Assembly: GCF_025398195.1 (NCBI RefSeq)
Contig: NZ_JAODNV010000010.1
Location: 1 to 64,000 of the forward strand
Direction: 5' to 3'
DNA length: 64,000 nt
From: Chelativorans petroleitrophicus
Lineage (GTDB): Bacteria > Pseudomonadota > Alphaproteobacteria > Rhizobiales > Rhizobiaceae
Translations under genes and position numbers: made by a program
Notes under the pieces: generated by a model
Databases searched by the model: none
Seen by the model: only the letters and a program-made list of their open reading frames with translations
What the model was told of the DNA's origin: nothing
Shown: one piece after another, positions 1 through 64,000 of the stretch
Numbering within the stretch: the stretch's first letter is position 1
How the letters are laid out: the number at the start of each line of letters is the position of its first letter

Positions 1-24
1 GGTATTGCCGTTCCGTTTCGTCAT
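1..24 (-). CDS. Start of an unidentified gene, cut by the window edge
   Basis: Only eight codons are inside the window, reading leftwards from an ATG at 24 (MTKRNGNT). What supports it is a textbook ribosome binding site, AAGGAG, five bases upstream of the ATG on the minus strand. The gene points the same way as repA and repC of the element. In IncQ-type replicons mobilisation or primase genes lie near the origin, so one of these is possible, but eight residues cannot decide this. Confidence 0.45.
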
Positions 25-254
25 GATGGCTCCTTAATCTCAAGAGGGGGAGCCTCCGGCAATCCCGGCGCGGTTCACTATCGCCTGGCATCGCATGTTC
101 CTCCCGTGGGTGCGAGTGAGGGCAACTGTCGCGGCAGCGAAGGTGCGCCTCGCAGAGCAGGATGCCGTCGAGCCAATGGCGAGTAAGGGGGAGTGTTGGA
201 GGACTTCGCGCTTGCGCGTAGGCCCACAACACATATCTTGCCGTCAAAGCTCAC
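24..254. other. Non-coding leader between the edge gene and the decamer array
   Basis: I see no convincing gene in this stretch. It is the upstream region of the leftward gene that starts at 24 and probably carries its promoter. Around 139-149 there is AAGGTGCGCCT, loosely like the nic core of IncQ/IncP-type transfer origins (AAGTGCGCCCT as I remember it), inside an imperfect inverted repeat. The match has an insertion and a deletion, so this is only a hint of an oriT. Confidence 0.3.
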
Positions 255-376
255 TGCGAACTTATGCGATCTTTCGCGATCGGCGCGCGAATCTACGATC
301 AATCGCACGTCTTCGCGCATCATCGCGTTTCGTCGCGTACGTTCGCGCTTCGTCGCATTGAATCGCACATATTCGC
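255..376 (-). repeat. Decamer array: GCGA + 6 variable bases, about 13 units
   Basis: On the minus strand the tetramer GCGA begins at 376, 366, 356, 346, 336, 326, 316 and 306, which is eight consecutive copies exactly 10 bases apart (TCGC at 303 to 373 on the plus strand). The six spacer bases differ in every unit. The pattern continues in weaker form at 296, 286, 277, 267 and 257, with one 9-base step. Ten bases is one helical turn, so all tetramers face the same side of the DNA. The array lies between the iterons of the element and the gene at the left edge. A protein-binding array or a decayed tandem repeat are both possible. Confidence 0.85.
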
Positions 377-599
377 GCAACATGGCCTGCGCGCGGTCGC
401 GATGGGCACCAAAAGGAAAGGGGCCGTTCGGCAGATTCCAGCGGCCCCTCGATTCACAGACAAAACATGCATCTGCCACGCCGCCCAAGGGCCGGACAGT
501 CAACGGCGACACGGGTGTTGAGCCGCCCCTCGGGGGAGGTGCTAACAGATTACACGTGCCCTTCCCGGCCCTTGTATCTTTTGGTGTCCTGAAGGAAGG

Positions 600-785
600 C
601 AAGGCCTCGGCCGCGCAGCGGCCAGGGGCCGCGCCTAGTGGATTATCTCTTGGATAATCTTGGAAAGCATTTCCAGATCTCTCATAAAACATTGTATTTA
701 TTGAATTTTTTTGCATCATCGGGGTGGCGTTAAAGTGGGGATTGGGTGACGTTAAAGTGGGGTTGGGTGGCGTTAAAGTGGGCCC
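600..785. other. IncQ-like vegetative origin (oriV) candidate
   Basis: Downstream of repC lie, in order, three iterons (721-785), an AT-rich stretch (about 658-719) and a GC-rich part with two perfect hairpins: GGCCGC at 609-614 pairs with 618-623, and GATTATC at 641-647 pairs with GATAATC at 653-659. Iterons, an AT-rich block and single-strand initiation hairpins beside repC match the known layout of IncQ origins, where RepC binds iterons, RepA unwinds and a primase starts synthesis on the hairpins. The assignment is by layout and by the neighbouring genes. Sequence between 377 and 600 shows no gene. Confidence 0.6.
721..785. repeat. Three iterons of 21-22 bp, probable RepC binding sites
   Basis: The core CGTTAAAGTGGG recurs starting at 728, 750 and 771, each copy preceded by GGGTG(G/A). 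The spacing is 22 and 21 bp, about two helical turns. The last copy ends a few bases from the repC stop codon. Iterons of 20-22 bp beside repC are the hallmark of IncQ plasmids, where the number of copies helps set copy number and incompatibility. Confidence 0.85.
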
Positions 786-794
786 CACGCAGGC

Positions 795-1643
795 TCACCG
801 CCCCAGCCGGGGTTCGGTAAGCTTGGGCCTGGAGATTTCCCATTTGCCCTTGGTGTAGCTCTCCACTCTCCAGCCCAGCGCGTCCAGCTCAGCCAGGGCA
901 CGGCGGACTGTCTGACGCCGGGTCTTGACCGTGTTGGCATTCACCGCTGCGTCGGGCCAAACGTACCCGCACAGAGTGTCGATGTCCGCACGGCCCGACT
1001 TGCCTGGGTCAATCCAGGCGCACAGGCGCTGGTGGATGAGGCGCGCAGCATCGGTTCGTAGAGCCCGCACCTCGCCCATACTGATCCGCACGTGCTGACC
1101 GCCCATCACGGCACGGGCCAGAAGGGGGTTAAGCGCCACGTAGAGCTTTCCGTCGTGCTCGTCGCTGGCGTACTCCGAAAGAAGCCTGAAGCCTTGGCGC
1201 CGCTTCCCATCCTGCACGATGACCGAGACCTTCCAGAGACGCTCGATGCAGTCTCGGATCGGCTTGGCGTTATCCACATTGGCGTAGCCGACTTCACGTG
1301 CCAGTGCCCTGTAGCTTCCCCTGACAACCATCGCATCCTGCCGGATCGCATCCCATTTGGGCTCAAGGAACAGCCGGAGCTGCCGGCCCGCATCCGTTTG
1401 CGGCTTGGGTGAAAGCACCAGCCCAGCCGGCCCCGCCATGGCCACCAGGCCCTGCAAGATGCGCAGGTCGTCCGCGCCCAGCGGTTCGGGACCGCTGAAC
1501 TCCACCCGCCTGCCGTCGCCGAAGTCATAGACGACATCCAGCTTGGCACGCTTGCGCTCGCCCTTCTGGAGACTCCGGAACAGGCCCGGTGCCAGGCAAT
1601 GGATTGGGTCGTGGCGCGCGTGCGTCAGCTCAAGCTTGTGCAC
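795..1643 (-). CDS. repC: IncQ-type replication initiator RepC
   Basis: The 282-residue protein is recognisably the iteron-binding initiator of IncQ plasmids. The N-terminus has HDPIHCLAPGLFRSL and GERKRAKLDV, followed by GPEPLGADDLRILQGLVAMA, and near the middle IQDCIERLWKVS-like and QGFRLLSEYASD motifs, all of which I know from RSF1010 RepC. Such proteins bind the origin iterons and open the DNA for RepA. The start is a GTG that lies inside the last codons of repA (14-base overlap), so the two genes are translationally coupled, as in IncQ plasmids. The length matches the family (about 280). The iterons follow directly after its stop codon. It is intact and probably functional. Confidence 0.93.
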   Translation of the reverse strand: MHKLELTHARHDPIHCLAPGLFRSLQKGERKRAKLDVVYDFGDGRRVEFSGPEPLGADDLRILQGLVAMAGPAGLVLSPKPQTDAGRQLRLFLEPKWDAIRQDAMVVRGSYRALAREVGYANVDNAKPIRDCIERLWKVSVIVQDGKRRQGFRLLSEYASDEHDGKLYVALNPLLARAVMGGQHVRISMGEVRALRTDAARLIHQRLCAWIDPGKSGRADIDTLCGYVWPDAAVNANTVKTRRQTVRRALAELDALGWRVESYTKGKWEISRPKLTEPRLGR

Positions 1644-2508
1644 GATGCGCCCCCTTTCTGCGGCCGGTCAGCTCCGAAGCCGACAACGCTGCCGGCAGGA
1701 GCACGCCATGGCCGTCCCGCGAATACCAGCGGTCCGGCGGCGCGCTTCCGTAGTTCTGCTTGGAGACCCCAAAGCGGACGAAATGCCTGCGGCGCGCCTC
1801 GCCGATAGGTGGCACACCCTTGGGTTCTTCCCCAAGGCGTGCGGCCTCCTCCGAAGTCATGGGTGCAACGAACCCGCACCACCGGGCATTGTCGACAAGC
1901 GCCGACGCACCTCGCGCGGCTCCCTGGTGATCGGTAGCCCCCTCTCGTGCGCTGCCCTTGCTGACGTGGTGCAGGAACAAGACGGACGCTCCCGTTTCCA
2001 GTGCAAGGCGCTCCAGACAGGTCACCACCGCCGCCATGTCCCCGTTGCTGTTTTCGTCAAGACGATGCATGCGGCTCAACGTATCCAGCACAACGAGGCG
2101 CGCCCCCGAGCACCTCTCCACCAACTGGTGCAGCGTGTGCCTGTCTGTGACACTCATGGAGCTGCCTGCGACCGGCTCGACGGTCATCCGGCCCGCAATG
2201 GCCGAGCGCGCTGTGTCGCTCAGATGTCTGCCAATGGCATGGATGCGGCAATCAAGGATCGGGGCCGGATCCTCGCCGGCAAAGTAGACCACCTGCCCGG
2301 CGCGTGACGGCTCAAGCCCGAGCAGATCACTGCCGGGAGCATCCCCGCCTGCAACAGCCATTGCCGCCTCCAGCGCCCAGAAGCTCTTGCCCGCGCCACC
2401 GGGAGCCACCAGCGCCCCGACCGTACCGGCGAGAAAGCCGGGCCAGACGAAGTCGAGCGCAGGCGGATCGTTTTCGAACGCGGCCTGCACGTTGACCGTC
2501 ATCGTCAC
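1630..2508 (-). CDS. repA: IncQ-type RepA replicative helicase
   Basis: This 292-residue AAA/RecA-fold ATPase resembles the hexameric RepA helicase of RSF1010. It has Walker A GGAGKS at about residues 37-42, Walker B LVVLDTLSR near 140, and the conserved block FLHHVSKGSA followed by GAARGASALVDNARW. In IncQ replication it unwinds the origin after RepC binds. The start is GTG at 2508, six bases after GGAGG; an ATG two codons later is less well placed. It overlaps alpA upstream by four bases and repC downstream by 14, so alpA-repA-repC form one operon. The RepB primase normally needed with it is not in the window. Confidence 0.92.
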   Translation of the reverse strand: MTMTVNVQAAFENDPPALDFVWPGFLAGTVGALVAPGGAGKSFWALEAAMAVAGGDAPGSDLLGLEPSRAGQVVYFAGEDPAPILDCRIHAIGRHLSDTARSAIAGRMTVEPVAGSSMSVTDRHTLHQLVERCSGARLVVLDTLSRMHRLDENSNGDMAAVVTCLERLALETGASVLFLHHVSKGSAREGATDHQGAARGASALVDNARWCGFVAPMTSEEAARLGEEPKGVPPIGEARRRHFVRFGVSKQNYGSAPPDRWYSRDGHGVLLPAALSASELTGRRKGAHRAQA

Positions 2509-2726
2509 TGCCCGCCTCCAGGACGGTCCGCCTGCTGGCAGGACGCTTTCCTCGCCTCGATCCAGGCTTCGACCTCAGCCAGATCCCACGCAACGTTGCG
2601 TCGGGTCAACGCGATGCGCCTGGGGAACTCCCCCCGCTGCTCCATGTTGAAGATGGTCCGCTCACTGAGTGGGATCATCGAGTGGAGCTTCTTCCGGTTG
2701 ATCAACACTTTCTGCCTTGGCTCCAT
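2505..2726 (-). CDS. AlpA-like excisionase/transcriptional regulator
   Basis: This 73-residue protein has the MerR-like helix-turn-helix of the AlpA family: the segment PLSERTIFNMEQRGEFPRR is followed by RRNVAWDLAEVEAWI, where tryptophan and the EAWI helix are typical. AlpA proteins of P4-like elements activate the integrase or act as excision directionality factors. A strong GGAGG stands seven bases before the ATG. It is the first gene of the alpA-repA-repC operon, so excision and replication of the element may be controlled together. Confidence 0.85.
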   Translation of the reverse strand: MEPRQKVLINRKKLHSMIPLSERTIFNMEQRGEFPRRIALTRRNVAWDLAEVEAWIEARKASCQQADRPGGGQ

Positions 2727-2816
2727 GCAGCAACCTCCAAGTCAATGCGAAGCATTGCGTGATGGTGCCCGGCAGTGCAAAATCGATACAGTCAAAGATT
2801 TGTCGAATTGGTTGAC

Positions 2817-3827
2817 ATGCCGCACTTTCCCGTCATCCCTGTCTGGGAGAACTGTGATCCAGGCATTGGTGCTGCAGTCCGCAAGTTGCAGGAGGAGTGG
2901 CGGCCGTACTCGATGGCGTCGCGCAGCAAGCGCATCGACCGGCTCATCCAGCAGGTCATCGATCCGGCCGTAGCAGCCTATGCAGCCACGCTGCCGCCCG
3001 ATCTGCTCCACTTTCTGCCCGGTGCAGGCTCAGGCCTCTCGTTCAGCGACATTTGCCGGCTGGTTGGCCTGAACGACGCTGCACGCCTTCAGCGCCAGTT
3101 GCTTCGCCAGTTCGTTTCGAGCCACGGCGTAAAGACTGACCAGGGCCGACGGTTCGTGGCCACACTGGAAACCCTTCTCGCACTCACGCGAGCGTGCGCG
3201 CGCAAGCCACCGCTTACCTCGCGTGCGAATGGAAAGCAGGTGGACAGGGATCGCATCCAGGACTTCTGCCGCTACTGCGGCTCCCCAACGGAACTGGCGG
3301 CCTACGCCAACGGCCGCCTGGAAAGTGACCCTGACGAGACGCTGCAATTCAGCAGCCTGTACTGTTCACGGCACCGTCCAAAGTTGCCGGATGGTGGGTG
3401 GAATCCTGAGCACCAAAGGGCCAGGCGTTCGGCCGCTCAGTTCGACGCGGAGCTGGAGCGTCTCACCCGTCAGGCAGGTAACTGGCGCGAACCGTGCGCC
3501 GGGTCAGGCGACTGGCTGGTCGACTGCTACCTTCACCACTACGTGCTCAAGCATCGCCTCCGGTATGGCGATACGTCCGAACTGCGCGATCACGCCAGGC
3601 GGATGACAGACGCCCGGCTGACCGACCGAAAGAAGCAAATCGTCATGCTGCTGCGGTACGGCATGAGCCAATCCGATGCCGCCAGCGTCCTTGGCATTCA
3701 GCGGCAAGCCGTCTCCAAGGCCAGCGCCAGTATCCCCAGTGTGTTCTGGCAACTTCCCAGCCTTCCCGAATACAGCACCGAGTTCCTGCTGTCAGGCGTG
3801 GCACGAAAACCCGCAGCGCCGCGTTGA
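2817..3827 (+). CDS. Unknown protein with zinc-finger-like cysteines and C-terminal HTH
   Basis: I do not recognise this 336-residue protein. A CxxC pair (about C151 and C154) and a CxxH pair (C183 and H186) look like a zinc ribbon interrupted by about 28 residues. At the C-terminus (about 269-305) LTDRKKQIVMLLRYGMSQSDAASVLGIQRQAVSKA reads like a sigma-70 region 4 or LuxR-type helix-turn-helix, so DNA binding is likely. It is divergent from alpA and convergent with the integrase, a place where such islands often keep a regulator. An in-frame GTG at 2775 would add 14 residues; neither start has a clear ribosome binding site. Its function in excision, regulation or mobilisation is open. Confidence 0.75.
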   Translation: MPHFPVIPVWENCDPGIGAAVRKLQEEWRPYSMASRSKRIDRLIQQVIDPAVAAYAATLPPDLLHFLPGAGSGLSFSDICRLVGLNDAARLQRQLLRQFVSSHGVKTDQGRRFVATLETLLALTRACARKPPLTSRANGKQVDRDRIQDFCRYCGSPTELAAYANGRLESDPDETLQFSSLYCSRHRPKLPDGGWNPEHQRARRSAAQFDAELERLTRQAGNWREPCAGSGDWLVDCYLHHYVLKHRLRYGDTSELRDHARRMTDARLTDRKKQIVMLLRYGMSQSDAASVLGIQRQAVSKASASIPSVFWQLPSLPEYSTEFLLSGVARKPAAPR

Positions 3828-3839
3828 GCGCCGCCACGG

Positions 3840-5039
3840 TTACGGCTTTGGTGCCTTCGTCCACTGGTCGATCATGTCCGCCCAGTCCTGCAACATCTGC
3901 CGCCGCTGCTCCCGGTATTCGGCCTTGTTGTAGATGGCCCTGACGCCGCGCTGTTCGTGGGCGAGGCACTTTTCGATCCAGTCGCTGTTGTATCCGGCTT
4001 CGTGCAGCAGGGTGCTGGCCGTGCGGCGCAGGTCGTGCGGCCCGAACTTGCCCAGCGGCTTGCCGTCCTTCTGCGCCAGTTGATAGGTCAGCTTCATCAC
4101 CTGGTTGAGCGTGGCGCTGCTCATGGGCGCACTGGGGTCATAGCGTGACGGCAGGACGTATTCCGAACCACCGGCAAAGGTTTTCAGCGCGACCAGCAGG
4201 TCCATCGCCTGCCGCGACAGGAACACCAGGTGCGGGTTGCGCCGCTTCATCCTTTCCTTCGGGATGGTCCACAGGGCCTCGCTGAAGTTGATCTCGCTCC
4301 ACCTGGCGTTGGTCAGCTCGCTCTTGCGCACCATCGTCAGCAGGAGCAGCTTCACGGCGGCGCGGATCGACGGCGACGTGCCGACGCGCTCCAGGTACTG
4401 GTACATGAGGCCGATCTCTTCCGGCGTCAGGGCGCGGTCGCGCGGCGCGAACTTCGCGATGCTGGCCGGGCGGACCAGCTCGGCGGGATTCTCCACCTTC
4501 TGGCCGCGCTCGATGGCCCACCGGTAGACCTGGTACACGATCTCGCGCGCATGGACGGCGGTGGCCGGCGCGCCCCGCTCGACGATGGCGTCGGTCAGGG
4601 CCCGCAGGTCTTCGTGGGTGATCTCGGTCAGCTTGAGGTTGCCGAACTTGGCCTTCAGGTCGCGCTCATAGACCGAGCGCCGCATGTCGCGGGTGGACTC
4701 GGCCATCTGGTAGCTGCGAAGCCACTTTTCCGCCCAGGCACCGAACGTCTCGGCGTCGCGCACACGGGCCTTCTCCCTGGCTTTCTCCCGGGCCGGAGAC
4801 TTTCCCGCCGCGATCATCTTCTTGGCTTCGGCCAAGCGTTCCCGGGCCTCGGCCAGCGTGATCCCGCCCGGCCCGTACCGGCCGAAGGTGATGGTCTCCT
4901 GGCGCCCGTTGAGGGCGTAGTTGTAGCGGAACGAAATGGTCCCGGAGGGTGTGACGGCCACATACAGGCCGTCCCTGTCCGCCACCTTGTACAGCTTGCC
5001 CGTCGGCTTGAGGTTCCGCAGCTTGGTATCGGTCAACAT
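3840..5039 (-). CDS. int: P4-type tyrosine integrase of a guaA-targeting island
   Basis: This 399-residue recombinase has the N-terminal DUF4102 arm-binding domain (MLTDTKLRNLKPTGKLYKVA to FGRYGPGGITLAEARERL), a SAM-like core-binding domain and a catalytic domain. Visible catalytic residues are Arg in TMVRKSEL (about 238), HDLR (335-338), His in LAHEQ (about 361) and the Tyr in RAIYNKAEY (about 370). It inserts and excises the element by site-specific recombination. The start was placed at 5039 because AGGGAG precedes it by eight bases; an ATG nine codons upstream lacks a good site. It reads away from guaA, whose 3' end 420 bases off is a known attachment site for integrases of this group. 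Confidence 0.95.
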   Translation of the reverse strand: MLTDTKLRNLKPTGKLYKVADRDGLYVAVTPSGTISFRYNYALNGRQETITFGRYGPGGITLAEARERLAEAKKMIAAGKSPAREKAREKARVRDAETFGAWAEKWLRSYQMAESTRDMRRSVYERDLKAKFGNLKLTEITHEDLRALTDAIVERGAPATAVHAREIVYQVYRWAIERGQKVENPAELVRPASIAKFAPRDRALTPEEIGLMYQYLERVGTSPSIRAAVKLLLLTMVRKSELTNARWSEINFSEALWTIPKERMKRRNPHLVFLSRQAMDLLVALKTFAGGSEYVLPSRYDPSAPMSSATLNQVMKLTYQLAQKDGKPLGKFGPHDLRRTASTLLHEAGYNSDWIEKCLAHEQRGVRAIYNKAEYREQRRQMLQDWADMIDQWTKAPKP

Positions 5040-5458
5040 GGCACACACGCTCCCTTGCAACACCATGCGTCGTGCGCCCTGCTTGGACGAGAGGGAATCC
5101 CCTTATAAGTCAACAACTTACAGAGGCGAACCCATGGCACAGCCATCGTGACGCACACGCTTCACCGGCCATCAATACCATGCCTGGAAAACCCCACTCG
5201 GAACGGAAAAAATTCGTTTTACAGCAACTACTTACACGATTCCGATACCATGACCACCCGGGAACGAGGCGCATGGCATCGGCGGCGAGGCATGGCACAG
5301 GGCCGGTTTCGTGCCATCGACTATGCCATGAAAAATTCGTGCTTGGCCATACCCCAGGCTGCCAGTCCGTGCCAGGTGGAAAACACAAAAAAGCCCGCAG
5401 TGACGCGGGCTTAAGTGTGTCTGGTGCCGGATCCTGCCGGCCGCTGCCGGACGCGGAA
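5040..5458. other. Integrase upstream region and right attachment (att) region
   Basis: No gene is visible in these 419 bases between int and guaA. It should hold the int promoter, arm-type binding sites and the junction. Short direct repeats occur: AAAAATTCGT at about 5210 and 5331, ATACCATG twice (about 5175 and 5247), and several GCATGGCA-like words. These could be arm sites, but none is proven. The crossover site most likely overlaps the end of guaA at about 5459-5480 (the codons for the final IEWE and stop). The second att copy was not found in the window. Confidence 0.5.
5387..5412 (-). terminator. Rho-independent terminator facing left, after guaA
   Basis: AAGCCCGC (5391-5398) pairs perfectly with GCGGGCTT (5405-5412) around a six-base loop. 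On the minus strand the stem is followed by a run of six T (5387-5392). It would stop guaA transcription before the integrase. Whether it belongs to the host or came with the element depends on the exact junction. Confidence 0.85.
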
Positions 5459-7021
5459 TCATTCCCACTCGATCGTCCCGGGGGGCTTGGAGGTGACGTC
5501 GTAGACCACGCGGTTGATGCCGCGCACCTCGTTGATGATGCGAGTGGCGGCGCGGCCGAGGAATTCCATGTCGAACTGGTAGAAGTCGGCCGTCATGCCG
5601 TCCACGGAGGTGACGGCCCTAAGCGCGCACACATATTCGTAGGTGCGGCCGTCGCCCATCACGCCCACGGTCTGGACCGGCAAGAGCACCGCGAAGGCTT
5701 GCCAGATCGCGTCGTAGAGGCCGGCCTTGCGGATCTCGTCGAGATAGATGGCATCCGCCGCGCGCAGGATGTCGAGCTTCTCGCGCGTGACGCTGCCAGG
5801 GCAGCGGATGGCAAGGCCCGGCCCGGGGAAGGGATGGCGGCCGATGAAATGCTCGGGCAGGCCAAGCTCGCGCCCGAGCGCGCGCACCTCGTCCTTGAAG
5901 AGCTCGCGCAGCGGTTCTACGAGCTTCATATTTATGCGCTCGGGCAGGCCGCCCACATTGTGGTGGGACTTGATGGTGACCGAGGGGCCGCCGGTGAAGG
6001 AGACGCTTTCGATCACGTCGGGATAAAGCGTGCCCTGGACGAGGAAATCGGCGCCGCCGAGCTTCTTCGCCTCCTCCTCGAAGACCTCGATGAAGAGATG
6101 GCCGATGGTCTTGCGTTTCTTTTCGGGGTCCGTCTCGCCTTCGAGCGCTTTCAGGAAGCGGTCGGACGCGTCGATCAGGATCAGCGGCACATTGTAGTGC
6201 TCGCGGAACATCTGAACGACCTCGGCCGCTTCGTTCTTCCGCATCAGGCCGTGGTCGACGAGGATGCAGGTAAGCTGTTCGCCCACCGCCTCGTGCGTCA
6301 GCAGCGCGGCGACGGAGGAATCGACGCCGCCCGAGAGCGCGCAGATGACCTTGCCGGAGCCGACCTGCTTGCGGATGGCTTCGACGGCCTGATCGCGGTA
6401 AGCGGCCATGGTCCAGTCGCCCTTGAGACCCGCGATTTCGTGCACGAAATTGGCGATGAGCTTCGCGCCGTCGGGCGTGTGCGCCACTTCCGGGTGGAAC
6501 TGCACGCCGTAATATTTGCGGCCGTCGTCCGCGATCGCCGCGAAGGGCGCACCGGAGGAGGTGCCGACGACCTTGAAGCCGGGCGGCAGCGCCGTCACGC
6601 GGTCGCCATGGCTCATCCAGACTTGGTGGCGCGTGCCCGGCGCCCAGATGTCCTTGAAGAGGGCGCAGTCGTCCTCAATCTCGAGAAACGCGCGGCCGAA
6701 TTCGCGGTGGTCGCTTTCCTCGACGCGCCCGCCGAGCTGCGCGCACATGGCCTGTTCGCCATAGCAGATGCCGAGGAGCGGCACGCCCGATTCGAAGATG
6801 ATGTCCGGCACGCGCGGACTGCCGAGCTCGGCCGCCGAGGCCGGGCCGCCGGAGAGGATCACCGCTTTCGGCTTCAGTCGCCGGAAGGCCTCGTCGGCGG
6901 ATTGGAAGGGCGCGATCTCGGAATAGACCCCGGCTTCGCGCACGCGCCGCGCGATCAGCTGGGTGACCTGGCTGCCGAAATCGACAATGAGGACGGTGTT
7001 TGGATGGCTCATGGTGCTCAT
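5459..7021 (-). CDS. guaA: GMP synthase (glutamine-hydrolysing)
   Basis: GuaA makes GMP from XMP, glutamine and ATP. The 520-residue protein has a class I glutamine amidotransferase domain with nucleophile Cys86 (GICYGEQ) and the His176/Glu178 pair (QFHPEV), then an ATP pyrophosphatase domain with the P-loop SGGVDSS (230-236), and the C-terminal dimerisation part ending in KPPGTIEWE. The length is normal. The first of two nearby ATG codons was chosen because AAAGG lies upstream. The intact 3' end abuts the integrated element, so integration regenerated the gene as expected for a guaA-type attachment site. Confidence 0.97.
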
Positions 7022-7139
7022 GAAAGGCCTTTAAAGAAGGACGGGCACCGACGCAACGGGTTGGTGAGAAGTTGGCCCTTGTCCTCTGTGTGTTCCGAAC
7101 GCCCGGAAATCCGGTACATGCTTGCCGGGCATCCGGTTC

Positions 7140-8426
7140 TCATTCCGCGCCGCGCTCGAAGCAGGCGAAATAGAACCCATCCGTGCCGGTCATGGCCGGG
7201 GAGAGCACGATGCCGCCATCGATGCGCACGGCACCCGCATGGGCGGGAAAACGTTTGCGCCACTGCGCATCGTGATCAGCAAGGCGGAAGGCGGGATTGC
7301 GCGCAAGGAAGGCTTCCGCCTGCGCGGCGTTTTCCTCTGGGAAGATGGAGCAGGTGACGTAGGCAAGCCGCCCACCCGGCCGCACATAGCGGCTGGCCGC
7401 GTCGAGTATGGCCGACTGCTCGGCGAGCCGCGCCTCCATCTGCTGGCGGGTCAGGCGCCATTTTGCATCCGGGCGCCTGCGCCATGTGCCGGAGCCCGTG
7501 CAAGGCGCATCCACCAGCACGAGGTCCATGCGACCGAGCAGGGGTGCCAGCCGCTCCTCGTCGGCAACCACCTGGACGTTGCGGCAGCCTGCCCGCTTCA
7601 GCCGCTCGAAAATGGGCGCGAGCCTCTGTCTGTCGGCATCATAGGCGTGGATCTGGCCGCGATTATCCATCATGGCGGACATGGCAAGTGTCTTGCCACC
7701 GGCGCCGGCGCAGAAATCGAGAACCTGTTCGCCGGGGGCGGCCCCGGCAAGCTCGGTGACGATCTGGGAGCCCTCGTCCTGCACCTCGAACCAGCCTTTG
7801 CGGAAGGCGGGTTCGGCCTGGACGTTCGGATGCCGCCCATCGCCCGCAACCGGCGCGATGCGCATTCCGGCGGAGGCGATGCGCGAGGCCGCGGCACCGC
7901 ACCGGGCAAGTGCCGCCAGAACCTTTTCCCGCGAGGCCTTCAGCGTATTGGCGCGCATGTCGAGCGGTGGGCGCCCGGAAAGCGCGGCGGCCTCCGCGAT
8001 CCAGTCCGCGCCGAACGCCGCTCTCATCAGCGGCTCGCACCATTCCGGCACGTTGGCGCGCGCGCCTTCGGGAAGGTCTTCGCCAAGGCGTGCGCGAAGG
8101 AGGTTCAGCTCCGTCTCGCTCAGGGGAGGGGGCGCGAAACGGTCGTTCGCAAAGGACGCGTTCAACGTCTCCGGCGCTGTCCCGCTTTCCATAAGAAGGC
8201 CGCCGAAGGCCAGAGCGCGGGGCGTGTCGGAATCGAAGAGCCAGGCCGCGGCGCGCCTGCGGCGCAGCGCGTCATAGACGATATTGCCGATGGCCGCGCG
8301 GTCCCCCGCGCCCGCGAAGCGGTGCGACAGGCCCCAATCGCGCAGGGCGTCCGCCGCTGGGCGGTGGCGCGTTTCAATGTCGTGAAGGATTTCGATGGCT
8401 GCCGAGAGCCTGCCGCCGAGACGCAT
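7140..8426 (-). CDS. rsmB: 16S rRNA (cytosine-C5) methyltransferase, RsmB/NOP family
   Basis: This 428-residue SAM-dependent enzyme methylates a cytosine of 16S rRNA. An N-terminal NusB-like RNA-binding half (to about 170) precedes a Rossmann methyltransferase domain with motif I DFCAGAGGKTLA. Both family cysteines are present: the release cysteine in DAPCTGSGTWRR and the catalytic one in VTCSIFPEEN. An open frame extends 53 codons further upstream, but the ATG at 8426 has AAGGCGG before it and begins the conserved domain. guaA follows 118 bases downstream on the same strand. RsmB itself versus a close RsmF-like paralogue cannot be fully separated by eye. Confidence 0.9.
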   Translation of the reverse strand: MRLGGRLSAAIEILHDIETRHRPAADALRDWGLSHRFAGAGDRAAIGNIVYDALRRRRAAAWLFDSDTPRALAFGGLLMESGTAPETLNASFANDRFAPPPLSETELNLLRARLGEDLPEGARANVPEWCEPLMRAAFGADWIAEAAALSGRPPLDMRANTLKASREKVLAALARCGAAASRIASAGMRIAPVAGDGRHPNVQAEPAFRKGWFEVQDEGSQIVTELAGAAPGEQVLDFCAGAGGKTLAMSAMMDNRGQIHAYDADRQRLAPIFERLKRAGCRNVQVVADEERLAPLLGRMDLVLVDAPCTGSGTWRRRPDAKWRLTRQQMEARLAEQSAILDAASRYVRPGGRLAYVTCSIFPEENAAQAEAFLARNPAFRLADHDAQWRKRFPAHAGAVRIDGGIVLSPAMTGTDGFYFACFERGAE

Positions 8427-8571
8427 GTCCGCCTTTCCGGTTGCCCGTTTGTGCCACTGGCTAACGCGGGGCGGCGCGGGAGGCAAGGCGGAACGGCGGA
8501 GGCCGGGAATTGTTCGCAAGTGTCTGAAGGAACTCTGGCTGGCTGAACGGCAGTTAAGGGGGATTGGTTCG

Positions 8572-8601
8572 CTAGAAATGATCAAAAATGATCATTTCTA
8601 G
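8572..8601. promoter_or_regulatory. Perfect 13-bp inverted repeat, probable operator of the sugar operon
   Basis: CTAGAAATGATCA (8572-8584) and TGATCATTTCTAG (8589-8601) are exact inverted copies around AAAA. A further GATCA pair (GCGATCAG and TTGATCAA) sits at 8671-8690 across the start of the regulator gene. The AT-rich palindrome lies between divergent genes rsmB and the DeoR-type regulator and lacks a U-run suited to termination. It is the natural binding site for the regulator at 8682, by position; the binding itself is inferred. Confidence 0.7.
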
Positions 8602-8681
8602 ACCTTCTGGTGAACTGAATTGACAAGTATCCAGCTTCGCTGATAATCATCTTCCACAAAGTTGAAAGAAAGCGATCAGAA

Positions 8682-10430
8682 TTGATCAAAACTGCCAGAG
8701 ACTTGCGAATTCTTGATCTCCTCGACCAGCGGGGCGTCGTCTCCGTGCGGGAACTGGTGAGCCAGTTTCCGGAGGTTTCGGCGGTCACGATAAGGCGGGA
8801 TCTGGTCCGGCTGGAACGCGAGGGCAAACTCCGGCGCACCCGCGGCGGGGCCGTCCGGATTTCGGCCGCAACCCAGGGGGAGGCCGGGAAGGACAAGCCC
8901 GGCGCGCAGGAGCACGACAGCTTCGATGTTCTCGTTCTGCCGCCGGTCAAGGGCGAGTGGGCCCATACGCTCCGGCAGCAGGCGATCCGGCGCGGCACGC
9001 TTCTGATCGCGGAATCGGCGCCCCAACTCGGCGGCGTCTATCTGGGACCGCGCAACCGCGATGCCTCGCGCGAACTGGGCAGGCTTGCGGCGCGCCAGCA
9101 GGCCGAGGCGGGCCTGGAGCGCGCGGAGGTTCTGCTGGTTGCCCTGGAGGGGCAGCAGAACACGCGCGAGCGGCTGGACGGCTTCCGCGAGGGCTTCGAG
9201 GCGGAATTTCCAGGCAAGCTGCTCTTTCATCGGGTCGACGGGCGCGGGCTTCTGAAGGAAGCCGTTCGCCAGACCGTCATCGCCTTCGAGGCGCATCCTA
9301 CGATCAACATCGTGTTCGGCGTCAACGATCACACGATCCTGGGCGCCCTCGAAGTGGCCGAGCGCCTTGGCATCGATGTGGCAGGATATTCCGTCGGCGG
9401 CGAGGGCGGCGTCTTTTTCGACAAGCTGGTGCCCGGAGGTCAGCTTAAGGCGGTGCTGGCGCTTTTCCCTGAGGTGGTCGGGCGGGCGGCCGTCGATGTG
9501 GCCTGCGCCTATCTGGACGGCGGGGAGATCGCTTCCGAAGTGATCACGCCGGCCAAAATCCTGACCGCCGAGAACATCGGCAAATTCTACCACAAGCAGG
9601 ACGGGCACTGGCGCATCCTGCCCTCCGCGCTCGAGGCCATGGCGGCACCCTTCGCCTATCAGGGCAGGGGGGCGAAGGGGCGATCCATCGGCTTCATCCT
9701 GCAATATCCTTCGCACGAATGGTACCGGGGCCTTGCCGCCGCCATGCGGCAGCGCGCGCTGGAAGTGGGGGCCGAGCTCGTCACGCGGAACGCCGAAGAC
9801 GAGGTGGCCGAGGAGCTGCGCCTGATAAAGCGCCGCATCGGCGAGGGCGCGGCGGAGGTCGTCAATCCGGGCGACGTGCTGCTGATCGACGGCGGGGAGT
9901 CCTCGCGCTACTTCGCGGAGGCGCTGCGCCGGCGCGGCTGCCCCGTGAACGTCTACACCAACTCGCTAGACGTGCTCGAGATTCTCTCAGGCGCGCCGGG
10001 CGTCTCGGTTTTCCTGACCGGCGGCGAATATCGCCCCTCCACGCGCACGCTTGTGGGACCCAGCGTGGGAACGCTTCTGGAAACGATCCGGGTGGATGCC
10101 GCGGTGATCTCGCCGGACGGCGTGGCGCCGAATTTCGGCATCTCCTTCGAGGACGAGCGTTCGGCACTGGTGTGCAAGCGGTTCTGTTCGACCGCGCGTC
10201 AGGTCATCGTTCTGGCCGACCACGGCGCGATCGCGCTTGAATCGAGTGTTCAGGCCTGCCGTCTGGCGGCGAACCAGTTCATTTTCACCGATGCGGGGGC
10301 GCTCTCCGCCCATCGCCTCGAACTGTCGGCGGCCGGTCCGCAAGTCTTCGTCGTCGATCAGGACGACGATTTCGAAACCGGCCTGCGGCGCGACTCCAGG
10401 CAAACGGCAAGTCCAAACCAAGGGAGGTAG
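8682..10430 (+). CDS. DeoR-type regulator with inserted sugar-binding-protein domain
   Basis: The 582-residue protein starts with a DeoR helix-turn-helix (residues 1-60; VSVRELVSQFPEVSAVTIRRDL and KLRRTRGGAV). A periplasmic-binding-protein-like domain follows (about 80-335; FGVNDHTILGALEVAERLGID, DKLVPGGQLKAVLALFPE). The C-terminal part (about 345-560) is a DeoR sensor domain: VLLIDGGESSRYFAEAL, FLTGGEYRPSTRTLVGP and VIVLADHGAI. So a DeoR repressor appears split by a sugar-binding module. It probably controls the downstream transport and catabolic genes in response to a sugar or sugar phosphate, binding the palindrome at 8572-8601. The start is a TTG; no ATG is available before the HTH. It lacks a signal peptide, as expected for a cytoplasmic protein. 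Confidence 0.85.
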   Translation: MIKTARDLRILDLLDQRGVVSVRELVSQFPEVSAVTIRRDLVRLEREGKLRRTRGGAVRISAATQGEAGKDKPGAQEHDSFDVLVLPPVKGEWAHTLRQQAIRRGTLLIAESAPQLGGVYLGPRNRDASRELGRLAARQQAEAGLERAEVLLVALEGQQNTRERLDGFREGFEAEFPGKLLFHRVDGRGLLKEAVRQTVIAFEAHPTINIVFGVNDHTILGALEVAERLGIDVAGYSVGGEGGVFFDKLVPGGQLKAVLALFPEVVGRAAVDVACAYLDGGEIASEVITPAKILTAENIGKFYHKQDGHWRILPSALEAMAAPFAYQGRGAKGRSIGFILQYPSHEWYRGLAAAMRQRALEVGAELVTRNAEDEVAEELRLIKRRIGEGAAEVVNPGDVLLIDGGESSRYFAEALRRRGCPVNVYTNSLDVLEILSGAPGVSVFLTGGEYRPSTRTLVGPSVGTLLETIRVDAAVISPDGVAPNFGISFEDERSALVCKRFCSTARQVIVLADHGAIALESSVQACRLAANQFIFTDAGALSAHRLELSAAGPQVFVVDQDDDFETGLRRDSRQTASPNQGR

Positions 10431-10432
10431 TA

Positions 10433-11662
10433 ATGCCCAAACTCAAAACATTGCTGGCGACCAGCGCATTGACGATGGCGGGGGTGCTCGCGGTAGCAAG
10501 CGCCGCCAGCGCGCAAACGGTGCTGCGCTTCTGGGACAACCAGCAGACCGAATCCGGTCTGTCGAAGTTCCAGCAGGAAGCGGTGAAGCGCTTCGAGGAA
10601 GAGAATCCGGACATCAAGGTTGAGGTGACCACCATACCCTATCCGGAATATCAGCAGCGTCTGCTGACGGCAGTGCAGGCCGGAAACGGCCCAGACGTTT
10701 CGACCGTCGACCAGATCTGGAACGCCGCCTTCGCGGAGGCGGGCGCCATCGTGGCTGTCGACGATCTGGTGGCCGGTTCGAGCATTTCGCCGGAGGATTT
10801 CTTCCCCGGCGCCTGGGAGTCGGTGACCTATCAGGGCAAGACCTGGGGCGTTCCGTTCAATGTGGACGTCTGGTTCTTCGCCTTTGTGAACAAGGCCCTG
10901 TTCGAGGAGGCTGGCATCGATCCCGCTTCCATCACGACGTGGGAAGGACTAGAAGCCGCGGCACCCGCGCTCACCGATCCTGCGAACGGCAGGTTTGCGA
11001 TCGGACTCACCGGCAACAAGAGCGAGTATCCGGTCGTCATGACCAACTCGATGATCTACTCGAACGGTGGCGTCGTGCTGGACGAAAATGGCAAGTGCGC
11101 CCTGACCAGCCCCGAGGCCATCGAGGCGCTCGAATACTACAAGCGCATGACGCAGTATGCTCCCTCCGGCATCCTCAACGCCGCGAACGAGCAGATGCGC
11201 GAGCTCTTCCTCAACGGCACGCTTGCCATCGAGCTCTGGCCCGCTCTGGAGCAGCCGGCGCTCGATTCCTCGAACATCGACTGGGATCTCTATGCGGGCT
11301 TCGCGCCTGAAGGGAAAACGCCCGTCGGCACCTTCGGCGGCTGGAACCTCGTGGTCTACGAAAGCTCGCCAAACAAGGAGGCGGCCTGGAAGTTCATCGA
11401 GTTCATGACGCGGGAAGACGTGAACGGCGATGTGGTCGATCTCATCCCGGCCAACGTCAAGGCGGCGTCGGCCTTCCTCGAGGAGAACCGCCGCAAGCCG
11501 GACGTGATCCTGGAGCACCTCAACAACGCCAAGCCGCGCCCGCTGTCGCCGCAGTATCTGCAGGTCTCCGAGATTCAGCAGAACATGGTGCAGCAGATGC
11601 TGTCCGGCACGCCCGTGGAGGAAGCTGCCGCGGCCGCCTGCGAGGCGATCGACAATCTCTAA
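10433..11662 (+). CDS. ABC transporter sugar-binding protein (CUT1 type)
   Basis: This 409-residue extracellular solute-binding protein of family 1 delivers its ligand to the permeases encoded downstream. A signal peptide ends in ASAASAQT near residue 25, and the mature start VLRFWDNQQTESGLSKFQQEAVKRFEEENPDIKV is typical of sugar-binding proteins. GKTWGVPFNVDVWFFAFVNKALFEEAGIDP is the usual hinge-side segment. The ATG follows GGGAGG by five bases, a strong site, and lies two bases after the regulator stop. The ligand cannot be told from the sequence. Confidence 0.92.
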   Translation: MPKLKTLLATSALTMAGVLAVASAASAQTVLRFWDNQQTESGLSKFQQEAVKRFEEENPDIKVEVTTIPYPEYQQRLLTAVQAGNGPDVSTVDQIWNAAFAEAGAIVAVDDLVAGSSISPEDFFPGAWESVTYQGKTWGVPFNVDVWFFAFVNKALFEEAGIDPASITTWEGLEAAAPALTDPANGRFAIGLTGNKSEYPVVMTNSMIYSNGGVVLDENGKCALTSPEAIEALEYYKRMTQYAPSGILNAANEQMRELFLNGTLAIELWPALEQPALDSSNIDWDLYAGFAPEGKTPVGTFGGWNLVVYESSPNKEAAWKFIEFMTREDVNGDVVDLIPANVKAASAFLEENRRKPDVILEHLNNAKPRPLSPQYLQVSEIQQNMVQQMLSGTPVEEAAAAACEAIDNL

Positions 11663-11677
11663 CGGGCTGCCGGCCCC

Positions 11678-11745
11678 GGCCGCGGTGAGCCGCGGCCTCG
11701 GTTTCGTGAACGAGAGCCTTGCCCGCGGGCCGATGGCCTGCGGGC
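11678..11745 (+). promoter_or_regulatory. Two strong mRNA hairpins between binding-protein and permease genes
   Basis: GGCCGCGG (11678-11685) pairs with CCGCGGCC (11690-11697). A second stem of 11 bp, with one G-U pair, joins 11721-11731 to 11735-11745 across a GAT loop. Neither is followed by a U-run. Hairpins at this point in sugar ABC operons are known to protect the binding-protein mRNA and to lower permease expression, giving an excess of binding protein. Confidence 0.75.
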
Positions 11746-11771
11746 GGGCGGAAGAACCGGTTTCTTTCAAG

Positions 11772-12671
11772 ATGTCGCAACGCAAACGCCGAACCAGCGA
11801 AATGTGGATGGCCTACGGCTTCATGATGCCGGCGGCGATTCTCGTGGCCGTGCTCATGTACTGGCCCATGATCGCGACGGTTCGTGAAAGCCTGTTCACC
11901 ACCTCTTTCATCAACCCGAAGCCCCAGTTCGTGGGCCTGAAGGTCTATGCCGACATCTTTTCCGATCCTGTCTTCTGGCAGGTTGTGCGCAATTCCATCG
12001 TATGGACCCTGGGTGTCGTTCTGCTGCAGAACGTACTGGGCTTCTTCATCGCGCTTCTGCTCAACCAGCATCTGCCCGGGCAGGGCATTCTCCGGTCGCT
12101 GATCCTTCTGCCCTGGGTGCTGCCGGGCGTAGTGGCGGCGATCCTGTGGCGGTTCATGTATGATCCCCAACTGGGGCTCATCAATTCTTTCGTGCTGCGG
12201 TTCGGCCTTGCCGACCGGGGCATTGCGTGGCTCGCCGATCCCTCCATCGCCATGGCGGCGGTCATCTTCGTCGCCTTCTGGAAGGGCTTTCCCTTCTCGA
12301 CCGTGATCTTTCTTGCCGCTCTCCAGAACGTCGATCAGGAGCAGATCGAGGCCGCGAAGGTGGACGGGGCGGGACCCGTCCGGCGTTTGTTCGACGTCAT
12401 CATCCCGGCGATCATTCCGGTGGCGGTCGTCAATTTCCTGCTGACGACGATCCTCACCTTCAACTATTTCGACATCATCTACGTGCTGACGCGCGGTGGA
12501 CCGCTCAACAGCACGGCGATCTTCCCCACACAGATCTACGAGATCGGCTTCGGCCAGTTCCGCTTCGGCGAGGCGGCCGCCTACGGAACCCTATCCGTGG
12601 TCATCCTGGTGATGATCGTGGCCGTCTTCATGCTGATCCGGCGTCCGCTTCTGTCGCACAGGGAGGTTTGA
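11772..12671 (+). CDS. Sugar ABC transporter permease, MalF-like
   Basis: This 299-residue inner-membrane protein is the first of two permeases. It begins MSQRKRRTSEMWMAYGFMMPAAIL, a short cytoplasmic end and then the first helix, with about six helices in all. The EAA loop that contacts the ATPase is visible as EAAKVDGAGPVRRLFDVIIPAIIP. The open frame extends further upstream through the hairpins, but the ATG at 11772 begins the conserved part. Its ribosome binding site is poor, which fits lower expression than the binding protein. Confidence 0.92.
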   Translation: MSQRKRRTSEMWMAYGFMMPAAILVAVLMYWPMIATVRESLFTTSFINPKPQFVGLKVYADIFSDPVFWQVVRNSIVWTLGVVLLQNVLGFFIALLLNQHLPGQGILRSLILLPWVLPGVVAAILWRFMYDPQLGLINSFVLRFGLADRGIAWLADPSIAMAAVIFVAFWKGFPFSTVIFLAALQNVDQEQIEAAKVDGAGPVRRLFDVIIPAIIPVAVVNFLLTTILTFNYFDIIYVLTRGGPLNSTAIFPTQIYEIGFGQFRFGEAAAYGTLSVVILVMIVAVFMLIRRPLLSHREV

Positions 12672-12674
12672 GCG

Positions 12675-13499
12675 ATGACCAAGCGCATTCGCTATCCGCT
12701 GCTTCTGTGCCTGCAGCTTGTGACGGCAACGCTGGTGCTGCTGCCGTTCTTCTGGATGTTCAGCGTCTCCCTGAAGCCGGCGACGGAGCCCTTTGCGATT
12801 CCGGCGCAGCTCTGGCCTGACAATCCGACCCTGGAAAACTACATCCTCGCGCTCAGGCCAGAGTTCCAGCGCTATTTCCTCAACAGCGTCATCGTGTGCG
12901 GCGCGACGTTGCTGATCACGATTCCGCTGGCGCTTCTTGCGGCCTACAGCCTGTCGCGTTTCCAGTTCCGGCTTCTGTCCGTCTTCCTCGGGGCGGTGGT
13001 CCTCGCGCAGTTCTTCCCGGCGGGCGCCATGATCATCCCGCTCTACAAGATCGTGCGGTCGGCCAACCTGCTCAACACCTATCTCGGGCTGATCATCGCC
13101 TACATCACCGTGACGCTTCCCGTGGCGATCTGGATGCTGCGCGGCTTCCTGCTCAAGGTGCCCAAGACGCTGGAGGAGGCGGCGGCCGTTGACGGCGCTT
13201 CGCCGCTGCGCGCCTTCTTCGACATCGTGGTGCCGCTGGCGAGGCCGGGGATCATCGCCACTTCCGTTTTCGTGCTCATCGTCACCTGGCAGGAATTCCT
13301 GTTTGCGCTCTCGTTTACCTCCAGCAAGGAGATGCGCACCCTGCCGGTGGGCATGAACGACTATATCGGCCAGTACGGCATCCGCTACGGCGAGCTGATG
13401 GCCTCGTCGGTGATGATCTCCCTGCCGGTGATCGCGATCTTCTTCTTCCTGCAACGGCAATTCGTGGCCGGCCTGACCGCCGGCGCGGTCAAGGGCTGA
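12675..13499 (+). CDS. Sugar ABC transporter permease, MalG-like
   Basis: The second permease of the CUT1 transporter has 274 residues. The family pattern is clear: an N-terminal helix and the motif PFFWMFSVSLKP, then WPDNPTLENY, several membrane helices, and the EAA loop EAAAVDGASPLRAFFDIVVPLARPG. It starts three bases after the previous stop, with GGGAGG upstream of its ATG. It pairs with the permease before it and the ATPase at 16146. Confidence 0.93.
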   Translation: MTKRIRYPLLLCLQLVTATLVLLPFFWMFSVSLKPATEPFAIPAQLWPDNPTLENYILALRPEFQRYFLNSVIVCGATLLITIPLALLAAYSLSRFQFRLLSVFLGAVVLAQFFPAGAMIIPLYKIVRSANLLNTYLGLIIAYITVTLPVAIWMLRGFLLKVPKTLEEAAAVDGASPLRAFFDIVVPLARPGIIATSVFVLIVTWQEFLFALSFTSSKEMRTLPVGMNDYIGQYGIRYGELMASSVMISLPVIAIFFFLQRQFVAGLTAGAVKG

Positions 13500-13510
13500 G
13501 GAGAATCTCC

Positions 13511-14293
13511 ATGGCATCGCTCGTACTCCTGGACAGGCCCGAAAGCGGCATCGCGGTGATGACGCTCAACCGGCCGGACAAGCTCAACGCGCTCTCCGAG
13601 GACATGCTCGACCAGATCGGCGCGCAGCTCGATACGGTGGAGAACGATCCCTCGATCCGCGTCCTGATCCTCACCGGTGCCGGAGAGAAGGCGTTCGCGG
13701 CAGGTGCCGACATCGCCGAATACCAGGGCGGCAGGCACGATGCGTTCAGGGCGTTCCAGCTCAAGGGGCGGCGGGTGAACGATCGCCTGGAAGCCCTGCG
13801 CGTGCCAACGATCGCCGCCGTGAACGGCTATGCGCTGGGAGGCGGCTTCGAGATTGCGCTTTGCTGCGATCTGATCGTCGTCTCCACCACCGCCCGGCTC
13901 GGCTTGCCCGAGGGGCTGCTCGGTCTTTCGCCGGGCGGAGGTGGCACGCAGCGGCTCTTGCGCTCGCTCGGGCGCCATGCCACGGCCGAACTGCTTCTGA
14001 CCGCTTGGCGCATGAAGGGTGAAAGGGCCTATGCGCTGGGGCTTGCCGCCGCTCTTTGCGAGCCGGATCAGCTCATGGAGACGGCGCTGGAAAAGGCGCG
14101 CGCCATGCTGAAACTCGCGCCGCAGGCGCTCACCGAAATGAAACGGCTGATCAGGGAAGGGGCCGACTGTTCCCTTCCGGCCGCCCTGTCGCTGGAGCAG
14201 GAGGCGTTGCTGCGCCTTTACGGCACGCAGGACGGGCAGGAGGGCATCAACGCCTTCCTCGAGAAACGCAGCCCTCAATTCAAGGGAGTCTGA
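13511..14293 (+). CDS. Enoyl-CoA hydratase/isomerase family protein
   Basis: This 260-residue crotonase-fold protein has both oxyanion-hole segments, AFAAGADIAEY (about 59-69) and NGYALGGGFEIALCCD (about 103-118). One catalytic glutamate candidate is in GGGFE and the second in LPEGLLGLSPGGGGTQRL, so a hydratase rather than a mere binding protein is likely. Such enzymes act on CoA thioesters. That is unexpected inside a sugar-transport operon, but a CoA-transferase gene is present at 19318. It has GAGGAGAA upstream and is 11 bases from the permease gene. The substrate is unknown. Confidence 0.9.
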   Translation: MASLVLLDRPESGIAVMTLNRPDKLNALSEDMLDQIGAQLDTVENDPSIRVLILTGAGEKAFAAGADIAEYQGGRHDAFRAFQLKGRRVNDRLEALRVPTIAAVNGYALGGGFEIALCCDLIVVSTTARLGLPEGLLGLSPGGGGTQRLLRSLGRHATAELLLTAWRMKGERAYALGLAAALCEPDQLMETALEKARAMLKLAPQALTEMKRLIREGADCSLPAALSLEQEALLRLYGTQDGQEGINAFLEKRSPQFKGV

Positions 14294-14296
14294 ACC

Positions 14297-15064
14297 GTGG
14301 AATTCAAAGACCGAGTGGCGATCGTAACCGGTGGCGCAATGGGCATCGGCCGGGCCTGTGCCGTCAAGTTTGCGCAGGCGGGCGCGCGCGTCGCGATTGC
14401 CGATTTCGACAGTGAGGCGGGCGAGAAGACGGCCGCCGAAATACGCGAAAGCGGCGGGGATGTGATCTTTCACAAGACGGACGTGCGCAGCTTCGCCGAG
14501 GTGGAGGCCTGCACGGAGGCCGTCATCCAGAAATGGGGCCGGATCGACATCCTGGTGAACAACGCGGCACGCGCGATCGGCGGCGTCGTGGATGAGATCG
14601 ACGAGGATTCCTGGAACGAGGTGATCTCGAACAATCTCACCTCGGTGTGGCGGTTCATGCGCTGCGTGGTTCCGCATATGCGGCGGGCCGGAAAAGGCAG
14701 CATCGTCAACATGAGTTCGGTGCAGTCTCTGAAAGGCTTCCACGGCTGGGCGGCTTATGCCGCGGCCAAGGGAGGCATCAACGCTCTGACGCAACAGACG
14801 GCGCTGGAGCTTGCCCCGGCGGGTATCCGCGTGAACGCGGTCGCGCCCGGCACGATCATGACGCCCCTGAACGAGAAGGTTTTCCGTGAGGCGGCCGATC
14901 CGGACGATCTGATCCGCCGCTGGAACGAAGCCCATCCCCTTGGCCGGTTCGGCGAGGCGGACGAAGTGGCCGAGGCGGTGCTTTTCCTGGCCAGCGACAG
15001 GGCGTCCTTCATCACAGGCGACATTGTTCGGGTCGATGGCGGACTGGTGGTGAAAGGTGACTGA
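14297..15064 (+). CDS. Short-chain dehydrogenase/reductase (SDR)
   Basis: A classical SDR of 255 residues. The cofactor motif TGGAMGIG is near residue 11, the acidic residue after strand 2 (ADFDSE) suggests NAD(H) rather than NADP(H), and NNAA is at about 90. The catalytic serine in NMSSVQS and the tyrosine and lysine in YAAAK are present, as is PGTIMTPL. It may oxidise a sugar or a hydroxyacyl intermediate. It starts at GTG 14297, three bases after the hydratase gene, and overlaps the next gene by eight bases. Confidence 0.93.
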   Translation: MEFKDRVAIVTGGAMGIGRACAVKFAQAGARVAIADFDSEAGEKTAAEIRESGGDVIFHKTDVRSFAEVEACTEAVIQKWGRIDILVNNAARAIGGVVDEIDEDSWNEVISNNLTSVWRFMRCVVPHMRRAGKGSIVNMSSVQSLKGFHGWAAYAAAKGGINALTQQTALELAPAGIRVNAVAPGTIMTPLNEKVFREAADPDDLIRRWNEAHPLGRFGEADEVAEAVLFLASDRASFITGDIVRVDGGLVVKGD

Positions 15065-16142
15065 ACGTTCGAGACTCGCCGTCGAAGGCATCGCGCTCGA
15101 CGTCGAGCACCGATGCGGAATTCTGAGCGGCCTCAAGATCCAATACGGCGGAAAGACAATCACGCCGCTGCACCGGGCGCCGTGGGTGGACGCCGATGAC
15201 GAGACTCCGCCGGATGCCCCGCCGCATCTGAGGCGGCTCGCCGGAGATTTCTTCTGCGCGCCCTTCGGCGCCTCGGACCCAGCGGTTCCGCCGCATGGCT
15301 GGGCGGCCAACGGGCTGTGGACGGAGCGCGAGCGGCAGACGCCGAAGGGCGGCGGCCTCAGCGTGACGTTCGAGCTGGACGAGACGATCTCGGGCGCCCG
15401 TCTTGAAAAGACCATCGCTCTCCTGCCTGGCCACCCGGTCGTCTATCAGACGCACGTCTTTCGGGGCGGCAGCGGGCAGGTTTCCGTCTCGCATCACGCC
15501 ATGATCCACGTTCCCGGGGGAGCGCGGCTGTCATTCTCACGAAAGGCGATGGGCGCGACGCCGCCTGAGCCGCTTGACGACGGGGAGGGGGTGGCCAGAT
15601 CGCTGCTCGCCTATCCGCAGCGTTTCGAAAGCCTCGCTTCGGTCGGCCTTTCCAATGGCGGGAGCGCCGATATCCACACCTATCCCTTCGCTGAGGGGCA
15701 TGAGGATTTCCTCACCCTCTACGAGGAGGCGGGAGAGGGGCCGGGATGGTCGGCGGCGGTTGCGGCGGCGGACGGCTTCATCTTCTTCGCACTCAAGGAC
15801 CGCGCCGCGCTGCCGCAGACAGCGTTGTGGATGAGCAATGGTGGGCGGCAGTCCGCGCCCTGGAACGGGCGGCACCGGCACGTGCTGGGCATCGAGGAGG
15901 GCTGTTCGGATTTCGCGCTCGACGCCGAGGCGCTCGGCAAGGCCGGGCAGCGCGCCGCCCTTGCTCTCGATCCGGCGAGGCCCACGGTGGTCCGCTACGC
16001 TCTCGGGGCCATTCCCATAGTCGAGGGCTTCCGCGAGGTGGCGGCCGTTGAGATGGCCGACGACCGGCTTGAACTTGTGGATGTCGGAGGGCGGCGCGAG
16101 GCCGTGCCTTTCGACGGGCGTTTCTTTTTCCGGGAAATGTAA
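15057..16142 (+). CDS. Unknown protein, possibly mutarotase-like
   Basis: I do not firmly recognise this 361-residue protein. It is rich in beta-strand-like stretches, has no signal peptide or membrane segment, and has features reminiscent of the galactose-mutarotase fold: GGKTITPLHRAPWV near the start, PPHGWAANGLWTE, then SHHAMIHVPGG and SNGGRQSAPWNGRHRHVLGIEEGC. The paired His in VSHHAMIH and the late Glu in GIEEGC could be the acid/base pair of aldose 1-epimerases. In this operon a sugar epimerase next to a dehydrogenase and a lactonase would make sense, but this is inference. It starts at GTG inside the SDR stop region, so translation is coupled. Confidence 0.75.
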   Translation: MTERSRLAVEGIALDVEHRCGILSGLKIQYGGKTITPLHRAPWVDADDETPPDAPPHLRRLAGDFFCAPFGASDPAVPPHGWAANGLWTERERQTPKGGGLSVTFELDETISGARLEKTIALLPGHPVVYQTHVFRGGSGQVSVSHHAMIHVPGGARLSFSRKAMGATPPEPLDDGEGVARSLLAYPQRFESLASVGLSNGGSADIHTYPFAEGHEDFLTLYEEAGEGPGWSAAVAAADGFIFFALKDRAALPQTALWMSNGGRQSAPWNGRHRHVLGIEEGCSDFALDAEALGKAGQRAALALDPARPTVVRYALGAIPIVEGFREVAAVEMADDRLELVDVGGRREAVPFDGRFFFREM

Positions 16143-16145
16143 GCC

Positions 16146-17201
16146 ATGGCTCCCGTGACACTGAATTCGATCACCAAGCGCTGGGGCACCTTCGTCGCCG
16201 TGGACAGCATTTCGCTGGACATCGCGGATGGCGAATTCCTCGTCCTGCTTGGACCTTCCGGATGCGGCAAGTCGACCACCATGCGCATGGTGGCCGGTCT
16301 GGATGAGCCGACGAGCGGCGAAGTGCTGATCGGCGGAAAGGTCGTCAACGACCTGCCGCCCGGCGCGCGCGATCTGGCCATGGTGTTCCAGAACTACGGG
16401 CTCTACCCGCACATGACGATCGCGCAGAACATCGGTTATCCGCTCAAGGTGGCGCGCGTGCCGAAGGCGGAGCGGGAACGCCGCGTGCGGGAGGCTGCCG
16501 AGCGGGTGGAGCTTGCCGGGCTGCTCGACCGCAAACCGAGCGCGCTTTCGGGCGGGCAGCGCCAGCGCGTGGCCCTTGCACGGGCCATCGTGCGCACGCC
16601 GCAGCTCTTTCTCATGGACGAGCCGCTTTCCAATCTGGACGCCAAGCTGAGGGTGTCGATGCGCGCCCAGCTCAAGCACCTGCAGCGAGAGCTCGGGACG
16701 ACGACGATCTACGTCACCCACGACCAGGTGGAGGCGATGACCATGGCCGACCGGGTGGCGGTGATGCGCGACGGCCGGCTGCAGCAGGTGGGCGCGCCGC
16801 TAGAGATCTACAACCGGCCGGCCAATGCGTTCGTCGCCGGATTCCTCGGAAACCCCTCGATGAACCTCATCGAAGTGGACGTGTCGGATGGCCGCGTCCG
16901 CCATCCGCGCTTCTCGATCGAGGCGCGGGACGTTCGGCTGTCCGGGCCGGCAATCCTGGGGCAAAGGCCGGAGGACATGTCGGTCGTCAATAGCGGCGAG
17001 GGGGATTTCGACGGCGAGGTCTATACGGCCGAGCTTCTCGGCGACAGCGTACTCGTCACGACCAGACTGGGCGACGAGCTCATCGCCGTGAAGGCCGACA
17101 AGTCGATTTCCGTGAGCATGGGAGAGAAGGTCGGATTCCGCTTCGGCAGGAGTGCGCTGCATTTCTTCTCCCGCGAGACGGGCGAACGCATCGGCGAATG
17201 A
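16146..17201 (+). CDS. Sugar ABC transporter ATPase (MalK/UgpC type)
   Basis: This 351-residue ATPase powers the CUT1 transporter encoded at 10433-13499. Visible motifs are Walker A GPSGCGKST, Q-loop FQNYGLYPHMT, signature LSGGQRQRVALARAIV, Walker B LFLMDEPLSNLD and H-loop VTHDQVEAMT. The C-terminal third (from about 240) is a TOBE/OB regulatory domain with the typical GQRPEDM. It begins four bases after the previous gene. Confidence 0.96.
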   Translation: MAPVTLNSITKRWGTFVAVDSISLDIADGEFLVLLGPSGCGKSTTMRMVAGLDEPTSGEVLIGGKVVNDLPPGARDLAMVFQNYGLYPHMTIAQNIGYPLKVARVPKAERERRVREAAERVELAGLLDRKPSALSGGQRQRVALARAIVRTPQLFLMDEPLSNLDAKLRVSMRAQLKHLQRELGTTTIYVTHDQVEAMTMADRVAVMRDGRLQQVGAPLEIYNRPANAFVAGFLGNPSMNLIEVDVSDGRVRHPRFSIEARDVRLSGPAILGQRPEDMSVVNSGEGDFDGEVYTAELLGDSVLVTTRLGDELIAVKADKSISVSMGEKVGFRFGRSALHFFSRETGERIGE

Positions 17202-17217
17202 TTGAGGAAGGCGTCAC

Positions 17218-18129
17218 ATGACGAGATCACCCTTTACACATGAGGACCCGGCTGTGCTGCCGCTCGACCGTGTGTCGGTGTTCTTCGACGGCCAGTACTC
17301 CGATCCCCGCCTGCATCATCCCGAGGGGGTGGCCGTGGCGGCGGACGGCTCCGTCTGGTGCGGCAATGCGGAAGGGGACATCGTGCGCATCGACCCGCGC
17401 ACGGGAGCCATAGAGCGCCTGGCGACGACGGGCGGCTTCACGCTCGGGCTGGCCTTCGAGGGCGACGCGAATCTTTACGTCTGTGACCAGAAGAGCGCCG
17501 CCGTCTGGCGTCTTCATCTCTCCGACCGCTCGCTGACGCGCTTTACCGCGCCCGGAATACGCATACCGAACTATCCGGTGGTCGATCCGCACCGCAACTG
17601 CCTCTACGTTTCCGACAGCTTCGGCGCAGGGGCGGCCGGTCCGGGCGTGTGGCGCTACGACCTTTCGAGCGGGGAGGGCGAGCTCTGGTGGCGCGAGCCG
17701 ATGCAGTTTGCGAACGGCATGGCGCTCTCGGAGGACGGCAGGACGCTGTATGTGGTCGAAACCTTCGGGCGGAAGGTGAGCCGCATCGAAATCGGGCCGG
17801 ACGGCCTGCCCGCGGGGATCGGCGTGGCGGCGGAAAACCTACCGGGCCTTCCCGACGGCATCGCGCTCGACGAGCGGGGCGATCTGTTCGTCTCTTGCTA
17901 CGAGCCGTCCCGCATCCTCCGGATCGATAGGTCGGGCAGGCTGGACGTCTATGTCGAGGACCCGGAGGCACATCTGCTGTGCCATCCGACCAACATCGCC
18001 TTCGACGGAAAAACGCTTTACGCGGCCAATCTCGGCCGCTGGCACATCGCCAGCATCGAAACCGATACCAGCGCGCCGCCTCTGGCGGCGATGGTCGGCA
18101 TCCACATGAAAAAGGGAGCATCGTCTTGA
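17218..18129 (+). CDS. SMP-30/gluconolactonase family protein
   Basis: This 303-residue six-bladed propeller protein probably hydrolyses a sugar lactone. The family start LHHPEGVAVAADGSVWCGNAEGDIVRID contains the metal-ligand glutamate, and NGMALSEDGRTLYVVET and LPDGIALDERGDLFVSC hold the later Asn and Asp ligands. A dehydrogenase (14297) plus a lactonase suggests oxidation of a sugar to an aldonic acid. The start lies 16 bases after the ATPase gene with GAGGAAGG upstream. It overlaps the next start by four bases. Confidence 0.9.
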   Translation: MTRSPFTHEDPAVLPLDRVSVFFDGQYSDPRLHHPEGVAVAADGSVWCGNAEGDIVRIDPRTGAIERLATTGGFTLGLAFEGDANLYVCDQKSAAVWRLHLSDRSLTRFTAPGIRIPNYPVVDPHRNCLYVSDSFGAGAAGPGVWRYDLSSGEGELWWREPMQFANGMALSEDGRTLYVVETFGRKVSRIEIGPDGLPAGIGVAAENLPGLPDGIALDERGDLFVSCYEPSRILRIDRSGRLDVYVEDPEAHLLCHPTNIAFDGKTLYAANLGRWHIASIETDTSAPPLAAMVGIHMKKGASS

Positions 18130-19316
18130 CCGTCCGTCTGCGCGGCATCACCTGGGATCACTCGCGCGGCTTCGACCCGCTTGCGCGGAACGTTGCCCGC
18201 TTCACCGCCCGTCATCCGCACATCGAGGTCGAATGGAGCCGGCGGAGCCTGCGCGATTTTGGCGTTCAGCCGGTGGAGGAACTGGCGGAGCAGTTCGACC
18301 TTCTGGTGATCGATCATCCCTTCACCGGGCGGGCGCATGCGCTCGGTTGCCTGCGCGATCTGAAACCGCTCTTTCCCGCCGCGTTCCATGCCATGCTCAA
18401 TCGGGAAAGCGTCGGCCCGTCCACGCGCTCCTATGACTACGCGGGCAGCATCTATGCCCTGCCGACGGACGCGGCGGCGCAGGTGGCAAGCTACCGTCCC
18501 GACCTGCTCGACCGGCTCGGACGGGAGGCGCCGCCCCGCACCTTCGCGGAGGTTCTGGAGCTCGGACACGCGGCGCGGGCGGCCGGGCTTTGGTTGGCCA
18601 TGCCCTCCTGCCAAAGCGATGCGGCCTGCCTCGTCGCCACCCTTTCGGCCAATCTCGGACATCCGATCCAGCCTTGGTCGGACCGGCTGCTGGCGCCCCA
18701 TGTCTTTGACGCGGTGCTCGATTACCTGCGCCAACTCGCGGAGCTCTCGCATCCGCTCTCGCGCGACTGGAACCCGATCGCGACCTATGACGCGATGTCG
18801 AGCGGAGACGAGATCGTCTACGTTCCCTTCGCCTTCGGCTATACCAACTACTCGCGGCAGGGCGTGGCAAAGCCTCTGATTTATACGAATATAGCCGGGC
18901 CGGGTCCCGACCCCGCGGCCGGCACTATCCTGGGCGGGGCGGGATGCGCGATTTCGGCCCGCTGCCGCGAGGTCGAAGCCGCGGTGGAATATCTGAGCTG
19001 GGTGCACCAACCGGAGCACCAGGCGGGGGACTACTATCGCGAAGGCGGTCAGCCCGGACTGCGCAGCGCCTGGCTCGATCCGGAGGCGAACGCCGACTGC
19101 CGCAACTTCTTCACCGGCACTCTGGAAAGCATGGACAAGGCCTATCTGCGCCCGCGCTTCGACGGGTTCATCCCGGCTTTCGAGCATATGGGCGAGCTTG
19201 TCCATGAATGGCTCAAGAACGGCGGCGACAAGGCGTCGCTTATCCGGGAAGCAAACGACACCTATGCGCGGGCGAGCGAGAAGGCCGCCCGCAGGCTACT
19301 TATGGAAAAGGACTGA
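18126..19316 (+). CDS. Solute-binding-protein-like protein without a signal peptide
   Basis: This 396-residue protein has the sequence character of an extracellular sugar-binding protein (ITWDHSRGFDPL, then ARFTARHPHIEVEW, later GAGCAISARCREVEAAVEYLSW), but from its TTG start it goes straight into the mature domain, with no hydrophobic leader. The TTG overlaps the stop of the lactonase gene (TTGA). The open frame reaches further upstream only through the lactonase gene and offers no signal peptide there. It may therefore stay in the cytoplasm, perhaps as a ligand carrier or sensor, or may be a repurposed family member. It is the second such protein in this operon; its partner is unknown. Confidence 0.85.
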   Translation: MTVRLRGITWDHSRGFDPLARNVARFTARHPHIEVEWSRRSLRDFGVQPVEELAEQFDLLVIDHPFTGRAHALGCLRDLKPLFPAAFHAMLNRESVGPSTRSYDYAGSIYALPTDAAAQVASYRPDLLDRLGREAPPRTFAEVLELGHAARAAGLWLAMPSCQSDAACLVATLSANLGHPIQPWSDRLLAPHVFDAVLDYLRQLAELSHPLSRDWNPIATYDAMSSGDEIVYVPFAFGYTNYSRQGVAKPLIYTNIAGPGPDPAAGTILGGAGCAISARCREVEAAVEYLSWVHQPEHQAGDYYREGGQPGLRSAWLDPEANADCRNFFTGTLESMDKAYLRPRFDGFIPAFEHMGELVHEWLKNGGDKASLIREANDTYARASEKAARRLLMEKD

Positions 19317-19317
19317 C

Positions 19318-20520
19318 ATGCCCAAGGCACTCGAAGACGTAACCGTTCTGGACTTCAGCCATCTGCTGCAGGGGCCGTTCGCGACCCAGCTTCTTGGCGA
19401 TATGGGCGCGCGCATCATCAAGGTGGAGCGGCCCGGGCAGGGCGACCTGTTCCGCACCATGACGTTCAAGAACCGCTGGGTGGGCGGGACGGAAAGCCCC
19501 AATTTCCTGGCCTGGAACCGCAACAAGCAATCCATAGCCATCGACCTGAAGGCGCCCGAGGCTAAGGAGGTGCTTTTCAAGATCGCGGAGAAGGTGGATG
19601 TCGTCATCCAGAATTTCCGCCCCGGCGTGATGGAGCGGCTGGGCTATGGCTATGAGGCTTTCAAGAAGGTCAATCCCCGCATCATTTACTGCTCGGGCTC
19701 CGGCTATGGCGAAAGCGGCCCATATGTGACCCGGCCGGGCCAGGACATGCTGCTGCAGGGCCTGACGGGACTGGCCGCCGCGACCGGCAGGCGGGACGGT
19801 CCGCCGGTGCCGGTGGGCGCGGGGTTCGCCGATCAGATAGGCGCCATGAACATGGTCTACGGCATTCTGAGCGCGCTCTACTGGCGCGAGCGCTCCGGCA
19901 AGGGGCAGGAGATCAAGGTGGATCTTCTCTCCGCCCTGTTGCAGCACCAGAACCAGGAGATGGTCTGGGTCATGAACTTCGGGGAGAATCTGGAGCGCCC
20001 CAATTCCTCGATCGGCCATCCCGGCATGGACGCGCCCTTCGGGCTCTATCCCGTCAAGGACGGATGGGTCTCGATCGCGATGAGCCCGTACCGCAAGCTG
20101 GTGGATGTGCTGGGAGCGCCCGATCTGCTCGTCTATGACGATCCGGAGACGCTTTATGTGAAGCGCGACGAGATTTGGGAGAAGCTTGCGGAAGAGACGC
20201 GCAAGTGGACCAAGGCCGATCTTCTGGAGGCGCTGCTGGCCGCCGACATCTGGTGCGGCGAGATCAAGACACACCTCGACGTCATGGACGATCCGCAGGT
20301 GCGCCATATGGGTCTCGTCACGAGCTACGAGCATCCGCGCGCGGGCACGGTCAAGGTGATCGGGCCCGCCGTGAAGATGAGCGAGACGCCGCCCGAGATC
20401 GCGCGCCCGGCGCCGATCGTCGGCCAGCACACGGAGGAAATCCTGCGCGACTTCGGCTTCTCCGAGGAAATGATCGCCAGCCTTCGCGAGCGCGGCATCA
20501 TCGAGCAGGGCGAAGCCTGA
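19318..20520 (+). CDS. CaiB/BaiF family CoA-transferase
   Basis: A class III CoA-transferase of 400 residues. LDFSHLLQGPFATQLLGDMGARIIKVERPGQGD is the family N-terminus; the catalytic aspartate is in GQDMLLQGLTGLAAATG (about 142-158). These enzymes move CoA between carboxylic acids through an aspartyl anhydride. Here it could activate a carboxylic acid formed in the pathway for the hydratase at 13511. The ATG follows the preceding stop by one base; the open frame upstream of it is shadow. Confidence 0.93.
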   Translation: MPKALEDVTVLDFSHLLQGPFATQLLGDMGARIIKVERPGQGDLFRTMTFKNRWVGGTESPNFLAWNRNKQSIAIDLKAPEAKEVLFKIAEKVDVVIQNFRPGVMERLGYGYEAFKKVNPRIIYCSGSGYGESGPYVTRPGQDMLLQGLTGLAAATGRRDGPPVPVGAGFADQIGAMNMVYGILSALYWRERSGKGQEIKVDLLSALLQHQNQEMVWVMNFGENLERPNSSIGHPGMDAPFGLYPVKDGWVSIAMSPYRKLVDVLGAPDLLVYDDPETLYVKRDEIWEKLAEETRKWTKADLLEALLAADIWCGEIKTHLDVMDDPQVRHMGLVTSYEHPRAGTVKVIGPAVKMSETPPEIARPAPIVGQHTEEILRDFGFSEEMIASLRERGIIEQGEA

Positions 20521-21456
20521 ATGCCGGGGCCGGTGGCGGCGGGCGGCGCGCACAGGGGCGGGCGCATCTTCTTCTGCGGCTCGGCCACGTGGGACACGAT
20601 CTACCGCGTCGAGCGGATGCCGGCCGGACCGGGCAAGGTCCTGCCGACGGCCATGGTGGAGATTGCCCACGGCATGGCGGCAAGCGCAGCCGCCACCGCG
20701 GCCAGGCTGGGTGGCAGTGCGTCCCTCATCTCGCGCATCGGATCGGATGCGGTGGGCGCCCGGATCATTGCCGATCTGGAACAAGCAGGCGTCGATTGCC
20801 GCCACGTGCGGACCTTCGAGGGTGTCGGCTCGCCGCTTTCCACCGTGATCGTAGACGCGGAAGGCGAGCGGCTGGTCGTGCCGTTCTATCCGCCCGGACT
20901 GGGCAGGGAGACCGGCTGGCTGCCGCTCGAGGAGATCCGCACGGCGAGTGCCGTGCTCGTGGACATCCGCTGGCCGGAAGGGGCGGCGGCCGTGCTCGAT
21001 GCCGCGCGGGAGGCGGACATACCGCGCGTTCTCGATGCAGATGTGGGCGAGCCCTCCGTGATCGCTGCGCTTACCGAAAGGGCAAGCCACGCCGTCTTCT
21101 CCGAGCCTGCTGCGCTGGCGGTCAGTGGAGCCTCCAACGTGCCCGAGGCGGTTCGGTCACTGGCTTCGCGGTTCTCATGCTTCGTCGCCGTCACGGCGGG
21201 CGGCGAAGGGTGTTTCTGGATGGACGAGGCGGGCGAAATCTGCCAGGAGCGGCCGCCTCGGATCAAGGCCGTCGATACGCTTGCGGCGGGTGACGTGTTC
21301 CATGGCGCATTCGTCCTCGGTCTTACCGAGGGCATGCCGGTGCGGCAGCTCATCCGTTTCGCCAACGCGGCGGCCGCCCTGAAATGCACGGTATTCGGCG
21401 GCCGTGCGGGAACCCCGTCGCGCGATCAGGTGGAGGCGGCACTGGCGGCGGTTTAA
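20521..21456 (+). CDS. PfkB-family sugar kinase
   Basis: This 311-residue kinase has the ribokinase fold: FFCGSATWDTIYRVERMP at the start, GMAASAAATAARLGG, and the C-terminal signature DTLAAGDVFHGAF with the catalytic Asp and anion hole. The endings ALKCTVFGGRAGTPS and the VDIRW and VFSEPAALA segments recall, from memory, the sulfofructose kinase YihV more than ribokinase, so a modified hexose or keto-acid substrate is conceivable. It is the last gene of the operon and begins directly after the CoA-transferase stop codon. Confidence 0.88.
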   Translation: MPGPVAAGGAHRGGRIFFCGSATWDTIYRVERMPAGPGKVLPTAMVEIAHGMAASAAATAARLGGSASLISRIGSDAVGARIIADLEQAGVDCRHVRTFEGVGSPLSTVIVDAEGERLVVPFYPPGLGRETGWLPLEEIRTASAVLVDIRWPEGAAAVLDAAREADIPRVLDADVGEPSVIAALTERASHAVFSEPAALAVSGASNVPEAVRSLASRFSCFVAVTAGGEGCFWMDEAGEICQERPPRIKAVDTLAAGDVFHGAFVLGLTEGMPVRQLIRFANAAAALKCTVFGGRAGTPSRDQVEAALAAV

Positions 21457-21699
21457 CACTCGCCGCCTTCAACCGCGCGCCGCAAATCAATCGCGTATCG
21501 CCGTTAGTTTCCGCCGTAGATGACGCGATAATCAATCGCGGAACAAATCGGTCCGGCGTCGCTGTTTCCGCTGTGCAAAGCCCGTAAATGCAACGGTTTG
21601 CCCGGCGCGATCCTGCGCCAAGTTTACCGGCAGGTTGCTTTCCCTATTCATTTGTAGAACTGTTCCGCCCGCAACAGCACATGCGAGGTGATTCGCGCC

Positions 21700-22404
21700 A
21701 TGAAAACTTATCTTGCAGAAGTATTCGGCACGTTCTGTCTTGTGTTTATCGGCTGTGCCACTGTGGTGACCGGTGGTTTCGGCGGTCTCATTCCCACGGG
21801 CGGTGCGCTTGCCATAGGCTTCGCTTTCGGGATCACGGTGATCGCCATGGCCTATGCGATCGGCCCCATCTCGGGCGCCCATCTCAATCCGGCCGTCACG
21901 CTCGGTGTGTATCTGGCCGGCCGGCTGCCGGCCAAGGACGTGGCCCCCTATATGGCGGCGCAGGTGGTCGGCGGCGTGATCGCTGCCCTTCTTCTCTGGA
22001 TCATCGCCTCCGGTTCGGCGGACGGCGCACCGGCCAATCTGGCGGCCAACGGGTGGAGCAATTATTCCACTGCCGCGGCCTTTATCGTGGAACTGGTGGC
22101 GACCTTCCTGTTCGTGATGGTCATTCTCGGCGTGACGTCGGAGAAGCACAGCACCGCAATGGCAGGTCTCGTCATCGGCCTGACGCTGACGGCCATTCAT
22201 CTGTTCTCGATCACGATTACCGGTACATCCCTCAATCCGGCGCGTTCGATCGGGCCGGCTCTGTTCTCGGGCGGGGCTGCGATTGCCCAGCTCTGGCTGT
22301 TCATCGTCGCGCCGCTTCTGGGCGGTGCCGCCGCCGGCCTTGTCTACAAGGCGCGCATGTTCGAGGCTGCCGAGACCGGGCCCATGAAAAAGGCGCGGGC
22401 CTGA
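21700..22404 (+). CDS. aqpZ: Aquaporin Z
   Basis: This 234-residue inner-membrane channel has six helices and the two half-helices with NPA motifs (HLNPAVTLG and SLNPARSIG). The His in TAIHLFSI, the Thr in GTSLNPAR and the Arg after the second NPA form the narrow selectivity filter of water-selective aquaporins, so water rather than glycerol is the likely substrate. GAGGTG stands nine bases before the ATG at 21700; a GTG at 21688 is less likely. The gene stands alone, 243 bases after the kinase gene, and is followed by a hairpin. Confidence 0.95.
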   Translation: MKTYLAEVFGTFCLVFIGCATVVTGGFGGLIPTGGALAIGFAFGITVIAMAYAIGPISGAHLNPAVTLGVYLAGRLPAKDVAPYMAAQVVGGVIAALLLWIIASGSADGAPANLAANGWSNYSTAAAFIVELVATFLFVMVILGVTSEKHSTAMAGLVIGLTLTAIHLFSITITGTSLNPARSIGPALFSGGAAIAQLWLFIVAPLLGGAAAGLVYKARMFEAAETGPMKKARA

Positions 22405-22415
22405 AAAAGACCATA

Positions 22416-22453
22416 GGCGAAAGTCCCGGTCTGTCTTTGCCGGGGCTTTCGCC
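22416..22453. terminator. Hairpin between convergent aqpZ and aminotransferase genes
   Basis: GGCGAAAGTCCCGG (22416-22429) pairs with CCGGGGCTTTCGCC (22440-22453) over 14 positions with one G-U pair. The ten-base loop contains CTTTG. There is no long U-run on either side, but its place between two convergent stop codons suggests a two-way terminator. Confidence 0.65.
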
Positions 22454-22461
22454 GCACAATA

Positions 22462-23790
22462 TCAATCGATGGCGTTGAGGGCCTTTCTTACCTGATCGAC
22501 GATTTCATCGATCTGATCCTTGGTGATGATGAGCGGCGGGGAAAGGGCGATGATGTCGCCCGTCGTGCGCATGAGAAGCCCGTTCTCGAAGGCCTTCAGG
22601 AAGGCAGAGAAAGCGCGCTTCGTCGGCTGGCCGGGGATGGGCTCCAGCTCGATGGCGCCAACCAGGCCGATGTTGCGGATATCGATCACGTGCGGCGCAT
22701 CCTTCAGGGAGTGCAGCGCATTCTCCCAATAGGCCCCGAGTTCCTCACCGCGGTTGAGCAGGCCTTCCTCCTTGTAGGTTTCCAGCGTTGCCAGGCCCGC
22801 CGCGCAGGCGATCGGATTTCCCGAATAGGTGTAGCCGTGGAAGAACTCGATCATGTGCTCGGGTCCGGTCATGAAGGCATCGTGTATCTCCTTCCTCACG
22901 AACACCGCACCCATGGGGATCACGCCGTTGGTGACGCCCTTGGCGGTGGTCATGATGTCCGGCACGACGCCGAAGTAATCGGCGGCAAAGGGCGTACCCA
23001 GCCGGCCAAAACCGGTGATGACCTCGTCAAAGATGAGCAGAATGCCGTGCTTGTCGCAGATTTCGCGCAGGCGCTTGAGATACCCCTTGGGCGGGATGAG
23101 CACGCCCGCGGAACCCGCCACCGGCTCAACGATGACGGCGGCAATGGTCGAGGCGTCGTGCAGGGCGACGATGCGCTCCAACTCGTCCGCCAGCTCCACT
23201 CCGTGCTCCGGCTCGCCGCGGGAGAAGGCGTTTTTAGTGAGCAGATGGGTGTGCGGCAGGTGGTCCACGCCTGTGAGCAGCGTGCCGAACATCTTCCGGT
23301 TGTTGACGATGCCGCCGACGGACGTGCCGCCGAAATTGACCCCGTGGTAGCCGCGCTCGCGGCCGATCAGGCGGGTGCGCGAGCCTTCCCCCTTCACCCG
23401 GTGATAGGCAAGCGCGATTTTGAGCGCCGTTTCGACGGATTCGGAGCCGGAATTGGTGAAGAACACATGGTCGAGCCCTTCCGGCGCAACATCGACAAGA
23501 CGGTTTGCGAACTCGAATGCGATCGGATGGCCCATCTGGAATGCGGGGGCATAGTCGAGCTTACCCGCCTGCTCGCGGATCGCTTCGGTGATCTTCGGCC
23601 GGCAGTGGCCGGCGTTTACGCACCACAGGCCCGACGTGCCGTCAAGCACCTTACGCCCGTCATCGGTGGTATAGTGCATGTCCTGAGCGGCAACCAGCAT
23701 GCGCGGCGCCTGCTTGAACTGCCGGTTCGCCGTGAACGGCATCCAGAATGCGCTAAGGTCGTTCGGCCGTTTGTCGAGCCGTTCCAGCAT
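22462..23790 (-). CDS. Omega-amino acid:pyruvate aminotransferase (class III)
   Basis: A PLP-dependent aminotransferase of 442 residues, probably beta-alanine:pyruvate transaminase. The start LSAFWMPFTANRQFKQAPRM is typical of that group. FTNSGSESVETALKIA binds the PLP phosphate, FDEVITGFGRLG carries the Asp that pairs with the pyridine nitrogen, and the Schiff-base lysine is in TTAKGVTNG. GGAGG seven bases before the ATG at 23790 decides the start. The exact amine donor is not certain. A CoA-transferase gene lies just upstream on the same strand. Confidence 0.9.
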   Translation of the reverse strand: MLERLDKRPNDLSAFWMPFTANRQFKQAPRMLVAAQDMHYTTDDGRKVLDGTSGLWCVNAGHCRPKITEAIREQAGKLDYAPAFQMGHPIAFEFANRLVDVAPEGLDHVFFTNSGSESVETALKIALAYHRVKGEGSRTRLIGRERGYHGVNFGGTSVGGIVNNRKMFGTLLTGVDHLPHTHLLTKNAFSRGEPEHGVELADELERIVALHDASTIAAVIVEPVAGSAGVLIPPKGYLKRLREICDKHGILLIFDEVITGFGRLGTPFAADYFGVVPDIMTTAKGVTNGVIPMGAVFVRKEIHDAFMTGPEHMIEFFHGYTYSGNPIACAAGLATLETYKEEGLLNRGEELGAYWENALHSLKDAPHVIDIRNIGLVGAIELEPIPGQPTKRAFSAFLKAFENGLLMRTTGDIIALSPPLIITKDQIDEIVDQVRKALNAID

Positions 23791-24006
23791 AGCCAAGCCT
23801 CCGTTTTTCTGTCGTAGCGGCCGAGGTTCGCCCGGAAGGCGGTCCCGCATTTCGGCCGACGTTAGCATTGCCGCCGGGGCGGCGGTCAAGAATGTTGCCC
23901 GCCATTCTAGGCCGTTGCGCGCCGCCATGCCCGCGCCAGCATCGGGTGTGCAACTGGGCCAGACCGGCGGCATGAAGCCGCAGAGCCGGGGCGGCCCTAG
24001 CGGCAG

Positions 24007-25182
24007 TTAGTCTTCATCGAGCCCCAGCTCGCGGAGAATCTCCCGTGTGTGCTCGCCCAGGCGGGGGCTTGGACGCTGGTAGGAGAGCGGCGTTTGCGAC
24101 ATCACCATCGGCGCGCGGACGGACGGGATGTGGTTTCCGCTGGCGTCCTCCAGATCGAGTCTCATGCCCCGGGCGACGGTCTGGGGATCGGCGAACATCT
24201 GGGCGATCGTGTTGATGGGGCTTGCCGGGACGCCTGCTTCCTCGAGCTTTGCGAGCAGGTCGTCGCGCGCGAAGGCTTTCAGCCTCGGCGCGATCTCCGC
24301 GCGCAGCTTTTCGCGGTTGGCGACACGCGCGGCGTTGGTCGAAAAGCCGGGATCGGCCGCGAGTTCCTCCCGCTCGATCACGCGGCAGAAGCGTGCGAAC
24401 TGCCCGTCATTGCCGACCGCCAGGATGAAGTGGCCGTCCTTGACCTCGAACACCTCATAGGGCGCGATATTGGGGTGGGCATTGCCCATGCGCGTCGGGG
24501 CCGTGCCCGACACAAGGAAATTCAGGTTCTGGTTGGCAAGCACCGCGATCTGCGTGTCATAGAGCGCCACGTCGATGAACTGGCCTTCGCCGGTCCTTTC
24601 CGCATGGCGGAGGGCCGCCTGGATGGCAATAACGGAGTAGAGTCCGGTGAAGATGTCGGTGACGGCCACGCCCACCTTCTGCGGCTCGCCGTCGGCAGAG
24701 CCGGTGATCGACATGAGCCCCGACATGCCCTGGATGATGAAATCGTAGCCTGCGCGCGGCGCGTAGGGGCCATTCTGGCCGAAGCCGGTGATGGAGCAGT
24801 AGACGAGGCGCGGATTGACCGTCTTCAGGCTCTCGTAATCGAGGCCATATTTCTTCAGGCCGCCGACCTTGAAATTCTCGATGAGGACGTCGGCTGTGGC
24901 GATCAGCTTCAAAAGGATTTCGCGATCCCGTTCCTTGCCGAAGTCGAGGGCGATGGAACGCTTGCCGCGATTGCATGCGTGGAAATATGCGGCCGAAAGA
25001 TTTTCGCCATCGGCGCCGACAACGAAGGGCGGGCCCCAGCGGCGCGTGTCATCGCCGCCCTGCGGATTTTCGACCTTGATCACGTCGGCGCCAAGATCGG
25101 CGAGCATCTGGCCGGCCCAGGGGCCGGCGAGGATGCGCGCAAGCTCGATGACGCGAAGTCCCTTCAGCGGAGGCTCAGCCAT
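24007..25182 (-). CDS. CaiB/BaiF family CoA-transferase (second copy)
   Basis: A class III CoA-transferase of 391 residues, clearly different from the one at 19318. It starts with LKGLRVIELARILAGPWAGQMLADLGADVIKVENP, shows GYDFIIQGMSGLMSITG around the catalytic Asp, and has HPNIAPYEVFEVKDGHFILAVGND in the second half. ATG 25182 was taken as start; an in-frame GTG ten codons upstream is possible. It stands 216 bases before the aminotransferase, on the same strand, and the substrates cannot be named. Confidence 0.9.
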   Translation of the reverse strand: MAEPPLKGLRVIELARILAGPWAGQMLADLGADVIKVENPQGGDDTRRWGPPFVVGADGENLSAAYFHACNRGKRSIALDFGKERDREILLKLIATADVLIENFKVGGLKKYGLDYESLKTVNPRLVYCSITGFGQNGPYAPRAGYDFIIQGMSGLMSITGSADGEPQKVGVAVTDIFTGLYSVIAIQAALRHAERTGEGQFIDVALYDTQIAVLANQNLNFLVSGTAPTRMGNAHPNIAPYEVFEVKDGHFILAVGNDGQFARFCRVIEREELAADPGFSTNAARVANREKLRAEIAPRLKAFARDDLLAKLEEAGVPASPINTIAQMFADPQTVARGMRLDLEDASGNHIPSVRAPMVMSQTPLSYQRPSPRLGEHTREILRELGLDED

Positions 25183-25303
25183 GGCGGCAGCAGGTTCCTT
25201 GGGTGCTGACACGGGAAGCGATTTCCGGGGCAGTGTAGTGAAACATCATGGCCCTAGCCTTGTTTCGTCCGGAAAACAACCGCTCGAAGCAGGAGAACGG
25301 GCC

Positions 25304-25735
25304 ATGCAGATACAGGAGATCATGACAAGGTCGGTCGATCTGATCGATCCGGACGCCACCATATGCGAGGCGGCCCGCAAGATGCGTGCGGACAATATCG
25401 GCGCGCTGCCGGTGGGCGAGAACGATCGGCTGATCGGGATGGTGACGGACCGCGACATCGCCATGGGCGCCGTGGCCGAGGAGCGCACCGCCGGCAACAC
25501 GACCGTGCGCGAGGTCATGTCGGAGCGGGTCGCCTACTGCTACGAGGACGACGATGCGAGCCACGTAGCCGAGCTGATGGCGAAGCATCAGGTGCGGCGG
25601 CTGCCTGTCATCAACCGGGACAAGCGGCTGGTCGGCATCGTGTCCCTCGGCGATCTCGCGCGCCGCGACGGACATTCCGCAGGATTTGCGCTGGAGGGCG
25701 TTTCCGAGCCGAGCGACGAGCAGCGGCGGATGTGA
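25304..25735 (+). CDS. CBS-domain pair protein
   Basis: This 143-residue cytoplasmic protein consists of two CBS motifs (about 7-60 and 72-125; DNIGALPVGENDRLIGMVTDRDI and HQVRRLPVINRDKRLVGIVSLGDLA). Such pairs bind adenosine nucleotides or SAM and act as energy sensors, or alone as stress proteins. AGGAGA seven bases before the ATG supports the start. It is transcribed away from the CoA-transferase gene; no partner domain is attached. Confidence 0.92.
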   Translation: MQIQEIMTRSVDLIDPDATICEAARKMRADNIGALPVGENDRLIGMVTDRDIAMGAVAEERTAGNTTVREVMSERVAYCYEDDDASHVAELMAKHQVRRLPVINRDKRLVGIVSLGDLARRDGHSAGFALEGVSEPSDEQRRM

Positions 25736-25770
25736 GCTGAGGCGCGCAAGTCGTCAGCGCGGCGGAGGGC

Positions 25771-26712
25771 TCAGTCCGTTCGCCGCGCGCTCACCCTTTC
25801 GGCCCAGGTGGCGAACTCCCCCATGATGAGATTCCGATTCAACTCGTTCAGAGATTCGTGCCGGTTTTCCGCGTAGAGGCTTGTTTCCAGATTCAAAAAG
25901 CCCTTTCGGCGCAGGTGCGATTCAAGGCGCAGGACCGCGCGGCCATAGCTGGTGACGGGATCGGCTCCGCCGCCCACGAGCCGGATCGGCAGGTCCTTCC
26001 GCAGGGCAGCGAAAGCGCCAGGAGCCGCGATCGCGAGGCTGAAATCGAAAACGGCTTCCCATACCCCAACCGCCGGTGCGAGGCCGCATGAGGGATCGGC
26101 CATGAAGGCTCCGACGCTTTCGCGGTCCCGCGAGAGCCAGTCGAACGGCGTGCAGGCATCGGGCACGGCGTCTGCCCAGGCCTGGAAGGTGAAGCGCGGC
26201 AGAAGGCGCGAGGGCACATCCGAGCCGAGGCGGAAGCGTTCCCAGGCGAGCACGGCTTTGGCGGCGCGGGCCGCAAACCGGGACGGAAAGGGCATGTTAT
26301 AGGCGGCAACGCCCGCCACCGACAGGCTCCGGCGGGCGAGAATGGCCAGCACGACCATCGCGCCCATGGACTGTCCGAACAGGAAGACTGGCAAGTCCGG
26401 ATGGCTCTCCGAAACATGCCTGTGCACGTCCAGGACATCCGCAAGGACATTGCGCGCCGCGGGCCGTGGCCCGAAAGAGCCTCGGGGCGTAGCCGGCGCC
26501 GCGGTTGCGCCGTGCCCGCGATGATCATGTGCGTAGACATGGAAGCCGCGGCCGGCGAGAAAGCGGGCGAAGGGGCTGTAGCGGCCCGCATGCTCGCAAA
26601 GCCCGTGACTGATCTGTACGACGCCCCTCGGCCTTCCCGCGGCGGGCTCGACATAAAGGCGAAGGGCGGCCCCCGTGGACGTCTCGAGCGTGGTCGCGGT
26701 GTGGAATGCCAC
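25771..26712 (-). CDS. Alpha/beta hydrolase, lysophospholipase/monoacylglycerol lipase-like
   Basis: A 313-residue serine hydrolase. The oxyanion segment is [14 protein letters not shown], followed by AHDHRGHG, the nucleophile elbow FGQSMGAM (Ser about 107), an Asp in [12 protein letters not shown] and a His in [11 protein letters not shown], so the triad is complete. The set resembles bacterial monoglyceride lipases and PldB. The start GTG at 26712 has GGGGAG four bases before it; the open frame upstream runs through a repeat element and is unlikely to be translated. No signal peptide is seen. Confidence 0.88.
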
Positions 26713-26752
26713 GTTGCTCCCCGAAGGTGTTTGGCCTACATACGCGGCAATT

Positions 26753-26830
26753 TGTGAATAGTGAATGGTCAATGGTGAATGGTTTGGCTGGTGCCGAGCG
26801 TCGGCGGTTATTCCCATTCACCATTCACCC
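26753..26830. repeat. GTGAATGG-type intergenic palindromic repeat
   Basis: Tandem copies of GTGAATGG-like words (26754-26782) face the reverse copy CCATTCACCATTCAC (26814-26828). Fourteen of 15 positions pair, enclosing about 31 bases with a GC-rich centre. It lies between two divergent genes. Elements made of GTGAATGG/CCATTCAC words are common in intergenic DNA of rhizobia, as I recall; function unknown. Confidence 0.75.
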
Positions 26831-26855
26831 GACACCATGGAGCAGTTTCGCCCAA

Positions 26856-28505
26856 ATGGCACGACAGTTCATCTACCACATGGCCGGCCTCAGCAAGGCC
26901 TACGGAGCCAAGAAGGTTCTCGACAACATCCATCTCTCCTTCTACCCGGACGCCAAGATCGGCATTCTGGGCCCGAACGGCGCCGGCAAGTCCACCGTAC
27001 TCAGGATCATGGCCGGGATCGACAAGGAGTTCACCGGCGAGGCCTGGCTCGCCGAGGGCGCGACCGTCGGATACTTGCCGCAGGAGCCGCAGCTTGATCC
27101 CGCGCTCGACGTGATGGGCAACGTCATGGAAGGCGTGGCGGCGAAGAAGGCCATCCTCGACCGCTACAACGAGCTGATGATGAATTACTCCGACGAGACG
27201 GCGGAGGAGGCGGCGAAGCTCCAGGATCAGATCGACAGCCAGAACCTGTGGGACCTCGAATCTCAGGTGGAGATGGCGATGGAGGCGTTGCGCTGCCCGC
27301 CGGGTGATGCGGACGTGACGAAGCTTTCGGGTGGTGAGAAGCGCCGCGTCGCGCTCTGCCAGCTTCTCCTGCGCCAGCCGGACCTGCTTCTTCTCGACGA
27401 GCCGACCAACCATCTGGACGCCGAGACCACGGCGTGGCTTGAAAAGCATCTGCGCGAATATCCGGGCGCGGTGCTGATCGTCACCCACGACCGCTATTTC
27501 CTCGACAACGTCACAGGCTGGATTCTGGAGCTCGACCGGGGGCGCGGCATTCCCTACGAGGGCAACTACTCGGCCTATCTGGAAAAGAAGGCCAAGCGCA
27601 TGGAACAGGAGGGCCGCGAGGAGGCCGCCCGCCAGAAGGCGCTGGCACGCGAGCGCGAGTGGATTGCCGCAAGCCCGAAGGCGCGGCAGGCCAAGTCCAA
27701 GGCCCGTATCCGCGCCTATGAGGAGCTGGTGCAGGCGGCGAACGAGCGGCGGCCGGGCGATGCCCAGATCATCATTCCGGCGGGCGAGCGGCTGGGCAAT
27801 GTGGTGATCGAGGTCGAGAACCTTTCGAAGGGATATGGCGACCGGCTTCTGATCGACAACCTCTCCTTCAAGCTTCCTCCGGGCGGCATCGTCGGCGTCA
27901 TCGGCCCGAACGGCGCCGGCAAGACCACGCTCTTCCGCATGATCACCGGGCAGGAGCAGCCCGACAGCGGCACGATCCGCATCGGCGAGACGGTGAAGCT
28001 CGGTTATGTGGACCAGAGCCGCGATGCGCTCGATCCGAACAAGACCGTGTGGGAGGAGATTTCGGGCGGCAACGACATCATCAAGCTCGGCAAGCACGAG
28101 GTTAACTCCAGAGCCTATTGCTCCGCCTTCAACTTCAAGGGCGGCGACCAGCAGCAGAAGGTAGGCACGCTTTCGGGCGGCCAGCGCAACCGTGTGCACA
28201 TGGCCAAGCTCTTGAAGGAGGGCGGCAATGTCATCCTGCTCGACGAGCCGACCAACGACCTCGATACGGAGACGCTGGCCGCGCTCGAGGATGCGTTGGA
28301 GAACTTCGCCGGCTGTGCCGTCATCATCTCGCACGACCGCATGTTCCTCGACCGGCTGGCGACCCACATCCTCGCCTTCGAGGGCGACAGCCATGTCGAG
28401 TGGTTCGAGGGCAACTTTGCGGAGTACGAGGCCGACAAGATCAGGCGGCTTGGGCCGGAGAGCGTCAACCCGAAGCGGGTGACATACAAGCGACTGACGC
28501 GGTAA
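26856..28505 (+). CDS. ettA: Energy-dependent translational throttle protein EttA
   Basis: This ABC-F protein of 549 residues acts on ribosomes, binding the E site and gating the first elongation step according to the ATP/ADP ratio. Two nucleotide-binding domains are complete: [20 protein letters not shown] and [12 protein letters not shown], then [20 protein letters not shown] and [12 protein letters not shown]. The charged linker between them (about 240-310; [23 protein letters not shown]) is the P-site tRNA interaction motif. The beginning [17 protein letters not shown] is typical of EttA and fixes the start. There are no membrane segments. Confidence 0.95.
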
Positions 28506-28523
28506 GCGGCCGCGGCGGGTGCG

Positions 28524-28561
28524 GAAACCGGCGCAACCCCTTGTGAACCAAAGCCGGTTTC
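28524..28561 (+). terminator. Hairpin after ettA
   Basis: GAAACCGGC (28524-28532) pairs perfectly with GCCGGTTTC (28553-28561), with a 20-base loop. It starts 18 bases after the ettA stop codon. There is no U-run, so it may only protect the 3' end of the mRNA. Confidence 0.45.
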
Positions 28562-28633
28562 GCGCGTTGAGCTTATCCGGGCGCGGCTCTCCGCGCTCGG
28601 CTGCCATCGTCTCCGGCCGCGACCGAGGTTCCC

Positions 28634-29014
28634 ATGACCGTTTTTTCCGGCAAGTTGAGTGGCATTCGCGTTCTCGTCGTCGAGGATGAGGCGCTCGTGG
28701 CCATGGATCTTGAAATGATCCTGGAGGACCTCGGCTGTGCCGTGGTGGGACCAGTCATGCGCCTGGACCGCGCCGAGGCGCTGGTGAAGGCGGATGTGGA
28801 GGCGGATGCGGCCATCCTCGATGTCAATGTGGGCGGGCTGCAGGTCTTTCCGCTGGCCGCGCTGCTGGCGGAGCGGGGCGTGCCGATCGTCTTTGCGACG
28901 GGATATGACAGCTCCGGCATGCCCGCGGAATGGAACGGGCGGCCGACGCTCCAGAAACCCTATACGGTTGAGGATGTGGCCAGGCGCCTTCTGCAGGCTA
29001 TCGCAGGCGCTTAG
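28634..29014 (+). CDS. Single-domain response regulator receiver protein
   Basis: This 126-residue protein is only a receiver domain. Acidic residues VVEDEA (about 17-22), the phosphorylatable Asp in AAILDVNVGG (about 63), a Thr/Gly turn in VFATGYDSSG and the late lysine in LQKPYT are all present. With no output domain it must act through other proteins, for instance in a phosphorelay or by competing for phosphate. No histidine kinase gene is nearby. Confidence 0.92.
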   Translation: MTVFSGKLSGIRVLVVEDEALVAMDLEMILEDLGCAVVGPVMRLDRAEALVKADVEADAAILDVNVGGLQVFPLAALLAERGVPIVFATGYDSSGMPAEWNGRPTLQKPYTVEDVARRLLQAIAGA

Positions 29015-29080
29015 AGCGGCGTGAGAACAGACGCGGCGGCGGTGCCACTCGTCATTCATCTACGGTCGCGCTTTCCTGCC

Positions 29081-29256
29081 GCCATCCCGGCCATGTCCCT
29101 GTCATCCCGGCGGTGCGAAGCGAGAGCCGGGATCAGGAAGAAGGTGGGGATGGCACTGCTGGGTCCCGGCTAGCCGCTGCGCGGCTTCCGAGATGACCGC
29201 AGGCAAGTGCGGTGGCCTCCGAGATGATACTGCGTTGCGTTGCGGCTTCCGGGATC
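29081..29256. repeat. ATCCCGG/CCGGGAT intergenic repeat cluster
   Basis: The words ATCCCGG (29084-29090 and 29104-29110) and CCGGGAT (29127-29133 and 29249-29254) alternate in this 279-base gap, with GGTGCGAAGCGAGAG in the first loop and related GCTTCCGAGATGA words between. The first pair folds into a hairpin. Such sequences recur in non-coding DNA of rhizobia, as I recall; no gene is visible here. Confidence 0.6.
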
Positions 29257-29293
29257 AAAACATCGAAATGCGTCTTCTTCCCTTCGCGTGCGC

Positions 29294-29644
29294 TCAGCCG
29301 TGCCGATTTTCCAGAAGGGAGATGGAGACGCTTGTTTCGTCCTCGTCCGGATCGAGCAAGCGCGTCGCGCGCCATCGCGTCAGCACCGCATTGATTTCAT
29401 CGACAACGAAGAAGCGAGCGGAATCGCGGTCGTAACCTTCTTCAAGAAGGGTGTCATAGTCGGTGTGCACGTGGCGCACATGGGCGACCGTCGCCAACCA
29501 GACGGCCACGGAAGGCGGCAGTGCGCGCAGCTTGCGGTCGTTGGCGAGTGCGCGGATGCGCTCGATATCCGCGTAGGGTGCCTGCGGGAGAAGCACCGTC
29601 AGCGCCTTGTTCACGGCACGTTGCCGGAAGGTGGAGGCTGTCAT
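29294..29644 (-). CDS. DUF2293-like conserved protein
   Basis: A 116-residue protein of unknown function. It has AVWLATVAHVRHVHTDYDTLLEEGYDR followed by ARFFVVDEINAVLTRWR, which I associate with the DUF2293 family. The HVRHVHTDYD segment is the best-kept part and could bind a metal or nucleic acid. The start was placed at ATG 29644; the open frame continues upstream across the next promoter and is not trusted there. It is divergent from the ArsR-methyltransferase gene. Confidence 0.7.
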   Translation of the reverse strand: MTASTFRQRAVNKALTVLLPQAPYADIERIRALANDRKLRALPPSVAVWLATVAHVRHVHTDYDTLLEEGYDRDSARFFVVDEINAVLTRWRATRLLDPDEDETSVSISLLENRHG

Positions 29645-29779
29645 CGCTTTTTTGCCTGCGCTTAGGTGGTTGCAGCCCGTGCCCGGTTTGGGTCCAGGAG
29701 AGGAAGAGTGCCATTTCCAGCGCACGATGAAATCATCGGGCATATAAATCAAGCCGTGCTTGCCAAGGAAGCGGGCTTC

Positions 29780-29799
29780 ATATAAAGATATCTTTATAT
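29780..29799. promoter_or_regulatory. Perfect 20-bp palindrome before the ArsR-metF operon
   Basis: ATATAAAGAT at 29780-29789 is mirrored exactly by ATCTTTATAT. It lies 17 bases before the start of the ArsR-type regulator gene, so it should overlap its promoter. AT-rich palindromes of this kind are usual ArsR-family sites, and the neighbouring metF suggests control of the methionine/SAM cycle, as known for SahR-type regulators. Confidence 0.8.
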
Positions 29800-29815
29800 C
29801 TTTCTGGAGCATGGC

Positions 29816-30835
29816 ATGCTGAAACGGCCGCGGACGCAAATCCGGCTCGACATGATGGTCGACATTCTCAAGGCAGCGGCCGAGCCCAGCCGCTTGCGTA
29901 TCCTCCTTCTCCTGTCTCATGCGGATCTGACGGTCTCCGATCTCACGGAAGTTCTCAACCAGTCGCAGCCGCGCGTTTCCCGCCATCTGAAGCTCCTGCT
30001 CGATGCGGGCCTCATCGTCCGCTATCAGGAAGGCTCCTGGGCTTTCTTCCGCCTTGCGGAGGAGGTTGCCCAGCGCGAGGTGGTGGACTGGATCGTCGCA
30101 CGGGTGGACCGGGCGGACCCGCTGGCGGACCGCGACCTGGAGCGGCTGGAGGCCATCAAGCGGCGGCGGCAGGAGAGGGCGGCCGAATATTTTGCCAAGA
30201 ATGCGGCGAGCTGGGATCAGATCCGCTCACTGCATGTGCCCGACGCGGCTGTGGAGGCGGAGCTGAAGCGGCTCGTTGGCGACAGGCCCTTCGAGTCCAT
30301 GGTCGATCTCGGCACGGGCACGGGCCGCCTGCTGGAGCTGTTCGCCCCGCTTTACCGGCGCGGCGTGGGGATCGATCTTTCGCGCGAAATGCTGGCCGTG
30401 GCGCGCGCCAATCTGGAGCGCGCAGGCGTGATGAACGCGCTGGTGCGTCTTGGCGATATCTATGCGCCGCCCGTGGAGCGGGACGCGCACGATCTCGTGA
30501 CCATCCATCAGGTGCTGCACTATCTCGAGGACCCGGGAGCCGCGATCCGCGAGGCGGCGCGCCTTTTACGCCCCGGCGGGAAGCTGGTGATCGTGGATTT
30601 CGCGCCGCACGCGCACGAGTTCCTGCGCGAGGAGCATGCGCATCTGCGGCTGGGCTTCTCCGACCGGCAGATCGGCGAATGGCTTGCCGAGGCGGAACTG
30701 GACCTCGAGGAAACCCTCGCCTTCGCCCCGGAAGGCGAGGCGGCGGAAGGGCTTACGGTCAAGCTGTGGCTTGCGCGGGACACGCGGGTTGCGGTCGCGG
30801 CGGACAATGCTTCCGAGCGCAGGGAGACGGTGTAA
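29816..30835 (+). CDS. ArsR-family regulator fused to a SAM-dependent methyltransferase domain
   Basis: The 339-residue protein joins an ArsR winged helix (1-95; EPSRLRILLLLSHADLTVSDLTEVL, SQPRVSRHLKLLLDAGLI) to a class I methyltransferase domain (about 130-300) with motif I VDLGTGTGRLLELF, GIDLSREML and LRPGGKLVIVDFAPH. No metal-binding cysteines of classical ArsR proteins are seen. Together with metF, whose start overlaps its stop (TAATG), this is the arrangement expected for a regulator that senses SAM or S-adenosylhomocysteine with its methyltransferase-like domain, probably acting at the palindrome 29780-29799. Confidence 0.88.
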   Translation: MLKRPRTQIRLDMMVDILKAAAEPSRLRILLLLSHADLTVSDLTEVLNQSQPRVSRHLKLLLDAGLIVRYQEGSWAFFRLAEEVAQREVVDWIVARVDRADPLADRDLERLEAIKRRRQERAAEYFAKNAASWDQIRSLHVPDAAVEAELKRLVGDRPFESMVDLGTGTGRLLELFAPLYRRGVGIDLSREMLAVARANLERAGVMNALVRLGDIYAPPVERDAHDLVTIHQVLHYLEDPGAAIREAARLLRPGGKLVIVDFAPHAHEFLREEHAHLRLGFSDRQIGEWLAEAELDLEETLAFAPEGEAAEGLTVKLWLARDTRVAVAADNASERRETV

Positions 30836-31749
30836 TGCCTTACCGGTTTGCGCGGCGCCAGCAGGCGGGCGAAAAGATCCGCGTCTCGTTCGAATTCTTT
30901 CCCCCCAAGAGCGACGATATGGCGCTGAAGCTGTGGGAGACGGTCGAGCGTCTCGCACCGCTCAGGCCAAGCTTCGTCTCCGTCACCTACGGGGCGGGCG
31001 GCTCCACGCGCGAGCGCACCGCACACACGGTGCTGCGGATTCTGAACGCAACCGATCTGACGCCCGCCGCGCATCTGACCTGCGTGGACGCCACCCGGGA
31101 GGAGGTGGATGCGGTCATCCGCGACTTTGCGGCAATGGGCGTGAAGCGCTTCGTTGCGCTGCGCGGGGACCCGAGCGAAGGGGTGGGCGCCGCATATCGG
31201 CCGCATCCCCATGGCTACTCGAACGGGGCCGAGCTGGTGGCGGCGCTTTCCCGTCACGGCGATTTCGACATTTCCGTTTCGGCCTATCCGGAGAAGCACC
31301 CCGAAAGTCCCGATTTCGCGACCGACATCGAGATGCTGAAGCGCAAGGTGGACAACGGCGCCACCCGGGCCATCACGCAGTTCTTCTTCGATAATGATGT
31401 CTACGAGCGGTACGTCGAGCGCGTGCGCCGGGCGGGCATCTATGTGCCCATCGTGCCCGGCATCCTGCCCGTCCACAATTTCACGCAGGTGGTGCGGTTT
31501 GCCGGCCGCTGCGGCGCCCATGTGCCTTCCTGGCTGGCAGAGCGCTTCTACGGCCTGGAGAACGATCCGGTCACGCATCAGCTGGTGTCGGCGGCCGTGG
31601 CGGCGGAGCAGGTGCTCGACCTCATCGAACGCGGTGTGGAGGACTTCCACTTCTACACGATGAACAGGGCGGATCTTGCGTTCGCGATCTGCCACATGAT
31701 CGGCATTCGCCCGGCAGCGGAGCCGGAAACAGCCGCAAAGGCCGCCTGA
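30835..31749 (+). CDS. metF: 5,10-methylenetetrahydrofolate reductase
   Basis: MetF, 304 residues, is the FAD enzyme that makes 5-methyltetrahydrofolate for methionine synthesis. The catalytic glutamate is in VSFEFFPPKSDDM (about 22), then SVTYGAGGSTRERT, RFVALRGDPSEG with the FAD-contacting Asp, and FFFDNDVYERYVERV. The ATG overlaps the stop of the preceding regulator gene, so the two are co-translated. A two-way terminator follows. Confidence 0.96.
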   Translation: MPYRFARRQQAGEKIRVSFEFFPPKSDDMALKLWETVERLAPLRPSFVSVTYGAGGSTRERTAHTVLRILNATDLTPAAHLTCVDATREEVDAVIRDFAAMGVKRFVALRGDPSEGVGAAYRPHPHGYSNGAELVAALSRHGDFDISVSAYPEKHPESPDFATDIEMLKRKVDNGATRAITQFFFDNDVYERYVERVRRAGIYVPIVPGILPVHNFTQVVRFAGRCGAHVPSWLAERFYGLENDPVTHQLVSAAVAAEQVLDLIERGVEDFHFYTMNRADLAFAICHMIGIRPAAEPETAAKAA

Positions 31750-31754
31750 GACTG

Positions 31755-31780
31755 AAAAAGGCCGGGTTCTGCCCGGCCTT
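31755..31780. terminator. Two-way terminator between metF and the 28-residue peptide gene
   Basis: AAGGCCGGG (31758-31766) pairs perfectly with CCCGGCCTT (31772-31780) around TTCTG. On the minus strand it is followed by five T (31755-31759), a proper terminator for the small leftward gene. In the plus direction the tail is only TTAAA. Confidence 0.85.
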
Positions 31781-31813
31781 AAATGTCTCTGACTTGTCTG
31801 ATTCAATGGCTGC

Positions 31814-31900
31814 TTACGGTAAGACACCCATGATGAGGGCGCCTATGAACGCGAATGCTGCACAGAGCACGAGCGCGTTAAGTGGCCGTGTCAGTCCCAT
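31814..31900 (-). CDS. 28-residue membrane peptide
   Basis: Too short for ordinary gene finding, this reads MGLTRPLNALVLCAAFAFIG followed by eight more, mostly hydrophobic, residues and a stop. A basic start (R5) and one hydrophobic helix of about 20 residues point to an inner-membrane micropeptide. GAGGAGA stands about ten bases before the ATG, and a terminator with a U-run lies 34 bases after the stop. No relatives can be named from memory, and the role is unknown. Confidence 0.7.
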   Translation of the reverse strand: MGLTRPLNALVLCAAFAFIGALIMGVLP

Positions 31901-32179
31901 AAGCAAAAGTCTCCTCTGCAGACTGAAGCCCGGATTCTACGATTTGATGACAGATTGCCAAGGTTTTTGTCTGTTGCACCGCGGCGGTCCTGTGAAACCC
32001 GATGCTCCGCAGAGCCGTTTTGTCGTTGAAATTTCACCACAAATGCGGGGGATTCACATTGTGTTAAAAGAAGGCAATCGGCTGGGAGCAGGCCTGCCCT
32101 AGCGCCGGAGATGAATGTGCGGGCGCCCGTTTCCGCATCCCCTCCGCCGGATTATCATCATCTCAACGGAGCGCAAAAG

Positions 32180-33400
32180 ATGCAGCGATTCGAAACGGCC
32201 AGGGATGCGGCGCTGACGTTGCGTCCCGACGAGTCGGTCTATTGCTTCCGGCCGGAGGTGCTGAAGGCGGACGCCCGGCGGTTCATGGAATTGTTCCCCG
32301 GCAAGACGGCCTATGCCGTTAAGACGAACGGGGAAAAGATCGTGCTGAAAACGCTGGCCGAAGCAGGGGTGAACGCGTTCGACGTCGCCTCGCCGGCCGA
32401 GTTTTCCGCCGTGCGCGCCGTCGCGCCGGACGCCGAGATGCTCTACATGCACCCGGTCAAGGCGCAGTCGGATATCCGGCTGGCGCTGGAGGGCTACGGG
32501 ATCCGGTCCATCGCAGCGGATCACGAGGACGAGGTGACGAAGCTGGTGCGCGTCGTACGCGCGCTCGACATCGATCCCGGCACGATCACCGTCTTCGTGC
32601 GTATCCAGACCAAGGGGCATGCGGCCTACGAGCTTTCGAAGAAGTTCGGAGCCGGGCCGGCCAATGCGGTGGAACTCCTGCAGCGGCTTCACCGGAACGG
32701 CTACCGCGTCGGCATCTGCTTCCATGTGGGCAGCCAGATCGAGGACCCCATCGTCTATGAGCGCGCCCTTGCTTCGGCCGACTGGGTGCGCGGCAGGGCC
32801 GGCGTGCCTCTTGCCGCGCTCGACATCGGCGGCGGCTTTCCGGCCGACTACGGTCATGACCCCAGGCGCAAGCCGCGCGAGATGCCATCACTCGAGCAGA
32901 TCATGGCGCGGCTGCGCGCCGACATAACCGAATGGGGCTTCGAGGCCACGCCCCTTGTGGCCGAGCCCGGCCGGGTGATCGTGGCGCGTGCCTTTTCCCT
33001 CATCGTGCGGGTCCTCCTGCGCAAGGGAAGGCGCCTCTACATCAATGACGGCATCTGGGCTTCGCTGTCGGATTCCTGGACCGGCAAGATCACGCTGCCT
33101 GCCCGCTTCATACCCGATCCGGCCATCCGCCACCGCAACGGCAACCCGCAGAACATCGTGCCTTTCCGCGTTTGCGGCGCCACATGCGATTCCGTCGACA
33201 TCCTCTCGCGGCCTTTCTGGTTGCCGGAGACGGTGGACACCGGCGACTGGATCGAGATCGGCCATATCGGCGCCTATTCCATGGCGCTCAGGACGCGCTT
33301 CAACGGCTTTTATCCGGATACGTTCGTGGAGGTGGCGACACCCTTCGATGCGGGTGCGGCGCCGGAGGGGCTGGCGAGCTTGGAAACCATGGCGGATTAG
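32180..33400 (+). CDS. Ornithine/lysine decarboxylase-like PLP enzyme (fold type III)
   Basis: A 406-residue decarboxylase of the eukaryotic ODC/DAP-decarboxylase fold, probably making putrescine (or cadaverine). The Schiff-base lysine is in AYAVKTNGEK (about 48). CFHVGSQ, LDIGGGFPADYG and EPGRVIVARAF line the cofactor, and the substrate-side cysteine is in CGATCDSVD. GGAG stands eight bases before the ATG at 32180; an ATG 69 bases upstream is too close to its own GGAG. The gap of about 280 bases before it holds only the small peptide gene on the other strand. It is a single gene. Confidence 0.88.
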   Translation: MQRFETARDAALTLRPDESVYCFRPEVLKADARRFMELFPGKTAYAVKTNGEKIVLKTLAEAGVNAFDVASPAEFSAVRAVAPDAEMLYMHPVKAQSDIRLALEGYGIRSIAADHEDEVTKLVRVVRALDIDPGTITVFVRIQTKGHAAYELSKKFGAGPANAVELLQRLHRNGYRVGICFHVGSQIEDPIVYERALASADWVRGRAGVPLAALDIGGGFPADYGHDPRRKPREMPSLEQIMARLRADITEWGFEATPLVAEPGRVIVARAFSLIVRVLLRKGRRLYINDGIWASLSDSWTGKITLPARFIPDPAIRHRNGNPQNIVPFRVCGATCDSVDILSRPFWLPETVDTGDWIEIGHIGAYSMALRTRFNGFYPDTFVEVATPFDAGAAPEGLASLETMAD

Positions 33401-33659
33401 GAGGGCAGCGGACCGGGGAACTTGCGAAACCGCAGCACAGCGCAAATTTCAACCGGACTGACAATCCGAACCACGACCGGGCCGCCAGGATGAACGTATG
33501 AAGAAGCGATTTGAACCGTTCCGGTAAAAGGGGCTGGGCGACGCGCGATGCGGCTACGGTCCGATGATCTGGTCGTGGGCGTAGCCGCCGGACAGATCGG
33601 CTTCGGCGATCTGGTCTGCTGGTTCAAAGCCAGGCTTCAAAGACAATAGCCGTTGGGGT

Positions 33660-34838
33660 TTACAACCCCGTCAGCAGCGCCGGCGTCGGCCAGCCATCCG
33701 CGGGAAGCCCGAGGCGAAGCTGTTCCTTGCGCACAGCTTCGCGCGTGTTGAAGCCAAGGATGCCGTCTATTCCGCCCACGTCGTGACCGCGGTCGGCAAG
33801 CTTCTGCTGCAGAAGCTTGATGGTTTCTGCCTCAAGCCCGGGCTCGGGAGAGCGCGGATCGAACGGCGGTGCGCCGTCGAGGCGGGCTGCCAGATGCGCG
33901 GCGGTCAGCGTGTAGACCAGCGACTGGTTCCAATCCAGATAGATGTCGAAATTGGGATAGGCGAGGAAGGCCGGCCCCTTGTGGCCCATCGGCAGCACGA
34001 GGCCCGCGGGAAGATCGTCCGCGGGCAGGGGGCTGCCGTCACGGCGGGTCACGCCGAGGCTGGCCCATTCGGCCCTCGAAAGCTTGTTGACGCGGCCGGT
34101 TTTGTCCCATGGCAGGCTGTCGGGGATACGCACTTCTTCGAGCCACGGCTCGCCCCTGCGCCAGCCGAGGGAGCTGATCTTGTTCGCGGCGGTGAGAATC
34201 GCGTCCGGTGCGCTGGCCTTGAGATCGACGCGGCCGTCCCCGTCGCCGTCCACGCCCAGATTGAGATAGTCGGAGGGCAGCATCTGCAGCTGTCCGATCT
34301 CGCCCGCCCAGGCGCCGGTGACATTGGCCGGAACGGCGCCCTGGTCGATGAGTTTCAGAAGAGCGATCAGTTCAGGGCGGAACAACTCGGGCCGGCGGCA
34401 ATCATAAGCGAGTGTGGCCAATGCGTTGAGCGTGGAGAAATCGCCCTGAACGGCACCGAAATCCGTCTCCAGCGCCCAAAAGGCCGTGATCACCGGCCCG
34501 GGCACGCCAAATTCACGTTCGGCGCGGGCGAAGGTATCGGCGTAGCGTTCGAGGTTCCGCCGTCCGTTAGAAAGCCGGTAGTCGTTGATCATCCGGTTCG
34601 CGAACTCGCGGAAGGTCTGGGTGAAGACGCCCTGGGCGCGGTCGCGGTTGACGATGCGCTGGTCGAAGGAAGCGTTACGAAGCGCGGCAAGGCCGTTTGC
34701 CCCTACGCCCTGAGCGGCCGCCTCGGCTTCCACGCCCGCCCGCCAGGCGGAGAAATCGCCGCCGCATTCCTGGGCAAGTGCCGCGCAAGGAATGGACAAT
34801 GCAAGCAATGCTCCAAACAGGGTCTTTGGCAGGTGCAT
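33660..34838 (-). CDS. Lytic murein transglycosylase, MltB family, with peptidoglycan-binding domain
   Basis: A 392-residue periplasmic enzyme that cleaves peptidoglycan glycan strands, leaving anhydromuramic ends. A signal peptide ends at about SIPCAALAQE. The slt-type catalytic domain holds the active Glu in FWALETDFGAVQGDFSTL (about 120) and GQLQMLPSDYL. The C-terminus (about 325-390; KLLQQKLADRGHDVGGIDGILGFNTREAVR) is a PG_binding_1 domain. AGGAGA upstream of ATG 34838 sets the start. Further upstream codons of the frame belong to the neighbouring lysozyme-like gene region. Confidence 0.93.
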   Translation of the reverse strand: MHLPKTLFGALLALSIPCAALAQECGGDFSAWRAGVEAEAAAQGVGANGLAALRNASFDQRIVNRDRAQGVFTQTFREFANRMINDYRLSNGRRNLERYADTFARAEREFGVPGPVITAFWALETDFGAVQGDFSTLNALATLAYDCRRPELFRPELIALLKLIDQGAVPANVTGAWAGEIGQLQMLPSDYLNLGVDGDGDGRVDLKASAPDAILTAANKISSLGWRRGEPWLEEVRIPDSLPWDKTGRVNKLSRAEWASLGVTRRDGSPLPADDLPAGLVLPMGHKGPAFLAYPNFDIYLDWNQSLVYTLTAAHLAARLDGAPPFDPRSPEPGLEAETIKLLQQKLADRGHDVGGIDGILGFNTREAVRKEQLRLGLPADGWPTPALLTGL

Positions 34839-34875
34839 TCGATCTCTCCTGAACTGTCGGTGCGCCCCGTGGCGG

Positions 34876-35667
34876 TCAGCCGCTGTTGGCCTCGAGCCAT
34901 TCCAGCCATTGTCCGGCGTCACCCCGAAAGACGTTGATATCGGCGTTTCCGGCGATACCGGGCAGGATGCCGGTTCCGGTGTACTGCCAGAATACCCAAG
35001 GATGATCACCATATTTTTCATCCGGATGACCAGCCACCGAGCGCAGCCAGAACGGGTAGTCCTTGAACTCTCCCAGGCCATTACGGTCGAAGAAATCGAT
35101 AGTTGTGTAAATAATAGGGCGCTTGCCGTAATGACGTTCGACAGCGTCGAGAAAAATCCGCATTTCCGCGCGCACGGCCTGCGGCTCGGGCCTGATGCGG
35201 CAAGTGGGCGAGCGGTGGTTCCACTCCATGTCGAGCACCGGAGGAAGGGCTGCGCGTTCACGCGGCACATGGCGGATGAACCATCGCGCCTGCTCTATGG
35301 CCGGGCGGCAGAAGTAGAAGAAATGGTAGGCCCCGCGCGGGATTCCGGCCGCCCTTGCGGCGTACCAGTTCCGGTGAAAGTACTCGTCCAGACGGTCGCC
35401 TCCCTCCGTGGCCTTGATGAAGGCGAAGGCGATGCCCGCTTCCGCAAGCGCCTCCCAGTTCACCACACCCTGATATTTCGACACATCCGTACCGTGGATG
35501 GGGTAGGTCCAGGGTGCGCGGCTTTCCCACTCATGCGGATTGCTGTCCTGAAAGCGGGGGCCCTGAGAGGTTGTGCCCGGCGAAGGGACGAGGTCCGCCA
35601 GATCGAGCGCGCCTCCCGCGCACGCGGCCAGCGGCAGCATCAGCACGAGAATCGTCAGGATATGCAT
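34876..35667 (-). CDS. GH25 lysozyme-like lipoprotein
   Basis: This 263-residue protein has a lipoprotein signal with LAAC lipobox (Cys about 16) and a glycoside hydrolase family 25 domain: HGTDVSKYQGVVNWEAL, FAFIKATEGG, AYHFFYFCRP, and the DxE pair in VLDMEWN. The nucleophile-side Asp and the acid Glu of GH25 muramidases are therefore present. It should be anchored to a membrane and cut peptidoglycan. It is just upstream of the MltB gene on the same strand, 38 bases apart, suggesting a small muralytic operon. Confidence 0.9.
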   Translation of the reverse strand: MHILTILVLMLPLAACAGGALDLADLVPSPGTTSQGPRFQDSNPHEWESRAPWTYPIHGTDVSKYQGVVNWEALAEAGIAFAFIKATEGGDRLDEYFHRNWYAARAAGIPRGAYHFFYFCRPAIEQARWFIRHVPRERAALPPVLDMEWNHRSPTCRIRPEPQAVRAEMRIFLDAVERHYGKRPIIYTTIDFFDRNGLGEFKDYPFWLRSVAGHPDEKYGDHPWVFWQYTGTGILPGIAGNADINVFRGDAGQWLEWLEANSG

Positions 35668-35728
35668 GTTTGGGCGAGCCCCCGCTGATACGAATCAGTA
35701 TCGTGCATTGACTGTCCGGGGATAAGCC

Positions 35729-37144
35729 ATGCGGATTGCCGTTTCTATCGCCAAAAGCCTTGCCGGCCTGTTTGCGCTGGCGATGCTCGCCGGCCTGGCG
35801 TGGCTGTGGATTTCGCCGCCCGATCTGATCCGCCTCGGCTCCAGCTATGCGGCCAAGATCATATGCTCGAATGCCCTCCTGGCCGGCCGCGACCCTGACG
35901 AGGTGCTTACGCTCGATGTGCAGGCGCCGGGGCATCCCCTGTTCAAGCTCATGCAGGCCGAGGTGGAAGAGGACGAGGCACGGGTGCGGGCGGCCCTGCT
36001 CGGCGTTTTTGGTAGCGGCTATGCCGTGTTTCGGGAGGGCATGGGCTGCGCCAGCATTCCCGAGGAGGACTTCGAGCTTGCAGGCCAACGGGCGGTGAAC
36101 CGGCCGCCGGGCATCGCCAACCCAAGCCTCTGGCCGGTGGGCGACCGGGTGGAGCCCGCGCCGGGCGCGGCGGTCGCTTCCGTGGTCAATGATCCCTTGC
36201 TCACGGGACCTGGAATGCGGGCCGTGGTGATCGTCAGGAACGGCCGCATCATCGCCGAAAGTTACGGCCCCGGATTTACCCATGACATGCCGCTTCTCGG
36301 ATGGTCCATGACCAAGGCCGTGAACGCGGCGATCGCCGGCACCGTCGCGGCAGACGGCCGGCTTTCGGTTGACGATGGAAACCTCTTTCCCGCCTGGTCG
36401 GAGGACGGGCGCGCCGACATCACGCTCGGTCACCTTCTCGGGATGGAGAGCGGGCTCGCCTTCAACGAGTATTATGGCGGCGTCACCGACGTGACACGCA
36501 TGCTCTATCTTGAGCCAGACATGGCCGCCTTTGCGGCCGACAAGCCGCTGCTTCACCCGCCGGGAATGCACTTTGCCTACTCCAGCGGGTCAAGCATTCT
36601 TGCCGCGCGGGTCTGGCAGAACGCGATAGGTGACGCGGAAGCGGCGCTCGAATGGCCGTACAGGATGCTGTTTGCGCCCTTGGGAATGGATACCGCGGTG
36701 CTGGAGACGGACGCGCACGGCACTTTCGCAGGCTCCTCCTACCTCTATGCCTCCGCGCGGGACTGGGCACGGTTCGGCCTGCTTCTCTTGCGCGAAGGCG
36801 TCTGGCAGGGAAGGCGGATTCTGCCCGAGGGCTGGGTCGAATGGATGCGCACGCCCACGGAGGCTTCCGGCGGAGAATATGGCCGCGGCATCTGGCTGCA
36901 CGGACCGCGCATCAACGAGCCGCCCGACTCCGATCCTGACGCGGGGTTCGAGCTGCCGGAGGATGCCTACTGGCTCATCGGGCATGACGGGCAGACGATG
37001 ACAATCGTTCCGTCACTCCGGCTGATCGTGCTGCGCATGGGGCTTACGCCCACGAGGCTTGGCTACAAGCCGCAGGCGCTGGTGGAGGCTGTGGTGAAGG
37101 CGCTCGACGTGAGTGAAGGCGGCGGAACCGTCACCGGTCCGTGA
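35729..37144 (+). CDS. Class C beta-lactamase-like serine hydrolase
   Basis: The 471-residue protein has an N-terminal membrane anchor or signal (residues 5-28) and a serine beta-lactamase-fold domain with SMTK (SxxK, about 192-195), YSSG (YxS/N-type, near 287) and a third motif HDGQT near 423. Such proteins range from esterases and D-amino peptidases to beta-lactamases, and in rhizobia they are often annotated as 6-aminohexanoate-dimer hydrolase-like. It is divergent from the lysozyme gene, so a cell-wall role is possible but not shown. Confidence 0.88.
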   Translation: MRIAVSIAKSLAGLFALAMLAGLAWLWISPPDLIRLGSSYAAKIICSNALLAGRDPDEVLTLDVQAPGHPLFKLMQAEVEEDEARVRAALLGVFGSGYAVFREGMGCASIPEEDFELAGQRAVNRPPGIANPSLWPVGDRVEPAPGAAVASVVNDPLLTGPGMRAVVIVRNGRIIAESYGPGFTHDMPLLGWSMTKAVNAAIAGTVAADGRLSVDDGNLFPAWSEDGRADITLGHLLGMESGLAFNEYYGGVTDVTRMLYLEPDMAAFAADKPLLHPPGMHFAYSSGSSILAARVWQNAIGDAEAALEWPYRMLFAPLGMDTAVLETDAHGTFAGSSYLYASARDWARFGLLLLREGVWQGRRILPEGWVEWMRTPTEASGGEYGRGIWLHGPRINEPPDSDPDAGFELPEDAYWLIGHDGQTMTIVPSLRLIVLRMGLTPTRLGYKPQALVEAVVKALDVSEGGGTVTGP

Positions 37145-37251
37145 GAAGCATGGCGGAAACGCGAGTCGAATGAATGATTTCGGCCGCCATGCTCATACGC
37201 CGATTCAGAAACTTCAAGCGTTGATTCAACGCGGGAGGCGAGCGGCCGGTT

Positions 37252-40200
37252 TTACAGCCGCCCGAATCCGCCCGCGGTCGGCGTGGTGACGATCACCGCT
37301 TCTCCGGCTTCAAGAACGGTCTGGTCGCAGGCTTTCAGCACCTCGATGCGTCCGTCCTTGCGCCGCACCTCCGTCCGCCCGACCTGGCCATCACCTCCGC
37401 CATCGACGCCACGCGGAGGAACCGTGCGGTGGGAGGAGAGGATGGCGCATTGCATCGTCTCCAGGAAGCGGATGGTGCGCCGCGTGCCGTCGCCGGCGTT
37501 CCACTTTCCGCGTCCGCCAGAGCCCTCGCGGATGTGGAAGTCCTCCAGGAGTACGGGGAAGCGGAGCTCCAGGATTTCCGGGTCCGTCAGGCGCGAGTTG
37601 GTCATGTGGGTGTGGACGCCGCTGGTGCCGTGGAAGCCGCGTCCGTCATTCATGCGCCCTGCTGGGGAGCCGGAGCAGATGGTCTCGTAATACTGATACT
37701 TATCATTGCCGAAGGTGAGGTTGTTCATCGTGCCCTGCGCGTTGGCAAGCGCGCCCATGGCGGCAAACAGGGCGTTCGTCACATGTTGCGACGTCTCCAC
37801 ATTCCCCGCGACCACGGCGGCGGGGTAGGACGGCCTCAGCATGCAGCCCTCGGGGATGATGATGTTGATGGGCCTGAGGCAGCCCGCATTCATGGGGATC
37901 GAGCCTTCGACCATGACGCGGAAGGCGTAGAGCACGGCCGCGCGAGTCACCGGCTCGGGCGCGTTGAAGTTGTTCTTCATCACGGGCGAGGTGCCGGTGA
38001 AATCCACCGTCGCCTCGCGCTTCTTGCGGTCCACCGTGATCTTCACCTTGATCACCTGGCCCGTGTCGGTGGGATACTCCCAAGAGGATTCGTCAGGGAG
38101 GCGGTCGAGGACCCGGCGCACGGCTTCCGCCGCATTGTCCTGCACGTGGCCCATATAGGCTTCCACCACGTCGAGCCCGAAATCAGCCACCATCTTTCTG
38201 AGTTCCGCCACGCCCTTCTCGTTGGCTGCGATCTGCGCCTTCAGGTCGGCGATGTTCTGGTGCGGATTGCGGGCGGGGTAGGGGTGGTTGGTCAGAAGCT
38301 CGTAGAGCTCCTTTTCCCGGAAGCGCCCGCGTTCGACCAGGCGGAAGTTGTCGAACAGCACGCCTTCCTCGTCCACCGTGGTGGCGAGCGGCGTCATGGA
38401 GCCGGGCGCTGTGCCGCCCACGTCGGCGTGGTGGCCGCGCGAAGCGGTGTAGAACAGGATGTTCTTCCCTTCCTCGTCAAAGACCGGCGTCACCACCGTG
38501 ATGTCCGGCAGGTGCGTGCCGCCGTTGTAGGGCGCGTTCAAGGCAAAGACGTCGCCTGGATGGATGTCACCCTCGTTGAGGCGGATGATGGTCTCGACCG
38601 AGCGGTCCATGGAGCCCAGATGCACCGGCATGTGCGGGGCGTTGGCCACCAGCGCGCCGTTGCGATCGAAGACGGCGCAGGAGAAGTCGAGCCGCTCCTT
38701 GATGTTCACCGAATAGGCGGTGTTCTGCAGCGTCACGCCCATCTGCTCGGCGATGGACATGAAGAGGTTGTTGAAGACCTCCAGCATCACCGGATCAGCC
38801 TCTGTGCCGATGGCGGCCTGGCGAGGCTTCTTCTCGACGCGCCGCATGAGCACGTGATTGCGCGCGGTGATCTCGGCCTGCCAGCCGGGCTCGACCACGA
38901 TGGTCTGGTTGTCCTCGATGATGAGGGCAGGGCCCGAAATGCGGTTGCCGGGCGCAAGCTCTTTCCTGAGGAAGATGCCGGCCTCGCGCCATGCGCCATC
39001 GCAGAAGATCTTCCGGGTGACGTGCGGCTCCGGAACATTGTCGTCCAGGGGCAGGACCGGCTCCTCGGGGGCGGTTCCCCGCGCGTCAACCCCCTCGACA
39101 TTGACCGCCTCCACCACGAAAGGCTTGTTGTCGTAGACGAAGCCGAACTGCGCCTTGTGCGCGGCTTCGAAGCGCTTCTTCGCCTCATCCACCGAACGAT
39201 CGTCGAAGGGAATGGAGAGGGTCGTGTCCGTTCCCTCGTAGCGTATTTCGAGCCTGAGGGCCCATTCGATCGATCCCGCCGCGATGCCCTGGTCACCAAG
39301 CTCCTTCGAGACCTCTTCCTGCAATTCCGCGATCATCCGCTCGATCTCGGGCAGGGCCGCCTGCGAAAGCGGCTTGACCAGGGCCTTCTGGCGCGAGGCG
39401 GAAACGGTCGCAAGCCCGATGCCGTAAGCGGAAAGCAGACCGGAAAGCGGGTGAATGAGCACGGATTCCATGCCGAGCGCATCCGCCACCAGGCAGGCGT
39501 GCTGGCCACCCGCGCCGCCGAAGCAGTTGAGCAGATAGCGCGTGACGTCGTAGCCGCGCTGGACGGAGATCTTCTTGATGGCATTCGCCATGTTTTCGAC
39601 GGCGATGGTGACGAAGCCCTCGGCCACGGCTTCCGGGCTGCGGCCGTCGCCGATCTGCTCTGCCAGTTCGGTGAAGCGCTCCCGCACAATGTCCGCATCG
39701 AGCGGCAGGTTCTGCTCCGGACCAAAGATCGCCGGGAAGAAGTCAGGCTGCAGCTTGCCGAGCATCAGGTTGGCGTCGGTGACGGCGAGCGGCCCGCCGC
39801 GGCGGTAGCAGGCGGGGCCGGGATTGGCGCCTGCCGAATCCGGGCCGACCTTGAGCCGCCCATCCTCGTAATGAAGGATCGAGCCGCCGCCCGCCGCCAC
39901 CGTGTGGATGCGCATCATGGGCGCGCGGATGCGCACGCCCGCCACTTCGGTATCGAAGGCGCGCTCATATTCGCCGTCGTAATGGGCGACGTCGGTGGAC
40001 GTCCCGCCCATGTCGAAGCCGATGACCTTCTCGAACCCGGCGATCCGCGCCGTCTCCACCATGCCCACGACGCCGCCCGCGGGGCCGGAAAGGATCGCGT
40101 CCTTGCCCTGGAACATGTCGGCGGCCGTAAGACCGCCTGAAGACATCATGAATTTCAGGCGGGGGTATGCGGAATGGTCTGCGCGGCCGCTTTCCGCCAC

Positions 40201-40896
40201 GCCAAGCTCTCCGGCCACGAGCCGGACATAGCGGGCGAGGATGGGGGAGAGATAGGCGTCGACCACGGTGGTGTCGCCGCGGCCTACGAGTTTGATGAGC
40301 GGCGAGGTCTCGTGGCTTGCCGAAACCTGCGTGAAACCGAGCGAACGGGCAAGCTCGGCCGCCTGCTTTTCATGCTCGGGATATTTCCAGGCGTGCATGA
40401 AGACGATGGCGACAGCCGCAATACCGTCGCGCCGCGCCGCCTCCATTTCCGACCTGACGCCGTCGAGGTCGAGCGGCATCTCCACGGTTCCGTCCACGCG
40501 CACGCGCTCCGGAACCTCGATCACGCGCTCATAGAGCTGCTCGGGAAGGATGATCTCCTTGGCGAAAATGTCCGGGCGCGCCTGATAGGCGATCCGGAGC
40601 GCATCGCGGAACCCTTTGGTGATGAGAAGGAGCACCCGGTCACCCTTGCGTTCCAGAAGCGCGTTGGTGGCGACCGTGGTGCCCATCTTCACCTCGCCGA
40701 CGCGATCGGAGGGGATCGGATCGCCGGGCGCGATGCCGAGGAGGTCGCGGATGCCCTGGATACCTGCGTCGCGATAGGCTTCCGGGTTCTCCGACAGGAG
40801 CTTGCGCTGATGCAACCTGCCGTCAGGATCGCGACCGATGACATCGGTAAAGGTGCCGCCGCGGTCGATCCAGAAATCCCATCTGCCGGAAGCCAT
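37252..40896 (-). CDS. 5-oxoprolinase / hydantoinase, HyuA-HyuB fusion
   Basis: This 1214-residue protein fuses the two halves of ATP-dependent oxoprolinase. The A half starts [17 protein letters not shown] and shows [20 protein letters not shown] and [14 protein letters not shown] of the actin-like ATPase fold. The B half (from about 690) has [28 protein letters not shown] and ends with the glycine-rich [22 protein letters not shown] region. The length equals that of eukaryotic-type 5-oxoprolinases, which open 5-oxoproline to glutamate. AAGGAGG five bases before ATG 40896 fixes the start. Hydantoin or caprolactam-like substrates are alternatives. Confidence 0.92.
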
Positions 40897-41068
40897 CCAT
40901 ACCTCCTTTAAGGCCGAAACGCCGGTCACGCATATACGATAAGCGGCCCGCGCGCACAGGGATAAATGTGACGAAACGTCATCCAATGTTACGAAACCCA
41001 TGAAAGCTAAACGCATTTTCCATCGCGGCTGCCCGGCAACGGCCGTGGCCAACAAAGGAGAATGTGAG

Positions 41069-41233
41069 ATGAGAAAGATCCTTATCGGCCTTGTGTCCGC
41101 CATCGCCCTGCTTGGGCTCGCTGCATGCGAAGGCGGAGACGGCTCGACGACCCAAGGTATCGACCAGAACCCGACACCCCCGCCGGCTGACGGCGGCGCT
41201 GGTGGTGCCGGCGGCGCGGGCGGAGTCCAGTAA
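41069..41233 (+). CDS. Small glycine-rich lipoprotein
   Basis: A 54-residue protein with a lipoprotein signal ([20 protein letters not shown], lipobox LAAC, Cys about 20). The short mature part is low-complexity, with PTPPPADGG followed by GAGGAGGAGG. AAAGGAG eight bases before the ATG supports it. It may be a small envelope lipoprotein of the entericidin kind, but the function is unknown. A hairpin follows. Confidence 0.75.
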
Positions 41234-41256
41234 CGCAATTCGCCAGGCTTCAATGA

Positions 41257-41279
41257 CCCGCCGGCGTGGCGCCGGCGGG
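41257..41279 (+). terminator. Hairpin after the small lipoprotein gene
   Basis: CCCGCCGGC (41257-41265) and GCCGGCGGG (41271-41279) form a perfect nine-pair stem with the loop GTGGC. It starts 24 bases after the stop codon. There is no U-run, so termination is only likely. Confidence 0.5.
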
Positions 41280-41401
41280 CGAAGACCTTTCACCTTTTGC
41301 CGGTTTCGAGGCCGTAAGGGCAGGAATTCCATCCCCGCCGCACACTGGTGAAAAAAGCGGCCTCGAATTCGTCACTAAATCGGATTAAAGATGCGGTCGT
41401 T

Positions 41402-42118
41402 ATGGTGACACTCGTCCGCATCTCCGAATTCGTGGCGCAGGCCCCCGGCAGCATTCTCTCCCGGCTGGTGGAGGCCGTGCGCACGGCCTTTGCAGGCGAC
41501 CCGAAGCTGAGGCGGCGGGTCGCCTTCTCGATCGCGCTGATTGCCCTTTCGGCCAAGATGGCCAAGGCCGATGGAATCGTCACGCAGGACGAGGTCAGTG
41601 CCTTCCACGATATTTTTTCCGTGCCGCGCGAGGAGATGCGCAACGTCTCACGGCTCTACAATCTCGCGAAGCAGGATGTGGCGGGCTTCGAAGCCTATGC
41701 CAGGCAGATGTCCGGCCTGTGCGGCTCGGGCAAGGCCGACTGCCCGATGCTGGAGGATATTCTCGACGGGCTCTTCCACATCGCGAAGGCCGATGGCGTA
41801 CTGCACGAGCGGGAAGCGGCATTCCTGGCGCGCGTGGCGGAGATATTCTCCATCAGCGAGGTGCGTTTCGCGCAAATCCGCGCCCGCCATGTGGCGGACG
41901 CATCCAATCCGTATGTGGTCCTGGGCGTCGGCCCCGACACTTCCTTTGACGAGATCAAGCGCCGCTACCGGCAGCTCGTGGCCGAGAGCCACCCGGACCG
42001 GCTGATCGCCCGCGGCGTGCCTGAGGAGTTCCTCGCCATAGCCAATACGCGGGTGGCGGCGCTGAACGCGGCCTACGAGCAGATCGAGAAGAGCCGCAGC
42101 CTACATGAGCGGGTTTGA
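41402..42118 (+). CDS. DjlA-like co-chaperone (TerB-like plus J domain)
   Basis: The 238-residue protein has a TerB-like helical domain (about 40-165; FSIALIALSAKMAKADGIVTQDEV and LFHIAKADGVLHERE, repeated acidic EF-like helices) and a C-terminal J domain (about 170-235) with the HPD motif in ESHPDRLIARG. J domains stimulate DnaK. Unlike E. coli DjlA, no clear membrane helix is seen at the N-terminus. An in-frame GTG at 41348 would add 18 residues. It overlaps the amidase gene by 14 bases. Confidence 0.87.
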   Translation: MVTLVRISEFVAQAPGSILSRLVEAVRTAFAGDPKLRRRVAFSIALIALSAKMAKADGIVTQDEVSAFHDIFSVPREEMRNVSRLYNLAKQDVAGFEAYARQMSGLCGSGKADCPMLEDILDGLFHIAKADGVLHEREAAFLARVAEIFSISEVRFAQIRARHVADASNPYVVLGVGPDTSFDEIKRRYRQLVAESHPDRLIARGVPEEFLAIANTRVAALNAAYEQIEKSRSLHERV

Positions 42119-42869
42119 GCCCGACTATCCGGGTGCCGAGGTAAGGGCTTCGCCCAATTTCGGCGAGCGACGGGGCGGCGCGAAGCCGGATGCTCTGGTG
42201 CTGCACTACACGGGCATGGAGACCGAGCAGGCCGCCGAAGCCAGGCTCTGCGACCCCGCAAGCGAGGTTTCGGCCCACTATCTGGTGTGTGAGGACGGGC
42301 GGGTGGTGCAGCTCGTGCCCGAGGAGAAGCGCGCCTGGCATGCCGGGAAGGGCTCGTGGGGCGGCGCGGATGATGTAAACTCCTTCTCCATAGGCATCGA
42401 AATCGTCAACCCGGGACATGATCTCGGCTATCCTGATTTTCCGGACCGGCAGATCGAGGCCGTTATCGCGCTTTGCCGCGATCTGATCCGGAGACATGGG
42501 ATCCTGCCGCAAAGGGTGCTTGCGCACTCCGATGTCGCGCCCGGCCGCAAGATCGACCCGGGCGAGAAATTCCCCTGGGGGCTGCTTGCCCGCGCGGGTG
42601 TCGGGCACCATGTCGAACCCGCTCCGCTTCATCCTGGCAGAGAGCTGGCAAAGGGTGACCAGGGCGCCCAGGTTGAGGCATTCCAGAAGATGCTGGCGCG
42701 CTACGGCTACGGGATTCAGGCTACGGGCTTCTTCGATGCCGGAACGGAGGTGGTGACGGCCGCCTTTCAGCGCCATTTCCGGCCTGCGCGGGTGGACGGC
42801 GTTGCCGATCCGTCCACGCGCGACACGCTTGCCCGGCTTATCGCCGCGCTGCCTTCCGATGGCGGTTGA
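42105..42869 (+). CDS. N-acetylmuramoyl-L-alanine amidase, AmpD-like, with PG-binding domain
   Basis: This 254-residue zinc amidase belongs to Amidase_2. The zinc ligands are in VLHYTGM (His34) and VLAHSDVAPGRKIDPG (His about 147, Asp about 157). The catalytic Glu is in IGIEIVNPG, and the C-terminal third (about 190-245) is a PG_binding_1 domain (QVEAFQKMLARYGYGIQATG). There is no signal peptide, so a cytoplasmic AmpD-type role in cell wall recycling is likely. The added PG-binding domain, as in AmiD, is usually for periplasmic enzymes, a slight conflict. Confidence 0.9.
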   Translation: MSGFEPDYPGAEVRASPNFGERRGGAKPDALVLHYTGMETEQAAEARLCDPASEVSAHYLVCEDGRVVQLVPEEKRAWHAGKGSWGGADDVNSFSIGIEIVNPGHDLGYPDFPDRQIEAVIALCRDLIRRHGILPQRVLAHSDVAPGRKIDPGEKFPWGLLARAGVGHHVEPAPLHPGRELAKGDQGAQVEAFQKMLARYGYGIQATGFFDAGTEVVTAAFQRHFRPARVDGVADPSTRDTLARLIAALPSDGG

Positions 42870-42917
42870 CGCTTAAGGGTCATTGCCTTTTGGCGCAGAA
42901 ATCCCTTTATACGGATT

Positions 42918-43355
42918 ACCAGCTGGCCGGGCAGCCGCGCGCGCAGGTGTCGAAAGGCAGCGCGTGAGGAAAGTCCGGGCTCCACGGAAATACGGTGCCG
43001 GGTAACGCCCGGCGGGGGAAACCCCAGGGAAAGTGCCACAGAAAGCAGACCGCCCCGCCCGTATTTCGGCTCGCCGCGGCGGAAACGTCTCGGGCGAAGA
43101 GGCGAAATACGGGCGGGGTAAGGGTGAAAGGGTGGGGTAAGAGCCCACCGCGCTCCTGGCAACAGGGGCGGCACGGTAAACCCCACCGGGAGCAAGACCG
43201 AATAGGAACGGCGCGAAGGGTGACCTTCGAGGGCGATTTCCGGCCCGCCGTTCGGGTAGGTTGCTAGAGGCCGGTGGCGACATCGGTCCCAGAGGAATGG
43301 CTGCCTCACCGCGCTTCGGCGCGGTGAACAGAACCCGGCTTACAGGCCGGCTGGT
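42918..43355 (+). ncRNA. rnpB: RNase P RNA, class A
   Basis: The catalytic RNA that matures tRNA 5' ends. All conserved regions are readable: GAGGAAAGTCCGGGCTCC near 42966, GGGTAACGCCCGGCGGGGG, AAAGTGCCACAGAAAGCAG, AAGGGTGAAAGGGTG, GGCACGGTAAACCCCACC, GCAAGACCGAATAGG and the 3' core AGAGGAATGGCTGCC. The P1 ends are ACCAGC at 42918 and GCTGGT at 43350-43355. The P12 arm is a perfect 16-bp stem (43053-43068 with 43103-43118). The ends are estimated from P1. Confidence 0.97.
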
Positions 43356-43683
43356 TTCACTTCCAACCTCACGCATCCTCCACTGCCGCTCCGGTGTCAG
43401 GGGCGGGATGGGGGATTCACATTTTCTTACAGCTATTTGGGCAGGGTACGGACATCGCTTCCCGTCGGGCGTGGAAGCTATTCCCATTGACGCCCATATT
43501 GCCCCATGTTATCCCATTCTAACCAGGACGAGATTGTTTCCTGCAAGTGCGTTCAGAAGTGACCTCGGGTTCTAGCCTTGAGGTCGCTGCTTCCGTGGGG
43601 CGGGGACCACTTTCGAGGAGCCGTTTCGGCGGATCGGGAACTGATGCTGAGGGACAAGACGTCGAGAGCGGCCTTTGGATGCT
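43356..43683. other. Promoter region of the division and cell wall cluster
   Basis: No gene is seen in these 328 bases between rnpB and mraZ. The stretch includes the MraZ boxes (43483-43517, listed separately). The start point of transcription probably lies downstream of them, leaving a leader of about 150 bases before mraZ. Confidence 0.6.
43483..43517 (-). promoter_or_regulatory. MraZ operator: four boxes 10 bp apart
   Basis: ATGGG (minus strand; CCCAT on the plus strand) occurs at 43483, 43493, 43503 and 43513, exactly 10 bp apart. MraZ is known to bind TGGG repeats separated by about 5 bp upstream of mraZ, and so to regulate the dcw cluster. Here there are four instead of the three usual in E. 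coli. They lie 167-201 bp before the mraZ ATG. Confidence 0.9.
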
Positions 43684-44151
43684 ATGGACCGGTTTCTATC
43701 CAGTGCGATCAACCGGATCGATGCGAAGGGGCGGGTTTCCGTACCGGCGCATTTCCGCTCGGTCGTGCAGAGGCGGGGCTATACCGATCTCTACGCACTG
43801 AGGGCTCTGGACGTTCCGGCCATGGATGTGGGCGGGCCGGATCTGCTCGACCGCTACGAGCAGCGCATAGCGTTGGAGGATCCTTTTCTGCAGACGGCCG
43901 ACGACATGTCCTTCTTCGTCCATGGGGACGGGGCCTTTCTGAAGCTCGATCAGGATGGGCGGATCACCGTGACGGACTTCATCCGCGAGCATACGGGGAT
44001 CGTCTCGGAGGTGGCTTTCGTGGGGCGGGGGCTATTCTTCCAGATGTGGGAGCCGGAGCGGCTGCGCGCGCACAGTGCGGAGGTCCGCGCAAGGCTTCTG
44101 AAGTTGCGGCAGCAGGCTTCACAGGCCCGCGCCGCCGCGAGCTCGGAATGA
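43684..44151 (+). CDS. mraZ: Transcriptional regulator MraZ
   Basis: The 155-residue protein has two SpoVT-AbrB-like repeats: [25 protein letters not shown] and [18 protein letters not shown]. MraZ forms a ring of subunits and binds TGGG repeats before its own gene to control the division cluster. The C-terminal tail ([15 protein letters not shown]) is helical. ATG 43684 gives the typical start; a TTG three codons upstream is in frame. It overlaps rsmH by four bases. Confidence 0.95.
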
Positions 44152-45167
44152 TGGCGGGCCCCGGTGGAGATCAATCCGCCGGTGGCGGACCGGCCCGCCA
44201 CATTCCGGTCCTTCTTGATGACGTGCTTGAAGCCCTCGAACCGGGACCAGGCAAACGCATTCTGGACGGTACCTTCGGGGCAGGCGGTTATGCGCGCGCC
44301 CTCTTGGACCGCGGGGCCGAGGTCGTAGCCATCGACCGCGATCCCGATGCCGTCGTTGCCGGTCAGGCGCTGGTTGCACGCTATGGCGGGCGGCTCAGCC
44401 TGGAACTCGGCCGCTTTTCCGAAATGGAGCGGATCGCCGGCGAGCCGGTGGACGGTGTCGTGCTCGACATCGGCGTTTCTTCCATGCAGCTCGATGAGGC
44501 CGAGCGCGGCTTCTCATTCCTGAGGGACGGACCGCTCGACATGCGCATGGGCAGGCAGGGGCTCAGCGCTGCCGATGTCGTCAACCGCTTCAAGGCGGGC
44601 GATCTCGCCCGCATTTTCGGTCTTCTGGGGGAAGAGCGCCATGCGGGCCGCATCGCGCGCGCCATCGAGAAGCGGCGGGCGCAGAAGCCTTTTGCGACCA
44701 CCGGCGATCTGGCTGCCCTGGTGGAGCAGGTGGTGGGGCGCAAGCCTGCCGACCGGATTCATCCGGCAACCCGCATCTTCCAGGCCCTTCGCATCTTCGT
44801 CAATGACGAGCTTGCCGAGCTGGCGCATGCGCTGTTTGCCGCCGAGCGCCTCCTGGAGCCGGGCGGCATTCTTGCCGTCGTTACCTTCCATTCGCTGGAG
44901 GATCGCATCGTCAAGCGCTTCCTTGCGGCGCGCTCGGCTCCGCCTGCCCGTTCCCGCCATCTGCCGGAAGCGAACGCGCCCGCGCCTGCATTTGAAAAAC
45001 CCGGCAAGCCGGTTTCCGCCTCTCAGGCAGAGATTGCCAGCAATCCTCGAGCCCGTTCGGCCCGCCTGAGGGCGGCAAGGCGGACCGGGGCGCCCGCGGG
45101 GGAGGAGGATCTGAACATTCTGGGTGTTCCCGCGCTCTTTGTCACCCAGCAGCTTGGCGAGAGGTAA
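44148..45167 (+). CDS. rsmH: 16S rRNA (cytosine-N4) methyltransferase RsmH
   Basis: A 339-residue SAM-dependent enzyme for C1402 of 16S r[16 protein letters not shown] leads to motif [16 protein letters not shown]; the inserted helical domain follows, then [22 protein letters not shown] and [16 protein letters not shown] near the end. The start lies in the mraZ stop (ATGATGG); either of the two ATG codons is possible. A much longer open frame upstream is shadow of mraZ. Confidence 0.96.
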
Positions 45168-45171
45168 GCCG

Positions 45172-45555
45172 ATGTTCCGCACCAGCGACGTCATCCTGAT
45201 CGCGGTCATGCTTTCGGCAGCCGCGTTCACCTACAAGACCAAGCACGACGCCCAGGCGATGATGAACCGCATCGAGGCGCTCGAGACGCGAATCCAGCTC
45301 GAAAAGGATGCGATCGACGTGCTCAAGGCCGACTGGAGCCTGCTCACACAGCCCGCCCGGCTAGAGAAGCTGGCACAGGTCTACAAGGACGAGCTGGGGC
45401 TGGACGTGATCAAGCCCGAGCAGATCGAGGAGCCGATGGCGCTTGGCGGTATTCCCTTCCGGAAGGTGACCGTCGAGGAGCTGATCGCGGGCACCTACGC
45501 GCTTTCCGGCGAGGAGCTTCAGGATCCGACCGTGACGGGGGGAGTGCGGCCATGA
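45172..45555 (+). CDS. ftsL: Cell division protein FtsL
   Basis: This 127-residue bitopic membrane protein has an N-terminal helix (about 4-21; SDVILIAVMLSAAAFTYKT) and a periplasmic coiled coil (AMMNRIEALETRIQLEKDAIDVLKADW, then LTQPARLEKLAQ). With FtsB and FtsQ it signals to FtsW/FtsI. Identification rests on position between rsmH and ftsI as well as the architecture. It starts four bases after the rsmH stop and overlaps ftsI by four. Confidence 0.88.
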   Translation: MFRTSDVILIAVMLSAAAFTYKTKHDAQAMMNRIEALETRIQLEKDAIDVLKADWSLLTQPARLEKLAQVYKDELGLDVIKPEQIEEPMALGGIPFRKVTVEELIAGTYALSGEELQDPTVTGGVRP

Positions 45556-47276
45556 GAATGAGCAACCTGCTGCGTTTCAGGAATGGCGGGAAAGCGGACG
45601 AGCAAGCCCCGCCGGCCATCGTCGTGGAGGGGAGGCGCAAGGCCACAGGCGGTAGGGCGCCCGGCCGTGTGCTCATGACGATGGCCGCGCTTTTCTGCGT
45701 CTATGCGGCCATTGGCGGACGTCTCGTGCAGCTTGGCCTGACGGAGGAGCCGCAGGTCAACCTGCCGGAGAGCCGGCCCATGGCCTCGCGCCCCGATCTG
45801 GTGGACCGCAACGGCGCGGTGCTGGCGACGGACATCAAGACGGCCTCGCTCTTTGCCGAGCCACGTCGCATCGTCGATGTGGATGAGGCGATCGAGAAGC
45901 TGCGGCGGGTGCTGCCTGATCTCGATTACGAGCAAACCTATCACAGGCTGAGCTCCGATGCCGGCTTCGTCTGGCTGCGCCGCCAGCTTTCGCCGCGCCA
46001 GCAAAGCCAGATCCTGGCGCTCGGCATACCCGGTCTCGGCTTCCGCACAGAGAAGCGCCGCTTCTATCCCGGCGGCGAGACCGCCTCGCATATCCTCGGC
46101 CTCGTCAACATCGATAACAAGGGCATCGCGGGCATCGAGAAATATGTGGACGATCAGGGACTCGCGGACCTGCAGGCGCTGGGCCTAGCCGGACCTGACA
46201 CGCTGGAGCCGGTGCGTCTTTCCATCGATTTCCGGGTCCAGCACGTGCTGCATGACGAGCTTGTGCAGGCGATGGACCGTTACCGCGCGATTGCCGCCGG
46301 CGGCGTGATCCTGAACGCGCGCACCGGCGAGGTCATGGCGATGGCGTCGTTGCCGGACTACGATCCGAACAATCCCTATAACGCGCTGGAGAAGGACCGC
46401 CTGAACCGAATGTCGGCGGGCGTGTTCGAGATGGGCTCCACGTTCAAGCTGTTCACGACAGCGATGGCGCTGGATTCAGGGCTCGTCGATCTCGATGACA
46501 GCTTCGACGCCAGCAAACCGCTGCGCATCGGCGGCTTCACCATCAACGACTTTCACGGCAAGCGCAGGGTTCTGACCGTCCCGGAGGTCTTCATCTACTC
46601 CTCGAACATCGGAACCGCGAAGATGGCCGATGTGGTGGGGATCCAGGGTCACCGGGAATTTCTGAAGCGCGTCGGGCTTCTCGACCGCATGAAGACGGAG
46701 CTTCCCGAGGTGGCGCATCCCACCGAGCCCAGGGAATGGAAGAAGCTTCACTCCATCACCATCTCCTTCGGCCACGGCGTGGCGACGACGCCGCTGCAGA
46801 CGGCCGTGGCGGCCGCGGCGATGGTGAATGGCGGCAAGCTTTTCCCGCCCACCTTTCTTCCACGCACGGAGGAGGAAGCGAACGCGGTGGCCACGCAGGT
46901 GATCTCGCCTGAGACCAGCGCCAAGATCCGCTATCTGATGCGCCTCAACGTGGAGAAGGGGTCCGGCAGCCGCGCCGAGGTGCCCGGCTACTATGTGGGC
47001 GGAAAGACGGGCACGGCCGAGAAGGTCGTGAATGGCCGTTACTCCAACGACAAGCGTTTCAACGCCTTTGTCGCCCAGTTCCCGGCCAACGATCCCGATT
47101 ACGTGGTGCTGGTCGTGCTGGACGAGCCGAAGCCGGAAAGGGAAGGGATTGGGGCGACGTCCGGCCTCAACACGGCACCCACCGTGGGCAATATTATCCG
47201 CCGCGCGGCGCCGCTACTTGGCGTCGAGCCGGATTTCGGCCATGAAGGTGAGGCTTTGCTGGTCTCCTATCAGTGA
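45552..47276 (+). CDS. ftsI: Septal peptidoglycan transpeptidase FtsI (PBP3)
   Basis: A 574-residue class B penicillin-binding protein that cross-links septal peptidoglycan. It has a membrane anchor (about 39-60; [19 protein letters not shown]), a pedestal domain with [16 protein letters not shown], and the transpeptidase domain with GSTFKLF (SxxK, about 297), YSSNIG (SxN) and KTGTAEK (KTG). The N-terminal cytoplasmic stretch is basic. ATG 45552 overlaps the ftsL stop. Confidence 0.96.
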
Positions 47277-47325
47277 TTCCCCGCCGGTTGATGCAGGGGA
47301 CGGGCCGGACGAGAACTGGGACACA

Positions 47326-48774
47326 ATGAAGCTGGGCGATCTTGCCGACATCTTGCCACATGGCGGGCCGATATCGGACGCTATGGTCTCCGGTCTTTCA
47401 TCCGATTCCCGGCGCGTCTCTGCCGGTGACATTTTCTTCGCACTGCCAGGCACGCGGGCGGACGGCGCGGCTTTCGCCGACGAGGCGGTTCGCCGAGGGG
47501 CGGCTGCCGTCGTGGCGCGGCCGGGTGCCGTCGGCGATCTTGGCGTTCCGGTCATCGCGGTGGACGATCCGCGCCGCGCGCTGGCGCTTGCTGCCGCGCG
47601 CTTCTATGGCGCCCAGCCGGCCACCATGGTTGCGGTGACGGGGACGAGCGGCAAAACCTCCGTCGCCTCCTTCACGCGGCAGGTCTGGGAGCAGGCGGGG
47701 TTTGCCGCGGCCTCCATCGGGACAACTGGCGTCGTCGCGCCGGGGCGCGAGGACTATGGAGAGCTCACCACGCCCGATCCGGTATCGCTGCACCGGCTGC
47801 TCAAGGAACTTGCCGAGGCGGGGGTGACCCACGCAGCGATGGAGGCCTCCAGCCACGGGCTCGACCAGCGGCGGCTCGACGGTGTCCGGCTTGCGGCGGG
47901 CGCCTTCACCAATCTGGGCCGCGACCACATGGACTATCATCCCACGGTCGAGCAGTATCACCAGGCCAAGATGCGGCTGTTTTCCGAACTTCTGCCGCAG
48001 GGCGCGCCGGCCGTCGTATTTGCCGACGATCCATGGTCTGAGGCGACGGAGAGAGCGGCGGGCGAGGCCGGGCTTACGGTGCTTACCGTCGGGCGTAAGG
48101 GTGCCTTTCTCACGCTCAAGCGCGTGGAACACGAACGCCACCGGCAGCGCGCCGAAGTCGAACACGAAGGCACGATCCATGAGATCGACCTGCCGCTTGC
48201 GGGCGATTTCCAGGTGGCCAATGCTCTTGTCGCCGCCGGGCTTGCCGTAGCCACGGGCATCGGCGCGGATAAGGCGCTCGCCGCGCTCGAACATCTCAAG
48301 GGTGCGTCGGGGCGGCTGGAATTGGTCGGGACCGCGCCGAGCGGCGCGCAATGCTATGTCGATTACGCGCACAAGCCGGATGCGCTGCGGAACGTGCTGG
48401 AGGCCGTTCGGCCTTTCACCACCGGGCGCGTGATTCTGGTCTTCGGCTGCGGCGGCGATCGTGACGCGGGCAAGCGGCCCATCATGGGCGGGCTCGCGAG
48501 AAAGCTGGCGGATGTCGTCATCGTGACGGACGACAATCCGCGCTCGGAGGACCCGGCCGCGATCCGCCGGGCGATCCTGGAGGCGGTACCAGAGGCGAAG
48601 GAAATCGGCGACCGGCGGGAGGCGATCCGGGCCGCCGTCGCCATGCTGCGGGCGGGAGATACGCTGATCGTCGCCGGCAAGGGGCACGAGATAGGGCAGG
48701 AGATCGCGGGACAGAAATATCCGTTTTCGGATCACCAGGAGGTGCGACAGGCCTTGAGGGAGATGGGTGCGTGA
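47326..48774 (+). CDS. murE: UDP-MurNAc-tripeptide synthetase MurE
   Basis: The 482-residue Mur ligase adds meso-diaminopimelate to UDP-MurNAc-L-Ala-D-Glu. It has the ATP site VTGTSGKTS, the loop [27 protein letters not shown] and DNPRSEDP, the DNPR motif being the marker of diaminopimelate specificity. ATG 47326 was taken as start, 49 bases after ftsI; no strong Shine-Dalgarno sequence is visible. It overlaps murF by four bases. Confidence 0.96.
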
Positions 48775-50201
48775 CGCTTCTGTGGGAGATGGGGGCGCTG
48801 GTTGAAGCGACTGGCGGCCGCCCCTTCGGAACCATGCCGCAAGGCGTGACCGGAATTTCCATCGACAGCCGGACCCTGAAGCCGGGAGAAGCCTTCTTCG
48901 CCATCAAGGGGGAGCGCTTCGACGGGCATGATTTCGCCACGGCGGCCATGGCGGCGGGGGCCAGTATTCTTGTGGTTTCGGAGGGGAAACTGCCCGCCCT
49001 CGGGCGGCTCGCCATCCCTAAGCTGGTGGTGCCCGACGTGCTGGGGGCGCTGCGCGGGCTGGCGGCAGGCGCGCGCAGGCGCACCCGCGCCAAAGTGATC
49101 GCGGTGACGGGTTCGGCGGGCAAGACCACGACGAAGGAGATGCTGCGTCACGCCCTTTCGAGCGTCGGCACGGTCCATGCGGCCGAGCAATCCTTCAACA
49201 ATCACTGGGGCGTGCCGCTGACGCTTGCCCGCCTGCCGGCCGACTGCGACTTTGCCGTGTTCGAGATCGGCATGAACCGTGCCGGTGAGATCGAGCCGCT
49301 TGCAAGGCTGGTGGAGCCCCATGTGGCGGCCATCACCCTGGTGGCTGGCGCCCATCTCGGCCATTTCAACAGCCTTGACGAGATCGCCCAGGCGAAGGGC
49401 GAAATCTTCGCCGGAGTCGTGCGCGGCGGCCATGCCCTCATCAACCGCGATGACCAGCGCGCGCGGCTTCTTTCGAGGATGGCCGCGGAGGCAGGCATCA
49501 AGAACATCTGGGGCTTCGGGGAGCATGCCCGCGCCCAGTTCCGTCTCGTCCAGTACGACCCTCAGGGAGACTGGTCGGCCCTTAACCTAAAAATTGCCGG
49601 CCAGGACCTCGTTGGCCGGGTCACGGTCCCGGGCCGCCACATGGCGCAGAACGCGCTGGTGGCCGTCGCTGCCGGCTATCTCGCCGGCGCCGATCCGGAA
49701 AAGCTGCTGACGGCGCTCGGCGATTTCTCCGCCGGGCCGGGGCGGGGACGCCGCCACAGGCTGCGGCACGGAGAGGGGGTCTTCACGCTCATCGACGAAA
49801 GCTACAACGCCAATCCGGCTTCCATGAAGGCTGCCCTGCAGCTTCTGGACGCCGCGCCGGTCACCGGAGAGGGGCGGCGCATTGCGGTTCTGGGCGACAT
49901 GCTGGAGCTCGGCGAGCATTCGGCCCGGCTGCACACGGCTCTTGCCGACATCATTGCCGGAACGAAGACGGACGTACTCCTTCTGGCCGGAGCGGAGATG
50001 AAGGCGCTGGCGGACAGACCGCCTCCCAATCTCCGCGTCGAGCACCGCGCGAGCGCCGAAGAGCTGGAGCCGCTGCTTCTGGAAACGGTGCAGCCCGGAG
50101 ACGCCGTCGTTGTCAAATCATCCAAAGCCACCGGCTTTTCCAGGCTGGTCGAAGCTCTTCTGAGGCATTTTCCGGCGGTCGACGAACCGGCTCGGTCTTG
50201 A
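48771..50201 (+). CDS. murF: UDP-MurNAc-pentapeptide synthetase MurF
   Basis: The 476-residue ligase adds D-Ala-D-Ala. [26 protein letters not shown] is its N-terminal uridine-binding domain, [14 protein letters not shown] the ATP site, [13 protein letters not shown] and [14 protein letters not shown] the central part, and [16 protein letters not shown] the start of the last domain. It starts at GTG in the murE stop region, so the two are coupled. The substrate D-Ala-D-Ala comes from Ddl encoded at 57743. Confidence 0.96.
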
Positions 50202-50235
50202 AGGGGTCCATTCCGGGCCCGCGCGGGGACGCTAC

Positions 50236-51318
50236 ATGTTGATGCTGCTTGTGGAACTTTCCGAAACGATCTCGGTCTTCAATGTCTTCCGCTATATAAC
50301 CTTCAGGACCGGCGGCGCGCTGATCACCGCAGCCTTCATCGTCTTCCTGTTCGGGCCGACCATCATCGATTCGCTGCGCGTGCGGCAGGGGCGCGGGCAG
50401 CCGATCCGCGCCGACGGCCCGCAAACCCACTTCAAGAAGGCGGGCACGCCCACGATGGGCGGGCTGATGATCCTGTGCGGGATTCTGGGCTCCGCGCTTC
50501 TGTGGGCGAACCTTTCCAGCATCTATGTCTGGGTCGTTCTGATGGTCACGGTCGGCTTCGGCGCCATCGGATTTTATGACGACTACCTGAAGGTGACCAA
50601 GCAGTCGCATCTGGGCTTTTCGGGCAAGGTCCGCCTGGCTCTCGAATTCGTGATCGCCGGACTTGCCGCCTGGATCATCATGCGCGCCGGGCAGGTGCCG
50701 TTCTCTTCGTCGCTCACCTTTCCCTTCTTCAAGGACCTGATCCTCAATCTCGGGCTTTTCTTTATCCCCTTCGCCGCCTTCGTCATCGTCGGCTCGGGCA
50801 ATGCGGTCAATCTGACGGACGGGCTCGACGGGCTGGCGACGGTGCCAGTGATGGTGGCAGCGGCCTCCTTCGGCGTGATCGCCTATCTGTCGGGCAACGC
50901 CATCTTCGCTGATTACCTGCAGATCCATTTCGTGCCGGGCACCGGGGAGCTTGCCGTAGTGCTGGGCGCCGTGATCGGCGCGGGCCTCGGCTTCCTCTGG
51001 TTCAATGCGCCGCCCGCGGCCATCTTCATGGGCGATACCGGGGCGCTCGCGCTCGGCGGTCTGCTCGGCACGGTCGCCGTGGCGACCAAGCACGAGATCG
51101 TGCTCGCCATTATCGGCGGCCTCTTCGTCATCGAGATTTTCTCGGTCATCATCCAGGTGGCCGTGTTCAAGATGACCGGCAAGCGGGTCTTTCTCATGGC
51201 CCCCATCCATCATCATTTCGAAAAGCTGGGCTGGACGGAAAGCCAGGTGGTCATCCGCTTCTGGATCATCGCCGTGCTTCTGGCGCTGATCGGGCTTTCG
51301 ACGCTGAAGCTCAGGTGA
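50236..51318 (+). CDS. mraY: Phospho-MurNAc-pentapeptide translocase MraY
   Basis: This 360-residue, ten-helix membrane enzyme makes lipid I. The catalytic aspartates lie in FYDDYLKV (about 115) and [10 protein letters not shown], the Mg site in [20 protein letters not shown], and the HHHFEKLGW motif in the late loop is intact. It starts with [24 protein letters not shown], typical of proteobacterial MraY. It follows murF by 34 bases. Confidence 0.97.
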
Positions 51319-51328
51319 TGGCACGGGA

Positions 51329-52738
51329 ATGATCTCCGCCACCTCCTTCAGCGGAAAGACGGTCGCCGTCTTCGGCCTCGGCGGCTCCGGCCTTGCCACG
51401 TCCAAGGCGCTGCAGGTCGGCGGCGCGCGCGTGATCGCCTGGGACGACAACCCCGAAAGCGTGGCGCGCGCGGGCGCGGAGGGCATTGAAACGCTCGACC
51501 TGCATCAGGTGGATTGGACGGGGATCGACGCGCTGCTGCTGGCGCCCGGCGTACCGCTAACCCATCCCCGTCCGCACTGGAGCGTGGAGCTGGCGAAGAA
51601 CGCCGGGGCGGAGATCATCGGCGATGTCGAGCTGTTCGCCCGCGAGCGAAGGGCCAGGGCACCCCAGGCGCCCTTTATTGCCATTACCGGTACCAACGGA
51701 AAATCGACCACGACGGCGCTGACCGCGCACGTGCTGGCCGCGGCCGGCCGCGACGTCCAGATGGGTGGGAACATCGGGCGCGCCGTCATGACGCTGGAGC
51801 CGCCGGCGCCGGGCCGCCATTATGTGGTGGAATGCTCCTCCTACCAGATCGATCTTGCCCCCACGCTCGACCCAACGGCCGGCGTGCTGCTCAATCTCAC
51901 GCCCGACCATCTCGACCGGCATGGAACAATGGAGAACTATGCCGCGATCAAGGAGCGCCTTGTGGCCGGGAGCGGAAAGGCGATCGTCGGCGTGGACGAT
52001 GAGGTATGTCGCGCGATCGCGGCGAGGCTGGAAGCGGCCGGGCGAGACGTGGTGCGGATTTCCGTGACGTGTCGCCTGGAGGACGGGTTCTTCGCGGAGG
52101 GACGCGCGCTCTTTCATGCCCGGCAGGGCAGGACCGAAAGGCTTGCCAGTCTCGAGGGAATCGGCTCCCTGCGCGGCAGGCACAACGCCCAGAACGCCCT
52201 CGCAGCCGTGGCCGCCTGCCTTACCTGCGGCCTGAGCCGGGAAGAGATTCAGAACGGATTGCGCAGCTTTCCCGGGCTTGCCCACCGGATGGAAGAGGTG
52301 GGCCGGATGGGGAATGTCCTTTTCGTCAACGACTCGAAGGCGACGAATGCCGACGCAGCCGCGCCCGCGCTTTCGAGCTTCGAGCGCATCTACTGGATCG
52401 TGGGAGGCCTGCCGAAGCACGGCGGCATCGAGAGCCTGAGGCAGTTCTTCCCGCGCATCGCAAAGGCCTATCTCGTGGGCGAGGCAGCGCCCGCCTTTGC
52501 CGCCACGATCGGGGAGGGGACGGATTACGAAATTTCGGGTACCATCGAATCGGCCGTCGAACATGCGGCGCGGGATGCGGCGGCGGATTCCGCGCGTGAA
52601 GTGGTGGTGCTGTTGTCGCCGGCCTGTGCGAGTTTCGATCAGTTCAGGAATTTCGAGGTGAGGGGTGAGGCGTTCCGCCAGGCGGTGCTTTCGCTCGCCG
52701 GTGTGACGCCTATCGGAAAATACGGGGACAAGCGATGA
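51329..52738 (+). CDS. murD: UDP-MurNAc-L-alanine:D-glutamate ligase MurD
   Basis: A Mur ligase of 469 residues. The N-terminal domain has the dinucleotide-like [14 protein letters not shown], the ATP site is [13 protein letters not shown] and [20 protein letters not shown] is family-typical. [17 protein letters not shown] is the C-terminal domain signature of MurD. It starts ten bases after mraY and overlaps ftsW with ATGA. Confidence 0.96.
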
Positions 52739-53889
52739 TCAGCCGTACCGACCGCAGCCTGGTGGCCAACTGGTGGTGGACCGTTGACCGCTGGTTTCTT
52801 GCCGCCTTCTTGATGCTCATGGGGATCGGCATCGTTCTGTCTTTTGCCGCGAGCCCGGCCGTCGCCGACCGGATCGGCCTCGACAGCTTCCATTTCGTCA
52901 CCCGGCAGATCGTCTACATGATCCCCGCGCTGGTGGCACTGATCGGGGTCTCCTTCATGGAGCCGCGGCAGATCCGCAGGCTGGCCCTCGTGATGCTGAT
53001 CGTGTCGCTTCTGCTGATGGTCGCCACGCTGTTCGTGGGCATGGAGGTGAAGGGCGGGCGGCGCTGGATTCATCTCTTCGGCGTGTCCGTTCAGCCTTCC
53101 GAATTCCTGAAGCCCGCCTTCGTGGTGGTCTGCGCCTGGCTGTTCGCCGAACATGCGCGGCAGCCTGAGATTCCCGGCAATCTTTTTGCGATCCTCCTGC
53201 TCGGCCTTGTGGTGGCGCTTCTGGTCGCGCAGCCCGATCTCGGCCAGACCATGCTGGTCATGGGAACCTGGGGCGCGATGTTCTTCATCGCCGGCCTGTC
53301 ATGGCTGTGGGTCATTCTGCTGGGCGTTGCCGGTATAGCCGGTGCGGTGGGCGCCTACTGGGCCTTTCCGCACGCTGCCGACCGCATAAACCGCTTCATC
53401 ACCGGCGAGGGTGACACCTATCAGGTGGACATGAGTCTGGAGGCGATCATGCGCGGCGGCTGGCTGGGGCAGGGGCCGGGCGAGGGCTCGGTGAAGCGCA
53501 TCCTGCCGGACAGCCACACCGACTTCGTCTTCGCCGTGGCCGGCGAGGAGTTCGGCATTGTCATGTGCTTCATCATCCTTTCGCTCTTTGCCTTCGTCGT
53601 GCTGCGCGGGCTGGCCATCGCCCGCCGCGAGGAGGACGATTTCACGCGCTATGCGCTGTCGGGGCTCGTCATCCTGTTCGGCTTCCAGTCCATCATCAAT
53701 ATGGGCGTGAACCTGCGCATGATGCCGGCCAAGGGCATGACGCTGCCTTTCATCTCCTATGGCGGCTCATCGCTCACGGCCATTGCGATCTGCATGGGCA
53801 TCGTGCTGGCGTTGTCGCGGCGGCGGCCTGAAAAACGCCGGCCAGCGACCTTCACCAGCCTGTCGGGGCGGGCGACGGCGGCGGGCTGA
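52735..53889 (+). CDS. ftsW: Septal glycosyltransferase FtsW (SEDS family)
   Basis: The 384-residue polytopic protein polymerises septal peptidoglycan together with FtsI. About ten hydrophobic helices are seen. The SEDS motifs are [41 protein letters not shown] and the late FISYGGSSL. The conserved acidic residue in the large loop is in HTDFVFA. ATG 52735 lies within the murD stop. Confidence 0.96.
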
Positions 53890-55014
53890 ATGGCGCAGCG
53901 CAGGATTCTTCTTTCGGCTGGTGGCACCGGAGGCCATCTGTTTCCCGCCGAGGCGCTGGCGCATGCGCTTTCGGCCCGGGGCTGGGATGTGCACCTGGTG
54001 ACGGACAGACGCGCTGCCCGCTATGCGGGCGCGTTCCCGCCGGATCATGTCCACGCCGTGGATTCGGCCACCTTCGGTTCGCGCAACCCGTTTGCGGTCG
54101 CAAAGAGCGCGCTCGCCATCTGGCGCGGCGTGCGCCAGTCCTCGGCCCTGATCGGGAAGCTCGAGCCTCAGGCTGTGGTGGGGTTCGGAGGTTATCCAAC
54201 GTTGCCGCCGCTTTTTGCCGCGATACGGCGCGGCGTGCCCACCATCATCCATGAGCAGAATGCCGTGATGGGCCGCACGAACAGGCTGCTCGCCCCGCGC
54301 GTGACGGCCATCGCCGGCGGTTTCCTCAAGGCCGAGGGGCCGCATGCGAACAAGATCGTGGAAACCGGCAATCCGGTGCGGCAGGCGGTGCTGGAGCAGG
54401 CAGCAAAACCGTACAAGGCGCCCGGGAAGACGGGGAGCCTGCGTCTTGTCGTCTTCGGAGGCAGCCAGGGGGCGCGCTTTTTCTCCGACAGCATTCCCGA
54501 GGTCGTGGCGAAGCTTCCCGAGGCGTTGCGAGCGCGGCTGAAGCTCGTCCAGCAGGCCCGCCCGGAAGACGAGGAGCGAGTGCGCCGCCGCTATGAAGAG
54601 CTGGGCGTGGATGCGGAAGTGTCGTCCTTCTTCTCCGATCTGCCCGCGCGCCTTGCCGACTGTCATCTGGTCATCTCCCGCTCCGGCGCTTCTACGGTTC
54701 TCGAGCTTTCCGTGCTTGGCCGGCCGGCGGTGCTCGTGCCTTTGCCGCATGCCGTGGACGACGATCAGACGCACAATGCCAGGCTTCTGGTCGAAGCGGG
54801 CGGAGCCGTGCTAAAGCCGCAGAAAATGATCGAAATCGACTCGTTTGCGGCTGAAATCGGCTCGTTGCTTCAGGATGGCGAACGTCTTGCGGCCATGGCG
54901 GCGGGCGCAAAGAGCATCGCGCGTACCGATGCGACTGTGGTGCTGGCGGATTTGACCGAGGCGATTGCCGCTGGCCGTTCGGCCGAAGATTGGAAGAGAA
55001 GGGTCACCTCATGA
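53890..55014 (+). CDS. murG: Undecaprenyl-PP-MurNAc-pentapeptide GlcNAc transferase MurG
   Basis: This 374-residue glycosyltransferase of the GT-B fold makes lipid II at the inner membrane. The glycine-rich loops are [16 protein letters not shown] (about 9-24) and [26 protein letters not shown] and [31 protein letters not shown] bind UDP-GlcNAc. It starts directly after the ftsW stop and overlaps murC by four bases. Confidence 0.97.
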
Positions 55015-56408
55015 AAATGCCGCATACGATCGGGGTCGTGCATTTCATCGGCATCGGCGGCATCGGCATGAGCGGCATTGCCGAAGCGCTGCATACGCTC
55101 GGCTACCGCGTGCAGGGCTCGGACCAGGCGGAGAACGCGAACGTGGTGCGCCTGCGCGAAAAGGGGATTCGCACCTTTGTCGGCCATGCGCCGGAAAACC
55201 TCGGCGAGGCTGAGGTCGTGGTCATCTCCAGTGCCATCCGGCCTGACAATCCCGAGTATGTCGCCGCGCGCGAGAGACTGCTTCCGATTGTGAGGCGGGC
55301 CGAGATGCTGGCTGAACTCATGCGGTTCCGCCAAGCCGTCGCCATCGGCGGCACCCACGGCAAGACAACCACCACCTCGATGGTGGCCGCCCTTCTGGAC
55401 GCGGGCGGGCTCGATCCGACCGTGATCAATGGCGGCATCATCAATGCCTACGGGACGAATGCGCGCATGGGCAAGGGCGACTGGATGGTCGTCGAGGCCG
55501 ACGAGAGCGACGGCACGTTCCTGAAGCTGCCGGCCGACATCGCCGTCGTCACCAATATCGATCCCGAGCATCTCGACCATTACGGCTCGTTCGAGAAGGT
55601 GCGCGCGGCTTTCCGCCAGTTCGTGGAAAACGTTCCTTTCTACGGCTTCGGCGTGATGTGTATCGATCATCCGGAAGTGCAGTCGCTGGCGGCCCGCATC
55701 GTGGACCGCAGGCTGGTGACGTATGGCGAGAACCTTCAGGCGGATGTGCGTTTCGCCAATCTGCGCATGGAGGGATCGGTCTCGGTCTTCGACGTCATCC
55801 TGCGCGAGCGCAAGAGCGCGAGGACGCGGACGATCGAGGGCCTTCGCCTGCCCATGCCGGGGCGGCACAACGTTTCCAATGCGACGGCGGCAATCGCGGT
55901 TGCAAGCGAACTCGGTATCGGGGAAGAGGCGATCCGCAGCGGCCTTTCCTCCTTCGGTGGCGTGAAACGGCGCTTCACGCTCACCGGCACCTGGAATGGC
56001 GTCCACATCTTCGATGATTACGGCCACCATCCGGTGGAAATCCGTGCCGTGCTCAAGGCGGCGCGCGAGGCCTCGCGCGGACGCATAATCGCCATCGCAC
56101 AGCCGCACCGCTACACTCGCCTGCGCGATCTCTTCGACGAATTCGCCTCCTGTTTCAACGACGCCGACATGGTGATGGTGGCGCCGGTCTATGCGGCCGG
56201 CGAGGCGCCCATCGAGGGCATTTCCTCGGAGGCACTGGTGGCGAGCCTGAAAGCCGCTGGTCATCGGGATGCGCGCTTCATCGAAGGGCCGGAAGCCATC
56301 GCCCCGATCGTGCGGGCCGAGGCGCAGGAGGGCGATTTCGTCGTCTTTCTGGGCGCCGGCAACATCACGCAGTGGGCCCATGCGCTGCCCGGAGAGCTTG
56401 CGGCATGA
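55011..56408 (+). CDS. murC: UDP-N-acetylmuramate:L-alanine ligase MurC
   Basis: The first Mur ligase of the pathway, 465 residues. [20 protein letters not shown] is the N-terminal Rossmann loop, [17 protein letters not shown] the ATP site, [13 protein letters not shown] and [14 protein letters not shown] the central motifs, and [14 protein letters not shown] the C-terminal signature. ATG 55011 is within the murG stop; it overlaps murB by four bases. Confidence 0.97.
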
Positions 56409-57370
56409 CAAGGGGCGCCGACCTCGTCGCCAAGCTGGGGGACCGGCTCGCCGGACTGCGCGGGAAGCTGACGCTTGACGCGGGCATGGACAAGATCACC
56501 TGGTTCCGTGCGGGCGGGGAGGCCGATGCGCTCTACCAGCCTCAGGATGAGGAGGATTTGGCCGCATTTCTTCGCGCGATACCCGAGGAAATCCCGGTTA
56601 CCGTGGTCGGCATCGGCTCCAACCTTCTCGTGCGCGACGGCGGCATACGCGGCTTCGTGGTGCGGCTTTCGGCCAAGGGGTTTGGACAGGCGGAGGTCGT
56701 CTCGCCCACGCAGATTCGGGCAGGAGCGGCCATATCCGACAAGCGGCTGGCAGCGGCCGCGCTGGAGGCGGGAATTGGCGGCTTCCATTTTTACCACGGC
56801 ATTCCGGGAGGGCTGGGCGGCGCCTTGCGCATGAATGCCGGCGCCAATGGCGTTGAGACGCGGGAGCGTGTCGTGGAGGTGCGCGCGCTCGACCGGCAGG
56901 GCAATCTGCACGTGCTTTCCAACGAGGATATGGGCTATTCCTATCGCAGCTCGACGGCGCCCGCCGGCCTTATATTCACCTCAGCGCTTCTTGAAGGCTA
57001 CCCGGAGGAACGCGAGGCGATCCGTGCCGCGATGGATGCCGTGCAGCATCACCGGGAGACCGTTCAGCCGATCCGCGAGAAGACTGGCGGCTCCACCTTC
57101 AAGAACCCGCCGGGCACGTCAGCCTGGAAGGAAATCGACAAGGCCGGCTGCCGCGGCCTGATGATTGGCGGGGCGCAGATGTCGCCCATGCACTGCAACT
57201 TCATGATCAATATGGGCACGGCCACGGGCTACGATCTCGAATTCCTTGGCGAGACGGTACGGGCCCGCGTGCTGGAGTCTTCCGGGATCCGGCTCCACTG
57301 GGAGATCAGAAGGATCGGCGAGTTCCGGCCGGGCCACACGGTGGACCCGTTCCTGGGGCAGCTTCTGTAA
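56405..57370 (+). CDS. murB: UDP-N-acetylenolpyruvoylglucosamine reductase MurB (type I/II-like FAD enzyme)
   Basis: A 321-residue flavoprotein. The FAD site is [23 protein letters not shown] and [18 protein letters not shown]; the reaction adds the lactyl group of muramic acid. The catalytic serine is probably in TGGSTFKNP, and [16 protein letters not shown] carries the late Glu. It ends the first part of the cluster; 372 bases separate it from ddl. Confidence 0.95.
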
Positions 57371-57742
57371 AACCTCATAAGCTGACGACCGGTTTGCCGC
57401 GTCCGCGGGCAGAAACGATTCCCGGCCTGCAGCAGAAACGATCCGGAGCAGCGGAGGATTTGGCCGCGAGGCCGCTGAAGACGGCGTTACCCCCCTGTTC
57501 GATGGTGGTTCATGACAGCCTGCGCCAGCGGGAGACGCGGGCTTATCCGATCACTTTTCGCGAATTTTATGAAAAAATGAATTCCACAGAATCTCAAGGT
57601 CTTGCCAGTGAATCCACTCTCTGATTCTTTAGCTGAAAGCGTTTCCTGATTTGAGTCGGCGCCGCTGTGGCGCCTGAGTTCCCCTGCAGTAGTGATCGAT
57701 GGTGAGGGCACCGCGCCAGATGCCGGAAAAGGGCACCGGTCA
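57371..57742. promoter_or_regulatory. Promoter region before ddl-ftsQAZ with four GANTC sites
   Basis: There is no gene in this 372-base break of an otherwise tightly packed cluster. GANTC, the CcrM methylation site, occurs at 57589, 57610, 57623 and 57653, four copies within 69 bp. A hairpin, GGCGCC either side of GCTGT, follows at about 57659-57675. In Caulobacter, CcrM methylation and GcrA control division genes through such sites, so this is a probable cell-cycle promoter for ddl, ftsQ, ftsA and ftsZ. Confidence 0.65.
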
Positions 57743-58669
57743 ATGAAGGACAAACATGTAGCCGTGCTGATGGGCGGATTCTCGTCCGAGCGGCCGGTAT
57801 CGCTCTCGTCCGGCAATGCCTGCGCCGATGCCCTGGAGGCGGAAGGCTATCGCGTCACGCGGGTGGATGTGGGCCGCGACATCGCGCAGGTTCTGGCGGA
57901 GCTAAGGCCCGACGTTGCTTTCAATGCGCTGCACGGCCCCTTCGGAGAGGATGGTGCCATCCAGGGCGTGCTCGAATATCTGGGTATTCCCTATACCCAT
58001 TCCGGCGTGCTCGCTTCCGCGCTTGCCATGAACAAGGAGCTCGCCAAAACAGTGGCGGTCGCGGCCGGCGTGCCGGTGGCGCCTTCGCTGGTGATGAGCC
58101 GCTTCGACATCGGCGACGAGCATCCCATGGAGCCGCCCTATGTGATCAAGCCCGTGGCGGAAGGCTCCAGCTTTGGGGTCATCATCGTCCGGGAGGGGCA
58201 GTCGCATCCGCCGCAGATCCTGCGCTCGGAGGAATGGCGCTACGGCGACCGCGTCATGGTGGAGCGCTACATCGGTGGGCGGGAACTCACCTGCGCCGTC
58301 ATGGGCGACCGAGTGCTGGGTGTATGCGAGATTGTGCCCGTTGGGCACGCCTTCTACGACTACGATTCGAAATACGTGCCGGGCGGATCAAAACACGTAT
58401 GTCCGGCGCAAATTTCACCGAATATTTACCAAAAAACAGAGACACTGAGCCTTACGGCGCACCGAGCGATCGGCTGCCGGGGGGTCACCCGCTCGGACTT
58501 TCGCTATGACGAGCGGCTTCCGGGCGAGGAGGGACTCGTCTGGCTGGAGATCAACACGCAGCCCGGCATGACCCCGACGTCGCTTGTGCCCGATATCGCC
58601 GCCGCGGCCGGTATTCGGTTTGGGGAGCTGTTGAGTTGGATGGTGGAGGACGCGTCTTGTTCGCGCTGA
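57743..58669 (+). CDS. ddl: D-alanine:D-alanine ligase
   Basis: DdlB-type ATP-grasp enzyme of 308 residues, supplying the dipeptide used by MurF. The N-terminus [19 protein letters not shown] is typical. [13 protein letters not shown] is the ATP-grasp loop region, with [15 protein letters not shown] following, and the end has [24 protein letters not shown] with the Mg-binding Glu and Asn. AAAGGG lies nine bases before ATG 57743. It overlaps ftsQ by 13 bases. Confidence 0.95.
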
Positions 58670-59556
58670 GGTCGGATAGGGGCAGGGGCTCCGCCGATGG
58701 CGGTGTCGTGCTGCCGCGCTGGCTTCGCAAACCTGCGCGCATGCTGGGGCGTGTCCGGTTCGATGAGATAAGACCGCCGCGTTTCGCTGCGACCATGGCG
58801 ACGGCTGCGCTTTTTGCGCTGACCGCCGTTTACGGTGTGGTGGAAGGCGGCCACAGCGAAGCTGTGCTTACGGCCGTAACGTCGCGGGTCGGCTTTGCGA
58901 TCAACCATGTGGAGATCGCCGGCAACAACCACACGTCGGAAATCGACATCCTGCAGCAGATCGGCCTCGATGGCTGGACCTCCATGGTGGGCTTCGACGT
59001 GCGCTCGGCGCGCGAGCGCATTGCCGAGCTTCCCTGGGTGGAGAGCGTGGCCGTGCAGAAGGTCTATCCCGCCACGCTCGCCGTCACGATCGTGGAAAAG
59101 AAGCCCTTCGCGCTTTGGCAGCAGGGCAGCCAGTTGGCGGTGATCGAGGAAAACGGCGAGGTAATTGCGCCCTTCTCCGGCGGGCGGCTTGCCACCCTGC
59201 CTCTGGTGATCGGCATGGGTGCCAACGAGAAGGGACCAAAACTCGTCGCCCAGGTTCAGCAGGTGCGGGGGCTGCGCGGGCGCGTGAAGGCCTATATTCG
59301 CGTGGCCGATAGGCGCTGGGATTTGAGGCTGGACAATGGCCTGACGATCAAGCTGCCCGAGACGGATGTGGAGGCAGCGCTGGCCGAAGCCTCCCGGCTC
59401 GATGCCGAGTACCAGCTTTTCTCGCGCGACGTCACGTCCATCGACCTGCGCATTCCCGACCGGATGGCGGTGGCGCTCGGCCCGGACGCCATGAAGGCGC
59501 GAGAGGAAATGCTCAAAGAGATGAAGGCCGAACGCAGGAGGGGCGCCAGGATATGA
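58657..59556 (+). CDS. ftsQ: Cell division protein FtsQ
   Basis: The 299-residue bitopic protein links FtsL/B to the divisome. A basic cytoplasmic part (about 1-45) and a membrane helix ([16 protein letters not shown]) lead to a POTRA domain ([24 protein letters not shown]) and the beta domain with [12 protein letters not shown]. The start is taken as TTG 58657, seven bases after GGAGG and inside ddl. An earlier TTG at 58636 is possible. It overlaps ftsA by four bases. Confidence 0.92.
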
Positions 59557-60860
59557 GCTGGTTCCTCGGAAGCCGCAGCGTCGCCCAGCGTTCGGGCATC
59601 ATGACCGTCCTCGACGTCGGGTCGAGCAAGGTGTGCTGCATCATCGCGCGCCTTCTGCCCAATGAGAACAGCCGGGCGCTTGCGCATCGCACCCACCGCA
59701 TCAAGGTCATCGGTATCGGCCATCAGAAGTCCCAGGGCGTGAAGTCGGGCGTCATCGTCGATCTCGACGCGGCCGAGCAGGCAATCCGCCTGGCGGTGGA
59801 TGCCGCAGAGCGGATGGCGGGGCTGACCGTCGACTCGCTGATCGTCAACGTTTCGGCCGGCAGGCTGAAGAGCGAGACCGCTTCCGCCACCATCAACCTC
59901 GGCGGGCACGAGGCGACCAAGGCGGACGTCAACCGCGTGCTGCTGGCCGGCGCGCGCCAGGCGCTGAAGGCCGAGCGCGAGGTGGTCCATTCCCTTGCCG
60001 TCGGCTTTTCGCTCGATCTGGAGCGGGGTATCCGCGACCCGCGGGGCATGGTGGGCGACACGCTTGGCGTGGACATGCACGTGGTGACGGCGGACGCCGT
60101 GCCGCTGAGAAATCTGGAGCTCACCATCAACCGCGCGCATCTGTCGGTCGAGCGCATGGTGGCGACCCCCTATGCCAGCGGGCTTGCCGCTCTCGTCGAC
60201 GACGAGGCCGAGATGGGGGCGGCCTGCATCGATATGGGCGGCGGCACGACCACCATGTCCGTCTTCGTGGACGGCAAATTTGTGCATGCGGACGCGCTGC
60301 CGATCGGCGGCCGTCACGTGACCATGGACCTGGCGCGGGGATTGTCCACGCGGCTGGAAGATGCGGAGCGGCTCAAGGTGATGCACGGCTCGGCCCTGCC
60401 GGCCACGAGCGCCGACGAGCGCGATGTGGTCACGATCCAGCCCATGGGCGAGGAAGGCGAGCAGCCTTTACAGGTGCCGCGGGCGGTGATGACGCGTATC
60501 GTGCGTGCGCGAATCGAGGAGATTCTCGAGCTGGTGCGCGACCGGCTCAACCGCTCGGGCTATGGCAGCCTCGTGGGGCGCCGGGTCGTGCTGACGGGGG
60601 GCGCAAGCCAGCTTGCGGGGCTGCCCGAGGCCGCGCGGCGGCTGCTTGGCCGCAATGTGCGGCTCGGCCGGCCGCTGGGCGTGGCCGGATTGCCCGAAGC
60701 CGCCAAGGGGCCGGCATTCGCTGCGCCTGTCGGCCTGCTGATCTATCCGCAGGTGGCGGCATTCGAAAGCCGGGCAGCCAAGGGCGGCATTTTCACACGT
60801 GTCACGGGGACAGGCGGAAGATTCCAGCGTGTCGGCCAGTGGCTGAGAGACAGTTTTTGA
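59553..60860 (+). CDS. ftsA: Cell division protein FtsA
   Basis: This actin-fold ATPase, 435 residues, tethers FtsZ to the membrane. [18 protein letters not shown] is the phosphate-1 motif, the 1C domain follows, then [17 protein letters not shown] (phosphate 2) and [21 protein letters not shown] (adenosine motif). The C-terminus [13 protein letters not shown] is an amphipathic membrane-targeting helix. ATG 59553 lies within the ftsQ stop. Confidence 0.96.
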
Positions 60861-60913
60861 CCGGGGGATGGCCCCAGGCCGCGCGGCGGCGGAAAGGCGA
60901 AAGGACGAGGACC

Positions 60914-62647
60914 ATGACCATCAATCTACAGAAGCCGGATATTACCGAGCTGAAGCCGAGGATCACGGTGTTCGGCGTCGGCGGCGGCGGGGGCAACGCC
61001 GTCAACAATATGATCACCGCAGGTCTGCGCGGTGTGGAGTTCGTCGTGGCGAACACCGACGCCCAGGCGCTCACCATGTCGAAGGCCGAGCGGCTGATCC
61101 AGCTCGGAGCCAACGTCACGGAGGGCCTTGGTGCGGGTTCGCAGCCTGAGGTGGGGCAGGCGGCGGCCGAGGAATGTATCGATGAGATCATGGACCACCT
61201 GTCTAACACGCATATGTGCTTCGTCACCGCCGGCATGGGCGGCGGCACGGGCACGGGTGCGGCGCCGGTCGTGGCCCGGGCGGCGCGCGAGAAGGGCATC
61301 CTGACGGTGGGGGTGGTCACCAAGCCGTTCCACTTCGAAGGCCAGCGGCGGATGAGAGTGGCCGATGCCGGTATCGAGGAACTGCAGAAGTGCGTCGATA
61401 CGCTGATCGTCATTCCGAACCAGAACCTCTTCCGCATCGCCAACGAAAAAACCACCTTCGCCGACGCCTTCGCCATGGCCGACCAGGTGCTCTATTCGGG
61501 CGTGGCCTGCATCACGGACCTGATGGTGAAGGAGGGGCTGATCAACCTCGACTTCGCCGACGTGCGCTCGGTCATGCGCGAGATGGGCAAGGCCATGATG
61601 GGCACGGGCGAGGCTTCGGGTGAGGGCCGGGCGCTGGCCGCCGCGGAAGCCGCGATCGCCAATCCGCTGCTCGACGAGACCTCGATGAAGGGGGCCAAGG
61701 GCCTGCTCATTTCAATCACCGGCGGACGGGACCTGACGCTGTTCGAGGTGGACGAGGCTGCGACCCGCATCCGCGAAGAGGTCGATCCGGAGGCCAACAT
61801 TATCCTTGGCGCGACCTTCGACGAGGAGCTCGAGGGCGTCATCCGCGTTTCCGTGGTTGCGACCGGCATCGACAAGTCGGCATCGGAAATCTCCGCGCCG
61901 CCGACGGCGATCCGGCAGCCGCTGCGGCCTGCCCAGCAGCAGCGGCCCGCCGCTGAAGCGCGTGTGCAGGCGCCGGCTGCGCCGGAAACCTCGGCCGGGG
62001 CTGCGCGCGCGGTCGAGCAGGACGCGGTTGCCGACGCCATTCGCGCCGCCGAGCATGATGCCGGGCAGCCCGCCGCATTCCAGCCGCAGAGCAAGCTCTT
62101 CCGGCCGGTGCCGGATCCCCAGCCGAGGCAGGTTGCCGTCGGCGGGGGGCTGCGTCCTCAGCCTCAGCCGCAGCTCCAGCAGCAGCCGCAGCCTCAGCTC
62201 CAGCAGCAGCCGCAGCCTCAGTTCCAGCAGCAGCCGCAGCCTCAGTTCCAGCAGCCGCAACAGCCGGTTCAGCAGGCGCCTGTTGAGCCTGCTCCTGCGC
62301 CTGCGCCGCGCATGCCGAAGGTGGAGGATTTTCCGCCGATCGTTCAGGCGGAGATTCAGGCCGGGGTAGCCGGGAAGTCCAGCGCCGAGCAGGAGGACCG
62401 TGGGCCGATGGGGCTTCTGAAGCGGCTTACGCATGGCCTTTCGCGCCGTGACGAGGAAAGCCATTCACAGCCGCCGGAACCGCGCCTGCGCCAGGCTGAA
62501 CCGCGCCGTCTGGAAAGCGACGGGCAGCTCTACGCGCCGCGCCGCGGCCAGCTCGACGAGCATGGACGGGTGGTACAGCCCCCGCGGCAGATGCAGGAAG
62601 ACGACCAACTGGAGATACCCGCCTTCCTGAGGCGGCAGGCGAACTAA
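60914..62647 (+). CDS. ftsZ: Cell division GTPase FtsZ with long linker
   Basis: The 577-residue tubulin homologue forms the Z-ring. The GTPase core (1-320) has [13 protein letters not shown], the tubulin signature [12 protein letters not shown], and the T7 loop [11 protein letters not shown] for hydrolysis. Then comes a linker of about 240 residues, rich in Pro, Gln and Ala, with a four-unit repeat, and at the end [15 protein letters not shown], the tail that binds FtsA. E. coli FtsZ has only 383 residues; such long linkers are common in rhizobial FtsZ. The start ATG 60914 has GACGAGG upstream; the frame is open further upstream but not used. Confidence 0.97.
62165..62260 (+). repeat. Four 24-bp tandem repeats within ftsZ
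   Basis: Units of 24 bases start at 62165, 62189, 62213 and 62237, encoding the octapeptide QPQPQLQQ or QPQPQFQQ. They differ at few positions (CTC/TTC, CCT/CCG). The repeat lies in the flexible linker, where copy number can change without harm. Confidence 0.9.
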
Positions 62648-62675
62648 CCGTAACGCTTTGTAACGACTTGTTAAT

Positions 62676-62699
62676 AAACGGGTGCTGCGGCACCCGTTT
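62676..62699 (+). terminator. Terminator after ftsZ
   Basis: AAACGGGTGC (62676-62685) pairs perfectly with GCACCCGTTT (62690-62699) around TGCG. It starts 29 bases after the ftsZ stop. The A-rich left side and T-rich right side make it a rho-independent terminator of the cluster. lpxC would then need its own promoter in the next 150 bases. Confidence 0.85.
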
Positions 62700-62836
62700 G
62701 TCATTCCGAAAAAACGCGTTAAAACAAGGCATTAATGTTTGGAGCTGAAATCGTTTATCGCGTAATGAGAGGTAAAAAAGCGTGATTTGGCGAGGGGCGG
62801 CTGGATCACTATCTTCGCTGGAGTTCGGGGGGAGTT

Positions 62837-62923
62837 ATGGCGGGATTATCCCGCGCCGGTATCCAGAGCCGTCCGAATGAAACAGATGACACATGCCGAG
62901 CGGGCGGGCTTGTCGGGGGTTAA
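62837..62923 (+). CDS. Possible 28-codon leader frame overlapping lpxC
   Basis: ATG 62837 has an excellent GGGGGGAG a few bases upstream and reads MAGLSRAGIQSRPNE and on to 28 codons. The stop, TAA at 62921, lies inside lpxC, in another frame. The lpxC ATGs themselves lack a ribosome binding site. It could be a leader peptide that couples or tunes LpxC translation, or a chance frame. There is no known relative. Confidence 0.35.
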   Translation: MAGLSRAGIQSRPNETDDTCRAGGLVGG

Positions 62924-63863
62924 ATTGTTCGAATATCAGTCGACGCTGAGGTCGCGCTGTTCGCTTGAAGGCGTGGGTGTGCACACGGGTGCTGCAGTTT
63001 CCATTCATTTCATGCCCGCCGAGCCCGATACGGGCATCGTGTTCCGGCGGGTGGATGAACAAGCGTCCGGCAAGGCGATCCGCGCTCTGGCGACCGAAGT
63101 CGGCGCCACAGACCTGTGCACCGGCCTTGGGAATCCCGCGGGCGATCATGTGGCGACCGTCGAGCATCTCATGGCCGCGCTCATGGCGATGGGCATCGAC
63201 AATGTGGCGATCGAAATCGACGGGCCGGAAGTCCCAATCATGGACGGCAGCGCCAACGCTTTCGTGGAGGCGTTCAGGAATGCGGGCATCCGGCAGCTTT
63301 CCGAGAAGCGCCGCTATATCCGGATCGTCAAGCCCGTGCGCATCGACATCGGCAGTTCCTGGGCCGAGTTCCGCCCCTATGACGGCACGCGGTTTGAGAT
63401 CGAGATCGATTTCGACAGCCCTGCGATCGGCCACCAGTTCCTCGCTGTTGACGTGACCCCCGAAAGCTTTGCGCGGGAGATCGGGCCTGCCCGCACATTC
63501 GGCTTCATCCGGGATGTGGAGCGGCTGTGGGCGGCCGGCTATGCGCTTGGCTCGTCGCTCGAGAATTCCGTGGTCATTGGTGACGATCACCGGGTCATCA
63601 ATGCGGGCGGTTTACGTTTCGAAAACGAGTTCGTGCGTCACAAGATGCTCGACGCCGTGGGCGATCTGGCCTTGGCAGGTGCCCGCTTCATCGGCTGCTT
63701 CCGCTCGTATCGCGGCGGCCACAGGGTCAACGCCGCCGCCCTGCGCCATCTGCTTTCCGACCGTTCGGCCTTCGAGGTTGTCGAGACGACCCGGCGCGGT
63801 CCCGGCCGTGCGGCGGAGATGGTTGCCGTCAGTTCGGCGGTTCATGCCCCTTGGGTGATCTGA
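62877..63863 (+). CDS. lpxC: UDP-3-O-acyl-N-acetylglucosamine deacetylase LpxC
   Basis: The committed step of lipid A synthesis. LpxC, 328 residues, shows FEYQSTLRSRCSLEGVGVHTG at the start, the zinc ligand and active region VEHLMAALMAMGIDNVAIEIDG with PIMDGSANAFVEAF, RHKMLDAVGDLALAG with zinc His and Asp, and GHRVNAAALRHLL with the catalytic His. Starts at 62877 or 62886 are both possible. In this order after ftsZ it matches rhizobia. Confidence 0.95.
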   Translation: MKQMTHAERAGLSGVKLFEYQSTLRSRCSLEGVGVHTGAAVSIHFMPAEPDTGIVFRRVDEQASGKAIRALATEVGATDLCTGLGNPAGDHVATVEHLMAALMAMGIDNVAIEIDGPEVPIMDGSANAFVEAFRNAGIRQLSEKRRYIRIVKPVRIDIGSSWAEFRPYDGTRFEIEIDFDSPAIGHQFLAVDVTPESFAREIGPARTFGFIRDVERLWAAGYALGSSLENSVVIGDDHRVINAGGLRFENEFVRHKMLDAVGDLALAGARFIGCFRSYRGGHRVNAAALRHLLSDRSAFEVVETTRRGPGRAAEMVAVSSAVHAPWVI

Positions 63864-63949
63864 GGGCGGCGCATCGGCTGTCCTCCTGTTTGCCACAAAA
63901 TTGCGCTAATAAGCCCGGATAGCGTTGCCGCGCGTTCGGTTTATAGATT

Positions 63950-64000
63950 ATGACTGCCTGCGCATCTTCGTTTCGTCTTGCCAGGGGAAGCTTTCGCGAA
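63950..64000 (+). CDS. Start of the next gene, probably bamD, cut by the window edge
   Basis: Seventeen codons from ATG 63950 to the window end (MTACASSFRLARGSFRE) stay open. In rhizobia lpxC is normally followed by bamD (comL), whose product begins with a basic region before a lipoprotein signal; the visible residues agree but are too few for proof. No clear ribosome binding site is seen. Confidence 0.45.
   Translation, partial: MTACASSFRLARGSFRE

Follow-up and report, generated by a model that had tools for sequence, protein, structure and literature searches.

Sugar operons from several phyla pair a class III CoA-transferase (CoAT) with a cytoplasmic protein that has the fold of a sugar-binding protein (SBP2), a recurrence suggestive of an undescribed breakdown of sugars via CoA thioesters. 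The pair was found in 64,000 nucleotides of Chelativorans petroleitrophicus (contig NZ_JAODNV010000010.1, positions 1 to 64,000; hereafter the window), within a run of 12 genes (8682–21456, all on the + strand). We tentatively propose that this run encodes an oxidative route for sugars that includes a CoA-thioester loop, in which SBP2 works with CoAT; we infer the substrate, the step order, the direction of the hydratase and an SBP2–CoAT complex, and we place the proposal as a whole somewhat below an even chance. The real novelty is the cytoplasmic SBP partner of the CoAT.

The 12 genes overlap or are separated by gaps of 0–22 bp, counted from mechanical ORF starts (some genes, e.g. that of the first permease, may in truth begin slightly further downstream), a spacing that points to a single transcript for 8682–21456. 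A possible sigma-70 promoter 5' of the first gene (TTGACA-16-GATAAT, 8620–8647, + strand, 11/12 matches) is a weak candidate, as one such site was found against 1.4 expected in shuffles. Gene content was assigned by Pfam and NCBIfam, and every enzyme named in the first-pass annotation was found where it had been placed; SBP2 (18126–19316), the most informative gene, had been left out. The run opens with a DeoR-family regulator (8682–10430; HTH_DeoR, DeoRC and a Peripla_BP_4 domain whose order appears permuted) and a CUT1 solute-binding protein, SBP1 (10433–11662; SBP_bac_1, E 9e-49), with an N-terminus that by eye resembles a signal peptide. Profile matches identified CUT1 permeases A (11685–12671) and B (12675–13499), a glucose-1-dehydrogenase-like SDR dehydrogenase (14297–15064), a UgpC/MalK-type ATPase (16146–17201), an SMP-30/gluconolactonase-family lactonase (17218–18129) and an optional PfkB sugar kinase (20521–21456). 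The remaining genes encode a crotonase-family enoyl-CoA hydratase (ECH; 13511–14293; ECH_1, E 5e-62, 210 bits), a 361-aa mutarotase-like protein without a Pfam match (15057–16142), SBP2, which has a TTG start and lacks a signal peptide, and CoAT (19318–20520; CoA_transf_3, E 3e-105). The lactonase stop and the SBP2 start share a TTGA overlap, and a 1-bp gap separates SBP2 from CoAT.

Six orthologous CUT1 operons (L041, L042, L044, L077, L082, L229) all contain ECH, SDR, CoAT and the importer. SDR, CoAT, ECH and lactonase also accompany a CUT2 importer in L233–L235, and L232 combines a CUT2 importer with SDR, CoAT and lactonase, with no ECH listed. The CoA genes are thus co-conserved with the sugar genes across CUT1 and CUT2 loci; their separation, which the first-pass annotation had named as the outcome that would speak against a shared pathway, did not occur. 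The scheme proposed earlier, from sugar to lactone, acid, CoA thioester and (de)hydration, fits, but PfkB (present in L041, away from the operon in L042) and the mutarotase (present in L082, L229 and several CUT2 operons) are inconstant members. L229, from the same genus, has an orthologous operon (CoAT 74% and SDR 68% identical), yet its SBP2 is only 34% identical and lies on the other side of CoAT; SBP2 thus differs and is nevertheless kept.

We surveyed 133 SBP2 loci from seven phyla. A class III CoAT lay within 10 kb of SBP2 in 111 of them and was adjacent (≤300 bp, same strand) in 92 (71 downstream, 21 upstream), and 106 of the 133 combined a CoAT with an ECH or MaoC hydratase. As a control, none of 30 ordinary SBP_bac_1 genes had a CoAT, MaoC or ECH within 1.5 kb. 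The module recurs in SBP2 loci of all seven phyla, thinly in Acidobacteriota (CoAT in 2/7 loci), which rules out a single-operon curiosity. Among the 22 loci lacking a CoAT, eleven were set aside because the flanks in view were too short; four of these (L046, L048, L049, L051) hold a CoAT in longer flanks, so that its apparent absence from the CUT2 loci L045–L049, L051 and L052 was, for four, an artefact of flank length. The other eleven had no CoAT within 10 kb: one lies 11.2 kb from SBP2 in L062, the view was shorter than 10 kb on one side in L065, L076, L079, L106 and L151, and about 10 kb was viewed on both sides in L070, L086, L088, L093 and L155. From these eleven loci, SBP2 seems able to work without a CoAT, which counts against our preferred explanation, as do the inconstancy of PfkB and the lack of an SBP2–CoAT fusion in the 46 loci (L041–L086) checked for a shared frame. 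CoAT–CoAT fusions were found in L102, L115, L122 and L130.

Bacteroidota loci have a distinctive layout. No ABC permease was in view in 38 of 39, at least two CoAT matches were found in 34, and 26 held a second cytoplasmic SBP (SBP3), counted by visual inspection for an N-terminal motif, which misses some members; a profile-based SBP3 count was dropped because the profile also matched SBP2. By clustering, L081, L137 and L157 hold SBP3-like genes, and in L081 and L084 the gene order is SBP2–CoAT–CoAT–SBP3. These observations bear on the possibility that SBP2 adjoins CoAT by chance, being either a normal importer SBP whose signal peptide was overlooked or a relic. The SBP fold over the full length and an ABC permease within 10 kb in 66 of the 133 loci would suit such a protein. 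However, in 68 of 126 loci the first core motif has an in-frame stop no more than 22 codons away, leaving no room for a signal peptide there, and among the 56 longer frames a hydrophobic upstream stretch was seen in L107 only (two loci unclassed), by a crude hydrophobic-stretch criterion applied to reading frames. Across both the SBP2 and SBP3 families, N-termini have no room for a signal peptide or show none. Together with the permease-free Bacteroidota loci, the presence in the window operon of SBP1 with its own signal-peptide-like start, and the control SBPs, none of which lay near a CoAT, this makes an ordinary or relic importer protein highly improbable.

By its predicted structure (pLDDT 97.1), SBP2 is a maltose-binding-protein-fold protein. 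It aligns with 5iai at Z 39.2 (rmsd 2.9 over 375 residues), and the best 50 structures listed are plain sugar-binding proteins or fusions thereof, matched over the full length at Z ~35–39. The fold is that of CUT1 SBPs such as MalE3 (6dtq), SmoF (7ofy) and 5iai (Z ~38–39, 15–18% identity); unlike them, SBP2 lacks a signal peptide, adjoins an enzyme gene and occurs in loci with no ABC permease in the region viewed. In 44 sequences 35–45% identical to that of the window, 35 residues are invariant, including W10, H12, R14, D58, D63, H64, D115, Y239, Y242, Q309, W316 and R342; in a separate set of 28 sequences, H64 and Y239 fall just short of invariance. SBP folds have turned into enzymes before, as in cyclohexadienyl dehydratase and MqnA, and SBP2 might itself be a sugar-acid lyase or isomerase, with CoAT and hydratase acting on its substrate or product. 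Those 35 invariant residues amount to strong conservation for an SBP, and SBP2 is kept in loci without CoAT, where it neighbours UxuA or MR_MLE genes in three cases. We nevertheless consider an enzymatic SBP2 rather unlikely, given that the best structures listed are all plain sugar-binding proteins or their fusions over the full length, and that same-strand adjacency in 92 of the 133 loci argues for a role with the transferase.

On a quick tree of 73 rows picked from 162 of suitable length, with several long branches and only seven outside rows, all from the genome that holds the window, a single branch (SH-aLRT 99) took in 65 of the 66 sampled SBP2-locus CoATs and left out that genome's seven other CoATs. 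Repeated independent recruitment of CoATs by SBP2, suspected from tree distances, was rejected on this shared branch. The window CoAT has a full-length CoA_transf_3 domain (352.9 bits, Pfam cut-off 23.3), and its D172, which we take to be the counterpart of the catalytic Asp169 of formyl-CoA transferase, is identical in at least 95% of aligned CoATs. It scored below the cut-off of all seven NCBIfam equivalogs listed (formyl-CoA, succinate-glutarate, mesaconate and carnitine among them), the best reaching 240 bits against a curated 442. In the crotonase, E114 and E134, presumably the two catalytic Glu of crotonase/enoyl-CoA hydratase, are invariant in all 34 ECHs from the window and SBP2 loci. 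The predicted model of the mutarotase-like protein (pLDDT 50.7) is too poor for use alone; its label rests on best Foldseek matches to galactose mutarotases together with H80, H147 and E280, invariant in seven sequences.

The carnitine (cai) system of Escherichia coli and Proteus likewise has a CoAT and a crotonase in one gene cluster (CaiB, CaiC, CaiD). There, according to the available text, a class III CoAT cycles CoA between product and substrate while a crotonase hydrates or dehydrates the CoA ester (PMC2131755). The two systems differ in substrate (carnitine there, by context a sugar acid here), in the cytoplasmic SBP that adjoins the transferase here, and in CaiA and CaiT, since the 12 genes here include neither an acyl-CoA dehydrogenase nor a CaiT-type transporter. 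Homologues of the L096 AMP-dependent acyl-CoA ligase, a possible counterpart of the CoA ligase CaiC as CoA primer, lie near SBP2 in 4 of the 133 loci. The window CoAT matches CaiB weakly (E 3e-22, against 8e-65 for succinate-hydroxymethylglutarate CoA-transferase), and its score against the L-carnitine CoA-transferase equivalog (125.5 bits, cut-off 413) and that of the ECH against crotonobetainyl-CoA hydratase (147.6 bits, cut-off 500) fall below threshold.

On the most likely reading, sugar acids pass through a CoA cycle resembling that of carnitine dehydratase, and SBP2 presents the acid. A sugar imported by the CUT1 system would equilibrate between anomers, be oxidised at C1 by the SDR and, as a lactone, be hydrolysed to an aldonic acid by the SMP-30 lactonase. 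CoAT and SBP2 would transfer CoA onto this acid, the crotonase would remove water at C2–C3, and CoA would be handed back to the next acid, as by CaiB and CaiD. Dehydration is assumed by analogy, with hydration as the alternative. The product, a 2-keto-3-deoxy acid or tautomer, may then receive a phosphate from PfkB, in operons that have it, and be split by a KDPG-type aldolase whose gene lies elsewhere; the genome holds two matches to that family. SBP2 would be a transport-type sugar-binding protein moved to the cytoplasm, as acid-binding subunit of CoAT or as presenter.

A C1 dehydrogenase, a lactonase, a possible kinase and a KDPG-type aldolase are features shared with oxidative sugar pathways of the De Ley–Doudoroff and sulfo-Entner–Doudoroff type; here CoAT, SBP2 and crotonase would replace or supplement the dehydratase. 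A sulfoquinovose pathway was rejected, as the 12 genes include no sulfoquinovosidase, sulfo-sugar aldolase or monooxygenase and PfkB is closer to 2rbc than to sulfofructose kinase; no other named pathway had a defining gene among them. Against the preferred CoA cycle, six IlvD/EDD genes put ordinary dehydratases at the genome's disposal. In 12 of the 111 loci with a CoAT, a sugar-acid dehydratase (UxuA, MR_MLE) is encoded no more than 2.5 kb from SBP2, so the module is no plain substitute for these enzymes, and their frequency in loci lacking CoAT is not significantly higher (3/11, p 0.14); strict substitution by CoAT and ECH was thus not significant across the 122 of 133 loci left after dropping the eleven with short flanks.

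The closest precedent is the CoA-bound deoxyribonate route proposed for Klebsiella michiganensis, which, in the available text, proceeds through sugar-acid CoA thioesters and whose cluster holds genes for a CoA synthetase, hydroxyacyl-CoA dehydrogenase, thiolase, CoA-transferase and lactonase (Price et al. 2019, PMC6365646). As far as that text describes it, the route shares with ours the CoA-bound sugar acid, the CoA-transferase and the lactonase, and differs in its synthetase, hydroxyacyl-CoA dehydrogenase and thiolase, where the window has a hydratase and SBP2 and no thiolase. With this precedent, and with many matches of the SDR to 3-oxoacyl reductases, a 2-deoxy sugar acid might be converted to its CoA ester and, after oxidation at C3, split into acetyl-CoA and a shorter acyl-CoA. 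We judge this improbable, because no thiolase, beta-keto acid cleavage enzyme or CoA synthetase is among the 12 genes, neither cleavage enzyme is among the recurrent neighbour families annotated (part of the neighbours), and the usual partner is a hydratase, not a thiolase.

Some Bacteroidota SBP2 loci adjoin GH78, GH2 or esterase genes, as they might if the substrate were a sugar conjugate, with the CoA genes degrading its acyl or aglycone part and the remaining genes its sugar. The 12 genes of the window include no glycosidase or esterase, however; the module stands beside differing glycosidases and also where none is recognised, and its hydratase and CoAT genes are interleaved with the sugar genes, all of which leaves a divided conjugate pathway with quite a low probability. 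Among the open-licence PMC papers listed by our searches, none describes the SBP2–CoAT pair or names aldonyl-CoA esters.

Our preferred CoA cycle may extend to a new two-component enzyme type, in which cytoplasmic SBP2, joined by SBP3 in many Bacteroidota, delivers a sugar acid to a dedicated CoAT clade and which would found a CoA-thioester branch of carbohydrate catabolism across six phyla, a joint claim that we place somewhat below an even chance. The phyla covered by this reading are Pseudomonadota, Bacteroidota, Bacillota, Acidobacteriota, Chloroflexota and Verrucomicrobiota. If it is true, the textbook list of oxidative sugar pathways would gain a CoA-thioester route, a set of "extracellular solute-binding protein" annotations would be explained as cytoplasmic proteins, and a CoAT clade of soil, plant-associated and marine polysaccharide-degrading bacteria would have a function, with SBP2 as an example, open to testing, of a transport protein that became an enzyme subunit.

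The operon at 8682-21456, described as 12 genes by the first-pass annotation, was confirmed as a tightly packed row on one strand, with gaps of at most 22 bp as measured from mechanical ORF starts (source assembly, 3.96 Mb). The spacing suggests that the genes are co-transcribed. Pfam and NCBIfam bore out the enzyme families named earlier, except for the mutarotase-like protein, which had no match in either database. The regulator (8682-10430) comprises, in order, HTH_DeoR, Peripla_BP_4 profile positions 56-257, a weak match to positions 1-55 (E 0.2) and DeoRC. This arrangement looks like an RbsB-type sensor, circularly permuted and embedded within a DeoR regulator; the Shinella homologue of the protein (locus L082) shows the same order (HTH, Peripla_BP_4 from profile position 57, DeoRC). 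A second class III CoA-transferase occurs in the window at 24007-25212 on the minus strand, behind an omega-aminotransferase gene (22462-23973); its open frame spans 401 aa, and it shares 34% identity with the operon's enzyme.

Besides the solute-binding protein (SBP) of its importer, SBP1, the operon encodes a maltose-binding-protein-fold protein, SBP2 (18126-19316). Its start overlaps the lactonase stop in a TTGA (18126-18129), and a single base separates it from the class III CoA-transferase (CoAT, 19318-20520). SBP2 matched SBP_bac_8 and SBP_bac_1 weakly (E 1e-9 and 7e-8), and its AlphaFold2 model (pLDDT 97.1) had the sugar-SBP fold over its full length (top Foldseek match 6dtq; top VIA match 5iai, Z 39.2). 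The fold's first strand starts right at the N-terminus, and a signal peptide is absent. Across 126 loci, assessed by reading frames and a crude hydrophobicity criterion (two unclassed), 68 had an in-frame stop no more than 22 codons before the first core motif, which leaves no room for a signal peptide; among 56 with longer upstream frames, only L107 carried a hydrophobic stretch by this criterion. Thirty-five residues were invariant across 44 SBP2 sequences, including W10, H12, R14, D58, D63, H64, D115, Y239, Y242, Q309, W316, and R342. Relatives turned up at E ≤ 0.001 in 97 of the 297 genomes searched within the order, many weak matches resembling ordinary SBPs, and the family profile gave at least 576 matches among the 595 candidate stretches listed from GTDB genomes. 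Six plasmid records annotate these proteins as 'extracellular solute-binding protein', a label that may hide the family. One locus (L087, 10001-12318) holds a tandem pair of SBP2 genes, the first of which has no stop before its end.

We compared 133 SBP2 loci (40 from the window's order, 80 from named genomes, and 13 from plasmids), with at least one place counted twice (L046/L097). A class III CoA-transferase lay within 10 kb of SBP2 in 111, and in 92 it was encoded on SBP2's own strand at most 300 bp away (71 downstream, 21 upstream); 106 loci contained both CoAT and a crotonase or MaoC hydratase. By contrast with these frequencies, none of 30 control SBP_bac_1 genes from seven genomes, the window's own SBP1 included, had a CoAT, MaoC or crotonase-family enoyl-CoA hydratase (ECH) within 1.5 kb. 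CoAT within 10 kb was recorded in Bacteroidota (35/37), Bacillota (10/10), named Pseudomonadota (16/17), Acidobacteriota (2/7), Chloroflexota (4/5), Verrucomicrobiota (1/1), Thermodesulfobacteriota (1/1), plasmids (12/13), and loci of no resolved phylum (30/42, 40 of these 42 from the window's order). Of the 22 loci lacking CoAT, 11 were set aside as too short; four of these, once extended, proved to carry CoAT ~6 kb further downstream along the same row of genes. Among the other eleven, L062 had one at 11.2 kb, none was found within 10 kb in L070, L086, L088, L093, and L155 (~10 kb viewed on both sides), and none in five more whose view on one side ended short of 10 kb. An ABC permease lay within 10 kb of SBP2 in 66/133 loci.

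In a tree of 73 rows selected from 162, built by a quick method and limited by long branches for the paralogs and by outside rows drawn from a single genome, 65 of 66 CoATs from SBP2 loci shared one branch (SH-aLRT 99), apart from the genome's seven other CoATs; the 66th lay 8.9 kb from its SBP2. Two groups lie within this branch: A, of the window type, and the large group B. CoAT D172, which we take to be the catalytic aspartate, is conserved, as are the presumably catalytic crotonase glutamates E114 and E134 (34/34); among 97 MaoC hits, 70 carried the motif D-x-x-P-H-H and 26 a variant. In four loci (L102, L115, L122, L130), a single open frame spans both of the CoA-transferases that follow SBP2 in tandem; these apparently are CoAT-CoAT fusions, scoring about twice one domain.

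The operons fell into four types. Type (a), with a CUT1 importer (L041, L042, L044, L077, L082, and L229, the last from the window's genus), has in common SBP1, permeases, ECH, a dehydrogenase (SDR), ATPase, SBP2, and CoAT. The earlier interpretation stood in part: the CoA genes stay with the sugar genes, but PfkB (found only in L041 and L042, in the latter at another place in the locus) and mutarotase (found only in L082 and L229) are not constant; the lactonase is absent from L041. SBP2 occurred in 10 of 16 genomes of the window's genus, and among ten more places there only L229 had a window-type operon. Its CoAT and SDR are 74% and 68% identical to the window's, while its SBP2, on the opposite side of CoAT, is only 34% identical and so differs or was exchanged, yet was retained. 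Type (b) joins the window's enzymes to a CUT2 importer, mostly with a family I CoA-transferase (PF01144); members are L053, L097, L139, L144, L149, L150, L163, and L232-L235, with no PF01144 protein seen in L235 and no ECH in L232. This large protein (~590 aa), a second, unrelated CoA-transferase within the sugar cluster, occurs in several operons (L053 16526-18298, L092 8238-9998, L096 14818-16572). Type (c) (e.g. L083, L168, L171, L173) combines Gfo/Idh-MaoC with a RhaM-like mutarotase, MR/MLE, and a CUT1 importer, plus an amidohydrolase in L083 and L171. In Ammoniphilus resinae (L096, 1-16600), one set (SDR, lactonase, LacI-type regulator, CoAT, acyl-CoA ligase, SBP2, ECH, MR_MLE) directly adjoins another with a second SBP2, CoAT, and MaoC, placing both types in one cluster.

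Type (d), Bacteroidota/marine, has two forms: SBP2-CoAT-CoAT-SBP3-Gfo/Idh-MaoC with an MFS or RhaT symporter and often GH78/GH2, and SBP2-CoAT-CoAT-ECH-aldehyde dehydrogenase, often with GH2. The Bacteroidota loci numbered 39, with L081 and L084 added to the 37 named ones. No ABC permease was found in 38 of them, and the one in L159 lies on the opposite strand at a distance of 7.9 kb; 34 had at least two CoAT hits and 26 the motif of SBP3, a second cytoplasmic SBP that, judged by its N-termini, likewise lacks a signal peptide. The 31 loci with this motif contained CoAT (31), an adjacent SBP2-CoAT pair (30), MaoC (29), Gfo/Idh (30), and ECH (0).

Two enzymes usually accompany SBP2, a CoA-transferase and a hydratase; the operons that contain them otherwise look built for oxidation of sugars to acids. 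By analogy with carnitine CaiB, CaiC, and CaiD (outlined in PMC2131755), CoAT would make the CoA ester of a putative sugar acid, a crotonase or MaoC would remove water (the direction is proposed), and CoA would pass back to the next acid, closing the cycle. A homologue of AMP-dependent CoA ligase in 4/133 loci resembles CaiC, which would prime the cycle; PfkB, together with a KDPG-type aldolase (a family with two matches in the genome), could complete the route. That CoAT and hydratase simply replace a dehydratase is disfavoured, because UxuA or MR/MLE lies within 2.5 kb of SBP2 in 12/111 CoAT loci (3/11 of the others, p 0.14) and the genome has six IlvD/EDD genes. The nearest precedent found comes from Klebsiella michiganensis, for which a CoA-bound deoxyribonate route has been proposed; its gene cluster, in the available portion of that account (PMC6365646), comprises CoA synthetase, dehydrogenase, thiolase, and CoA-transferase, with hydratase and SBP unmentioned. 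The available text of the GapMind paper (PMC9007349) mentions no such module for sugars, and the largely open-access papers searched yielded no description of an SBP2-CoAT pair or of named aldonyl-CoA esters. Within the proposed cycle, SBP2 most likely binds the acid on behalf of the transferase. The finding is wider than first claimed: a conserved module of cytoplasmic SBP, CoA-transferase, and hydratase in sugar operons of several phyla.
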